Source of the DNA: Siphonodentalium dalli
Taxonomy: Eukaryota; Mollusca; Scaphopoda; Gadilida; Siphonodentaliidae
Direction: 5' to 3'
DNA: 64,000 nucleotides
NCBI GenBank assembly: GCA_032622095.1
Contig: CP136065.1
Span: 116,973,195-117,037,194, forward strand
Shown one piece after another: positions 1-64,000 of the stretch. Position numbers and translations under genes: made by a program. Below the pieces are notes generated by a model that was given only the letters and a program-made list of their open reading frames with translations, was not told where the DNA came from and made no database searches. Each line of letters begins with the position of its first letter. The stretch's first letter is position 1.

Positions 1-125
1 GGGGTAATGGGTGGGTTGTACATATGTACCTTGAGTGGCTATCGCTTTCCACAATAACTCAAGGATATGTTAATCAATAGAGAGGTCATGTCATATCGTG
101 GAAAGCGATAGCCACCCATTAACAC
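1..125. repeat. Foldback fragment with an 18-bp inverted repeat
   Basis: GTGGCTATCGCTTTCCAC (36-53) is the exact reverse complement of 98-115. The flanking GGTAATGGG (left) and CCCATTAAC (right) also pair, with about 20 bp extra on the left arm. It looks like a small MITE or MITE remnant at the edge of the minisatellite. Confidence 0.55.
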
Positions 126-189
126 ACAGTCATTACATATATACATAAACACCACATACATAACAATATAGTTACCCACTGTATACATG

Positions 190-1800
190 TACACCTGACA
201 CATGATCACGGATGACCATACAGCCACGCGTCACAATGCAGGCACACCGGGTATACTCCTAAACATGACCCATAACCATATAGTCACTCCATGTATACCC
301 ATTCATCTCACCATTTGCCATAAGGTCATCCCCTGTATACCTATTCTCCAAATGCATGGTCAAATGAACAATCAATATATACATCAACACCACAACAATG
401 ACCATAAAGTCATTCCGGTATACATATGCACATCACCAATGGCCATAAAGCCACTCGCTTCATACACATACCCTCACCCATGTTACCTGGTATACTCCTT
501 CATCTGACCTATGGCCATATAGTCACCTCGTGTGTACCTATTCAAAACAGTCATACACGATCATGGTCAATCCTTGTATTCATATTCAACCCAACAGTGG
601 CCTTGTCAATCCATGTATTCATATTTGTCACACCATAGCCGAATAGCCACTCAAGATATACTAATACACCCCAGCCATGTCAGTATAGTCACTCCATGTA
701 TGCATATGCACCTCATCCATGGCCATATAGCCACTCGCTATATACACATATCCCTCGCCCATGACAATAAAGCAACACGTGTGTGTACTGGTATAACCTA
801 CACATGACGATACCGACACGAGTCACCAAACAGGAACACCAGGTACATGTATACTCATACGCCTGTCACCCCCTGTATAGATGTTCATTACATTTATGAT
901 CATACAGTCACTACTTGTATACCTACATGTACTCATCTCACCATTAACCATACAGTGACTACATGTATACCTATTCGACACATATAGTCATATAACCACT
1001 TGATATACGTATGCAGCCCATCATAGACCATAGATTCACTCCAGGTATACATGTAACGCTCACTAATGGCCATTCAGCCCTTCCAGATATACAAAAAACC
1101 CGCACATACCACCACTCAAACAATCCATACTTGCATATACACCTCACACATGACAATTCAGCAATTCACTGTATAATCATACATGCCATCCATGATAATA
1201 CAGCTAAGACCTATACACCCACCAATGATAATACATCCACGATATATATAAATATACATCCCACCCGTTACAACAAGGACACTCCCTATGTACCCACACG
1301 CTCGATAATGTCCACCAGCTTACTCCAGGTATTCATATTCAATCATGACCGTACAGTCATTCCATATATACCTATACACATTACCCGTAACCATACAATC
1401 ACTACCTATTTATCCACACACCCCATCCATGATCATACAGACAACACATGTACATCCCACCCATGACCTTACAGTCACTCCATATATACATAATCAACAC
1501 ATAGATGACCATGTAGATATATCCATACACCACACCAATGACCATACAGGCACACCGGATGCACCCGTACTGGATATACACAATCATACACCATACACCA
1601 TACTGTCACTCCATGCATACCGATTCACCTCACACCTGACCATGACCTCTCCCTGTATACCTAGATGCATCTTACCATGGACAACCCACTTATAACCATA
1701 TAGTCACTCATTGTATACCTACTCACATCAGTCGTGACATACAATAACTCCATGTATACCTATTCACGTCACATATGATCACAGAGTAACTCCCTGGCTA
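190..1800. repeat. Degenerate minisatellite, unit about 40-48 bp
   Basis: Recurring phrases such as GACCATATAGTCACTCC, TGTATACCTATTCACCTCAC and CCCATGACCATA appear every 40-48 bp, about 35-40 times, with much divergence. Because stop codons are rare in the unit, overlapping short ORFs appear here in several frames. They share this periodicity and are not genes. Confidence 0.8.
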
Positions 1801-3018
1801 TGATCTTGGCATCCACACTGTATCTTGTAGACATTTTTTTATCATAATGGACCAGAATAGCCAACGATTATGGTCCATCTCAGTTCTGTCTCAAATTTCT
1901 GCCCATTTCCTTTCAATAAATATGGCCAAAATCACAAAAGAGGTTCTCGGCAAATTACATACTTTAAAATGAATTTGTCATGCCCCATACGGAACTGCAA
2001 CAACTGGGAATAGAACACGTAGTTGTCAGTTAATTAACTAACACGTATAATAACCAAGTGAGTCACAATTTGCTATCTTTTCGGATAATGCAGAGAATGT
2101 TCGGGATATATGTAAAAAATTAGCATTTTACAAATTTGGTTGCCATTTTGGAAGCCATCTTGAGCTTTGAGAAATTTGGTCTATAAACACCGTAGTGTGA
2201 CACATTTAAGATAGACCAAAACAATAAACACCTTTCAATCCAAAGATAGTTATATTTTACCTGAAAAAATGGTTCAAACCTGAAAACTGAATTTTTGCCA
2301 ATATTTATGTCAAGTTTTTTTTAGAGAAAAGTCCAATATTTTTGATGATGTCAGTGGTGAAAATAGAACAATTAACCATGGTGCATCAGACATGTTAGCA
2401 TTCAATGTATAGAATGCAGAATGGCCCATTTTATACATCAACACAACTTGTAAGCGGTTGCAGGACACGCTGGTGTAATATTTACCATTTTCCATATTTT
2501 GGCGGCCATATTGGCAGCCATTTTGAGCCAAAGTAAGAATTTTGGTTCCAGTGATTTGGAATATGCATAGGTAATGATATGCCTCTCTCACATTACAAAG
2601 TTCTGTTCATTTCTTGTTGAAATATGACTAGAATCCCAATTGTGATTTTTGTTGGTGTAATTTTATACCGCATTCTGTACAATCAAATTTTTGAGGGATC
2701 GGAAGGGGTTAGGACCCCAATAATTGCATATTTAATTGCTCCAATGATCAGTTAATATAAAAAACACAAAATAAAGTTGCATTACTCAACCAGTTCCAAA
2801 CAGCATGAATTGATCTAGAAGATATTTGTGAAAAAAAGTCATATTTTCAACTTCCGGCAGCCATTTTGGCGGCCATCTTGGATGGTGAGTTTCAATTTTG
2901 GCCCAAAAAAGTGTCATTATGGCTTAGCTTCCCGAAAATATATACATTTGTGTACATTTTACTAGATTTTCCCGCTATAATATTCATAAAACTGGCTCAC
3001 TTATAGTTCTAGAAAATG
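1801..3018. other. AT-rich intronic sequence with AAGATGGC-type motifs
   Basis: No gene is visible. Around 2140-2165, 2500-2525 and 2855-2885 there are GGCAGCCATTTTGG and GGCGGCCATCTTGG phrases spaced about 360 bp apart, each near a TTTTTGAAATTTG-like context. This suggests two or three diverged copies of a tandem repeat. Confidence 0.45.
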
Positions 3019-3021
3019 GAT

Positions 3022-3056
<35 letters not shown>
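3019..3056. repeat. Poly-G tract
   Basis: An uninterrupted run of about 36 G residues, ending GGGGGTAAC. Length in an assembly is unreliable for such tracts. Confidence 0.9.
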
Positions 3057-3057
<1 letters not shown>

Positions 3058-3640
3058 AACAAGTCTCGTTCTTATCAGAAAACGACATGAATATATATTT
3101 CTTAAGTTGATCGTATCGATTTAGGGATGTATTGGTTGTAATAGTGCAACGTACAAGGGATGTATGCACATACACACACGTTGGACAAATGCAATCATGT
3201 AAATAAAAGTGATTTTTTTACGTTTTGAGGGGTGACCCGATGACCCCCTTCTTATCTTAAAACCCCAGGAAAAGTTGCTTCTTAAGTTGTGTTTTTATAT
3301 TATCAAAGTACTTTGAGACCAAAAATTATGGATGTACGCGAAAGTGTAAAAAAAAGTGAAAAATCACGTTTTGGGGTTCAGCATGGGACCCCCTTTCTTA
3401 TCTGAAAATCCCTTTCTTAAGTTGTGTTTTCTTAATGAGTACACTTAGGAGTATCATCAAACCAAAATTCATCGATGTACGCGGAAGTGTAAATAGAAGT
3501 GATTTTTGGCACTTTTTGGGGTTCAGGGGCCCCTAAACCCCAGGAATGCGCAACTTAAGAAATCGGTTTTTCAGAATGTTCCATTATTGGTACCAACTTT
3601 AGGGGGTCAAACCTTTTGTACAAAAGTGTAAATAGAACAT
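3057..3640. repeat. Short tandem array, unit about 140-180 bp
   Basis: Three to four copies of a unit containing CTTATCTGAAAA, TTCTTAAGTTGTGTTTT, GATGTACGCGGAAGTG and TTTTGGGGTTCAG. The phrase TTCTTAAGTTG recurs near 3099, 3280 and 3416, and its reverse complement appears near 3550. There is no coding potential. Confidence 0.65.
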
Positions 3641-3807
3641 ATGCTGGCTCCCTAACTAATAGGAAACCGACCAGTTCATTGAACCTGGTGTATCTCCGTC
3701 AAAGATATCTTGGACACTGAATGAACTAATGGTTATATATTTCTTGCTTGCAAGATTCTAGAAGAAGTTTTTAAATATCAGTACGAAGTACCTACAGTAC
3801 GCACATG

Positions 3808-5637
3808 CAGGGTTCCCGCGGGTCCTTGAAAACCCTTGAACACCCTTGAATATGAAAATCCATATTCAAGGCCCTTGAAAACCCTTGTATTTCACCAAAC
3901 TCCTTGAAAACCCTTGAATAATAGACATGTAAACACCCTTGAAAAGTTGGCAAAGCCTTGAATTTGCAGTCCGTTATGATCGTGGAATAAGGCACAATTA
4001 CCCAGCGATTGGCAGAACAATAATTACGTACTAGTATGGTAAAATTGTGGAGTATTTACGGTAATTCCTGGTAAAACCGGCGATCGACTTCCGCTCTGTT
4101 TTAATCTTTGGTTGAGTTCCATTACCGTTTGTTTGCGGCTCTGTGATTGGGTAAGAACCGAACAGCCTTTGTTTCGATGTATCTAATTAGTCACAAGTGC
4201 ATTCCCACACGAAATACAAAAATATCTTGCATTAAAATGAAAGTATGCCAGGTGGTAAATGCCGATTCCAAACTTCGTGGCGAACAAAATTCGAGTGGGC
4301 AGAGTCCGTGGAAGGCCAAGCATGCCAGGCCCGATGTCGACTGTGCTTAAAAATAATAGATGTTGCCAATATGGGGGAGTATGCCTTAGTTTCCCATTCC
4401 AACGGCGAAAAACACAAAAAGACATCCCGAGAAATCAACAACACCGTTCCACTGACTCACTTCACTGGAAGATCAAACACTGTGTCGAATTCTCAAAATA
4501 CAGCTCTTGGAGTTAATGAACAATCTGCATCAAATATGCATGCTCAACGCTCCAGTAACATATCTTTGGCATCTGGAAATAATGTGTTGTGTGCTGAAAT
4601 CTTGTGGGTTATGAAAGTTGTTGGCAGTCACTATTCATATAACAGTTGCACATCAATAGAGGGAATTTTCCAAAAAATGTTTCCAGATAGTGAAATTGCG
4701 AAACAATTTACCTGTGGTGAGAACAAAGCTATGTACCTGTGTGTGTTTGGTATTGGAGCGTATTTGGAACATCAAACAATTGATAAACTTAAAGATGATA
4801 GGATAAAAAATATAGTGCTGATGTTCGATGAATCCGAAAATAAAAGTCTGCTGAAAAAACAATTGGACATATATATTCGGTACTTTGACGAAGTAAAAAA
4901 CTGTGTGGTGACAAAATATTTTGACTCAGAATTCATGGGACACGCTCTCCTCAAGAGCAGCAAAACGTAAAGGAATACAAGACGAACTGAGGCAAAGTAA
5001 AGTTAAACGTAAACAGCTTAATGCTGATATTCAGACTCTGACTACTTCAGCAGACAATAAAGCAGAGTTATGTGAGAAATCACGTGGCTCAAAAATGAAG
5101 GACCTCATTATGGAATCAAATGCTCTCAGAAAAGCAGCTAGGGCGAAACGCGAATTCATCTCCGACATTGATGTCAAAATTAAAGAATTGGAGAAATGCC
5201 TGGAAAATGATGATGCTGCCTTGTAGCTGCATATTGAAAAAATGTAATGTCATTATGTTACCATGTTTAATTAGAGTTTTATATACATAAAAATATTGTT
5301 CTCAACACTTTTTATCTCACTAAATGCCTTACACTGGTTGGGACTTTGTGTGAAGTACTTTATTGCCAGAAATACTACATAATATGAGTGTCAGTATAAT
5401 TAAACAGATATACCATGTTCATGTGATTGGATTTTAGAACAAACACTGCCTTTGAGCATCTAATTTTCATTGCTAGCAGCTCTTAGACAGTGTTTCCCAC
5501 AATCCATTAAATATTCATTAACTCCTGGAAAATCCTTGAATTTTGACCCCGTCACTCCTGGAAAACCCTTGAATTTCACACCCTGATACTCCTGGAAAAC
5601 CCTTGTATTTCACATTGAAATGTGTGCAGGAACCCTG
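3808..5637 (+). mobile_element. hAT-like transposon, internally deleted, 1.83 kb
   Basis: The ends are CAGGGTTCCCGC (left) and its near-perfect inverted copy GCAGGAACCCTG (right). ACATG directly flanks both sides (3803-3807 and 5638-5642). Subterminal repeats of CTTGAAAACCCTTGAA occur on the left and CTCCTGGAAAACCCTTGAA on the right. It carries the zinc-finger ORF at 4245. The surrounding TIR of the older element (see 8845-8965) preserves the uninterrupted site, which supports these boundaries. The 5-bp duplication is short for a hAT, where 8 bp is usual, though 5-bp hAT groups are known. Confidence 0.75.
4245..5226 (+). pseudogene. Transposon-encoded zinc-finger protein, middle domain lost
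   Basis: Frame one (4245-4970, 241 aa) begins MPGGKCRFQTSW and has a BED/C2H2-like finger, CRLCLKIIDVANMGEYALVS then HSNGEKH (about residues 30-57). A region ending KYFDSEFMGHALL follows. Frame two (from 4921, stop at 5226) is a coiled coil: KRKQLNADIQTL, then MESNALRKAARAKREFI, then DIDVKIKELEKCLEN. In proteins of this transposon-derived family the FLGHA-like block is normally followed by several hundred residues and only then by the coiled coil with an ESNALR-like motif. The short +1-shifted junction near 4940-4970 therefore looks like an internal deletion. This is family recollection, not a search. It is not a host gene: it lies inside the TIRs. Confidence 0.7.
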
Positions 5638-8600
5638 ACATGGTCAAACCCAATTAGGTTCAACTTCTGACAGATCATGTGACCGTCCTTTCGCTATAAT
5701 TTCTTCTACTTCGCAAGATAAGTCGCAATTTTCATCTGTTCACTTTTCATGAACATTATCTTTACGATATTGTGAATGACAATGCGCCGTTTCCTAATTT
5801 CGTGCAATAACACGTGTTTCCAATTTTCGGAATTACGTTTTCACAATTGATCAACAATCCTTTATTCTACAATACTGTCTTGTCAATGACAGTGCTCCGT
5901 GGATGGATAATTTCAATAACAAATACACCAATTTTGTTTTGTTTACGAGAATCACACAAAAAAACGATGCCTTTTCTTGTTGGAGCTTCAATGCCTCCAT
6001 GCTCATTCGGGTTCTCGTCGGGAATTTTTTAATCCTGCACCGGGTGCAATATGGTGTTGGCTTCTACACTATGCTCCAGTTTGGAGTTTGGTCACTGAAA
6101 ATTCCTATCAAAACGAATTGGAAAGAATATTTTACAATATTTTTACTCCCGGATGCCAGATAACCTAGCTAATGTGTGGCTTGCCTCTTCTCTCTACATT
6201 GAACATAAGACTCAATGCTTTTACGATGAAAACTTCGTAATGTTTTTTCCCTCTGACGGGTAGGGTGCCACGATTGATTGTATAATCGATGAACCGTTGA
6301 TACTGCCGATAATCGATTACCAATTTCGGCGTCGATTTATCTGAGTTATTTATTTCGGACGTCGGAAAGTGCCGGGTATAATTGGATACCCTGTTTGTTT
6401 TATGGTTTAATCTACAACCGACGGGTTAACGACCTTTGATCATGCATCAAAGATATTCCGACAACATGAGTACTACTAATATCTGTTGCAAACAGTGGGC
6501 AGTTCATTTGATATGAAATGGTTACTCTTTGGGTGCTTGTACAACATTGTGCTCATTCGTCATTACCGGTGGTTTATGGTGTACATTATTCACATAAAAA
6601 AAGATTATCTCAGCCGAGTTTTTTAACGAACACCCAGCCAATAGGCCATATTATGGAATACTTCCTCTGTTATTGCTATTAGGTACGATTAATCGATTAT
6701 AATCTCTTATTGATGACCGATTGTCGATTATCACAATCAATAATCGTGGCACATCTACTGATGTGGCACCTTCTCCTGCTTCCTCCACTGGCACTTCTCC
6801 TGCTTCCTCTATCAACATGGAGTTAGAGTCGGTTACTGGACATGCCTCCTCCCTTTGGGTCGTGGCCTCCTCAGCCTCCGCAGAGAAGGGCAGCGATGGT
6901 CGTTCAGTCGCAGCTACCGTCTGGGTTCCTTCCATCGCTGCACAAGCCGGCCACTTGCCATAGCTACCACAATATCAGTTGTACGAGGAGCTCGCAAGCC
7001 CCGGTGCTATCGACACATTGCCTGCCTCGCAGTTCCATGTGCCACCTGCCACTGCTTCCATTCCAGGGGATTTCACGCACGGGTTCCGACCTGTCTTCCA
7101 TTCGTCAAGTCTTTCCGGCATCCGTCCCTCCCGGTTTGGGGCGGGCATATCCCTCTTCTTCACCTGTGTTCTTTATTCCACCAGTGTGGCCTTGATTTGT
7201 ACGGTTCCTGGCCTTTTTTCGGCTCCTAGGCCAGAACTTACAGACTTATAGTTTCCTTTCCGAGGCTCCGGAATTTGTGCCTCATCTAACCAGGTGACCT
7301 AGACCGGATACTTGCCCCTTTTTTCCATCTCCTGGACGGACGGTGCTGTAAGGAGACAAGGACGTGCTGTCACTATATTCCCTGGATTCTGCGGCGTTTG
7401 ATACGTGTCTGAGATCGCCATGCCCATCCAAGAGTGTCTTCCAAGAGGGTAATTTCGGATGGGTCAGTCCTTCGATCTTAGGATAACAATTGCGCACCAT
7501 TTTGCGTGCATTACCAGCACAATACTAACAGCAAAGAACAAGAAGGATGAGAAAACGTGGCACCTTCTCCGGCTTCCTCCATCAACATGGAGTTGAGTTG
7601 GTTAATGGACATGTCTCCTCCTTATTGGTAGTGGCCTCCTCAGCCTCCACAGAGAAGTACGCCTGTTTTCCACAATCGAAGGACTGGATGGGGCCCCCAT
7701 ATCAAGAAAAAACACCTACCTATGGCGACTTTTTTCTGCCAACTCGGTACAGCCTGCGCTGCAGGCTCGGAGACTGTTAGTAGTCATGCCTCCTCTATTT
7801 GTAGTCGCGGCTTCCACAACTATCGCAGAGAAGAGCAGCAATGGATGTTATGCAGCAGCTACCGCTGGTCCTGCCTCAGTCAATCCAGGTTCATTCTATC
7901 GCGGCACATACTGGTTTTTCAGCACGCTTTCTTGCCATGGCTACCTCATTGTTACTTGTCGCAATCATTCGTCTGATTGTTTTGTACAATATTACCTCCG
8001 TTATTTGTACTACTACTAGCCTCCCACTGAACCAGCTGCAGCCATTGCGGGCACTGCTCTAGTAGGATCCGATACTGTGCTTCTCACAGCTATGACAAAG
8101 CTGACTTATGGGGGGGGTCGCTTAAGTGCATGCGACCTTGCTCAGGGGTTGGACCCTGGCGTGAGATTTCAATAGTATACCACTCGCATTGGCACTTCGT
8201 TAGAAGCATCAGCACACCGCCAGCGGGGTGCGAACTTGCCTCACTGTGTTGTCCATAATGACCATTAATACAAGCTAACCACGGAGGTCCCCATGATTAG
8301 GTCATGTCACCCCATTTTCGTCTTTTCCCTGACATGACCAGGAGTCCAGTCAAGCTTTGCCTTCTTACCAGATACCGATGGGTCAGCCTCCCCACCTGTC
8401 ATATCTCTCTCGGATATTGGGATGTGATTTGTCCACCAGCCTTTTCTCCGACTTTGAGGTTTCCTCTGTCAGTCTGATTGTCCATCATATCCAATTGCTC
8501 TGGCCATGTGCCACAATCAGGAACTGCTCATCACTCAGATTTAATTCGCCTCCATTCTCACCTCCCTTCATATCCCGCCCGGGTATTCAAGGTGTTGTTG

Positions 8601-8965
8601 AGACCAGTCTTTAGAGTTTAGGGCCTTCAAATCTGTTTGATTTTGTGGTGATCGCCATGGTGCACTTATTCAGCGATTAGGCCGCTTTTATGAGAATAAC
8701 CTAGACATAATATGGACTTGATCGTGTGCGTGAAACTGATAAGTTAGTATGCGGGTGCTATGCCCCACAGAGGAATTTAGCATTCTACTCACATGGCCGA
8801 AAATATCACGCATATCGACCATAGAAAATATCGGACTGCCATTATATGGGTTTGACTGTGCGCGTATTGTAGGTACTTCGTACCGATTTTTAAAAACTTC
8901 TTCTAGAATCTTGCAAGCAAGTAATATATAACCATTAGTTCATTCAGTGTCCAAGATACTTATTA

Positions 8966-9431
8966 GGAGATACATATTTTCGTCAAAAAATATTATGTCT
9001 TACATATCTTCCATCTGACTGAAATTATGTTTTCATCATTGATCAGATCTAGTGTGAAGTGGCATATACTAGTATGTGTTTGCAAATAAAATTTTCATAA
9101 TCTGCTTCATAATAATGGAGGGAAAGATAGACTTACTGCATCATACCTATGCCATGTAACTGCTAAGCAGCTGTTATAGCTATTTATATAGCATGATTTA
9201 TAGCTCCACTATTTTATGAAATTGGTTATATTCTTAATAAACTGACTTTCAGGTATTAAATGAGGCACAATGTTATTAGTTTAGAATTAATTACATATAC
9301 GGCAGTATCTTCTCAATGTTATCTTGAGCTTCAGTCTGATTGACCCTTTCATAAGTAGGAGGGAGAAACATGAGTGATCATGCTTCTAATATCATAGTGC
9401 TCTACATATAAATATTAATTATACTCATCAG
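8966..9431. other. Intron sequence before the first DDX46 exon
   Basis: AT-rich, with no repeat that I recognise. It ends in ATACTCATCAG, the acceptor of the exon at 9432. Confidence 0.6.
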
Positions 9432-9596
9432 GTGATGAAGATCATGGACAGTATCCGGCCGGACCGACAGACCGTAATGTTTTCTGCTACATTCCCTCGT
9501 CAGATGGAAGCGTTAGCCCGGAGAATTCTCAACAAACCCATTGAAGTTCAGGTTGGAGGGAGAAGTGTTGTCTGTCAGGAAGTTTCACAGCATGTG
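9432..9596 (+). CDS. DDX46: DDX46 exon with helicase motif III (SAT)
   Basis: Encodes 55 residues from [13 protein letters not shown] to QEVSQHV, including SAT of motif III in FSATFPRQ and the [16 protein letters not shown] segment typical of DDX46. The acceptor is CAG at 9429-9431 and the donor GTGAGT starts at 9597. Both boundaries are phase 0. The exon start is a splice boundary, not a translation start. Confidence 0.96.
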
Positions 9597-12500
9597 GTGA
9601 GTATATTGATTGTTTTATTCATTGGTGCACCTGATGCGAAGCATCAAGTAGACATATACGTCACTATATATCCATCATTATTTACAGTGTCTGTTAGAAT
9701 TTCTGGCTGATTGTTGCCTAAAACGATTTTTCCGCTAAAGTGAGCCTTTCATACTGAATTATATGGATTATATCTCTGGCTTTGTAACCACAGGAGGAAA
9801 TGGTCAACTTTTTGCGTTTATCAACTAAAAATTAATTTGTTGATACCAATTTAGCTTTTTCTCCCCTACAAGAAGCTGTTTTTGTTACTAATTATAAAAG
9901 ACTTTCATGGAACGTTTCGCTTCCATACACAACATGTTCCACATTTTAATAAAGCCGCTAAACAATGATATCCCTTCTGAATTTGATCATGATGACCGCA
10001 TGACAAATTATAATCAGATTGCCTTTGGGACAATGAATAAGGATGAACATAGATTACTTTTGGAGAAAATTTATGGGGCTCCTGTGAAACCTATACTGTG
10101 CGATGAAATTGATAAGAACTCAGCCGACCATGTGGTCCGGTATGTGGAGTCTCCTGCTGCCCCGTAATATTGAGTTTTATGTTTATATATTATGATGTCT
10201 ACTGCCAAAGCCTGAAACAGCTCTGTTGGTTAGCGGACACTGGATCAGTTTCTCAGAACCAAAATGTTTCCTGGCTAGTATTAATATATTATATTTAATT
10301 TATTAAAGGAATAGTATTCTGAAAATGTTTAGTACTTTCTTTCAATATACCAATATTATATAATCAAAATGTCCAATTTGCCCAAATAATCTCGTGTTTG
10401 ATCGCTAATATTGTTTTGATAATGGAAAAAAAACAATTCAGAAGAATGCTGAAGATCTCATGTTGTGGACGAAGTCATATGATCAGCAGTCGGTGCAGTC
10501 ACATGATTTAACATGTGACAATCACGTAGCCATAGGGGAATTCCCATTACTATCCAAACAAAGCGACATTGGATAACTAACCAATTTGTTACTGCCATTT
10601 GCTTTTTGCCAGCTTATCTATATATGGCTTTGAGCATATATTATCGACCTCTTTATGTCAATTACGCATAACAATATAGCATTATAAAAGTGTGCGCTTA
10701 CGTCGATATATACATTGGCCGTGGTTCATTTGACCACCCAATTATATAATATAAAACTTTTTGATGGAGGGATAACATATATAAATACATGTCACAAACT
10801 TTCGATATACATGCTTTATATACTGTCATAGCAATTTTATTTGGGGGACTATTAAAATAGCCGGTGTCCGTCCGTGCGTCGCACCGTCCGTCTGTCATAC
10901 TGTGCGTGCATCCTGAAATGGTTTCCAGATGATAACTTTAGTTTCGGTTATTAGATCAAAAGCAAATTTCATAGGTGAGTTTATCAGACCAAAATACAGG
11001 TCAAGTTCGAATATGGGTTGCTCCGCCCATTTTTGCGAGAGTTATGAACTTTTTTTACTTAGAATCTTGTAATTTTCTGGTTTCCGGATGATAACTTCAG
11101 TTTGTGTGATCATATCTGAACCAAATTGTGAGTTTATCAGCCCTATGTACAGGTCATGTTCGAATAGGGGTATGCTCCGCCCATTTTTGTGGCCCTTTTT
11201 CGACTTGTTTTACTTAGAAAATTTCTCACTTTTTCGGTTTCCGGATGATATCTCAAGTTTGGATCCTTTAATTGCAAATACTGTTTTTATGTGGATCAGT
11301 CATATCAAGATACAGGTCAAGTTCGAATTTGAGTTTGATCCGATGATTTTTCTCAGAGTTATTGGCTTTTCGACTTAGAAAATTCAATTTTTCTTGTAAT
11401 TTTCTTCATTTTGTGCCAATTTGAGGTTATATTTTCACTTTAAGAGTTTTTTTAAGATTTGGTTATTTGTATGCATGTCAGTAATGAGACAATGCACAAG
11501 TGTCTTAACCATATAGTATACTTCTATAAAGCCTCCGCTCCAAATGAAGCCACCGTTTCGGGGGACACTGTGGCCGAGCGGCCTTTTATTGAGTCATGGT
11601 GAAGGAAAGTGGTGACACAACATAGAATAGTTGTCATCGTGAATATTTACTAATTACATCAATACATGTAAATACATGTACACAAACTTTCGATACACAT
11701 GCTTTATATACCCATCAAAGTCATAGCAATTTTTCCGCCAAGGAAAGCCCTCACTGAACTATATGGATTATATCTCCGGCCTTGTGTCATCAGGAGGGTT
11801 AAAATTTATTGTCCACCTATCGCCAACTGCCGGGGTCGATCAGCGCTCGGATTAGCCACGCATGAATGCGTCCCGTGTAACTCCCGCGTTCTAACAATGC
11901 AATCTAGTCAGTTTTATTTCCCTCCTCTGTCGATCAGTTGTGTTTTACTAAAGGGAGTATTTATCTGCATTGCGAGTTTATCAACTCAATATTTCTTGTT
12001 AATAACAAACTTGCAATTTATCCGTTGCCTACCGGTCATTAATATTATATAAACGCACAGAAACTTTTCGTTTCATAGTATGCGTTACGTCATTTGTTAA
12101 AAAATCCGTGTTTTTTATCAACTCATTGTCGACTCTTAAATTGGATTCGATTTACAAAATTCGACATAGCTAGCCATTTTGGCAATGACTACAGCCTCAC
12201 ATAATTTACTTGTGGAACACATATATTGCATTATTGTGCAACATATACACGGGAATATTTATAAACTCGTCCATGTGGAACGGTATGTGAAGTCTCCTAA
12301 TTTCGTGCTACACATGTTCTGTTTCCATTTTCACGAAGTCGACTCATCGTTAAGTTCATATCATGTATACTGCTAAAGCATACATGTCACAGCTCTGTTA
12401 GTTCACAGTAAGTTGCCCAGGACAGAAATGTCTCCATTGGCAATAATATACATGACTAAATAAAAAAGATAGTCCAATGACATTTCTTTTGCTTGAACAA

Positions 12501-15500
12501 ACTGCAATGTTGCCGTTTAGGAACCGGAACTCAACTGACATTGGGACATGATTATCATAGACCTTAAGGACATCATTATCGATATCCAACAGGTCGTTAT
12601 CTTTAATTGTGTTTTCACGATTAATACCTACAAATCTAAGCTAGCCAAAAATGTATGATCATGCGGGCTTGTATTTGTTGTTGTTTGAATTTGGATACTT
12701 GCAACATTATCTCAAATGTTACTGCGACTTCAAGGTATTTATTGGAACATCATGACTCGTTTCTTGCGATTCCATATTCTATACCTCATTGTATCGCAAC
12801 AATCGTTAGTAACAAGGCGATTATGTTCATTATAATATGTAAGAGTATTATATGACCTCTGTTCATATAATGCTGTGTCGCTATAATAAATAGTGTCTCA
12901 TTCTTTACATGCATGTACAGTATGACTGACAGAGTCAGGTTGTTACGCATCGTGTGACTGGTTTGATTGGGGCCTAGGATAATATGATACACAAGATTTG
13001 GCGACGAAGGAATTTCATTTCAATTATCGAAAGGAAATCTCCATCAATCATAATCTGTCATTTTCGGTGACACTTGTGTCTGTTTCTCTGCAATCACTCC
13101 ATTCAGCTTGGCTGCATGGAATCCCTGATCCCAGTCTGCAAAGATGCGTCAGCATATTAACCTGACCGTTCAGCTACAGTTTGCTTAACTATCCAATGTT
13201 AGTTCCGTCCGTGGTAAGAAATCTTTGGAGGTGACATCTGGGATGAGGGCCTTGACGAGAGCCCACTGGTCTACTTGTGCCAAGTCATCATATCCAATGT
13301 GAACTCGGTACCACAAAGCATACTGTGTCTCCCATGTCGAGCGCCTTGTTCTTGACAGAACATGGTCGAAGTATTGAACTGATTCATTGGCTAGCCAATG
13401 AATCAATCAATCGAACAATGTTTATACTTATTCTCATTGGGCAGATGATTTCACATCCACAGGTTCTCAATTAAAATTGTCTATATTTGTGAGGTACTGT
13501 ATGTGATCAACGTAACCTAACCAAATAGACGACATCTGACCTCTTATCCTCAGACATTAGTGTTTGTCGACATACTCAATTAATTGGGTACAATAATAAG
13601 GAAATATTACGGTATCAGTGCCTCATCGCCACAATACCATACAAATGGCGTAAGTACTGCAATATGGAAAAAACGACCAGTTTCACCGATACTTCAATAC
13701 TTCCACGCTTTTCAACCGTGAATAGTAAAGGCGGACTAGTACACATATATATTGTCACGTGCCCCAGATGCACTTCCAATAGCCTTTCCAACACTTGGTC
13801 CATCACTTGGCTCTTTGCCTTCTATTTACATATATTGATCCAATCATATGACAAATAGACTTCACTCACATATAAAGCACGGTTACAGGACATACATTTA
13901 TATTGTGCCTGGCCTCTGCCAATATAAATTCCAACAGAGTACAAAACATGGCACTTTTCCTTCTATTGCCGCATATCTAATTGATTATCTGGCGAATAAC
14001 AGACAGGACAGCATTTGTATTGTCCTGCGTATAAAGCGCAGTTACATCAAAAGCCTTTATATTGTGTCCGACCGATGCCAATTTCAAAGAGTCCGAAACA
14101 TGGCTCTTCTCCTTCTATTGCTACATATCCAATGATTATTTGGCAAATAAAATACCTAACAGAATACCACAAATGAAAGCATTTGTATCATCACAAACAT
14201 AAAGCGCCGTTCCGCAAGAAGCCTTTATATTGTGCACGACCACTGCCCAGTAGCAGTGACTGGTGGGGTTCTGCCATCGTTGATTCGGAAAGCCAATCCT
14301 CAAGGGCGAACGCCCCAGCACCTGGGCATTTGGGTGGGGAAGACTCGCCGTGTGCCGCCAACAGCGCACCAGCCGTCCAGACTTCAGTCCTTCCCACGAC
14401 GAAACACAGCAAGAGCACTTATTTGCTCTCGCAATTCAGAAGATGGATGTACTTGCGCACATAATATAATCGTTGGGTTTTTCTCAAATACAATGTCATT
14501 GTGGGATAGACCTAGATATGTTCAGTTGCACTTTCACATTTCCATTATTTAACTGAGATGGGAACGGTTTTCAATATACCTTCAAATAGTTTAATATGGA
14601 ATCAACGATTTCAGTGACCATGAACATTTTGACATGAGGGACAAACTTGTGCAAGTTTAGCACCCACGAATTAAAATATTGCAAGTGCATACGGGTGCGA
14701 GAGCAATTGCTCTTGTCTCCTGGGAAGGACTGCGACTTCTGACTCTTCCCCACGGTCCGTGGCCCACTCCATTACGAGAGTGGGTCTTGCCCCACTGGAA
14801 TCATACTCCTTCGGGATATGTCCAGGCCTGCTCCACCATCGGCAGACTCTCCCAAAGTGTATAAAACATTCTCCTCACCGTAAGAAAGGACACCGCTATG
14901 TTCTTGCACATGCGAAATCGAAACTCATCGTCCTCAATACACGAGAAAAGACCGTATCTTACCTGCGGTTTAACTTATCGCAGGTAAGATCACGTGGCCA
15001 AGAAACTGACGGATTTTTGTCTTATTAACCCTGTTTACAATAACTAACCAAATGATTTGTAAAAAGAAAAATGCCAGTCTTTACCTCGGGCAGGACCAGT
15101 TCGGGTCCCCCTGTTCTGCTCTGCATCAGTAGCGATCAGTGTAGGCAGTGTGCTGCAAAAGTTGATTCGGGAAACCAATCTTCCAGGGCTGAAGCTCCGG
15201 CCACTGAACCTTGGCGGCTGTTCTGGGTGGGGAAGACTCCTTGTCCCGTGCCGCAAATAGCGCACCAGCCAAATTACGAGAGTGGTTCTTGTCCCCATGG
15301 AAGTGTACTCCCTCGGGATACGTCCAGGCCTGCTCCTCCGCCGTCATGGGATTCGAAAGAGACCATCATTTATGCCAGCTTGGTCGGAACCGCCTGCATT
15401 TGGGGGATATGGGGGTGGGGCTTCCTCTGGTCAGATGGCTCCTCCCAATTTTTACCCTCTGCCCTATTGGCCTTGGGGCGTTCCTTATTCTCCCTGGGCA

Positions 15501-18500
15501 CCTCCTAATTGTGCGCCAGGATTTCAAGGGGGTAATTGGGCGGGCAATAGCTCCTTAACTCTTTCATCACTGAATATCATAGTTACATATATCCCACAAC
15601 CCTGAATATCTGGCAATAATATTAAGAAAATAGTATTTGCATGTTATGTGTACTATACACTATAATAGTAATTGATACCTATGGCATTCTATGTATTGGC
15701 GTCTTCGGGAGATATTGAAGTATCAAATGAGTATATTTGTGTGACTGTCAATTCGTCTCGTTAAGTAATTACAGGTATAAAACAGGTGAGAACAGGTAAC
15801 ATTTATGTAAAATCGCCTTTTTTACATCTTGTTTTCTGTTATTGGTGGTGCAATATGAATACTACATCTCTAATATAGTTTTTCCGCCAAGGAGAAGCCC
15901 TTCAACTGAACTATATGGATTATTATCCTCGGCCTTGTGTTATCAGGAGGGTTAAAATTTATTGTCCGTTTATTACCTACTCCGGTCAATCAGCGATCGG
16001 ATTAGCCCACGCATGAATGCGTCCCGTGCAAATCCCGCGCTCTTAACAATTCATCTAGCCAGTTTTATTTGTCTCCTTGGACCTATCAGACGTGGATTTA
16101 ACTAAAGGAAGTATTTCTCTATTGCGAGTTTATCAACTCAATATTTATCGTTGATAACAAACTTGCAATTTATCCGTTGCTTACCCGGTCGTTTAATATT
16201 TTTAAGTACGCGCAGAAACTCTTCGTTTCATAGTATGCGCAACGTAATTTATAAAAATTCCGTGTTTTTATCGACACATTTTATCTCGAAAATTTTGGGA
16301 TTGGAATCGACAAAATCACGTTGAGATCTTCGCCATTGATGGCCATTTTGACAATGACTACAGGCGCACATCGTTTACTTGTTGCAAACCTATATTGCAT
16401 TATTGTGCAACATATACGGTGGCATGAATCGTCCGATTTCGGAGTCCACGTGGTACGGTATGCGAAGTCTCCTAATTTCGTGCTAACTATATTTCATGAA
16501 GCCGACTTCTCGATACGTTCATTTCATGTACACTACCTCATCGTATATGCAACAGCTCTGTTAGTGCGCAGAAAGTTGGCCAGGACAGAAATGTCTCCGT
16601 TGACGATAATTTACATATATTCATAAACAAGATAGAACTTGTCATCCAATGAAATTTCTTTTGCCTCAACTAATTGTAAGTTGAAGTTGAGCGACATTTG
16701 AATTAAGATTATCACAGAACATCATTGTACATATACAACATGTCGTTATAATTAATTGTGCTTACCGATTAATATTTGCAAATCTTAGCTAGCCCGAATG
16801 TATGACGGCTCGTATTTGGATACTTGGAACGTCGCGAACGTTACATCGACTTCAAGATATTTATTTGAAATTTTGACCCTGTTCTTGCGATTCCATTTTC
16901 TTTCCCTCATTGTATCATCGGAACAATCGTTAGAAACAATGAGATTATGCTTGTTACAACATATAGTATTCTATGGCCTGTGTTCAAATAATGCTGTGTC
17001 TCTTGAATAGTCTCGTTCTTTACATGCCTGTCCAGTATTACTGACAGTGTCCGGTTGCTACGAATCGTGCAACTGGTTTGATTGGGGACTAGGATTATCT
17101 GACACAAGATTGGGCACCAAGGATTTTCATTTTAAGTTCCAGGGCTCAAAATACATTTAATTTTACGAGAATCAAATGCTGAATCATGTTAGTCATAAAG
17201 CACTGCAAATTGTAAAGTTTTGTGAGAATCATTACGGGAATCGATTCGGTGATTCTCGTCGAATCTTGAAGCCTGAGTTCCCATTGTCGAATGGCGATCT
17301 CCATCAATTCATACCGGTACTCTGTCGCTATTTCGGCGACAATTGTGTCTGTTTCTTTGCAATCACTCAATGTATTTTGCTGAATGGGCTTCCCTGTTCC
17401 ATGACTACACAGATATGCAAGTGCAGTAGCCTGAACCTTCAGCTATAGTTTGCTTAAATATCCAAGGATACTTCCGTCCATGGTCAGAACTCTTTGCAGA
17501 TATTTTGGATGAGAGCCTTTGGCTGGCCTACTTGTGGCAAGTCACCATACCCGTGTGACCTAGCATGGTCGCAGTGTTGAAATGATTCATTGGCTAGCCA
17601 GTGTCTCAATAAATTTTCAGTCAATCAATGTTTATACTTTTGATGATTTTGATGTTTCACATTTCCATGTGTTCACTGTAACAAATAGACAACATCTGAA
17701 CTGTTATCCTCAGACATTAGTGTTTTCGATACATTCAAATTATGAATTAACATGATACAAAATGGTGAGCTTAAAAACATGTATGGCGAGCCATAATTGT
17801 TCCATACTAGTACAAGGGTGTCAGTGCCTCAAAGGCTCAATGACATACGAACTGACTATATCAATATGGCGTGCATCAATTTTCACTGATACCGACATAC
17901 TTCTGCGCTTTCAATCCGTGAATAGTCAAGGTGAACTACTATGCATTTATATTGTCATGTGCCCCGATGCACTGCCAATAGCCTTTCCAACAGAGTCCAT
18001 CACTTGGCTCTCTACCTTCTATTTCCACTTATAGAAAAGATCAAATGTCAAATAGCCTTCACTCACGTATTAAGCACAGTTACAGGCAATGCATTTATAT
18101 TGCGCAGGGCTGCTGCCACTATAATTTCCATCAGAGACCAACACATGGCTCTTTTCCTTCTATTGCCTCATATCCAATTGATTATCGGGCAAATAACAGT
18201 AAGGACAGCATTTGTATTGTCACACATATAAAGTGCAGTTACATGAACAGCGTTTATATTTATATTGCGCACGACCACTGCAGGCCTGCGTATTGGAGGC
18301 ACACGACGGTTCGGTTCACATGACGGTTGCGAAATCTAGGTTGCGCCAAGGTTGTGTGAGGTTCTCGCGATACTGATTATAACTGTTTGTGTAACTTATG
18401 GGTACCTGAGGACAACCAGACAGCAGACACATACTAGTATGTTATGGCTTGCGCATATTTTGCATTCCGCAGACCTGCCAGTGCCAATTTCAGAAGAGTC

Positions 18501-21500
18501 CAAAACATATCTCTTCTCCTTCTATTAATAAATATCCATATGATTATCTGGTGAATAGAATACCTAAATGACTAACACAAATGACAGCTTTTGTATCATA
18601 ACACATATACAGCGCCGTTCCGCAAGAAGCCTCTATATCGTGTATGAACACTGCCCAGTACCAGTGACTGGCGGGGTGCTACTATCGTTGATTCGGAAAA
18701 CCAATCTTCATGGGCGCACGCCTCAGCACCTGAGCCTTAGGGTGGGGAAGACTCGTCATGTGCAGCTGACAGCGCACCAGCCAACCAGCCTTCAGATGAC
18801 AATGCAGCTCAAGCTCTCATTTTCTCTCACAATCCAGAAGACGGATGTAATTGCATCCATAATATAATCGTTCGTTGTGTTTCTCTCAAATTAAATGTCT
18901 TTGTGGGATAGACCTTGATACATGCATGTTTCGTTGCACTTTCACATTCCCATACTTTAACTGCGATGGGACCGGTTTTTAAATATACCTCCAATAGTTT
19001 AATATTGAATCAACGGTTACTGTAACCATGCACATTTTGTCAAGAGGGAGAGGGCAACATTTAATGCTCGTGAATTAGAGAATTACAAGTGCATACGGGT
19101 GCGAGTACAATTGCTCCTGTCATCTGGGAAGGACTGAGACTTCTGACTCTTCCCCACGGTCCATGGCCCACTCCATTACGGGAGTGGGTCTTGTCCCCCT
19201 GGAATCATTCTCCCTCGGGATATGCCCAGGCCTGCTCTACCTTCGGAGGACTTTCCGTACGCGTATAAAACATTCTCCTCACCGTAAGCAAGGGCACCGC
19301 GAAAAATGTTCTTGCACAGGAGAAATCGGTTCTCATCGTCCTCTTCGCCGAGAAGTGACAGTATTTTACCTGCAGTTTAATTTCTAGCAGGTAAGACCAC
19401 GTGGCCACATAATGAACGGAATTTACCTTATTAACATTATTTTGCATTAACTAACAAAATGTTTTGTGTATTACGCTTGCTAATAACTAACAGAATGTCT
19501 TGTCTTGCTTATAGTCAACGAGATTCGACTTTGATGGCCACACACCGTGCGGGTTGCTCAAAAAATAAACGCGGCAATATGCGGTATTGTCATTGTTGGA
19601 TGAGGGCCCGTTGGTCCATGGTTAAACAATTTGAGCAAACGTACCAGTCTTACCTCGGGCAGGACCAGTTCGGCCCCCCCTGGTCCTGCATCAGCAGACT
19701 TTGGGTGGCAGCGTGCAGTTCTCGGAGATTCGGGCAACCAATCCTCCAGAACACCCGCACACTCGCCTTTGGGTGGGGAAGTCTCGATGTCCGGTGCGCT
19801 CAATGCGCTCCAGCCAAAAGGCCTTCTGACGCTTCCCCATGGCGCTGTGGCCCACCCCATTACGAGGGTCGGTCTTGTCCCCCTGGAAACGTCATCCCAC
19901 GTGATACGTCCAGGCCTGCTCCTCTGCCGTCATGGGATCCTAGTGGTATGTCATCGATGTTTATTCCAGCTTGTCTGGACCACCTGCATTCGGTGGGGGG
20001 GGTTTTCTCTGGTCAAATGGATCCTTCTAATTTTATCTTTTTGCTGACCTTCTGGCATTGGGGTGGGCCAAAGCACCTTAACTTCAACTGCAAGAGCATT
20101 TATACCTCGTTCGAGCCATTCCCCGAGTGGGCTTCCCTATAGTACCTTATCTCAACCTGATGCAGGGTGTTCTGTTGCTGTGGTCGATACTGACATGCTT
20201 CCTATACTTCTCATGGCGTCTGATGGCTTTGACGACGATGGGCAATAATCACGGGATTCTGTCGTTCCTAAGGAACTCGCTTTGCGTATGGAAACGACAT
20301 GGGTCGATCTCTTGTACAAAACTTCATCACAGGATATGTGTCAACTGACTTACACAAACTTGCACAACTGTACCAGTCTTTACCTCGGGATGAACCAGTT
20401 CGAGTCCCATGGTCCTGCACCAGCAGTCCGTGGCAGGCGGGGTGCCGTTCTCGGAGATTCGGGCAACCAATCCTCCAGGACAATCGCACCCGAGCCTTTG
20501 GAGGCTGTTCTGTGTGGGGACGACTCGATGTCGCATACTGTCCATAGCGCTTTCTATTTTGGAAGATATCTACAGAAATCACACTCATCACATGAAAACG
20601 AGAAGAAGATGCAGTGAAGTCAGCAGCAGAAGAAGAAGTCTCTACTTGCTCGGTTTCTAGCTGGCGCGTATGGTGTGGCACTGCCTGGGACGTTTCTTCC
20701 TAAAACCAGGGGGGGGCAGGTACAAGCTTGAGCAATACTGGAATCTGAATTTATGAGCTCTTTCACATAACATATCAAAGCTGATTCATGACTAAATCAC
20801 ATTTACATGACATCTGTTTTGGAAGAGTACATTCCCGTCAAACTAGAATATTAAATTTATTGCTCGTTGCCTCCTCCTGGGCTTGCATTCTAATCCATAT
20901 AGTTCAGTTGAAGGGCTTCTCCTTGGCGGAAGGGAAGCCCGAAACTGAACTATCATAGATCCCTCCCATGGCGGTGCCATTCCCAACCCCGCGACTCGCA
21001 AATCTTATTATTAAAAGTCGGAAATAAAACTGGCTAGATGAATTGTTAAGAGCGCGGGATTTGCACGGGACGCATTCATGCGTGGGCTAATCCGATCGCT
21101 GATTGACCGGAGTAGGTAATAAACGGACAATAAATTTTAACCCTCCTGATAACACAAGGCCGAGGATAATAATCCATATAGTTCAGTTTCGGGCATCCCT
21201 TGAGGAAAAACTAATTTTAATTTTAAAAATTATATTTTACGTTCATGTTCTACTAAACCTCCGGGGAATCTGTAGTCCATTTACCTGTGATTTACTGTGC
21301 CATGACAACAGGTAAAATATACATGTGTGCATTTCAAAGTTCACAAATATTGGCTCAGTCTGTTTGAAAAGCCATACAATTTCGAATGTTTTATTGCATT
21401 TTCAGTTTAGTTAGGGACTTACAATAACCTTTTATATTATGCAAGTACATGTGCTTGGCAAATACATTGGACAATGTTGTTATTGCAGGTAAGATGGACA

Positions 21501-24500
21501 CATCTGACAAAAGTCCTTGGTATATATATATATATACCACACATTTTTTTCAAGATTAGGTTGGATATCAACAATAAAAAAATCACAGATGATATTCCTC
21601 CATGCAGTGTTCGCGCTGGACCGAAAAAAACTTTAGCCAAAAGTTTAGCCAAATGAAAATTTTATTAGCCAAATGAAAAAAACTTTAGCCAAATGTTTTT
21701 TAGCCAAATTAAAAAAAACTATGGCCAAATTAAATAATCGTTTTCTGGTCGGTTCACAATTAATGACTAAAACGTCAAATCTAACAGACACAGGTAAAAT
21801 ACACAATAATTTAACTAATTTTTATGAACTAGAAATAATTTTATATATATCATTTATTAAAAAAATATTAATCTTTATGGGGGGTGGGGGGGGGGGGGGG
21901 GGGGGGTAACCAGGGATTGTCCTTCTTAATGTCATTAAATTTTTGTTTTATATCAATATCTTTTTTTAAATCATTAAATATTAATTATTCTTGCGAAAAT
22001 ATTTAAGTGACATCTGGAAACTAATAACTTAATATTGTTACGACATTATCAAATTGCAATCTGTCATAAAAGCATGCATATTATTTTGAATGTATCGGTA
22101 TTGACGACAAATATCTGTCGTGATTCACATTTGGCTGATTAAGCTATTGTCTTACACTTGGTGCTCATAAACCTTGGCCGTCATAAATACAATGTCATCA
22201 TACACATGCATTGTGCAGGAGTCCCGTGAGTGACCAGACAGACAATGCGGGATTAGCGGATTAAATGTAAAATAATGATTTTTTTGCTGTTTCGTGCAGA
22301 GTGACGGGTTTCCCTTTGTACTGTCCGCGATCGGGTTTCCCTTTATACAGTCGGCGATATATTCCCACTTACGATGTTTTCGGACTAGATCGTTCACATC
22401 ACAGAATTGAAAACCCACTTGCCAAAAATTCATGCTTTCAGTCTCCATTTGGGGTCAAAAAAAGTTTAGCCAAAAGTTTAGCCAAATGAAATTTTTATTA
22501 GCCAAATTCGAAAAAGATTAGCCATTGGCTAATTTGGCTACCGACAGCGCGAACACTGCCTCCATGTAATCAATTGGTCAGACAAATTATCATCTATAAT
22601 TATAAATACATATACATACCTTTACAGGTGTGGTGTATAACAAAATTATCCAATGAAGCATTATCAATGAAGGTATTCCTTATCAACTGAGGAAACGTAT
22701 ATAAACTCAACAAATAGGTCTTTATATATGAACAAGTTGTGTATTCAATTATGTGCCACATATCCTTGTAATCACTGTCACATTCTCCACTATAGAGTGA
22801 TTACTTATTTTACTTCCATGCTCTGAATCCAGGTCAGACAGTTCATTATCCCTAGAGTTAGAGTAATCAATTTAGTCTCCACTGTGATTTTTATCATCAG
22901 AGACAAGCTGTTTTCTGGATACTGGATATTTACTATGTGCACACAATATATCAAATACACAAACATTAAAATTCTCAAAGAATTCATCCTCGGAAAATTC
23001 GTCACCATCTGGATATCACCATCACTATCACCGGATATGTTTATAAATTTAGTTTGCTTGGTCTATGCCTGTTTGGAAAGGAATAAAACTCATTTCTATA
23101 ACATTTTTGAGATAAAACCAAGTTTATATATTTCCTGTCTATGCTCCAGAATATCCCCCACATAAGATAAACTTTAAATGCCATATGTTTGTGATTTAAA
23201 AGCAATTTAAACATAGGATGCCTGTGTTTGGCATAATTGCCCGCTACAGCGGGCTGCAGTGATGAAGCGTAATTTTTAATTTGCCCGCTACAGCGGGCTG
23301 CCGTGATGAAAGAGTTAAATCCATATGCGAGTGAATTTATTCCTCGCTCGAGCCATTCACAGAGTAGGCCTCCCTCCAGTAACGTAACCCAGCCTGATGC
23401 AGGATGTTCTGTGACTGGCGTCGATCCTGTCATACTTTCACTCCATCCCATGGCGTCGGAAGGCTTTGTCGACGATGAGCTGGAATCTTGGGCCGACAGT
23501 GGGGCGATTAGTGATAGCTAGACAGTGTGCTGCAAAAGTTGATTCGGGTAACCAATCTTCCCGGGCCACTGCACCTTGGGTCCCCACTGTCGGTCGAGGA
23601 TTCTGTCGTTCCTCGGAAACGCGCTTTTGTGAATGAAGATAAGATGAAAAGATAAGCTTTACGGTTTTCTTCTCTTCCTTAGTCTCTTGACTAAGGAGGG
23701 GAGGAGGACTGACATACCTTCTATGCGCCTAATGGATTTGTCAACGATGAGCTAGATCTTGGGCCAGCTCTTTTGTGAATGAAATCGACCGAGGTGATTT
23801 CTTGTACGACCTTCATCACAGGATACAGGTCAAATCTTGTTTAAATTAAATGAACACAAAATTAACACCAACCATTCCAGTCTTTAACTCCGTCATGCTC
23901 GGTTCTGGCCCCATGGTCTTGCTGCAGCAGTCCGGACCAGTGGCAGGTAGGATGCTTACATCTCTGATTTGGGAAACCAATCTTCAAGGGCGAAAGCCCC
24001 AGCATCAGTGCCTTTGGAGGCTGTTCTGGATGGGTAGGACTCGCTGCCGGGTACCGATATTTAGCTAACAATTTAACAATTTTGAAAGGTATATATACAG
24101 CCGTCAATCTCATCACATGACAACGAGAAGAGGATGACGCGAAGAAATAAGAAGATGTCTCTACTTGCTCGGTTTCTCGCTAGCACGACTGCTATGGCAC
24201 TACCTGGGATGTTTCTTCCAAAACAAGGGGGGAGGTACAAGTTTGAGCAATGCCGGAATCATAAACATATGAGCTCTTTCACAACACATTATAGCTGATT
24301 CATGAATAAATCACATTTACATGAAATCGGTTTTGGAAGAGTACATTTCCATCAAATTTGGATATTAAATTTATTGCTCGTGCCTCCTCCTGGGCTTGCA
24401 TTCTAATCCATATAGTTCAGTGAGGGCTCTCCTTGGCGGAAAAATATACTTTTTAGAATTATTATTAATTTTTCCTTAAGGGAAGCCCGAACTGAACTAT

Positions 24501-27500
24501 CAAAGATCCTCCCATGGTGGTGCCATTCCCAACCCCGCGACTCGCAAATCTTATGATTGAGTTGGAAAATAAAACTGACTAGATTGCATTGTTAGAACGC
24601 GGGAGTTACACGGGACACATTCATGCGTGGCTAATCCGAACGCTGATCACCCCCAGTAGTAGGCGATAGGCGGACAATAAATTTTAACCCTCCTGATGAC
24701 ACAAGGCCGGAGATATAATCCATATAGTTCAGTTCGGGCTTCCCTTAAGGAAAAATTTATTATAATTCTAAAAATTATATTTCCGGTTTATTAAGTGCTG
24801 TTTATTCGCACCTGTCTGGAATACGCTTGACATGGAACGCTCTTTATTCAGTCATGGTGAAGGAAAATGGGGACTAGAATAGTTGTCATCGTGAATATTT
24901 ACTAATTACATCACTATACTCCCCACTTTAACTGCAATGTTATGTATTCATAACCATGCATGACTTGTAAAATTAAACGCTCTTTATTTGGTATATGCAT
25001 TCGCTTTTTGGCGATAGGTTCGATTTGATATGCTCACGGCTGGACGCTCCATTCTTTATATTCTTTACGGGAGTTGACGTTTTTCTTAGGATGGATTCTC
25101 ATCCGTGGTTGTTTTGTTTAATGTGGGTGTTGCTTCTATTCTGAGTTGTCGTTGGTAGCTGCTGTTGGGGCCAAGTATATTCACATTGTGCTCAAAGCAT
25201 CTTTTTTCATAGTGGATGGAACAAATTATGGACCATTTCGTTGGCTACCACTTCAATAGTTTCTGATTTTGTACAATGGGCTTCCCCACAAAATCCCACC
25301 AAATGTCATGTAAATGTACATCGTTTGGAAATGAATGTAGAATAATACCAAATTGAGAGTCACTATACTGCATTTATTTGGCATTGTCAGGAATGAATGA
25401 ACGTTGTGAATATACAGGATACTCAGGGCACATATATGGAAAATTAAAGCAACATCGTGAACACGCCCCCAAATTGTTGTAAATACTCTAGTCCAAAAAT
25501 TGAGGTATTGAAATAAATATATAGTGCTATATTTTTGTCAAAACAATAACTTGCCAAACAGTACTTTATGACAAATCACCATGTGAAGAACACTCACTGG
25601 GCGATAATTAATCGCGTATACACAATGTTATTTACATGTGATCGCAGTTATTCCATTATACTCACACGCGCATGTCAATTTTGCTTTTGATATCGCCACT
25701 CAGATGACGTCATATAGGTAGACACAATTAACTCAGACTCCGATTCCGTGTTTTTAATTAGTCTACTCATATGACGTCATATGAGGATTTGCGACGGAGA
25801 TAGCCAGACAACCGGTGGAGGTATTATCTGTTTATTTATCGGCTTATTTATTACGCGATAGTTATGGGACTTGGATCTTTGTGTTCATATTAGGGGTGGC
25901 TTTCCGATAGTGTTTTGTTGTATTCATCAGGATAACAATCCTTTAAATAGTATTAATTTTGTAATACGACAGTATTGATAACGTTCTTCAACATCACATA
26001 TACGTTCCCTTGCGATTGGACCCGCATCATGGCAATCCAGTCCAATGACATAGTACATGATGAATATTGATTATATGTCATTGATTAAGCATTAATAATC
26101 AATAATCTAAGCCAGGAGGTAAGAACCTGTGGGCTAATTTTTAGCATGATAGTCCACATTAGGGACCATGTCAAATTACAAGTGGAAATTCCGCCAGTCA
26201 GAGAACGTAGTTTTATCTCCGCTCTCCTGCGCTCTCCACTCAAAATCTCCGCTCTCCGGTAAGGGAAATAGTGTAAACACATTGGAGTTTTTGTTACGTT
26301 CATCGGAGTTCTAGCAAGTTTCTGGTGGAGTTTCCGGCAGAATTTTTATTACATTATAGCAGAGTTTCGTGGGGCCAGCATAGTTTTTGTTACGTTCACC
26401 GAATTACTGCAGAGTTTCCATCAAAGTCCGCTGGATTTGAAGCGCTCACATCTAAGTTTTCCATCTAAAACTCTGTTTTACTAGGAAACACACCACATTT
26501 TTTATTATCAGTCATATATGACAAAGAAGAATTAATTCAGTCATGCTTGCACTGCAGCTTATCTACGATTTACCCCTCTGTTAACATTTTGTTTGCATTG
26601 TTTTATAATATTAGGTATTGTTTGATTAATTGGCAGTAATAATTTGTGATCGATGCACGTTCTGTTTCGATTTCGATTCCGTGCTTTATATATACACATA
26701 AACTGTGTCATTTCACTTCACTTCATCGCATTGAAGTACACTTTATTCGCATCACAGTACACTTTATTTATCACTGATTGTCATAGTATCTAAAATTCTA
26801 GCAAGTTCAGTTCACAATCTGCATATTCATCTAGTTATCATTCAATTATCACTAATTGTTAGCTCAACTTACTTTGTAAGTTTGAGCTATTGCCATTGTT
26901 CGGCATCCGTGTTTGCGTGTGTCCGTCAACAATTTCCTTTGGCGCGGGCTACAGGTCGTACCTTTGTTCTGATCTTTATGAAATGTGTCATGAATGTATA
27001 TATATACCCATAGTTACACTTCAAATGGCTGGGTTGGTATATTAAATAGTGTCTCCTACCGGAACACAAATATACAGTCTTCCTATATATTCTGAAGAAA
27101 ACTGGGGGGGGGGGGTTTGGTTGCTATGGTTCTGGTGACAGGCATGATTGGGAAGGGGCAAAACCTATTGGGATAATTTGGCAACACATGTCATGAGTTT
27201 CTATGTTATCAGTCCTTCCCAGGAGACAGTAGCGTTTTTGCTTTCTCACCGGTATGTGCTGGCAATTTTCAATTCACGGGTGCTACTATTTGCGCTCTTT
27301 CCTCTTGTTCAAATTCTTATTGTGGCTATTGCATAGTTGATTCAATTATTTAAATAATAATTTGAGTCTATTTGTATTTTGAGATTATGAAGGCTATTTT
27401 GCTCCTTTCCCATCTTGGTTCAGTTATGTGCATGGAAAAGGATGCTTGGCGGTAGTACTATCCCACAATTATATGCTGCGAACAATCCACGTTATAATCT

Positions 27501-30500
27501 TATTACAGGTGCAATTACACCCTCTTATGAGCAGCGGGAGGTATTAGGTGCTCTCTCTCTGTTTTCCTCATGGGAGGGACTGCTTCATACGCGTACCAAC
27601 AGCTTTGACAGATTTTGTCTCAGTAACTTTAATTGTGTATTAAATGAACATCATTATTAAACTGTCCTCGGTTTGTGTGCATGAACTCTTTGTCTCGCAT
27701 TGAATAAACTTATTATTCATTATCCCAGACCACACAAATATTGATTCTTGGTACCTGGTCCCTCCAGTGACAAGTCCCACCGAAAACTTAATGCTGTAGC
27801 ATGTTAGATTCCACATATATACTAGTATGACATGGCATTTCCTGTGGCATTGCTTTTTGCCGCAGCCGGTTTTGGGAACTGTCTACACGTGATTCCACCC
27901 ACGGTACAGTAAGACATTATCTGAGACCTCTTGGATGTTCGTCTGAATGAGGATCCCAATGAGAAATAACAGAAATGGTATTCCAAAGGGAGATAAGACA
28001 TTATTTATGACAAGTAACCATATTCAATGTAACATTGGTTCACACAAGCATGCTGTGTCTTCAATGCAGAGCACCAAGATTCATGAAGGGCATGGTATGA
28101 GTGTTGAAGGTATTCATTGACTAGCCAGTGTCAGCATGAATTTCAATTATATCAATGTATGTACATGTTTACAAACTTTCACAATAATACCACCCGGCTT
28201 CTCACTTCTGCACTTTTCTTCTGTCAATAATAGAGCATTAGAAGGGTAATGGTAGCATTTATATTGTCACATGCTCAAAGATTCACTGCCAAGAGACTTT
28301 CCAAATAACAGTCCAGAATTTGGCCCCTATCCTTCTATTGTTATTTTTTCGTCCCATTCTTGTAAATAGACTTCACACAAGAAACAAATGGAAAGCATTT
28401 ATATTGTCAAGTACCCCATGACCACTGCCAATAGCCTTTCCGAAAAGAGTCCAAACATGGCTCTTTTTCTATTGCCCCAATCTAAATACGATTGTCCGGC
28501 AAATTCAAAAGGCTATTCGTTTGCGCTGTCCGGACTGACCAGCGACATGAACAATTTATCAGCGGGCAGAGATCCACCCCTGTGAGAGAGTGGATCCAGA
28601 CCCCATGGCACCATATGCCCAATCACAGGGACAGCCCATGTTGCTAACTCTTGAATGTTTCGGTATAAGCAGTATTTGTCCTCTTCTCCTTAAAATTGCC
28701 TGTACAGGACCACTTAGGTAGGGGGGGAGGTTCCGTTCTATCATATGGCTTCTTCCGTTTATAACAACCTGGCTATTAAATTCCCCACGACAGTACACCA
28801 TTAGGATGCATGTACGTTGCTGAAAAATATTGAATTGTTTCTTGAACCCTTTACCCAACAGAAGGGCCCTGTGCCAATGCATTCTCTTATATATGCGAGT
28901 CGACCATAGGTCGCCTCGCATATATAAGAGAATGCATTGGCTTAACACATTAAAAATTATAAAATTGTTAAAGAATGTAAGAAAAAATGGTAAAAAGTGT
29001 TAAAAAAAGATTTTTTTTAGGCCAATGCATTCTCTTATATATGCGAGGCGACCTATGGTCGACTCGCATATATAAGAGAATGCATTGGCACAGGGCATAA
29101 CTGTAGCCATCACAATGTGGTCAATGAGCCGGTTCCAATGATATCCATATTTGTATGGTTTTATTGAGACAGACCCAAGATAATTTAGGCTGTTGCAGCT
29201 TTATTTGGCCGTTTTTGGCCGGTTTGTTGGGTAAAGGGTTAAGCAGACATATTTGGAAAGGGTCTTCCTCTAGATCAATGCATGTATCAAACTAACCTAA
29301 CAATAAAACACCTAGGTCATTCTGCTGCATGTCTGGAGACAGAGACATCATTCTGTCCTGTACCAAAGCCTGATTATGACGTAGGGTGAACAGAACAGTG
29401 CACATGTAGGGTTTAATCATATGACTACATTGTACCATACATTAGTCATGATTTCGGTTTTGGACTATTCGGATATTTCATGAAGGTTGTTTTTACAATC
29501 ATTTTGCACAATCAAAATTATTAATTTATAACCATTTGAAGGTATAGGCCGCTATTGATATATCACGTCGTTCAATCGATATGACCTGTGCGCCTCAGCT
29601 TCTCGACATCAGTTCACCGGGGAAGTGGACTGGTAGTTTACTTTCTCGGTGACTGCACTGGTCCCCTATGATCTTCAGTCATAAGAACCATCAATCAATT
29701 GTGCTTATGGCTGTTAATCATGCTATCTGAGTGGTATTGTATATATATTTAGTGATACGTTGGATCTTGACGGGGATCCCTGCTCAGGCTTCGATCATTG
29801 GGGTGAAGGGCGAGGCTTTAGTAGGGCTTTCTAGCATGATCTAATCGGGTCATTTTATATATATGTATATGATGTGTATCATGGGGTTTCTGAATGATAT
29901 CTTATGATACTTACCACAGAGACATGTGATAACAGTTCTAAGAAGGATGACAGGACCAGTTCACGTTCCCCCGATCATGTTTCGGCTGTAAGATCAATCA
30001 GTGGGGATGTGTCCAGTGGAGCAGACGAGGTACTTGGGACCCCTAGGATGTTGTGTCCCCCTGCCGGTACTAGTGGTTCTGGGCGCTAAAGCTGCCAAAA
30101 TTCGCATGCGCACAATTTGACACTGGCCAGTGGCCTTCTGCAGCTTGGCACAGGGCAGTGACCCTACATATAGAGGTAGCAAGTCAGATCCCCCTGGCCA
30201 CACATTTTTGATGCCCATTAATGTGCAGGTCGTTCTGTCACTGAGGCGGAGAGTGGGTTAGTCTCTTTGCACCCCAGGGTGTCTGAGACCTTAGAACAAA
30301 GTGAAGAAAGAAGATAAGACGTATCTTCTTCCATTATACTTGCACGGTTGGCTCGCAAACATGAATTGGATGGCACTACCTGGGATGTGCCTTCAAAAAC
30401 AATGGGGGGAGATCAGTTTGAACAATGTAAGACTCTGAATATGAGTTATTTTCATGGGCTTGCATTTTAATCCATATAGTTCGGTATGAAAGGCTCACTT

Positions 30501-33500
30501 TAGCGGAAAAATATTATTTTTATAAGTATAATTAATTTTTCCTTAAAGGCACGGTTGGCCTTAATTGTCGAAAATATTCATATTTATTCCAAACACCGTA
30601 AACAGAAAAACATTAAAACGCATACAGTTTCGTTCATATATACCATGACCATCGCGTAAACAGCATGCTATCATAAAGACTTACTATATTTTACATAAGC
30701 AAGAGCCTGATTGTGTTACAGAAGACAGCACAGTGTCACTGGCTAATCACACACAAATGATATAAACGCTCTTTATTAGTTCCATATCAGGAATTCAACA
30801 ACAAAGAACGCTCTTTATGTTTACCATCATAATATAAACAAACACCAGAAAAGTAACTTTTTATGCTTGTGTTTACATAACAATGGTCAAACAAATGACA
30901 ATAACATACTGTTTATGCAATATTTCTTATTTGTATACGGACAAAGTCTGTCTACATTTTGATGTTCTTTCTGTTTGTGGCGGTTTTTGATGGGTGGAAG
31001 TATTTTCACAGGATACCCACCGCCAAGGCCAACCGTACCTTTAAAGAGAGCCTGAATACTGAGCTATCATATGTCCCTCCCATGGCGATGCCATTCCTAA
31101 CCCACAACTCGCCAATCTCCTGATTTACTCGGAAATAAAACTGAGGAATCCAATCGAGTACAGCCGGTTATATTGGGAGCGTTCATGCGTGACTAATCCG
31201 TGCACAGGTAGATTGTGGGCGAGCAAAAGGTTAACCCTTTCCTCCTGTTGTTACAAAGCCAGAGATAAAATCCATATAGTTCAGTATTCAGGCTCTCTTT
31301 AAGGAAATATTAAATATAGTTATAAAAATAATATATCATTATACAGGGTTTCCGTTAGGGGTTCGGGGAATGGTACCCCTATTGCCACTGGGGGTATCTC
31401 AGTCCATAAAAACTGCCAATATCTACTAGTATTTAGGTAACTTTGCGACAAAACGTCAAATTAAATTCGCAGGTAAAATAAGTGTACTGACAAACTGTTT
31501 GTGCTGCCACCAACATTGGTAGAGGAAACCGTTAATGTTAAAATTATCACTACATTCATAACAACATGTTATTCAATGAAATATTCCTGAACATTATTCA
31601 GTGGCTAACATCTGGACCTCATCTACATAATCAAGAGTGTTATTTGAGAATAGAGTCACAATGTACATATTGTATGCAGACAGAATCAACCATGTGGTTT
31701 TTAGCAATGTCTGCTTTGATATCTTTCAGAATACTGCAATAATTGCTCATGTGTTTAGCCCTGAAAAGTATTTGTTCAAATGGTTCTCTAGTGGTCGGCG
31801 TTAATGGGCAAATAAAAGTATCTTCGTTTATTACGCCCTGTTGGTTTTATTTAGTGGCAGATATACACATGTGGATCGGGTAGGAAAATATATTGGAGAG
31901 GAAATTTGGATGAGGGGAAAGGGACCTTAAAAGGGGCACGCTGCCCCCATAGTAGAAACCCTGTATTATAATTAAACATGCAAATGATTTTGTAAATAGC
32001 TTGAGAGTAGTTGCTTTCTGAGAATCTTGTACTAGCCTGATAACAAGGACCAAAAGCAGTCGAGGCCTGATACACTCTCATGGATTAAATAATGATTCCA
32101 ATTATTCTTTTATAACATTTTGAGTATCTCAGTAATCCCCGACTGACATTGAACATTCTTCTTCTGACCGCCCTAGGAATTTGCCATGCTATTATTCCAG
32201 TCAGGATGCAGGTGAAGAGGCAGAACATTTATTCTGTTCATTAACATAGTTTTCACTTTATCATTTGATGCTTCCCAATTACATGTAGCTTGAAAAGATT
32301 ATTTTGGTTACGTTCGAAATATCTCTAATCAGCTACATACTCAAGGGTCCGGCGGAGAGAGCAAATAAAATAAACATGCAGACCCAAGCAACGTGCAGGG
32401 TGAAAATTCCGATAGAATTAATAAATGATTATTTGGAACACAAGAGAATGCCATTGGAATTGGCCTTGTTTTAAAATGGTATAAACTCATCAATTATCGG
32501 TCAAGCCAGACAGAATAATCTTCATAATAGAAATATATATTTCTGAATGAGGTAGTAACTGAAAAATCTGGGGTTATTTTGGGGTTCGATGATTTGCTGG
32601 AATAATAGGGTACTCTTAATTCTGTTATAGAATTCAGATCCATAGTGTTTCTGCATGATGTTTAGAATTCATTCTACATTATGGTTTTGATCAGGCGATC
32701 ATCCCAGTCACCCTGGTCTGCTTAGTTACATGAACATTGAACAAATATCATGACTTGTTTTTCAGGTTGTTATTGAAGAAGACCAGAAATTCCTTAAACT
32801 ACTAGAACTGCTAGGCATTTATCACGAGGAAGGCAGTGTACTTGTGTTCGTTGATAAGCAGGAAAATGCTGACGATCTGATGAAGGATCTACTCAAACGA
32901 ACTTATCCTTGTCTGTCGCTGCACGGTGGACAGGACCAGTACGACCGAGACAGTACGATTATGGACTTCAAAGCTGCAAATGTTAAACTATTGGTGTGTA
33001 CATTATTGTTGATTGTGATCCATCTCATCTTTATATCATGTAAAATTTTCTGATATATCATTTCAGTAATTCTTGATAGGATTATCTCCACTAGGAGCTC
33101 TTCAAAATTTAAAGATGACCATTATTATATAATTGTTGTGCGATGGACTCGAAAACGGCCAAGCCGATTTCCATGAAACTTGGTATGTGGGGGTACTTTC
33201 GGCCGGGGAGTGGCATGGGCCTATTAATTTGCCTGTGCGACGTGACCTTGACATTGAAATCGGGTCATTTCAAGGTCGAACACCCGAGTATCGCGGGATT
33301 TCGATGAAAATTAGTGACTGGGGATACTTTCGTATGGGGAGTGTCGTAAGCCTATTCGTTTGCCCGTGCGACGTGACCTTGACCTAGAAATCGGGTCAAT
33401 TCAAATTCAAATCGCGAATTTTGATGGGATTTCGACGAAATTTTATACGTAGGGTTACTTTTGTCCACTGGGTGTTTTGGACGGGTCGAGTCATGACCCT

Positions 33501-36500
33501 GACCTTGACCTTCAAAATGATCAATTCGAGGTCAAATCGGGTAAAACCGGATGGATTTCGACGGGTACTTTTGTCGGGTACTTTTGTCCGGGCTGTGTTT
33601 TGGACGGGTCAAATCATGATCCCATCTGACCTTGACCTTCAAAATGGACAATTCAAGGTCAATTCGCCGAAAAGCAGTGGGGAAATTGGGTAAAACCGGA
33701 CCTTGACCTTCAAAATGATCAATTCGAGGTCAAATCGGGTAAAACCAAATGGATTTCGACGGGTACTTTTGTCGGGTACTTTTGTCCGGGCAGTGTTTTG
33801 GACGGGTCAAATGGAAACAGTGTTTTGGACGGTTCAAATAGTGACCCCACCTGACCTTGACCTTCAAAATGGACAATTCAAGGTCAAATCGCGCAATTCG
33901 CCGAAAAGCAGAGGGGAAACAGCCCGGACGAAGTCGGGTCCACCTGCTAGTATATATATAGAGATTCCAGATGCGGTACATGCAAAAACATAGTTACTGG
34001 TACTCAACTCAAGTTTAAAAATGGGACAGTAGTTCAACCCAATGCGGATATGGACTGCAAATCACGGAACTTAATCTATATTATTATATGTTCTGGATGC
34101 CATGAGTTTTATGTGGGACAGACGGGCAAATATATATTAATGTTAGAATTATCCATTTTATATTCAGGTCATATAAACAAAACATCATCTTTCTTTGTGG
34201 TCTCTGGGTGAAACAATATGCACATGTCTGTGATATCTGTGGCTTCTACATTATAAATAATTAAATAGATATATCCGCTCTTAGCTCAGAGTTCAGTGAA
34301 ATTTGTTTACCCTCTCTTTACATGTGCCTGTCTATGCTGGTTGCAAGTAATGTTTTCGATGTGTCTGGATCTTTGTTTCTTCGTTTGTCTGTACTTGCAC
34401 ACTTCTGGTGACGTCGTTCCGGAAGTACAGAATGTAAAGAATACACATGCGCTAATTTAATATGAAATTATTGCACAGATTACATATTTAAAATCCATAT
34501 ATATGCTTAATTTACATATTTATTGGGGGGAATTTTTGTCATAAATCTTTCATATTAGAACAATTTTGAGTGTTTGCTTCTTGAAAATTAGTAAAGATGT
34601 CATGATATCACGAAGCGCATCATGACATCACAACCTCCTTCACATGCAAAACTACAGACAGGACTGCGTCGATGTCCAGACAGCTGAGACTCGTATTACT
34701 CGGGCATGCTGAATGACCTGTGAAGTATTTCTGGAAACTTTCTTTGAAGTTCAAAACATTTAAGAAAAATGCAGCTGAAATACGCATATAAATCATGTCC
34801 AGTTACACACTCTGGAATGGGGTTTTATTGAAAACTAAATTTTACTGAGGAAATATGTATGAGGAAACATGGATTAATAAAATGCCTTATTAATTATACC
34901 CCCTTTTTAGCTCAACTTTACTTTGTAAAGTTTGAGCTATTGCCATGGCTTGGTATCTGTCGTCCGTGTGTGTGTGTGCGTGATGCGTCAACGATTTCCT
35001 TTAGCACGGGCTACAGTTCGTACCTTTGGTCCGATTATTATGAAATTTGTAATGGATGTTAATATTGACATGTAGATGGGAATGAGTCGGGCAAAAAACA
35101 TGGCCGCCAGCAGCCATCTTGGATTTTACTCTTTGTATGACTAAATCCTTTAGCACGGGCTACAGTTCGTACCTTTAGTCTGATCATCATGAAATTTGTA
35201 ATGGCTGTTGAAATTAGAATGTAGATGGGAACGAGTCATTTTGGGGTCATTCGGACAAAAAATATGACCACCAGCAGCCATCTTTGATTTCAAAATTTAA
35301 TCCATTAGCACAGGCCACAGGTCGTACTGTTCGTCTGATCATCATTAAATTTGTCATGGATGTTAATATTGACATGTAGATGGGAACGAGTAATTTTGGG
35401 GTCATTCGGCCAAAAAATATGGCCGCCAGCAGCCATCTTGGATTTTACTCTTTGTATGACTAAATTCTTTAGCACAGGCTACAGGTCGTACCTTTAGTCT
35501 GACCATCATAAAATTTGTCATGGATGTTAACAATGACATGTAGATGGGAACGAGTCATTTTGGGGTCATTCGGCCGAAAAACATGGCCGCCAGCAGCCAT
35601 CTTGGATTTTACTCTTTGTATGACTAAATTCTTTAGCACAGGCTACAGGTCGTACCTTTAGTCTGACCATCATAAAATTTGTCATGGATGTTAACAATGA
35701 CATGTAGATGGGAACGAGTCATTTTGGGGTCATTCGGCCGAAAAACATGGCCGCCAGCAGCCATCTTGGATTTTACTCTTTGTATGACTAAATCATTTAG
35801 CACGCGCTACAGGTCGTACTTTTAGTCTGATTATCATAAAATTTGTCATGAATGTTAATAATGACATGTAGATGGGAACGAGTCATTTTGGGGTCATTCG
35901 GCCGAAAAACATGGCCGCCAGCAGCCATCTTGGATTTTACTCTTTGTATGACTAAATTCTTTAGCACAGGCTACAGGTCGTACCTTTAGTCTGACCATCA
36001 TAAAATTTGTCATGGATGTTAACAATGACATGTAGATGGGAACGAGTCATTTTGGGGTCATTCGGCCGAAAAACATGGCCGCCAGCAGCCATCTTGGATT
36101 TTACTCTTTGTATGACTAAATCATTTAGCACGCGCTACAGGTCGTACTTTTAGTCTGATTATCATAAAATTTGTCATGAATGTTAATAATGACATGTAGA
36201 TGGGAACGAGTCATTTTGGGGTCATTCGGCCAAAAACATGGCCACCAGAAGCCATCTTGGATTTTACTCTTTGTATGACTAAATCATTTAGAACAGGCTA
36301 CAGGTCGTACCTTTAGTGTGATCATCATAAATTTTTTTATGGCTGTTGAAATTGTAATGTAGATGTGAACGAGTCATTTTGGGGTCATTCGGATGAAAAA
36401 CATGGCCGCTGGTGGCCATCTTTGATTTCAAAATTCAATCCATTAGCACGGGTTACAGGTCGTACTGTTCGTCTGATCATCATGAAATTTGTCATGGATG

Positions 36501-39500
36501 TTAATATTGAGATGTAGATGGGAACGATTAATTTTGGGGTCATTCGGCCAAAAAACATGGCCGCCAGCAGCCATCTTGGATTTTACTCTTTGTATGACTA
36601 AATCCTTTAGCACGGACTACAGGTCGTATCTTGAGTCTGTTCATCATGAATTTGTTTATGGCTGTTGAAATTGTAATGTAGATGGGAACGAGTCATTTTG
36701 GGGTCATTCGGATGAAAAACATGGCTGCCAGTGGCCATCTTTGATTTCAAAATTCAATCCATTAGCACGGGTTACAGGTCGTACTGTTCGTCTGATCATC
36801 ATGAAATTAGTCATGGATGTTAATATTGAGATGTAAATGGGAACGATTAATTTTGGGGTCATTCGGCCAAAAAACATGGCCGCAGCAGCCATCTTGGATT
36901 TTACTCTTTGTATGACTAAATCCTTTAGAACGGGCTACAGGTCGTACCTTTAGTCTGATCATCATAAAATTTGTCATGTGGATGTTAACAAATGTAGATG
37001 GGAACGAGTCATTTTGGGGTCATTCGGCCGAAAAACATGGCCGCCAGCGGCCATATTTGATTTCAAAATTCAATCCATTAGCACAGGCTACAGGTCGTAC
37101 CTTTAGTCTGATCATCATGAAATTTGTCATGGATGTTAACAATGACATGTAGATGGGAACGAGTCATTTTGGGGTCATTCGGCCGAAAAACATGGCCGCC
37201 AGCAGCCATCTTGGATTTTACTCTTTGTATGACTAAATTCTTTAGCACAGGCTACAGGTCGTACCTTTAGTCTGATCATCATGAAATTTGTCATGGATGT
37301 TAACAATGACATGTAGATGGGAACGAGTCATTTTGAGGTCATTCGGACAAAAAATATGACCACCAGCAGCCATCTTTGATTTCAAAATTTAATCCATTAG
37401 CACAGGCCACAGGTCGTACTGTTCGTCTGATCATCATTATACCCCCCGCAACGAAGTTAGGGGGGGTATACTGGAGTCAGCTTGTCCGTCCGTCCGTCCG
37501 TCCGTCGTCCGTCCGTCCGTCGTCCGTCGTCCGTCCGTCCGTGGACACAAATTTGTCCGGAGTTTTTCTCAGTCGTTTTTTGATCAATTTCTGTGAAACT
37601 TGGCACAGACATCAACCATCATGGGAACCTGTGCACCTGCGATTATGACGTCTGTCGGACTTTTATTTTTGGAGTTATCCCCCCTTTTTCGACTTAGAAA
37701 TTTTTCGCAACATGTATACTTTTGTCCGATCTTTTATTCCTACATTTTTCGGTCAATTTTTTTAAAACTTGGCACAGATATTTAGTACCATTGGAACTTG
37801 TGCACCTGCGATTATGACATCTGTCTGACATTTTTTGGTGGAGTTATCCCCCTTTTTCAACTTAGAAACTTTTTTTGCAACATGCATAATTTTGTCCAAG
37901 CTTTTATTCCTACATTTTTCAGTCAATGTTTTTTAATCTTGGAACTGATATTTAGTACCATGGGAACCTGTGCACCTGCGATTATGACGTCTGTCCGGCA
38001 TTTTTTGTGTGGAGTTATTCCCCTTTTTCGACTTAGAATTTTTTTCGCAACATACATAATTTTGTCCAAGCTTTTATTCCTACAATTTTCGGTCAATAGG
38101 TTTAAGATTAGGGTTATGGTTGTACACCTGCAATGGGAACTGTTATTTTATTATTTTAACTAAATGTTTACTGACATGTGAAACATCTTAGTATTTTAAA
38201 AAGGGGGGTATCCGTAGTCCCATTGGGACAGTCACACCTCTAGTTAAATTTGTCATGGATGTTAATATTGACATGTAGATGGGAACGAGTAATTTTGGGG
38301 TCATTCGGCCAAAAAATATGGCCGCCAGCAGCCATCTTGGATTTTACTCTTTGTATGACTAAATTCTTTAGCACAGGCTACAGGTCGTACCTTTAGTCTG
38401 ACCATCATAAAATTTGTCATGGATGTTAACAATGACATGTAGATGGGAACGAGTCATTTTGGGGTCATTCGGCCGAAAAACATGGCCGCCAGCAGCCATC
38501 TTGGATTTTACTCTTTGTATGACTAAATTCTTTAGCACAGGCTACAGGTCGTACCTTTAGTCTGACCATCATAAAATTTGTCATGGATGTTAACAATGAC
38601 ATGTAGATGGGAACGAGTCATTTTGGGGTCATTCGGCCGAAAAACATGGCCGCCAGCAGCCATCTTGGATTTTACTCTTTGTATGACTAAATCATTTAGC
38701 ACGCGCTACAGGTCGTACTTTTAGTCTGATTATCATAAAATTTGTCATGAATGTTAATAATGACATGTAGATGGGAACGAGTCATTTTGGGGTCATTCGG
38801 CCGAAAAACATGGCCGCCAGCAGCCATCTTGGATTTTACTCTTTGTATGACTAAATTCTTTAGCACAGGCTACAGGTCGTACCTTTAGTCTGACCATCAT
38901 AAAATTTGTCATGGATGTTAACAATGACATGTAGATGGGAACGAGTCATTTTGGGGTCATTCGGCCGAAAAACTTGGCCGCCAGCAGCCATCTTGGATTT
39001 TACTCTTTGTATGACTAAATCATTTAGCACGCGCTACAGGTCGTACTTTTAGTCTGATTATCATAAAATTTGTCATGAATGTTAATAATGACATGTAGAT
39101 GGGAACGAGTCATTTTGGGGTCATTCGGCCAAAAACATGGCCACCAGAAGCCATCTTGGATTTTACTCTTTGTATGACTAAATCATTTAGAACAGGCTAC
39201 AGGTCGTACCTTTAGTGTGATCATCATAAATTTTTTTATGGCTGTTGAAATTGTAATGTAGATGTGAACGAGTCATTTTGGGGTCATTCGGATGAAAAAC
39301 ATGGCCGCTGGTGGCCATCTTTGATTTCAAAATTCAATCCATTAGCACGGGTTACAGGTCGTACTGTTCGTCTGATCATCATGAAATTTGTCATGGATGT
39401 TAATATTGAGATGTAGATGGGAACGATTAATTTTGGGGTCATTCGGCCAAAAAACATGGCCGCCAGCAGCCATCTTGGATTTTACTCTTTGTATGACTAA

Positions 39501-42500
39501 ATCCTTTAGCACGGACTACAGGTCGTATCTTGAGTCTGTTCATCATGAATTTGTTTATGGCTGTTGAAATTGTAATGTAGATGGGAACGAGTCATTTTGG
39601 GGTCATTCGGATGAAAAACATGGCTGCCAGTGGCCATCTTTGATTTCAAAATTCAATCCATTAGCACGGGTTACAGGTCGTACTGTTCGTCTGATCATCA
39701 TGAAATTAGTCATGGATGTTAATATTGAGATGTAAATGGGAACGATTAATTTTGGGGTCATTCGGCCAAAAAACATGGCCGCAGCAGCCATCTTGGATTT
39801 TACTCTTTGTATGACTAAATCCTTTAGAACGGGCTACAGGTCGTACCTTTAGTCTGATCATCATAAAATTTGTCATGTGGATGTTAACAAATGTAGATGG
39901 GAACGAGTCATTTTGGGGTCATTCGGCCGAAAAACATGGCCGCCAGCGGCCATATTTGATTTCAAAATTCAATCCATTAGCACAGGCTACAGGTCGTACC
40001 TTTAGTCTGATCATCATGAAATTTGTCATGGATGTTAACAATGACATGTAGATGGGAACGAGTCATTTTGAGGTCATTCGGCCAAAAAACATGGCCGCCA
40101 GCAGCCATCTTGGATTTTACTCTTTGTATGACTAGATCCTTTAACACAGGCTACAGGTCGTACCTTTAGTCTGATCATCATAAAATTTGTCATGGATGTT
40201 AACAATGACATGTAGATGGGAACGAGTCATTTTGAGGTCATTCGGCCAAAAAACATGGCCGCCAGCAGCCATCTTGGATTTTACTCTTTGTATGACTAGA
40301 TCCTTTAACACAGGCTACAGGTCGTACCTTTAGTCTGATCATCATCAAATTTGTCGTGAATGTTAATAATGACATGTAGATGGGAACGAGTCATTTTGGG
40401 GTCATTCGGCCAAAAAACATGGCCGCCAGCAGCCATCTTGGATTTTACTCTTTGTATGACTAGATCCTTTAACACAGGCTACAGGTCGTACCTTTAGTCT
40501 GATCATCATGAAATTTGTCATGGATGTTAACAATGACATGTAGATGGGAACGAGTCATTTTGAGGTCATTCGGCCAAAAAACATGGCCGCCAGCAGCCAT
40601 CTTGGATTTTACTCTTTGTATGACTAGATCCTTTAACACAGGCTACAGGTCGTACCTTTAGTCTGATCATCATCAAATTTGTCATGGATGTTAACAATGA
40701 CATGTAGATGGGAACGAGTCATTTTGAGGTCATTCGGCCAAAAAACATGGCCGCCAGCAGCCATCTTGGATTTTACTCTTTGTATGACTAGATCCTTTAA
40801 CACAGGCTACAGGTCGTACCTTTAGTCTGATCATCATGAAATTTGTCATGGATGTTAACAATGACATGTAGATGGGAACGAGTCATTTTGAGGTCATTCG
40901 GCCAAAAACATGGCCGCCAGCAGCCATCTTGGATTTTACTCTTTGTATGACTAGATCCTTTAACACAGGCTACAGGTCGTACCTTTAGTCTGATCATCAT
41001 AAAATTTGTCATGGATGTTAACAATGACATGTAGATGGTAACAAGTCATTTAGAGGTCATTCGGCCAAAAAACATGGCCGCCAGCAGCCATCTTGGATTT
41101 TAATCTTTGTATGACTAAATCATTTAGCACGGGCTACAGGTCGTACTTTTAGTCTGATCATCATCAAATTTGTCGTGAATGTTAATAATGACATGTAGAT
41201 GGGAACGAGTCATTTTGGGGTCATTCGGCCAAAAAACATGGCCACCAGAAGCCATCTTGGATTTTACTCTTTGTATGACTAAATCCTTTAGCACGGACTA
41301 CAGGTCGTACCTCGAGTCTGATCATCATGAAATTTTTCATGGCTGTTGAAATTGGAATGTAGATGGGAACGAGTCATTTTGGGGTCATTCGGATGAAAAA
41401 CATGGCCACCAGTGGCCATCTTTGATTTCAAAATTCAATCCATTAGCACAGGCTACAGGTCGTACCTTTGTCTGATCATCATAAAATTTGTCATGGATGT
41501 TAACAATGACATGTAGATGGGAACGAGTCATTTTGGGGTCATTTGTCCAAAAAACATGGCCGCCAGCAGCCATCTTAGATTTTACTCTTTGTATGACTAA
41601 ATTCTTTAGCATGGGCTACAGGTCGTACCTTTACCGTACTGACCCGGTTCAAAGCCCATGCCCGTGTTTAAGCCCACCCATATATTTTGGCCAAATTCCA
41701 TGCACAGGGGAATATTCGTGTTTAAGCCCACCCCAAATTTTGTTCAATTTCAGCAGTGGTAGTAAGTAAGTATTTGTTAATGATACTCCCCAAATAAATA
41801 ATTCCAAGAAGTATATTCACAAACGATCGGTGACGGCGAGAATGCCACGAAAAATGGAGAGTTATAATTCGTAGGTAAGTGATAATATTAAATGAAATAA
41901 AATAAAGTGAATCTTAAATTCACATTTCTTTATTCAATTATACTTCCCTGGGGAAACCAAACGTTTAACAGACATAAAATACAATAGAACCCACTTGCTA
42001 ACAGCGTATAGCTTTAAAAGCCATGTGCGGCTATGCGCGTGCAATACTTTTAAGTTTAATCAAAGCGCACCTGTTCCAACTACAGTACCGGTACTGTAAA
42101 AACATATTTTTCGTGTTCAGTGACAACGTAGACCTATGTGTTCCTACATGTGGCCAAACACAAAGAACTGGCCTCTTGGTTATGTAAACACACAGTGGGT
42201 ATCATAATGGAGCAGAAGGGGGAACTTGTCAATTAACAAAAATGTCTTCCAAACTGCGTCAACTTTATTCACTCGAAACCAAAATATTCAAACACGTGCT
42301 TTTGTATACGTTTTTTATACGTTTTAGCATTCGGCAAACCTCGTCAGATTCCGTCACCGTTTCGCCCAGAGGTCACAGGTCGAGGAGTTCAGAATGCCGT
42401 TTTAGTAGAAATACAACTGCCTTGTCAGTGCTGTTAAATAATTACACTCACTGGCTTTTGTTAAACATGCAATTAGTCGCCATTGTAACATCCTCTATGT

Positions 42501-45500
42501 AGACAATGGATGACGAATAAAGCGCCGGGCTTATTGTTTTCCTAATCAGTCCTAATCGGATTAAATCTGAACATTGATATAAACTATAGTCAGACTATAG
42601 ATAACCCACATTGCCGCTTACATAATAACCAGGGCATTCCTGACTCCAAGCATACACTTTGGGAACAAGACGGCTGTCAGTCAAGACTACATGTACTTAC
42701 ATAATAGTGTCATTTTAACATGGGGAATGTTGTCCAATAAAACTACAAGTGTTATTATAATATTTTAATATTCACATTTAATTGAAAAAATTCCCAAATA
42801 ATCGGCGTCAGATCGGGTTTCATTAGTTTTACTGTCCCGATTTCTTAGGATTTTTGGTTTGCATTTTTGCAAAGGGCCATATCCGAGTTTAAGCCCACTT
42901 GGATTTTTGAGCTCAAATAAAACAAAGGCCCCCTGGGCCTAAACGCGGGTCAGTACGGTAGTCTGATCGTCATAAAATTTGTTATGGATGTTAGCGATGA
43001 CATGTAGATGAGATACAATCATTTTGGGGTCATTCGGCCGAATACATGGCCGTCAGCAGCCATCTTGGATTTTACTTTTCTCTTCATGTCTATAAACTAG
43101 TATTAGACATTCAACTTTCCACATTCCTAATCGCTCCATTGACTGTAATACATTAAATTATTCCCTTTCCAAGTTGAGCTACAGTGTCATTGACACTTTC
43201 ATTAAATGAAAGTGTCAATGACACTGTAGCTCAACTTAGGTAGGGGAATAATTTAATGGTTGACAGTAAATGGAGGAATAGGAAAGGTGCTAATTGAAAT
43301 GTCTAACATGTGCCTAAGGATTTAGTCATGCAAAGAGTAAAATCCAAGATGGCCGCCAGCGGCCATGTTTTTTGGCCAATTGACCCCAAAAGGACTCGTT
43401 CCCATCTACGTGTCATTGTTAACATCCATAACAAATATCATGAAGTTCCGACCAAAGCTACGACCTGTAGCCCGTGCCAAAGGATTTAGTCATGCAAAGA
43501 GTAAAATCCAGGATGGCTGCTGGCGGCCATGTTTTTTGGCCGAATGACCCCAAAATCACTCGTTCCCATCTACATGTCAATACTAACATCCATGACAAAT
43601 TTCATGATAATCAGACGAACAGTACGACCTGTAGCCCGCGCCAATGGATTGAATTTTGAAATCCAAGATGGCTGCCAGCAGCCATGTTTTTTTGCCGAAT
43701 GACCCCAAAATGACTCGTTCCCATTTACATGTCAATGGCAACATTCATGACAAACTTCATAAACATCGGACCAAAGGTACGACCTGTAGCCCGCGCCAAA
43801 GGATTTAGTCATGCAAAGAGTAAAATCCAAGATGGCTGCTGGCGGCCATGTTTTTCGGCCGAACGACACCAAAATGACTCGTTCCCATCTACATCTCATT
43901 GTTAACATCCATAACAAATTTCATGAAGTTCAGACCAAAGCTACAACCTGTAGCCTGTGCTAAAGGATTTAGTCATGCAAAGAGTAAAATCCAAGATGGC
44001 TGCTGGCTGTTTTTTGGCCAAACGACCCCAAAATCGTTCCCATCTACATGTCAATATTAACATTCATGACAAATTTCGTGATGATCAGACAAACAGTACG
44101 ACCTGTAGCCCGCGCCAATGGATTGAATTTTGAAATCCAAGATGGCTGCCAGCGGCCATGTTTTTTGGCTGAATGACACCAAAATGACTCGTTCCCATCT
44201 ACATGTCAATGTCAACATTCATGACAAATCTCATAAAGATCAGATCACAGGTATGACCTGTAGCCCGCGCCAAAGGAAATTGTTGACGGACACACGCACA
44301 CACGGACGACGGACGCCAAACCATGGCAATAGCTCAAACTTACAAAGTAAGTTGAGCTAAAAAGGGGTGTATACTGTTTTGCACCTGTCCGTCTGTCCAT
44401 GCATCTGTGCATGCAAACATCCGTCTGATGTCTGTTCATGTCATAACTTAAACAGTAGTGCTCGGATCTCAATGAAATTTGGTGTGGATGTTCACTGCTG
44501 TGAATTGTCAATTCTAGAGTTATTCATCTTTGTTTATCTTTGTTTATCTGGAAATGTTGGCTTTTTGGTCCGTCTGATGTCATAACTTCAACAGTTGTGC
44601 TGGGATTTCATTTCAGTGATATTGGTATGGATGTTCACCAGGATGAGGACATTCAATAGAGGATTACATCAATTTGTTCGGATTTTCCATTCTAGAATTA
44701 GTCATGAATCTTTGTTTATCTGGAAAAGTTGACTTTTTGGGCCATCCGATGTCTGTTCAGGTCATAACTTGAACAGTAGTCCTCGGATCCCAATGACATT
44801 TTGTATGGATGTTCACTACTATGGGGATATTCAATAGAGGATTAAATCGTTTTGTTCGGGTTTTCCATTCCAGAGTTATTGACTTTGTTTATCTGGAATA
44901 TCTGAGTATAGGCGGTATGCCACAAGGGGGTATGTACCAGACGACAGTCCATCTCTTGTTAGCTTGGAAAATAAGCTTTCTCATTCTCAATGCAAGAGAC
45001 ATGTTTTAAATATGTGACATTATTTTGCCCTAGGCTGTTGACGTTCAAGAAGACCAGAGACCAGTCGCTAAATGAAGGTGCACATTAACACATTATTAAT
45101 CAAAGATTATCCTATGACCGCGTATCCAGTTGTGTCAGCATTTGAAATTGTCTTGGATTATTTTTTTCCGCTAAAGTGCAATGACATATACAAATCATTC
45201 TAGTCAAACTAGTAATTTAACCCAATTCGTACAAATAATTACATCATCAGCAACTAATCGCATTCGCACCCATAACATGAGCAATGTTTATATTTTTCTA
45301 TAAATATGTCAAACAACACTTATGACATTACTAAGACAATTGATAGGTAGTGCAAGAGAGCATCTGGAATAAATAGGATTATTCTGTGCGACCACACAAG
45401 TATCTCAGCGATGCAAGTACTGAAATTTGATATGTCTCTCAAAGAGAGCACCCAGCAACTGCTGTTCAAACACAAGCCTTGAAATAGTGTGCCTGTCATT

Positions 45501-48500
45501 TGCAGAATGAGGTCCCCAGAGGGTGAATTTAGTGATGCTACCCCGCATAGCGGGCTAGCATCACCAAATTCACCCTCTGGGGACCTCATTCTGCTTACAC
45601 CTCAGCAGAATGAGGTCCTCAGAGGGTGAATTTGGCGATGCTAGCCCACCATGATGGGGTAGCATCACTAAATTCACATCTGGGGACCTCATTCTGCAAT
45701 TGACAGGCACACTATTTCAAGGCTTGTTCAAACATTTGATGGCTAGACACAACAAACTTTGTGATGTCCTATGAGTTCATTCTAGTTACTGAATGGATTC
45801 TATCTATTCTTACAGGTTGCGACATCTGTGGCTGCCAGGGGTCTCGATGTTAAACAGCTCATTCTTGTTGTCAATTACAATTGTCCCAACCATTATGAAG
45901 ACTATGTACACCGATGTGGGTGAGTCTAAGTATTATTTATTTTTTTTGCCATTTGTAGCTCAACTTAATTAATGAAGTTGGCATCTGTCATCAATGTGTC
46001 CTTCCGTCCATCCATCAACAACTTCCTTTGGCACACCCTACAGCCACATCCCTCATCTAATCATCACCAAACCTCATATGGATCCTCTGGTTGACCTAGA
46101 TCAGAACTTACCATTTTTAATTAATGCATGTCGTTAGTAGGCCTTCATATGATGTCACATGAAGAAAGATTGACGATCCAGACTACATAATTCATAATGG
46201 AATATTCAATGGCATGAATTGGCATAACTTCAGTTATGGGCAGTCTATCACAAAAATCATTTCGGCAATATACTCAGGTATTGATAATGACTGAGAAAAG
46301 CTACACTGATGTAATCCTTTAATATAGTATTGAGACAATTTGACGAATTGCTCACCAAAAGTCGACATCCAGAATCCCAAGTCAAGTAGTTGCATTTTTA
46401 ATATATGTTATCAGCCTTCATAATTGGCTACGGCAATCAGCATTGCCGAAGCAATTTGCTGAAGCAAACTGGGCCATGGCATACTATTGCCGTAGCGGAT
46501 TGCCGAAACCAAACAATCTGAATTAAGAGGGCTGTGATATATACAGTAATGCTCTAAGTAATCGACTTCTTAACCACAGCAGAATTATTGGTAACTTTTC
46601 AGGATTTAATCGGAAATATGGCTTGTTGCATTAAATTGAGTATGCACTATGTTTTAAGGGAACAATGGTATAATACAATATACCAAAAAAAATGGCAAGG
46701 ACAGTGTTAAAAGATAAAACAAAAGATGCGCTATTTAATAGAATAATTACACAAACACCAGTATGGTATCGGCAGCCATGCTTTGAATCTTTTGATGTTC
46801 TTTCAATTTGTGTCGCATTATGTCACGTCATTTTAATTGAATACAATAAGACAATACGTTTATTGCATATTCTCTGTCACTATGTGTGTAATTAATTCAC
46901 GATGAGTATGGACTAATGTGTCCGGATATGGTATGATGAATGTGTTATAATACAATGCTAAATGAGAAATGTATACACAATGAAACCCAAGCCAACTTAG
47001 CCAAGACACCCAGTATTAATTAGCTGGATGGATACAAATTTAGTAGCCCCGTCCACCGGTTTGTAGCACCAGCCACCGGTTTCCTTTTTCTGATCGTAAC
47101 ACCTCGAAAAATGGGACCAGCTGTTATCTTGCAGTGATTTTATAGTACTCAATAGCCACAGAGTAAATTGGAAGTTTTCCATGGGAATGGGGGTTGTCGA
47201 TTATGAAAAACCCTAGTCATTTCAACACTACTTTTATACCAAAAAGAGTTGGGAGTGGCCTTTCTCCTCACACCATGTCATGGTTTGTACGTCATAGTGG
47301 TTTTTATCCCTTCCCTCAATGTGCATGTATTCATTCACAGAGGGTTATTCAGGACTTCTCCAGCCCTCTTCTCTCCCTATTTATACTAGAGGGAGAAGAT
47401 AGTTCCCCCTTATATGTGAGTGCCATTGGATTACGCAGTGCCTGAGATTAAATTGAAATTATTTTCTTTTCAGCCGTACGGGTCGAGCTGGCAACAAGGG
47501 AAGTGCATATACATTTATAACTTCAGAACAAGGAGGCTATGCCTGTGATATTATAAGGGCTTTAGAGCTAGCAGGTTCAACTGTCCCTCCTGAACTTGAA
47601 GCTCTGTGGGAAACTCACAAAGCCAAGCTAATTTCTGTGAGTACTAAGATGTAAATGTTTAGATATACCATTCCCTGTCACTACTTCACAATGTTATGAG
47701 TGGAACCAAGGGGCCTAACAAGCCTAAAACATTTTTTGAATTTGCATTTTGTATTACAATATCCTTGACATGACATGAACATAGATAGATAGATGCTTTA
47801 GGGACCTTGTAGAAATCAAATAGGATTCTCTGATTCTGATTCGTTAATTTCTATCGAACTCCGATCGCGTACGTGATGCACAAATCGGAGCATTTTAAAG
47901 AGAGTAAAGACAAAAAAAACTCCAATAGAGTATGATAATATTACTGATTTGGTTTCTCAGAAACTCTGATTTTGCGTAATAGAAACTCCAATTTTGTGTA
48001 ATAGAAACTAATAGTTTACGCTGAACCCCGGGTTATCCTTGCAAGACTTAGTGTGGATGCTGCTTTATAATTATGCGTCATGCTCAAGTGTTCATGTAGG
48101 TCTAGCATCCAGATTTTGTTCAATCCGGATTCCCTCATCTGATCTATGCACACATATCCTTAATTTGTAAACAATGAATTAAAAGCCAAATTTCTTCAAA
48201 AATTTGAACCAAACTTGGCAGTTCATCATTTTACAGTGTCTTCACCATAATTATGTTGCCATATGTTTCTTCCAGATTATGTGGTTTGTGAACAATACAT
48301 ACAAATTTGCTCTAGTTCCATAGCTTACGGCCGAAGCCTTCCCTGGATTTATAATATCTGTTGTATTATAAATCCACTGACGAAGGCTTCGGCCTAAAGC
48401 AATGGAACTAGAGCACATTCGACTTCATGAAAATCCCCCAAAATTTGTTTCCCAAAGTTCTTAACATGTATTCCATGTCGTGAAGATGTTGTGATCGTGC

Positions 48501-51500
48501 GTATTTTGTAATCCATTCAGTCACTGTTGCTCATCTGTTCCCCGAAAATCATTCCTGTCCCATTTTATTTTCCACTTTGATTTTGATCATGTCCCCCTTT
48601 TATTATGATTTTTTTGTGTTTGGAAGATGAAAAGGCTGGAAAGCTTAGACAAAATGCAGATATGTGAGTCTGTCAACCTGTATTTTGGTTGTTGTGAGGT
48701 GATAGATAAATACAGCTCATGTTGAACTGTTATTTCACTATTATTTGCCTTCAAATAGCATTTCAACTAATTCAGGTGTTAACGCAATGGAAAAATGTTA
48801 AATTCATTTCTTGCGAACCAGCTGACATATCGTCATGGAATCTTCAGATTAATAATAACTGGGTACCATTAGTTATACATGCAGAAAATCAGCACGTTTC
48901 TATAATCGCTTCCATGTGAAAAATGCAAAGAAATTTCACCCAAAAAGGCGATTTTGTTTCCCCTGATAATTTCTTTGGTGATTAATCAAATATATGAGGG
49001 CTCAAAACTCATCAAATTCAGGCCATATTCCCTACTTTTATGACAACCCATTATTATAGGGATTTCCTGTCCACACATGAGCTTGATTCGTGAGAAAATG
49101 GAACATATTTTATGCAATAAACCCAAATTCTGATATTATAACATGCATATAAAAAAATATTCAGCCTTACATGCATATGTTTTGGTTCTGCGGGATAATG
49201 AAGAAGTGGTTGGTTCAAGGGGGGGGGGGGGGGGGGGGGGGAATGAAAATTGACAAGATTGTTTTCATCACCGAAATTCTATCAAACTCATTTGAAAGCA
49301 TTACCATGATGCAGATAATATAGCTATGTTATTTGGAATTGCCTATGTGGCTTCAACCGATTCAGTGGTGGGGTGAGGAGGGAAACTGGGGAAGCGATAA
49401 TTAAGAAATAAAATAAAATGTATATATAGCAGATATGGCACAGTAGCATGTTATATATATATACGTCTCCGATACATTCTGAACGTTGCTCTTTGAACAT
49501 GTCTGGGACAATACAACACACAAGGCGCCTATTTTTAGAAGCCTTGCGACTCAAAGTCCGATGTCAATACCACGTCAGACTTTGAGTCGCAAGGCATGCT
49601 CGCCATCATGGGCCAGGGTTCGAATCCCACCAAATTCCAAAAAAATTTGCACTGTCTCAAAAATTAAATTTGCTTCTAAAAATAGGCTGTGCATGTAGTG
49701 TCCAAAGTGCAACGTCTTGTTCGTCGGAATACAGCAGCCTTTTTAGCTTCCTTTTTTGGGGTCACTTCGCTGGCCGCATGGTATTGACGTCAGATTTTGA
49801 GTCGCAAGGCGCGCTCGCCGTCATGGGCTGGTGTTCGAATCCCACCCAATTCCAAACAAATCTGCGCTGTCTCAAAAATTAAATTTGCTTCTAAAATAAA
49901 ATGGTTTTGTTACTGATATCAAATCTCGATCTCCACAGTAATCTGATAGTGAGATTAAAACTGTTAAATTTTAGTGCTATGGATTGTATTTTATTCCTTT
50001 GATGTTATACTTTATGACATAGTTATTTCTACCAGACCAGATTGAACATATAGTTAATGCTCACTCTAGTCTAGAGATCAAAATAGATTGATGCACCATG
50101 GAAACACAAAGTGATTTAGAGTCATTCTAAGCCATATGCACCAATGCTGAATTGGTCATTGTCGCATGGTTTAGTACAAAAGGACAAACATTTAAATAGA
50201 CACCAATACACGATCTACCAAATATACAGAAAAAAAAGCATATCAGCATATCTGTCTTGTGTCTGATTTGGAGTTTGACGATTTTTTTTCATAATTATGT
50301 GAATGATTGACAAATATTTGATATGCCCATTTGAAAAAACAGCTGTATTATGTGATTGGTCTGTCTATCCGTCCATACCAACAAATTGCTACTTGCGTGT
50401 CTACATAACTAAGTGGCTAGAGACCTATGTGACTACTTGTTTTTACGTGGCTTCAAAAAGGGTTCTCACGAAATGCTACTTGCGTGGCTGCAAATCAAGT
50501 GTCAACGTATTATGTGGCTTAAGGTGTGTAGCCTACTTAATACCAGTATCTATAGACCTTAATTTTTATCTCTACAAATGGGGTGGGCCCAAAATGAAAA
50601 TAGGAGAGGGCTCAATCTGCGCTCTGTGCACTTAACTTGGGTGATCGGTGTGGGCAAAGTACTCTTTTTACCATTGTTCTATATTCATTATATTGGCCCG
50701 ACATTTCTTCGATGAAAGCCTATGGATATTAAGGCCAGTGCCCAAGAGATAAAATTATATGAAAATTGTATGTCAGAGCGCACAAAAACAATTAAACTCA
50801 AAACTCCAATCTGATATTGATAAAAAAAAAATCGGATTCATGAGCTCACCATTAAAAAAAACTCCAACCATCGCAATAAAATACTGATTATACTATTGCA
50901 TTAAATACTGATTATACTATTGCAATAAAAAAACCTCTGATATGAGCAGGAAAAAAACTCTGATGTGAGCGGGGAAAAACTCCGACATAATAAAAAAAAA
51001 AATGATTGTCGTGGGTAAAAACTCCCAATTACCAGTGAGAGCTTTCCTATGAATGGCAACAAGCCATATTTCCGACTAAATCCTGAAAAATTACCCATAA
51101 TTCTGCTGTGGTTAAGGAGTCAATTATTTAGGGCATTACTGTATGTTGTTTAGAACTTAGAAATGGTATGATTTAGTTTAGTATTCTATTGGTAGATGTG
51201 ATGGTATTTGTAATCAGTATCTATTTATTAAGATTAATGTTTTGTAAATGCTCTATGATTTACTATTTTAGGAGGGTAAAAAGGTAAAAGGATTCAGTGG
51301 TTTCAGAGGGAAGGGATTCAAGTTTGATGAGACTGAAGCACAACTGGCTGATGATCGCAAAAGATTACAGAAAGCAGCACTCGGGCTCCAGGATTCAGAT
51401 GATGACGATGTTGTCCAAGACGTAAGTACATAAGAGTATGAGTATTCAAGTTTTCCTTGATTGCATATTGTAATATCAATAACGGTATTGTAAGGCTTCT

Positions 51501-54500
51501 AAAAAGTTGTTACGTTATACACTCACATGTGTATGCAAAATTTATAAATATGGAAACAAAATCTACATAAAAGAATACTATTGTACTCCCTGACCCTAGA
51601 CAAGTAGGCATATTTCTAGTCACAGTGGTATCTATTGTCTAAGTCTCAGACAAGAATATATGTATTTTGGATTTAATGTAGGTTCTGGTGAACATCATAA
51701 ATGGTTGATCAAAATTGTTTTCTTTTTTATGAAAGATATGAACTGCAACATTGCAGCTCTATTGGCAGCAGCTTCCATGTTTATTTCATCTGTGTCCAAT
51801 TCTTATTGTAGATTGAGCAGCAGATAGAGGACATGTTTGCCAGCCGCAAGCGAGTGACAGATGTCAGTAAACCAACATCTATGCAAGGAGGACAAAATAT
51901 CCCTGCGACAGGCCATGGTGGATTCAATCAGAAGAAATTAGAATTGGCCAAACAGTTGGCAGCTAAGATTAACATCCAGAGGAATCTAGGTGCGGAGGCT
52001 CAGGACATCTCCCAGCAAGCTGCTAAAGCAATCATGACTGGAGAGACTGCTGCTCCTCAAGTAGCCGTAAGTGTGATAACAACAGGAAACTTATTAGGAT
52101 CCCAGACATACATACAACCACACATGCTTGTTGCTGGCCATCAGTTTGATGGTGCAATGAATGCATGATGAGTCTTTAGCCTCGAGTATCTTTCCGTGAT
52201 TGCAAGAGTGCCATAAACTATAGGCAAGCAACCAAACTGGCAGGTAAATTCTAACAGCACATCTTAAGTTGTTGTGTCCATGGATAAAACTGACACTACT
52301 ATAATATCAAATGGGTCTCAGTTATGATATATATGCCCAAATTTCAATAGAGATCATTTTATCATCATGGCAGCGAAGTTAAACCAAAATTTAAACACAT
52401 CATGGGTAATGTGTCTGATACACCGTAATTCGGCTTATCATACTTATCTTTCACATGCTGTTTTCTACAAAATGCACATGAAGCATTTACAGATATGTTT
52501 CATTGTAAAATTGTCTGTCAGTGTATTTCTGAACTTTGATTGGAATGAGAAAGAAGCATAATTAAACGCAGTTTGTGCCTCTAACGCGACACACACACAT
52601 TCTGTTCTTCTTGGAAATGGAGTTATCGGTCATGGCGGACTGAATTCTTCATCCAATAGCCGAAAAATAGGACTATTGATACCAAACTGGCAAGAAAATT
52701 AGTAATTCTAACTGCATTTTTCATGTAGCCCAACATACCTGCTATCCGCGAATGTAGGATAGTAATGTACAATTGGTAATTTATCTAAAATCGGCATTAG
52801 TTAAGCATACATAGGGTGCGAAAAAGAATTTCTTCTATCATATAGGGAGAGGTTTACACTTTCTGGGTATTCACAAATTTTCTCAAACGTATGGCAAATT
52901 TCTGATAATCTTGTCTTTAGGTATGTATTTATGACCAGATGAAACTGTATGAATTTGATGAATTCTGGGGACAGTTGGTTGTACTCAATGTGTTCAAAAC
53001 ATTGCAATTTATGATGGCAATGAGAATATTTTCAATTAAAAACAATTATTTTACATAGATCTTTGGACATGCTCAAAGAAGAAATGAGAATAAGAACTTC
53101 TTTATTTTTGGTTTCAGTCAAAGACAATAGCAGAACAAATGGCTGAGAAGATTAATGCTAAATTGGGTTACATGCCGAAAGCTGAAGATGAGGGGACTGA
53201 GGAAGAGGATACATTCAAACGATATGAGGAGGAGCTGGAAATCAATGACTTTCCTCAAACCGCCAGATGGAAGGTCACATCCAAGGTCAGCTCTATAATT
53301 TTATCAGCTGTTTCAATCTAAATGAAGACTGTTTTCCACCTTAGATATCTTTTCATCATCGCGTTTCAAATGTAAATTAAAAAATACTAATTGTGCAAAT
53401 TACAAAACACCAACAGTTTGTGAATGTTACAAATAATTATTGTGTTCCCTGCTTAATAGTTATCAGAATTTCGCCCTCAAAAGTAACATAGAATTTACGG
53501 ACTGCGATGTGAAACTCCTTTGTGCCAATCAGAAGATAGAGAATGGGATGAAGGATACAATTCTTTATATTTACAGCACTTAACTTTAATTACTCATATG
53601 TCTTAATCTACAGGAGGCACTGGCTCAGATTTCTGAGTACTCAGAAGCTGGTATTACTGTTAGAGGGACATATGTGCTACCTGGCAAACAACCAGAAGAA
53701 GGTGAGAGGAAACTGTATCTGGCTATCGAGGCGACCAGTGAAATGGCTATTCAGAAAGCAAAGAAGGACATTACTCGACTCATCAAAGAGGAACTTATCA
53801 GACTGGTAAGATAAAACTTCAATTTATTACATATTTCAGATAACAAAATGATTGGTACATTTTAACTCACTCATCTGAAGTGTTCACATATGCACAAATT
53901 TACACAAAGAAATTTGCATTAATTGTCAAAAATAAAATTAGAAATTCTGTGTTAAATTTTTTGTTTGAAAGCCCTTGATTATCTACTAAGAATTTGCTTT
54001 GACTTGTATTGCTTGGCCGTTTTTGATGGAAGATGGAGATTGACTTTGGTGGGAGGTCTCTATTTTTATCATGACACCACAAGTAATATCCACAATGTTG
54101 GTATATTTTACAAATCATCGGGTTATTTAGTAGAGGCATAGCATCCATAATATCTGCATTCTTCTCTGGCTATGATAACGACACGCATGATTGCTTGTAT
54201 TATTAATTCACCTTGAATCAATAAACTTAGTAACATCAACTGCGACCACAGATACTCTGGCTGTTGAGTATTTCCCAGTGTGAACCACCTGAACTATATC
54301 ATAACCTTTCCTTGTTAATATGACTGCAGATGACCGTAGGGAAAGAGTGTAGGTTTTCCAGAAAATGGCAACACTCTAATTAGGATTTTCTCCTGGAAGA
54401 ACATTTCTGCACCTCACCCAGTCACCACATGTGGCATTCACAAAGTTTAGAGATTGACTGTGGTATGAGTTTCCCCCTATCTATTTCAGACAGATATATT

Positions 54501-54590
54501 GATGTATAACTCTCGATATAATTATTTTTATTTTATTTTCAGCAAAATTCCTATCAACCAATCAACAAAGGAAGATACAAAGTTTTATGA
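9432..54590 (+). CDS. DDX46: DDX46/PRP5 RNA helicase, 3' half (nine exons, 5' end outside the window)
   Basis: ATP-dependent DEAD-box helicase that acts in the nucleus on the U2 snRNP during prespliceosome assembly (known for the PRP5/DDX46 family). The coding exons are 9432-9596, 32766-32993, 45816-45919, 47474-47636, 51272-51421, 51812-52066, 53118-53285, 53614-53805 and 54543-54590. They join in frame to about 490 residues ending in GRYKVL and a TGA stop. Visible motifs in order: SAT (motif III) in [27 protein letters not shown], motif [10 protein letters not shown], and motif VI HRCGRTGRAG split by an intron. The DDX46-specific tail follows ([52 protein letters not shown]). All introns begin GT and end AG. 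Motifs Q, I and II lie upstream of base 1. In-window introns are 23169, 12822, 1554, 3635, 390, 1051, 328 and 737 bp. Identity is near certain from colinear similarity to animal DDX46. The last exon adds only 15 residues. Confidence 0.97.
9907..10167 (+). CDS. Unrecognised ORF in the left arm of E3
   Basis: Eighty-six residues, [20 protein letters not shown] to [11 protein letters not shown], acidic in the middle ([23 protein letters not shown]). It occupies the position after the left ITR that in E1 and E2 holds the diverged relatives around 12180-12380 and 16350-16550. Those share the downstream phrases GTATGTGAAGTCTCCT and CAGCTCTGTTAGT. It is probably the start of an element ORF1 (gag-like). 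Function unknown. The coding-like composition contrasts with the decayed copies in E1 and E2. Confidence 0.45.
   Translation: MERFASIHNMFHILIKPLNNDIPSEFDHDDRMTNYNQIAFGTMNKDEHRLLLEKIYGAPVKPILCDEIDKNSADHVVRYVESPAAP
10846..11560. repeat. Non-autonomous Helitron-like block with about 145-bp internal repeats
   Basis: Begins near GTGTCCGTCCGTGCGTCGC and contains three diverged copies of a unit with GGTTTCCGGATGATAACTT and ACAGGTCAAGTTCGAAT. It is flanked by a direct repeat of E3 sequence (10786-10840 and 11668-11731, sharing ACAAACTTTCGATA and ACATGCTTTATATA). Class is inferred from resemblance to the GTCC-rich elements at 33.1, 37.4 and 62.9 kb. Confidence 0.45.
13740..14250. repeat. Tandem repeat inside E1, unit about 140-150 bp
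   Basis: Three to four units sharing GCCAATAGCCTTTCCAAC or CCAATTTCAAAGAGTCC, ACATGGCTCTTCTCCTTCTA, ATATCCAATGATTATYTGGC and ACATAAAGCGC. Homologous arrays sit at 17940-18640 in E2 and 28240-28540 in E3, so this is an ancestral component of the element family. Confidence 0.65.
14250..15605 (+). pseudogene. Decayed ORF1-like modules of E1
   Basis: Two copies of a GC-rich module (14255-14400 and 15150-15260). Each has TTGATTCGG, a SGNQSSR-like coding phrase, GGGTGGGGAAGACTC and AGCGCACCAGCC. Each is followed by a second module with TTACGAGAGTGG and GTCCAGGCCTGCTCC. The last part (15360-15600) reads as Gly/Pro/Trp-rich peptide ([32 protein letters not shown]) with better coding appearance than the rest. 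A gag-like origin is a guess from composition and position. Frames are broken throughout. Confidence 0.4.
17940..18640. repeat. Tandem repeat inside E2, unit about 140-150 bp
   Basis: Four to five units homologous to 13740-14250, with TTTATATTG, CTTTCCAACAGAGTCC, ACATGGCTCTTTTCCTTC and GATTATCKGGCAAATAACAG. Confidence 0.6.
18660..20560 (+). pseudogene. Decayed ORF1-like modules of E2
   Basis: The module seen in E1 recurs at about 18665-18790, 19700-19830 and 20400-20545, with the partner module (TTACGRGRGTSGGTCTTGTC, CCAGGCCTGCTC) at 19150-19250 and 19855-19945. Coding phrases such as [13 protein letters not shown] and [13 protein letters not shown] recur between copies. Reiteration of one module within a single element copy is unusual. 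No full-length frame remains. Confidence 0.4.
20891..20953. repeat. Internal complementary region of E2
   Basis: Forty bases complementary to the left terminus are joined directly to 23 bases complementary to the right terminus. In DIRS elements this segment templates completion of the ends through a circular intermediate (family knowledge). Confidence 0.7.
21605..22558. mobile_element. Non-autonomous hAT element, 954 bp, perfect 8-bp TSD
   Basis: The 14-bp perfect TIR is CAGTGTTCGCGCTG and its inverse CAGCGCGAACACTG. CCTCCATG is duplicated exactly at 21597-21604 and 22559-22566. Clustered TTAGCCAAA motifs lie within about 150 bp of each end, as expected for subterminal transposase-binding repeats of hAT elements. 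A G-rich tract sits at 21880-21906. There is no transposase ORF. It is inserted into the right arm of E1. Confidence 0.9.
22567..23290. other. AT-rich E1 right-arm sequence
   Basis: No gene or clear repeat, apart from a short tandem duplication of GCCCGCTACAGCGGGCTGC (23240-23260 and 23283-23301), each copy a small hairpin. Confidence 0.4.
23300..24110 (+). pseudogene. Decayed ORF1-like modules in the right part of E1
   Basis: Continues the module series: GTTGATTCGGGTAACCAATC (23538), then CCAATCTTCAAGGGCGAAAG with TTTGGAGGCTGTTCTGG (about 23968-24030). This segment ends in CATCACATGACAACGAGAAG and CTACTTGCTCGGTTTCTCGC, matched at 20585-20660 in E2. Broken in all frames. Confidence 0.4.
24404..24500. 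repeat. Internal complementary region of E1
   Basis: Complement of the left terminus (24404-24440) fused to the complement of the complete right terminus (24441-24500). The fusion point defines both element ends to within a base or two. Confidence 0.7.
24784..26860. other. E3 right-arm sequence, no gene seen
   Basis: AT-rich. Contains the E1-flanking direct repeat (24843-24913), two TGACGTCA octamers (25705, 25772) and a GGAGTTTTTGTTACG-type repeat at about 26200-26470 that recurs at 47930-48010 and, inverted, at 50800-51030. Confidence 0.4.
25705..25785. promoter_or_regulatory. Two CRE-type TGACGTCA sites, one in a 20-bp palindrome
   Basis: TGACGTCA at 25705-25712 and 25772-25779. The second is the centre of the perfect palindrome CTCATATGACGTCATATGAG (25766-25785). 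TGACGTCA is the consensus for CREB/ATF factors. Function here is unproven. Confidence 0.35.
26869..27020 (+). repeat. Solo terminus of the 164-bp array family
   Basis: Begins AGCTCAACTTACTTTGTAAG and continues TTTGAGCTATTGCC, GTCCGTCAACAATTTCC, GCGGGCTACAGGTCGTACC. It is the same terminal block as at 34909 and 44355 but breaks off after about one unit. Confidence 0.8.
27120..28230. other. E3 interior with short unrecognised ORFs
   Basis: Two short open stretches (27148-27336 and 27415-27660, 62 and 81 aa) with weak coding appearance and no recognisable motif. They may be remnants of E3 internal ORFs. I assign no function. Confidence 0.25.
28240..28545. repeat. Tandem repeat inside E3, unit about 150 bp
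   Basis: Two units homologous to the E1 and E2 arrays: GCATTTATATTGTCA, CACTGCCAATAGCCTTTCC, AACATGGCTCTTTTTC. Confirms that E3 belongs to the same family. Confidence 0.55.
28845..29245. mobile_element. Foldback element whose TIRs are themselves perfect hairpins
   Basis: The core is 28867-29095. GCCAATGCATTCTCTTATAT and the following 7 bases (28873-28899) are the exact inverse of 28915-28941 around a 15-nt loop. The whole 69-bp hairpin is repeated in inverse at 29021-29089. CCCTGTG and CACAGGG cap the two ends. A wider inverted pair, AACCCTTTACCCAACA (about 28845) and TGTTGGGTAAAGGGTT (about 29228), encloses it, suggesting the full element is about 400 bp. Confidence 0.75.
29904..30089 (+). 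pseudogene. ORF1-like fragment of E3
   Basis: Sixty-one residues rich in Ser/Asp/Gly ([33 protein letters not shown]). It corresponds in position and in the DDRTSS-like phrase to the RTSSGPP modules of E1 and E2, about 400-500 bp before the ICR. Fragmentary. Confidence 0.35.
30547..31040. mobile_element. TTAA-flanked MITE inserted in the ICR of E3
   Basis: The ends AGGCACGGTTGGCCTT and AAGGCCAACCGTACCT are inverted with one mismatch. TTAA occurs directly outside both ends (30543-30546 and 31041-31044). Removing it restores the ICR sequence TTTCCTTAAAGAGAGCC predicted from the right terminus. TTAA target choice points to the Kolobok or piggyBac superfamilies, and the AGG start favours Kolobok. 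No ORF. Confidence 0.8.
31344..31963. mobile_element. Putative non-autonomous hAT-like element, about 620 bp
   Basis: CAGGGTTTC at 31344 is inverted as GAAACCCTG at 31955-31963. Inner pairing is partial (GGGGGTATC versus CTGCCCCCAT context). The flanks are both ATTATA-rich, so a target duplication cannot be resolved. Confidence 0.45.
31964..32765. other. Intron sequence before the DDX46 exon at 32766
   Basis: AT-rich, non-repetitive to my eye, ending in a T-rich tract and TTTTTCAG. Confidence 0.6.
32766..32993 (+). CDS. DDX46: DDX46 exon, start of second RecA-like domain
   Basis: Encodes 76 residues: [17 protein letters not shown], then [18 protein letters not shown], then the [12 protein letters not shown] segment, ending AANVKLL. 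The acceptor is TTTTTCAG ending at 32765 and the donor GTGTGT starts at 32994. It lies 23 kb from the previous exon and 12.8 kb from the next, isolated between two repeat blocks. Confidence 0.96.
33125..33950 (+). mobile_element. Helitron-like non-autonomous element
   Basis: Internal repeats with ACCTTGACCTTCAAAATG, GGTCAAATCGGGTAAAACC and GTGTTTTGGACGGGTCAA. The 3' end has a small hairpin, CCCGGAC-GAA-GTCGGG (33923-33938), followed nine bases later by CTAG at 33947-33950 and then T. This is the classic Helitron 3' terminus (hairpin plus CTRR). The 5' end is uncertain, near 33120-33135. Confidence 0.65.
33951..34894. other. Intron sequence, no gene seen
   Basis: AT-rich. A short coding-like phrase around 34020-34140 ([16 protein letters not shown]-like, then [13 protein letters not shown]) resembles a fragment of a retroelement or GIY-YIG-type ORF, but it is too short to classify. 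Confidence 0.3.
35465..36285 (+). repeat. Higher-order repeat of two 164-bp unit types (A-A-B-A-B)
   Basis: Type A has TTCTTTAGCACAGGC, GACCATCATAAAA and GATGTTAACAATGAC. Type B has TCATTTAGCACGCGC, GATTATCATAAAA and AATGTTAATAATGAC. They alternate A, A, B, A, B starting at about 35465, and the same order recurs from 38364. This is satellite-like higher-order structure. Confidence 0.75.
37438..38244 (+). mobile_element. Helitron/Helentron-like element, 807 bp, with an empty site in the window
   Basis: Starts TATACCCCCCGCAACGAAGT with a terminal hairpin (ATACCCCCC pairing with GGGGGGTAT), then GTCC-rich runs. Three ~170-bp tandem repeats follow (CACCTGCGATTATGACGTCT, TTTTTCGACTTAGAA, TCCTACATTTTTCGGTCAAT). 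It ends with the hairpin GTCCC-ATT-GGGAC and CTCTAG then T. The duplicated array segment at 35335-35350 shows the uninterrupted CATCATTAAATTTG, so the element inserted between T and T without target duplication. The length agrees with the shift between duplicates (2899 minus 2092). Confidence 0.8.
40040..41100 (+). repeat. Homogenised block of six near-identical 164-bp units
   Basis: Successive units share the private variants GACTAGATCCTTTAACACAG and CATTTTGAGGTCATTCGGCC, differing by only a few bases. This suggests recent local amplification. Confidence 0.75.
41634..42958. mobile_element. TA-flanked transposon, 1325 bp, in an array unit
   Basis: The ends CCGTACTGACCCGGTT and (inverse) ACGCGGGTCAGTACGG sit between duplicated TA at 41632-41633 and 42959-42960. 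Excision restores ACCTTTAGTCTGAT of the array unit, proving the boundaries. Secondary internal motifs GTGTTTAAGCCCACCC recur near both ends. A weak ORF (42242-42502, 86 aa) has no recognisable transposase motif. TA duplication suggests a Tc1/mariner-like mobilising enzyme, but the TIR is not one I know. Confidence 0.8.
43090..43320. repeat. Palindrome at the array inversion axis
   Basis: A perfect inverted repeat with 33-bp arms, 43171-43203 and 43205-43237, and a single A as loop. It starts AAGTTGAGCTACAGTGTCAT and ends in the complement. Imperfect pairing continues outward (GGGAATAATTTAATG, GACAGTAAATGGAG, GAAATGTCTAACATG) for about 80 bp more on each side. Unit orientation flips here. Confidence 0.9.
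44374..44945. repeat. Tandem repeat next to the array, unit about 145-160 bp
   Basis: Three units with CCGTCTGATGTCTGTTCA, GTCATAACTTRAACAGTAGT, GGATGTTCACTRCT and CTTTGTTTATCTGGAAA. The start GTGTATACTGTTTTGCACCT with GTCCGTCTGTCC resembles the GTCC-rich Helitron-like family. Confidence 0.6.
44946..45470. other. Intron sequence, no gene seen
   Basis: AT-rich. A short TTTTTTTCCGCTAAAGTGCA phrase at about 45162 matches the left end of E3 for about 14 bases and could be a tiny DIRS-like terminus relic. Confidence 0.35.
45472..45729. mobile_element. Second foldback element with hairpin TIRs, 257 bp
   Basis: The outer arms ACAAGCCTTGAAATAGTGTG and its inverse end at about 45729. Inside are two adjacent hairpins, each bounded by GCAGAATGAGGTCC and GGACCTCATTCTGC (about 45503-45593 and 45605-45698), mirror images of each other. 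The architecture is the same as 28867-29095 with unrelated sequence. It lies 87 bp before a DDX46 exon. Confidence 0.75.
45816..45919 (+). CDS. DDX46: DDX46 exon with motif V and the start of motif VI
   Basis: Encodes [14 protein letters not shown], then [15 protein letters not shown] plus two bases of the next Gly codon. Motif V is TSVAARGLD. The intron (donor GTGAGT from 45920) interrupts motif VI HRCGRTGR after Cys, in phase 2. The acceptor is TTACAG ending at 45815. Confidence 0.96.
45955..46120 (+). repeat. Old diverged copy of the AGCTCAACTT repeat terminus
   Basis: GTAGCTCAACTTAATTAATG, CCATCAACAACTTCCTTTGG and CACACCCTACAGCCACATCC. The same older variant recurs at 57520-57680. Confidence 0.55.
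47474..47636 (+). CDS. DDX46: DDX46 exon completing motif VI
   Basis: Starts with the last base of the Gly codon and continues [16 protein letters not shown], then [20 protein letters not shown], ending KAKLIS. RTGR completes the arginine-finger motif. The acceptor is TTTTCAG ending at 47473 and the donor GTGAGT starts at 47637. The exon sits between two inverted copies of one repeat family (46544 and 51141). Confidence 0.95.
48308..48415. repeat. Foldback MITE with about 49-bp arms
   Basis: TGCTCTAGTTCCAT, GGCCGAAGCCTTC and GGATTTATAATA on the left arm are inverted on the right (TATTATAAATCC, GAAGGCTTCGGCC, ATGGAACTAGAGCA). The loop is about 8 nt. Confidence 0.75.
48416..49218. other. Intron sequence, no gene seen
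   Basis: AT-rich intron between DDX46 exons 47474-47636 and 51272-51421. No repeat recognised. Confidence 0.4.
49219..49241. repeat. Poly-G tract
   Basis: About 22 G residues. Similar tracts are at 3019-3056, 21884-21906, 27105-27115 and 63690-63706. Confidence 0.85.
49520..49905 (+). repeat. Pair of tRNA-derived SINE copies
   Basis: Two copies (about 49573-49680 and 49789-49897) share GAGTCGCAAGGCRYGCTCGC, then GTTCGAATCCCACC, a good RNA polymerase III B-box, then CTGTCTCAAAAATTAAATTT. The first copy is preceded by an inverted GCCTTGCGACTCAAAGTC (49542-49559). GCCTATTTTTAGAAG (49527) and CTTCTAAAAATAGGC (49673) form an outer inverted pair. The tRNA-related head is followed by an unrelated tail. 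It is not a functional tRNA gene: no cloverleaf closes. Confidence 0.65.
49906..51054. other. Intron sequence with AAAAAACTCC repeats
   Basis: No gene. At 50800-51030 several AAAAACTCCRA or AAAAACTCTGAT phrases recur every 25-40 bp, the inverse of the GGAGTTTTTGTTAC phrases at 26200-26470. Confidence 0.4.
51272..51421 (+). CDS. DDX46: DDX46 exon, post-helicase FKFDETE segment
   Basis: Fifty residues: [20 protein letters not shown] followed by a basic stretch and [17 protein letters not shown]. The [10 protein letters not shown] block and the following acidic SDDDD run are characteristic of DDX46 C-terminal to the helicase core. The acceptor is TTTTAG ending at 51271 and the donor GTAAGT starts at 51422. 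Confidence 0.96.
51812..52066 (+). CDS. DDX46: DDX46 exon, C-terminal linker
   Basis: Eighty-five residues: [20 protein letters not shown], a low-complexity Gly/Pro linker, then [20 protein letters not shown] and AAKAIMTGE. The helical [12 protein letters not shown] segment corresponds to LAKRLALRINAQ of vertebrate DDX46. The acceptor is TTGTAG ending at 51811 and the donor GTAAGT starts at 52067. Confidence 0.95.
53118..53285 (+). CDS. DDX46: DDX46 exon with the [16 protein letters not shown] signature
   Basis: Fifty-six residues: [20 protein letters not shown], an acidic DEGTEEEDT linker, then [20 protein letters not shown], the most conserved block of the DDX46 C-terminus. The acceptor is TTTCAG ending at 53117 and the donor GTCAGC starts at 53286. 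Confidence 0.96.
53614..53805 (+). CDS. DDX46: DDX46 exon, KH-like C-terminal region
   Basis: Sixty-four residues: [40 protein letters not shown], then [18 protein letters not shown]. The [12 protein letters not shown] turn and following helix resemble the KH-like fold described for PRP5-type C-termini. The acceptor is CTACAG ending at 53613 and the donor GTAAGA starts at 53806. Confidence 0.95.
54543..54590 (+). CDS. DDX46: DDX46 terminal coding exon
   Basis: Encodes [15 protein letters not shown] followed by TGA at 54588-54590. This is the near-invariant C-terminus of DDX46. The acceptor is TTTTCAG ending at 54542. Confidence 0.96.
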   Translation, partial: QNSYQPINKGRYKVL

Positions 54591-54850
54591 CGATGGATGT
54601 CTGCACTCAAAGTCAATGTTCATTATCACTCATTTTATTCAATCTTCTGCACCATGTGCTAGATTTTACACAGATATTTTTACATGCACCTTTTCAAATG
54701 AGTATTGGAATCATGACAGGTTTCATGATAACATATCAATGGTTATCTCACAGCAAGGTAAATTTTGCAGTTTTATTCCAATAAAACACCAAAAACTTCT
54801 AATTCTTCAGTATTTTCTTAATAATTGAATAAAATTTGTATTCTGAGAAA
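54591..54850 (+). other. DDX46 3' UTR with two poly(A) signals
   Basis: Non-coding sequence directly after the DDX46 stop. AATAAA hexamers occur at 54780-54785 and 54828-54833. The second is followed by a T-rich stretch and is a plausible main cleavage signal. The true 3' end is an inference and needs transcript reads. Confidence 0.6.
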
Positions 54851-55149
54851 GAAAATTCAGACTAATATGATAAGTTTTTACTCGGAACATATCCAGATTA
54901 TGTCTGAACACTGCATCATGAATAAATCATTGTAAATATTGATTTCTGTTTCATTTCCCATAACTGATGTGGGTGGTCGCTCAGCGTGCATCTTAGATGA
55001 GCAAGAAGATTGGTCCAATGAGAAGGAGTTACGCACCTGTATGTCTTAATACAGACAGATGAACACTTTAAGGAAAACAATTTTAATATCTATGTGTTTT
55101 TAGCAAGTTATATTTATATCCCGATAAGGAAGAGCACTTAATTAGTTCT

Positions 55150-56215
55150 GGCAACTTCCATGTGCCATATGTTTGTCACCTAGAACAACTCCCATGGGGC
55201 CGTATGTTTGTTACCTGGAACAACTCCTATGGGGCCATATGTTTGTCACCTGGAACAACTCCTATGGGGCCATATGTTTGTCACCTGGAACAACTCCCAT
55301 GGGGCCATATGTTTGTCATATGGAACAACTCCCATGGGGCCATATGTTTTTCATTTGGAACAACTCCCATGTGCCATATGTTTGTCACCTGGAACAACTC
55401 CTATGGGGCCATATGTTTGTCACCTGGAACAACTCATATGGGGCCATATGTTTGTCATTTGGAACAACTTCCGGTCAACTCCCATGTGCCATATGATTGT
55501 CACCTGGAACAACTCCCATGGGGCCATATGTTTGTCACCTGGAACAACTCCTGTGGGGCCATATGTTTGTTGTCACCTGGAACAACTCCCATGGGGCCAT
55601 ATGTTTGTCACCTGGAACAACTCCCAAGGGGCAATATGTTTGTCATTAGGAACAACTCCCATGTGCCATATGTTTGTCACCTGGAACAACTCCCATGGGG
55701 CCATATGTTTGTCACCTGGAACATCTCCCATGGGGCCATATGTTTGTGACCTGGAACAACTCCTATGGGGCCATATGTTTGTCACCTGGAACAACTCCCA
55801 TGTGCCATATGTTTGTCACATGGAACAACTCCCATGGGGCCATATGTTTGTCACCTGAAACAACTCCTATGGGGCCATATGTTTGTCATTTGGAACAACT
55901 CCCATGTGCCATATGTTTGTCATTTGGAACAACTCCCATGTGCCATATGTTTGTCACATGGAACAACTCCCATGGGGCCATATGTTTGTCATTTGGAACA
56001 ACTCCCATGTGCCATATGTTTGTCACCTGGAATAACTCCTATGGGGCCATATGTTTGTCACCTGAAACAACTCCCATGGGGCCATATGTTTGTCATTTGG
56101 AACAACTCCCATGTGCCATATGTTTGTCACCTGGAACAACTCCCATGGGGCCATGTTTGTCACCTGGAACAACTCATATGGGGCCATATGTTTGTCACCT
56201 GGAACAGTCACCAGG
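55150..56215 (+). repeat. 35-bp minisatellite of about 30 units, open in three frames
   Basis: The unit is GGGGCCATATGTTTGTCACC followed by TGGAACAACTCCTAT (35 bp). Variants replace the GGGG by GTG (CATGTGCC). Because 35 is not a multiple of three and the unit lacks stops on the + strand, each frame cycles through the same 35-residue peptide period (MGPYVCHLEQLP, WGHMFVTWNNS, GAICLSPGTTP) for up to 216 residues. It starts about 560 bp after the DDX46 stop. No start context, splice signals or homologue are evident, so I regard it as a satellite, not a protein gene. Confidence 0.9.
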
Positions 56216-57500
56216 GCAAGCAAAATGCTTACAGCTCCATGGAACTAACTAAAGCTCATCAAGTGTAATGCAGTCATATTATTCACATAAAATAAATTAA
56301 TTTTGTATGCCTCTATGTGTAAATAAACCATTAGTATAATTTCACCATGCATATTGACCAGACCAAAGGGAGAGGAAGCATGTTTCAGATACATATGATC
56401 AGAAGTTGATATACATGAACAAAAGTTTCCTAATTCACCCTATAGATCTTACATCGGGGAAAATGTGGCTACCTGGAAATTCAGCAGACGCATGGTCGAT
56501 AACATTTAGCATGGATGTAAGAAAACTGACATTTTATGGCTGTTATTGCATTTCAATAGAATACTCTATACATGGTTATTGTAGTTATATTATCTAGCAT
56601 ATATTCGATGATCATGTTTCTTCAAATAACCAACGGTGCACTTTGTGTTTTCTTGATAAACTTTACTGTTCATCCAAATTTGCAGACAAGTTTAACTTTG
56701 AAAAGCCCCTTCACCTACATACGCACATGATAAGCCCCTTCACCTACATATGCACATGCAAGCTAATTAACCCATTATGACCTTGCTTTTGGATCACAGA
56801 CTGACAGCTTGATGCATTTCCAAGGGATTTTTATGAAGTTGAGGAAATAATTGCCCCTCAACCACCCTAAACTTTGAATGATATGCTAACTTTGCAACCG
56901 GAGTAAAAGTTTGTTTATGCTGCAATAAATAGGAGCACATTGCTCCTCGTTATTGGAAGCTTCACAATGTTGTGGTATTTGTCCAACAATAGAAAATAAA
57001 ACCAGTCTTTCACAGAACTCAACATTTTCAAATAGACAAGAGATCTGTCCAGTAAATACAATTGAAAAAATATGCCTTGAAGTATAGTTATTCGGTGCAA
57101 GTCATCTGATAACTCTATTTTCTAAAATAAAATTACGAAGTTTGGGAATAGAAATGCCGTAAAACTGCCAAAATATATGTAAGTTTGTGCACCTTTCGGC
57201 TTATGTTATCTGCCATCATTCTTCTATTTGGATTTGCAAATACCTTGTCATCATGACATGCAGAAATGTTTTAACAATGGTTTTCTGGAGCCTGGGGACA
57301 CACATGTATTTGTTTACAAACTCAATTACTGGGAAGCCCCATTTTAGTGGGATCTATATGGTGTAATTTAGTAAATATTTGTCGCTGAAGGTGCTCTGAT
57401 CAGTGTTTGTGGAGTTGGTAGCCAAATTGACCAATGACCAATTTATTTTGAAAAACTGTTTCCATAGTCTTGACTATGGGATGCATTGTATATTGTATAG
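56216..57500. other. Intergenic sequence, no gene seen
   Basis: AT-rich. Contains a short tandem duplication of AAGCCCCTTCACCTACATA (56702 and 56731). Nothing else recognised. Confidence 0.45.
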
Positions 57501-57514
57501 CTCTCAAAGGTGCA

Positions 57515-58610
57515 TGTGTCCCATCAACAATTTACTTCGGCACACCCTACAGGCCACTTCCATCACCAAAATTTGTATGGATCTTCGGGGGTGACCTCTG
57601 GATGGGTGCCATAAAGTTTTCCCGCAATTCGTCAAAAAACATAGCTGCCAGCAGCCATCTTTGATTTCAATTTTGAATCCCATCAGCAGACCCTGCATTC
57701 CACATTTATTGGAGAAATGTTTCGAAAATTGACATTTATCTCTGGATGGGAGCTATTGAATTGAATGATTTTGATGAAAATACGTGGCTGCAAGCAGCCA
57801 TCTTGGATTTTGCCTGACTAAATCCTTCAGCATACAGGCCACATCTCTCATACGATCACCAAACTTCATATGGATCTTCGGGTTGACCTCCAGATGGGTG
57901 CTATCAATTTGTTTAGCTCAACTTTTTTTTGTAAAGTTTGAGCTATTGCCATGGTTTGGTATCCGTCGTGCATGAGTGCGTGATTTGTCAACAATTTCCT
58001 TTAGCATGGGCTACAGGTCGTACCTTTGGTCAGATCATTATGAAATTGTCATGGGCGTTGACATGTAGATGGGAACGAGTCATTTTGGGGTCATTTGGCA
58101 AAAAAACATGGCTGCCAGTGGCTATCTTGGATTTCAAAATTCAATCCATTAGCACGGGCTACAGGCCGGAGTGTTCGTCTGATCATCATGAAATTTGTCG
58201 TGGAAGTTAATATTGACATGTAGATGGGACGTGTAATTTTGGGGTCGGTCGGCCAAAAAACATGGCCGCCAGCAGCCATCTTGGATTTCAAAATTCTATC
58301 CATTAGCAGACTACAGGCCGGATTGTTCGTCTGATCATCATGAAATTTGTCGTGGAAGTTAATATTGACATTTTGGCGTGATTCGGCCATAAAACATGGC
58401 TGCCGGTAGCCATCTTGGATTTTACTCTTTGTATGACTAAATCCTTTGACACCATGCAGCTACAGGTCGTATCTTTGGTCGGATCATCATTAAATTTGTC
58501 ATGGATGTTAACATTGACATTTAAATGGGAACAAGTCATTTTGGGCTCATTCGGCAAAAAAAAGCATGGCTTCCAGCGGTGATCTTGGATTTCACTAATT
58601 TTCTGTCTTA
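57515..58610 (+). repeat. Truncated copies of the 164-bp array family
   Basis: 57515-57905 is the older variant (CATCAACAATTTACTTCGGC, GCCAGCAGCCATCTTTGATT). At 57914 a younger copy starts with AGCTCAACTTTTTTTTGTAA and runs for about four units to 58610. There is no right terminus. Confidence 0.8.
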
Positions 58611-59977
58611 ATGTCTCCTCTAATTTTTTTTGGTTGTTAACAAATATACATTCCTTGCTGGATATTTTTGTCCGATATCACGTTTTCCCAAATGACGGTA
58701 TATTAATCTGGTCAAAACTGAAACAACGCTAATAACGCAATGTCTGTTTCGAATCAATGAGTATTATTGCTATCATAACTCCACCGATGAATATATATGT
58801 TCAGGAGATACCCGGATTGGGATTCCTCTTTTACCTGAGTTGGGGAATATTCATCCAAAATGGCCACCGGAAATAGAAAAATCGCGAAAATCGCTTATTT
58901 TAATATCAGTGAGCCTTATTGTCATGACAACTCAACACCTGCTTACTATTATGATTTGGGAACTCTGAGTCGAAGAACTGTCCTTATATCACATCCAAAT
59001 AAAAGTCCCCCAAATCCAAAATGGCACACACAATGGCAGACAGATTTTGAAAAATCACGAAAATCCCTCATATACGCAATAATTGGGTATTATTGTCGAG
59101 ACCACCTGTGCTTACAGTTGAGTTGGAAATACTGAGGTGAAGTAATTACCTTACATCTCATGCAAGAAATAGTTTTCAAAATCGAAGATGGCAGCCAAAA
59201 TGGCGAGTGAAATTTTAAAACACTCCTACGTATACATTCCTTTACTTTCTTACGATGGGCATTTTTGTTTCGCGAATTCTACCCACCATTATATGCTGAT
59301 GTGGAATATTGATATGAAGTATATATTTGAGTTTGGCAATTGATACTCAGTCAAGATGGTGGCTAAACTGGCAGCCAGAAATTGAAATGATATCTATATT
59401 TTCACATACTAATTTCAACTTTTTGTCATAATATCAATATGTATGGATGAAACTGTACATAAACCATCAATTAGTTCAACATAAAACGTCTCGAAATGTA
59501 TAACATAGGTCATATCCTTCTGGAAGGATGAAACCCACAATTAATAATCGCGATGTGGCATTTCAAAATAAATTCTCCACTTACTGTAGGTGCGCCGAAT
59601 AGTAATCAGAGCAATTATCTGATTACAGATTCTGATTTGCCACATCCATAATTATCTGGACCAGCTTCCATTTCTTTGTCTGATAAATCTAGGTCGCTCA
59701 CACCGACAAAGTATTCAACATTTCCTGGGAGAAGGGTCCCTCTAATCATGTTTCTAAAAATTCATTTCCAGTGTCCAGCTTACGATTTTAAATATTTGAT
59801 AAATATGGGATTTATGTGTCCTCTTGAACTAGAAAGGCATATGGTCGATGAGTAGACAAGCTTACAGAAGGTCATCTCTATGTATGTCTTTCTCATATGG
59901 GGCTCACCGCATGTACACCTGGCGAAATTCCCAGTTAGCTAGTCACTTCGCAATAGATGGTTCGTCAACTCGCAAAC

Positions 59978-60343
59978 TTAGTCAACGAATTGGCATATGT
60001 GGAAACATTTCGGAAGTGTTTCAAAGGTTGCTGGCTGTCTTATTCCCTTGGGCAGATGCCTATCTGCTAAGTAGAAGACCATAATGTACCGACTACCCAC
60101 ACTTCTTGACCATGATTCTAAGCATTCTGTGTGATGTCCCGTCAAAGAGCTCCCAACAGAGAAGAACAATAATCTTGGTGCTAGTTTGTGGACATGCGCC
60201 ATGATAGTTGGAATGAAATTGGCCATGGTATACACCACACCTACACCAGGTGCATGCTTCAGATATAGAATGTCATGCATGTCGGTGTTTTTGGTGTGAT
60301 AAGATTGTATTTCCACATCTGTTTCGAAGCTGTTCTGAATCAA
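59978..60343 (-). pseudogene. Unrecognised coding remnant in the left inner arm
   Basis: 121 residues, including NFIPTIMAHVHKLAPRLLFF, SVGSSLTGHHTECLESWS and LPKGIRQPATFE. The phrase SSIMTHAHKLAPHVLLLSLG encoded at about 61510-61577 on the + strand is a diverged copy, so two inverted copies of one ORF remain. The HKLAPxLLxxSxG phrase is shared by both, which argues for former coding function. I do not recognise the family; it may be a transposon-encoded replication or transposase protein. Confidence 0.4.
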
Positions 60344-61375
60344 CTTGACCAGACGTATAATTTTGTCTGGATAATACTATGCTAGCCTCCCCAGAACAGT
60401 CGGATGGGCTAAAGGATAATGTCTTCATAGAATGAAGGCATGCGCTGTTGTTCTCCTCTCTCAGGGTTAGTGTCAGTATGTGGGCGGTATTATTCAAGAA
60501 AATGTCAGGAACTGTGGTGCATTTATTTCACTAAGCATGTTTAAAGAACAATTTATAGTCCCGACGGCAATGGCTGTGAACGTGGGGAAATACTTCAAAG
60601 GTCGAATGTGACCTTAATAGTCATCTAGCTTTATATATATATATATATAACTTAGAATATAGTAGTTAATGTCTCATGCAGGAATGGTGATGTTACAAAG
60701 AAATCACTTGGTGTACCCAACGTCTGTTGAACTGAGTGCAAGATCTCATCAACGTAACATTCCTCTGGATGTTCTTCGTGTTGAACATTTCACCCTTGTG
60801 TTGATGGCATTTGTACTTTCTTGAACCATACCGACCACCACCCAGCGCGAGTATGAAATATCAACAAACTATCAAAGGCATCTTCTTTAAAGCTACACCT
60901 ACACCCCAGTCTTTGTGGGGCTTATATAGTAGTAGCCAATGGTACACGCCTGGTCCAGTTGAGGACGGCTTCCAAATGGTTGGGAAGATACAATTACCAA
61001 TTGATCGCAGCTGTCCCAAAATATATTATAAACTCATTGCAATTTGGCAATGAACAGATGCATCACATTTAGTGGACATTACCAGTCGGAAAATTAACTT
61101 AAATTGAGAACAACATGCACTGAACATAAACATACCGTATGATATAAATCTGTCCTTACCCCATACCATTCTTGAACATTCCATATTGTATTTGTGTGTT
61201 TTGTCAGAATTTTTGTTTTGTGTTCAACATTTATGCATTTAAATTTTTCTTCTGTGCACCACCATCTTTCTCCTGGGGAGAGGAGCTCTACCTAAGTTGC
61301 TATAAATTGTGCTGCAATCCCCATTCATTCATCCTACATTAGTCTGTTATAAACAGATTTGTTTGAAATTTATAT

Positions 61376-61585
61376 ATGGGATGCTCAATAAAATATGAAA
61401 CAACAAAAGATACAATCTTAGCATACAAAGAAAGCAAAGCTACACATGAGATCCTGTCTGAATCTAAAACATACCCAAAAGAAGCGGCGGTACAGTCATG
61501 GTCCCATTTCATTTCCTCTATCATGACACATGCCCACAAACTAGCACCGCATGTATTGTTATTATCGCTTGGATCTGTTGGGTGA
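61376..61585 (+). pseudogene. Coding remnant in the right inner arm (partner of 59978-60343)
   Basis: Sixty-nine residues including EAAVQSWSHFISSIMTHAHK and LAPHVLLLSLGS, parallel to the minus-strand remnant. Upstream residues (YETTKDTILAYKESKATHEI) have no counterpart I can align by eye. Confidence 0.35.
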
Positions 61586-62639
61586 GACTATTGCTGGACG
61601 CCACCAAGATTGTCCTTAGGATCATGGTCAAGGTGCTCATGTTGTTATCCCCATTAAGCTCGCCAAGAATAAGGATAAGAACTCCCAGCTTTCGAGACAA
61701 ACACGTGAGCTGGACACCAGAATATATATTGTTTGAAACATTCCGATTAGTGGGACCCTTCTAACAAGAAGTGTAGAAAACTGTGTTGGTGTGAGCGAGA
61801 TAGATTAATCCGACAAGGAGGCGGAAGCTGGTCCAGATAATCCTGAATATGGCAAATCAGAATCAGCTCAGGTACTGTTGTTTTGATTCTTGGAAGTCAT
61901 AATATGACTATTTGGCGCACCTATATATGGTTACGGCCATTATGGGCACTTAGTAGAGAATGGATTACAAAATGCCACATCACGATTATTAATTTTGGGT
62001 TTTCATCCTTCCAGAAGGCGACGAGCTATGTTGAAACTAATAGATGGGTTATGTACCGTTTCATCCATACATATCAGTATTATGACAAAAAGTTTTAATT
62101 AGTATGTGAATATGTCGACTTCTTTTCAATTTCTGGCCGCCAGTTTGACCCCCATCTTGACTTTGAGAATTTGCCAAACACAAATGAATATTTCAGATCA
62201 ATGTTCCATATGAACATGTAATTGTGGGTAGAATTCGCATAACAAAAACGCCCATCATAAGAAAGTAAAGGAATGTAAGCTTGTTTTCAAATTTTGGTCG
62301 CCATCTTCGATTTGGAAAACAATTTCATGCATGAGGTGATTTTTCTATATCTGATGGCCATTTTGAATTTGGGTGAATATTCCTCAACTCAGGTATAAGA
62401 GGAATCCTAGCTCGAGTATCTCCTCCACAAATATATGCATGGGTGTTGTTATGGTAGCAATAACATTCATTGATTCGAAACAGACATTGTCCTATTAGCG
62501 TCGATTATATCAGGCATTTGGGAAAACGTGATATCGGACAAAAATATCCAGCAAGGAATGCATATTATTGTCCTCTCCTATACGATAAATGTATAAAATC
62601 ATGCCAATATGCCCATATTTTCCCCACAGAGACAAACGA

Positions 62640-62865
62640 AAGGTAGTGAAATGTCAGAAAAATGGCAATAGTGGATTTTGGTGTCAGATTTTTGGCTAAT
62701 TTGTAAGGGTTGTATATTAGCATAATGAATCGAGCGGAAAACAAGACTATACTATACTATAACTGCGATCAAAGAGACCTGGTGCATATAAAAAAATGGC
62801 CACCATGAAGACGCCATCTTGTCTGAAGTCTGCGGCCACTTTTTTTTTTCTTGTTAACAACCGAA
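62640..62865. other. Sequence between the large inverted repeat and the next element
   Basis: AT-rich with AAAATGGCCACC and GCCATCTTGTCTG motifs and a T9 run. No gene. Confidence 0.4.
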
Positions 62866-63635
62866 ACTAGAGGTGTGACTGTCCCAATGGGACTACGGAT
62901 ACCCCCCTGTTTTTAAAATACTAAGATGTTTCACATGTCAGTAAGCATTTAGTTAAAATAATAAAATAACAGTTCCCATTGCAGGTGTACAACCACAACC
63001 CTAATCTTATACCTATTGACCGAAAAATGTAGGAATAAAAGCTTGGACAAAATTATGTATGTTGCGAAAACATTTCTAAGTCGAAAAAGGGGAATAACTC
63101 CACACAAAAAATGTCGGACAGACGTCATAATCGCAGGTGCACAGGTTCCCATGGTACTAAATATCAGTGCCAAGATTAAAAATCATTGACCGAAAAATGT
63201 AGGAATAAAAGCTCGGACAAAATTATGCATGTTGCAAAAACAAATTCTAAGTCGAAAAAGGGGGATAACTCCACCAAAAAATGTCGGACAGACGTCATAA
63301 TCGCAGGTGCACAAGTTCCCATGGTACTAAATATCTGTGCCACGTTTTAAAAAAATTGACCGAAAAATGTAGGAATAAAAGCTCGGACAAAAGTATACAT
63401 GTTGCAAAATAATTCTAAGTTGAAAAAGGGGGGATAACTCCACCAAAAAAAGTCCGACAGACGTCATAATCGCAGGTACACAGGTTCCCATGGTGGTTGA
63501 TGTCTGTGCCAAGTTTCACGGAAATTTATAAAAAAAACAACAGAAAAACTCCGGACAAATTTGTGTCCACGGACGGACGACGGACGGACAAGCTGACTCC
63601 AGTATACCCCCCCTAACTTCGTTGCAGGGGGTATA
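62866..63635 (-). mobile_element. Second Helitron/Helentron-like TATACCCCC element, minus strand
   Basis: The same family as 37438-38244 in opposite orientation. It starts at AACTAGAGGTGTGACTGTCC (hairpin GTCCC-AAT-GGGAC), with three internal ~170-bp repeats (CGTCATAATCGCAGGTGCAC, GACCGAAAAATGTAGGAATA), then GGACGGACGACGGACGGACA, and ends GGGGGTATA. Directly beyond it, ACTAGAGGCGAC looks like the start of a further, truncated copy. Confidence 0.8.
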
Positions 63636-64000
63636 AAAAACTAGAGGCGACATTAAGAAAGAAAATTAGTGGGGTGAAGTTGAGTCCTGGGGGGGGGGGG
63701 GGGGGTGCAGAGGTCGACCAATATCTCCTGGACTAATTGTATTTGAAAAATTTTCAATGAAAAACATGGCTGCTTGCAGCCATCTTGGATTTTAATTTTT
63801 GCATCACTAGATATTTTGTGACGCCGTACAGCCATGTTTTTCATCCCAATGATCAAAAAATCCTGCAGATCATTGTTTCCCCCATCATCAAATCAATCCC
63901 TTCAGAAATGGCTTATAACTAATTAAAGAAATTTAATGTTTTCTATGGAATAAACCAACAGTAATGCTCTAATTAATCGACTTCTTAACAACAGCAGAAT
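63636..64000. repeat. Repeat fragments at the window end
   Basis: A poly-G tract at 63690-63706, a relic of the 164-bp family (GCTTGCAGCCATCTTGGATT at 63773), and from 63959 the CAGTAATGCTCTAATTAATC repeat also seen at 46544 and 51141, cut by the window edge. Confidence 0.6.

Follow-up and report, generated by a model that had tools for sequence, protein, structure and literature searches.

An alternating stack of DNA elements and DIRS-type elements, very probably non-autonomous DIRS1-like, within one DDX46 intron

How do three pairs of DIRS-like ends come to lie one inside the other in a single intron, and did the elements that they bound insert into copies of their own family, in line with the original prediction? 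We addressed this question in a window of 64,000 nucleotides (the whole stretch of DNA analysed, to which all coordinates refer, features being given on the plus strand) and in the genome that was searched with it (2.23 Gb, 9 contigs). All of the nest falls within a single DDX46 intron, as had been proposed, because it is flanked by an exon ending at about 9596 (9390..9596, counted from the frame start to the donor, the exon start not being fixed), whose best match in phmmer was to DDX46 chains (E 5.3e-25), and by the next helicase exon, within frame 32754-33050. Self-comparison of 9.5-31.6 kb recovered the three predicted inverted pairs, 9727/31335 (element E3), 11729/24783 (E1) and 15881/21238 (E2), strictly nested, and genome copies bore out that these are true element ends; for E1 and E2 the pair coordinates agree to a few bases with the ends derived from empty sites. 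Direct nesting, on the other hand, did not hold, since a different transposon separates E1 and E2 each from the next DIRS-type element. We consider it highly probable that the locus is an alternating stack that runs, from the outside inwards, through E3 (DIRS-type), pB-A (a DNA element), E1 (DIRS-type), pB-B (a TTAA DNA element) and E2 (DIRS-type), the E elements being DIRS1-like but non-autonomous.

The inner separation is visible in L020, an uninterrupted E1 relative of 5.3 kb (91-95% by piece), which joins window position 15561 to 23315 through one TTAA, so that 15559..23314 is a separate element, pB-B, lying in E1. The inverted ends of pB-B (CTCTTTCATCAC / GTGATGAAAGAG) are flanked by TTAA at 15555-15558 and 23315-23318, and TTAA stands at both sides of its copies L030, L031 and L033; we take this TTAA duplication with inverted ends as a piggyBac mark. 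About 15559-15878, 21238-21604 and 22559-23314 are pB-B's own DNA. Within it lies an element at 21605..22558 with inverted ends CAGTGTTCGCGCTG and an 8-base duplication CCTCCATG, which by its ends only we presume to belong to the hAT superfamily; it is missing from all four pB-B copies fetched (L030-L033), and CCTCCATG is single in L030. The same four copies, of 40 listed, also lack E2 and thus offer empty targets for this innermost and youngest DIRS-type element (15879..21237, core TTT at 15879-15881 and 21235-21237), whose two ITRs are identical.

One layer further out, pB-A (10307..25942; own DNA about 10307-11729 and 24783-25942) is the host repeat of E1 and is itself inserted in E3, as seen from the E3 relative L017, where about position 10298 is joined to 25942 and the pB-A site is empty, the junction being AT-rich and aligned with gaps. 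Its flanks at 10303-10306 and 25943-25946 are consistent with a TTAA duplication, which is present in the window and in L029 and is not clean in L027. pB-A is common in the genome (2216 first-look candidates, 40 scored), and the three copies fetched of 44 rows listed (L027-L029) are all without E1: L027 and L029 run continuously across the E1 site, a clean empty site, and L028 lacks E1 but has 32 unmatched bases there. E1 occupies 11730..24782, as delimited by its ITR pair, by L020 and by the empty target, with its own DNA at about 11730-15558 and 23315-24782 and its core TTT at 11730-11732 and 24780-24782.

The divergence between the two ITRs of an element falls inwards, from 0.099 in E3 (65 columns) through 0.055 in E1 (170 columns) to 0 in E2 (165 columns), which supports the predicted order of insertion, probably E3, then E1, then E2. 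Matches of E2 type reached 98-100% across the left ITR (40 scored of 1322 candidates), and E2 is a member of a young, high-copy family. Among the matches listed, those of E1 type went up to 96% and those of E3 type to 84% at best across the longest stretch, so that the E3 family looks older. In L034 and L035 the ITRs are free of substitutions (148 and 147 columns), so that some families have moved recently. This order also bears on the alternative that the inner pieces came in as composites, E2 being inside pB-B when this jumped into E1, or E1 inside pB-A when this jumped into E3, in which case nesting alone would not give the order of events. Such an arrival is compatible with the geometry, and pB-B is a DNA element able to move with cargo. 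However, full matches to the E2/pB-B and E1/pB-A junctions were found solely here among the 40 scored for each (of 1091 and 990 candidates), the fetched host copies carry no cargo, and both the identity of the E2 ITRs and the inward fall of the three divergences speak against it, which makes composite arrival distinctly unlikely.

Stepwise insertion of each E element into an alternating host also has to be weighed against direct self-insertion, in which each DIRS-type element would have entered a copy of its own family. The geometric nesting of the three pairs had suggested this, and such a habit is described for DIRS-1 of Dictyostelium, which, in the part of PMC5633606 that cites Cappello 1984, preferentially targets its own copies; the nested YR elements of that system resemble ours, and its self-targeting contradicts the earlier view that such events have rarely been described. 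Elsewhere in the present genome one element has indeed entered a relative directly: in L026 a cousin whose junction triplet is TAT lies within an E2-type copy, at a TAT of the target; junction and target are both TAT, so the triplet follows the element. At this locus, in contrast with the favoured target of DIRS-1 as given there, the two inner elements lie in unrelated, non-DIRS repeats, and the host copies fetched from elsewhere lack E2 (4/4) and E1 (3/3), so that self-insertion is very improbable and is contradicted here by the empty host copies. What stands of the original interpretation is that the ends are DIRS-like, that the families are related and that the order was E3, E1, E2; self-insertion at this locus does not stand. 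The nest may instead reflect a repeat-rich intron in which the short TTT target abounds, rather than a preference for own copies.

What marks the alternating E elements as DIRS1-like is the structure of their ends. ITRs are present in E1, E2, E3 and their complete relatives. Inside the right ITR of each E element stands the complement of its own left end followed by the complement of its own right end; this ICR, which is complementary to both ends around a 3-base circular junction (the centre being missing in the window copy of E2), also complements the part of the right end beyond the ITR, where a right extension of about 25 bases passes the ITR match. The ICR of E1 (24404..24500) is complementary to 11729-11770 and 24724-24782, and that of E3 (30468..31067, in the two pieces 30468-30548 and 31041-31067 split by a 494-bp element) to 9726-9770 and portions of 31276-31334. 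In the ICR of E2 (20891..20953) the AT-rich centre that the window copy has lost is present in L001, L003 and L005. The diagnostic variants that had been said to pair the ends unambiguously do so for E3 (one per strand, 9732 with 30492) and for E2 (one per strand, 15884 with 20913). For E1 the variant is exact at the left only (11735) and its partner at 24424 is off by one base. On the right, the variants of all three elements stand within the ICR, 0.3-0.8 kb in from the end, and not at the end itself.

The empty sites show how these ends were joined to the target. Without the insert, the E2 target is ATATAG-TTT-TACG (with TACA in place of TACG in L030) and the E1 target AGCAA-TTT-CCGG. With the insert, the left junction is target-TTT-TTCCGCC and the right junction TTATA-TTT-target, and an intact ICR, such as that of L001, reads TTATA-TTT-TTCCGCC. 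At both empty sites the target TTT is identical to the circle-junction triplet and there is no target duplication. This joining through a single TTT without target duplication is the signature of tyrosine-recombinase insertion, and both sites agree with the integration model as outlined in PMC3266345, in which element and target share a single triplet and no duplication arises. The end triplets were tallied by eye in 16 elements (E1, E2, E3, L001, L002, L003, L005, L016, L017, L020, L022, L024, L025, L034, L035 and L036): TTT stood at the left end of 15 and at the right end of 12, the exceptions being L016 on the left and E3, L017, L020 and L024 on the right. Movement by a DDE transposase, with the E elements as DNA transposons with long inverted repeats, is hardly credible and was rejected on end structure, because the ICRs spell joined ends, the right extension lies outside the ITR and two empty sites have no target duplication, even though they have inverted repeats and yielded no RT of their own, the gene side of this argument being Pfam on chosen frames only.

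For the DIRS1-like E elements, we propose that proteins acting in trans would copy the element RNA, that the ICR would bridge both ends into a circle, and that a tyrosine recombinase would then cross the TTT of the circle with the TTT of the target. As no coding partner was found, the enzyme that moves them is one that we infer.

E3, the outermost and oldest DIRS-type element (9727..31335), was delimited by its ITR pair and by L017, which joins its pieces; its own DNA is at about 9727-10302, 25943-25995, 27000-28842, 29248-30546 and 31041-31335, the remainder being later insertions. Besides pB-A, it holds three smaller ones. The first, of about 1 kb (25996..26999), is absent from L017 and holds one unit of a window repeat. 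This unit recurs at 34.9-44.4 kb and 57.9-58.5 kb of the window, where the units at 34904-44363 and 57913-58508 are related to a stretch of 63-150 bp at 26856-26997, and also in L018 and L022. The second, a palindromic miniature element of about 0.4 kb (28843..29247), is likewise absent from L017 and has copies in L014 (88%) and L026 (97%); it lies in the body of E3 here and, at L026:382-786, in an E2-type copy, where it sits at the TTAA of the ICR. The third is the 494-bp element in the E3 ICR (30547..31040), with inverted ends AGGCACGGTTGGCCTT / AAGGCCAACCGTACCT and a TTAA duplication (30543-30546 and 31041-31044); the ICRs of L016 and L017 are without it. The E3 ICR was hit at the same position as that of L026, by a different element. 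In L016:2930-7063, a Copia-type insertion (RVT_2 frame) lies within an E3-type element.

The families to which these elements belong are abundant. The 17-base ITR core AATCCATATAGTTCAGT has 3034 exact matches in the genome (1535 plus 1499) and its reversed control 0, which excludes chance and suggests roughly a thousand elements, given up to three core sites per element. In the first 100 listed positions, which lie on C1, the distance from one site of a pair to the other tends, as judged by eye, to be about 5 kb. Five E2-type copies compared with the window copy had 637 differences at 24,346 compared sites (2.6%), pieces below 88% identity being dropped.

DIRS-type genes that could move them were found neither in the window nor in the 29 related loci, several of which were covered in part, for RT, RNase H, methyltransferase or tyrosine recombinase. 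Pfam gave no match in 10 tested of the 166 listed window frames, and when ten proteins encoded at six YR-element loci served as tblastn queries, neither the window stretch nor the 29 related loci, some of them partial, yielded anything below E 0.079. The only RT among the related loci, a 396-codon frame in L016, was rejected as a coding partner, as its RVT_2 match makes it a Copia insertion. In E2 the longest open stretch (235 codons) exceeds that of every one of 200 local shuffles, and in 4 of 11 windows substitutions are spread unevenly over the codon positions (p <0.05, uncorrected), so that E2 may contain a degenerate coding relic. A small 5' frame common to E3 (9907-10164), E1 (12170-12373) and E2 (16255-16623), with stops or frameshifts in several relatives, is perhaps the relic of an ORF. 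Judged from their ends and frames, the E elements would work like DIRS1, and we treat them as non-autonomous relatives and not as coding members.

A full-length coding member, for which the original prediction had hoped, was not found through the methyltransferase and recombinase searches and the loci read. The genome does contain elements that combine RT and recombinase domains with a Dam-type methyltransferase. With the methyltransferase model, 150 of 240 candidates were scored and 25 matches obtained, of which six loci were fetched: L010-L014 carry split direct repeats and L015 has a body like L012, cut by satellite. The six fall into three families, since L010/L011 on the one hand and L012/L013/L015 on the other are close copies. 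With a recombinase model 150 of 1445 candidates were scored, and with a single recombinase protein 121 of 1502. Twenty stretches downstream of recombinase genes, all on the plus strand and picked for variety from 122 rows, included 15 with the expected direct-repeat pair and none with E-type ends; six pairs among them are close copies, so that the number of independent families is below 20. E-type ends and a recombinase-type gene occurred together neither in these stretches nor in 10 further loci with an E3 end, each read over 2.1 kb only, and since those loci were cut at that length and L004, L018, L021 and L023 may be partial elements, genes outside could be missed. A low-copy coding partner is compatible with this sampling.

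How, then, do the E elements compare with known systems? With the DIRS1-like group (DIRS-1, and LgDIRS and AcaDIRS of molluscs), as characterised in the relevant sections of PMC3266345, they share ITRs, an ICR with a 3-base circular junction, which is there a mark of the group, the right extension, the lack of target duplication and a length of about 5 kb. They differ in that RT, methyltransferase and recombinase genes were not found (GAG and RNase H were not tested alone), and in number, with about a thousand copies against the 39 and 44 sequences given for two molluscs in PMC3266345, by methods that are not comparable. PAT-like retrotransposons belong to the same order and coding ones are common in this genome, but they have split direct repeats where the E elements have ITRs plus an ICR, and PAT-like proteins had no meaningful similarity to the E elements. 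TOC elements of green algae are described as non-autonomous relatives of YR retroelements without full coding capacity. They are grouped in PMC3266345, as far as its classification goes, with the split-direct-repeat PAT elements, in contrast to the ITR-plus-ICR ends seen here. Literature searches by wording returned nothing on point for non-autonomous DIRS elements, which is not a claim of absence from print.

The empty-site pairs document directly how recombination took place in DIRS-type insertions; the replication model is described in the pertinent text of PMC5633606 as not fully proven, with its last step supported only indirectly. A large population that keeps ITRs and an ICR, with the enzyme gene not found, makes these two features candidate cis-requirements, and it raises the question of which enzyme moves them, given that split direct repeats, and not ITRs plus an ICR, bound most of the coding recombinase retroelements that were examined. 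It is conceivable, if rather unlikely, that the ITR-plus-ICR population has no coding partner of its own type left and is moved in trans by PAT-like machinery, both end architectures being interchangeable substrates.

The coding loci themselves (L010-L014 and L037-L056) represent many YR retroelement families with split direct repeats in one genome. Three examined YR families have a Dam-type methyltransferase, and several copies retain long stop-free frames. L009 encodes a protein, presumably Crypton-like, that matches DUF3504 and Phage_integrase and has many similar-scoring matches.
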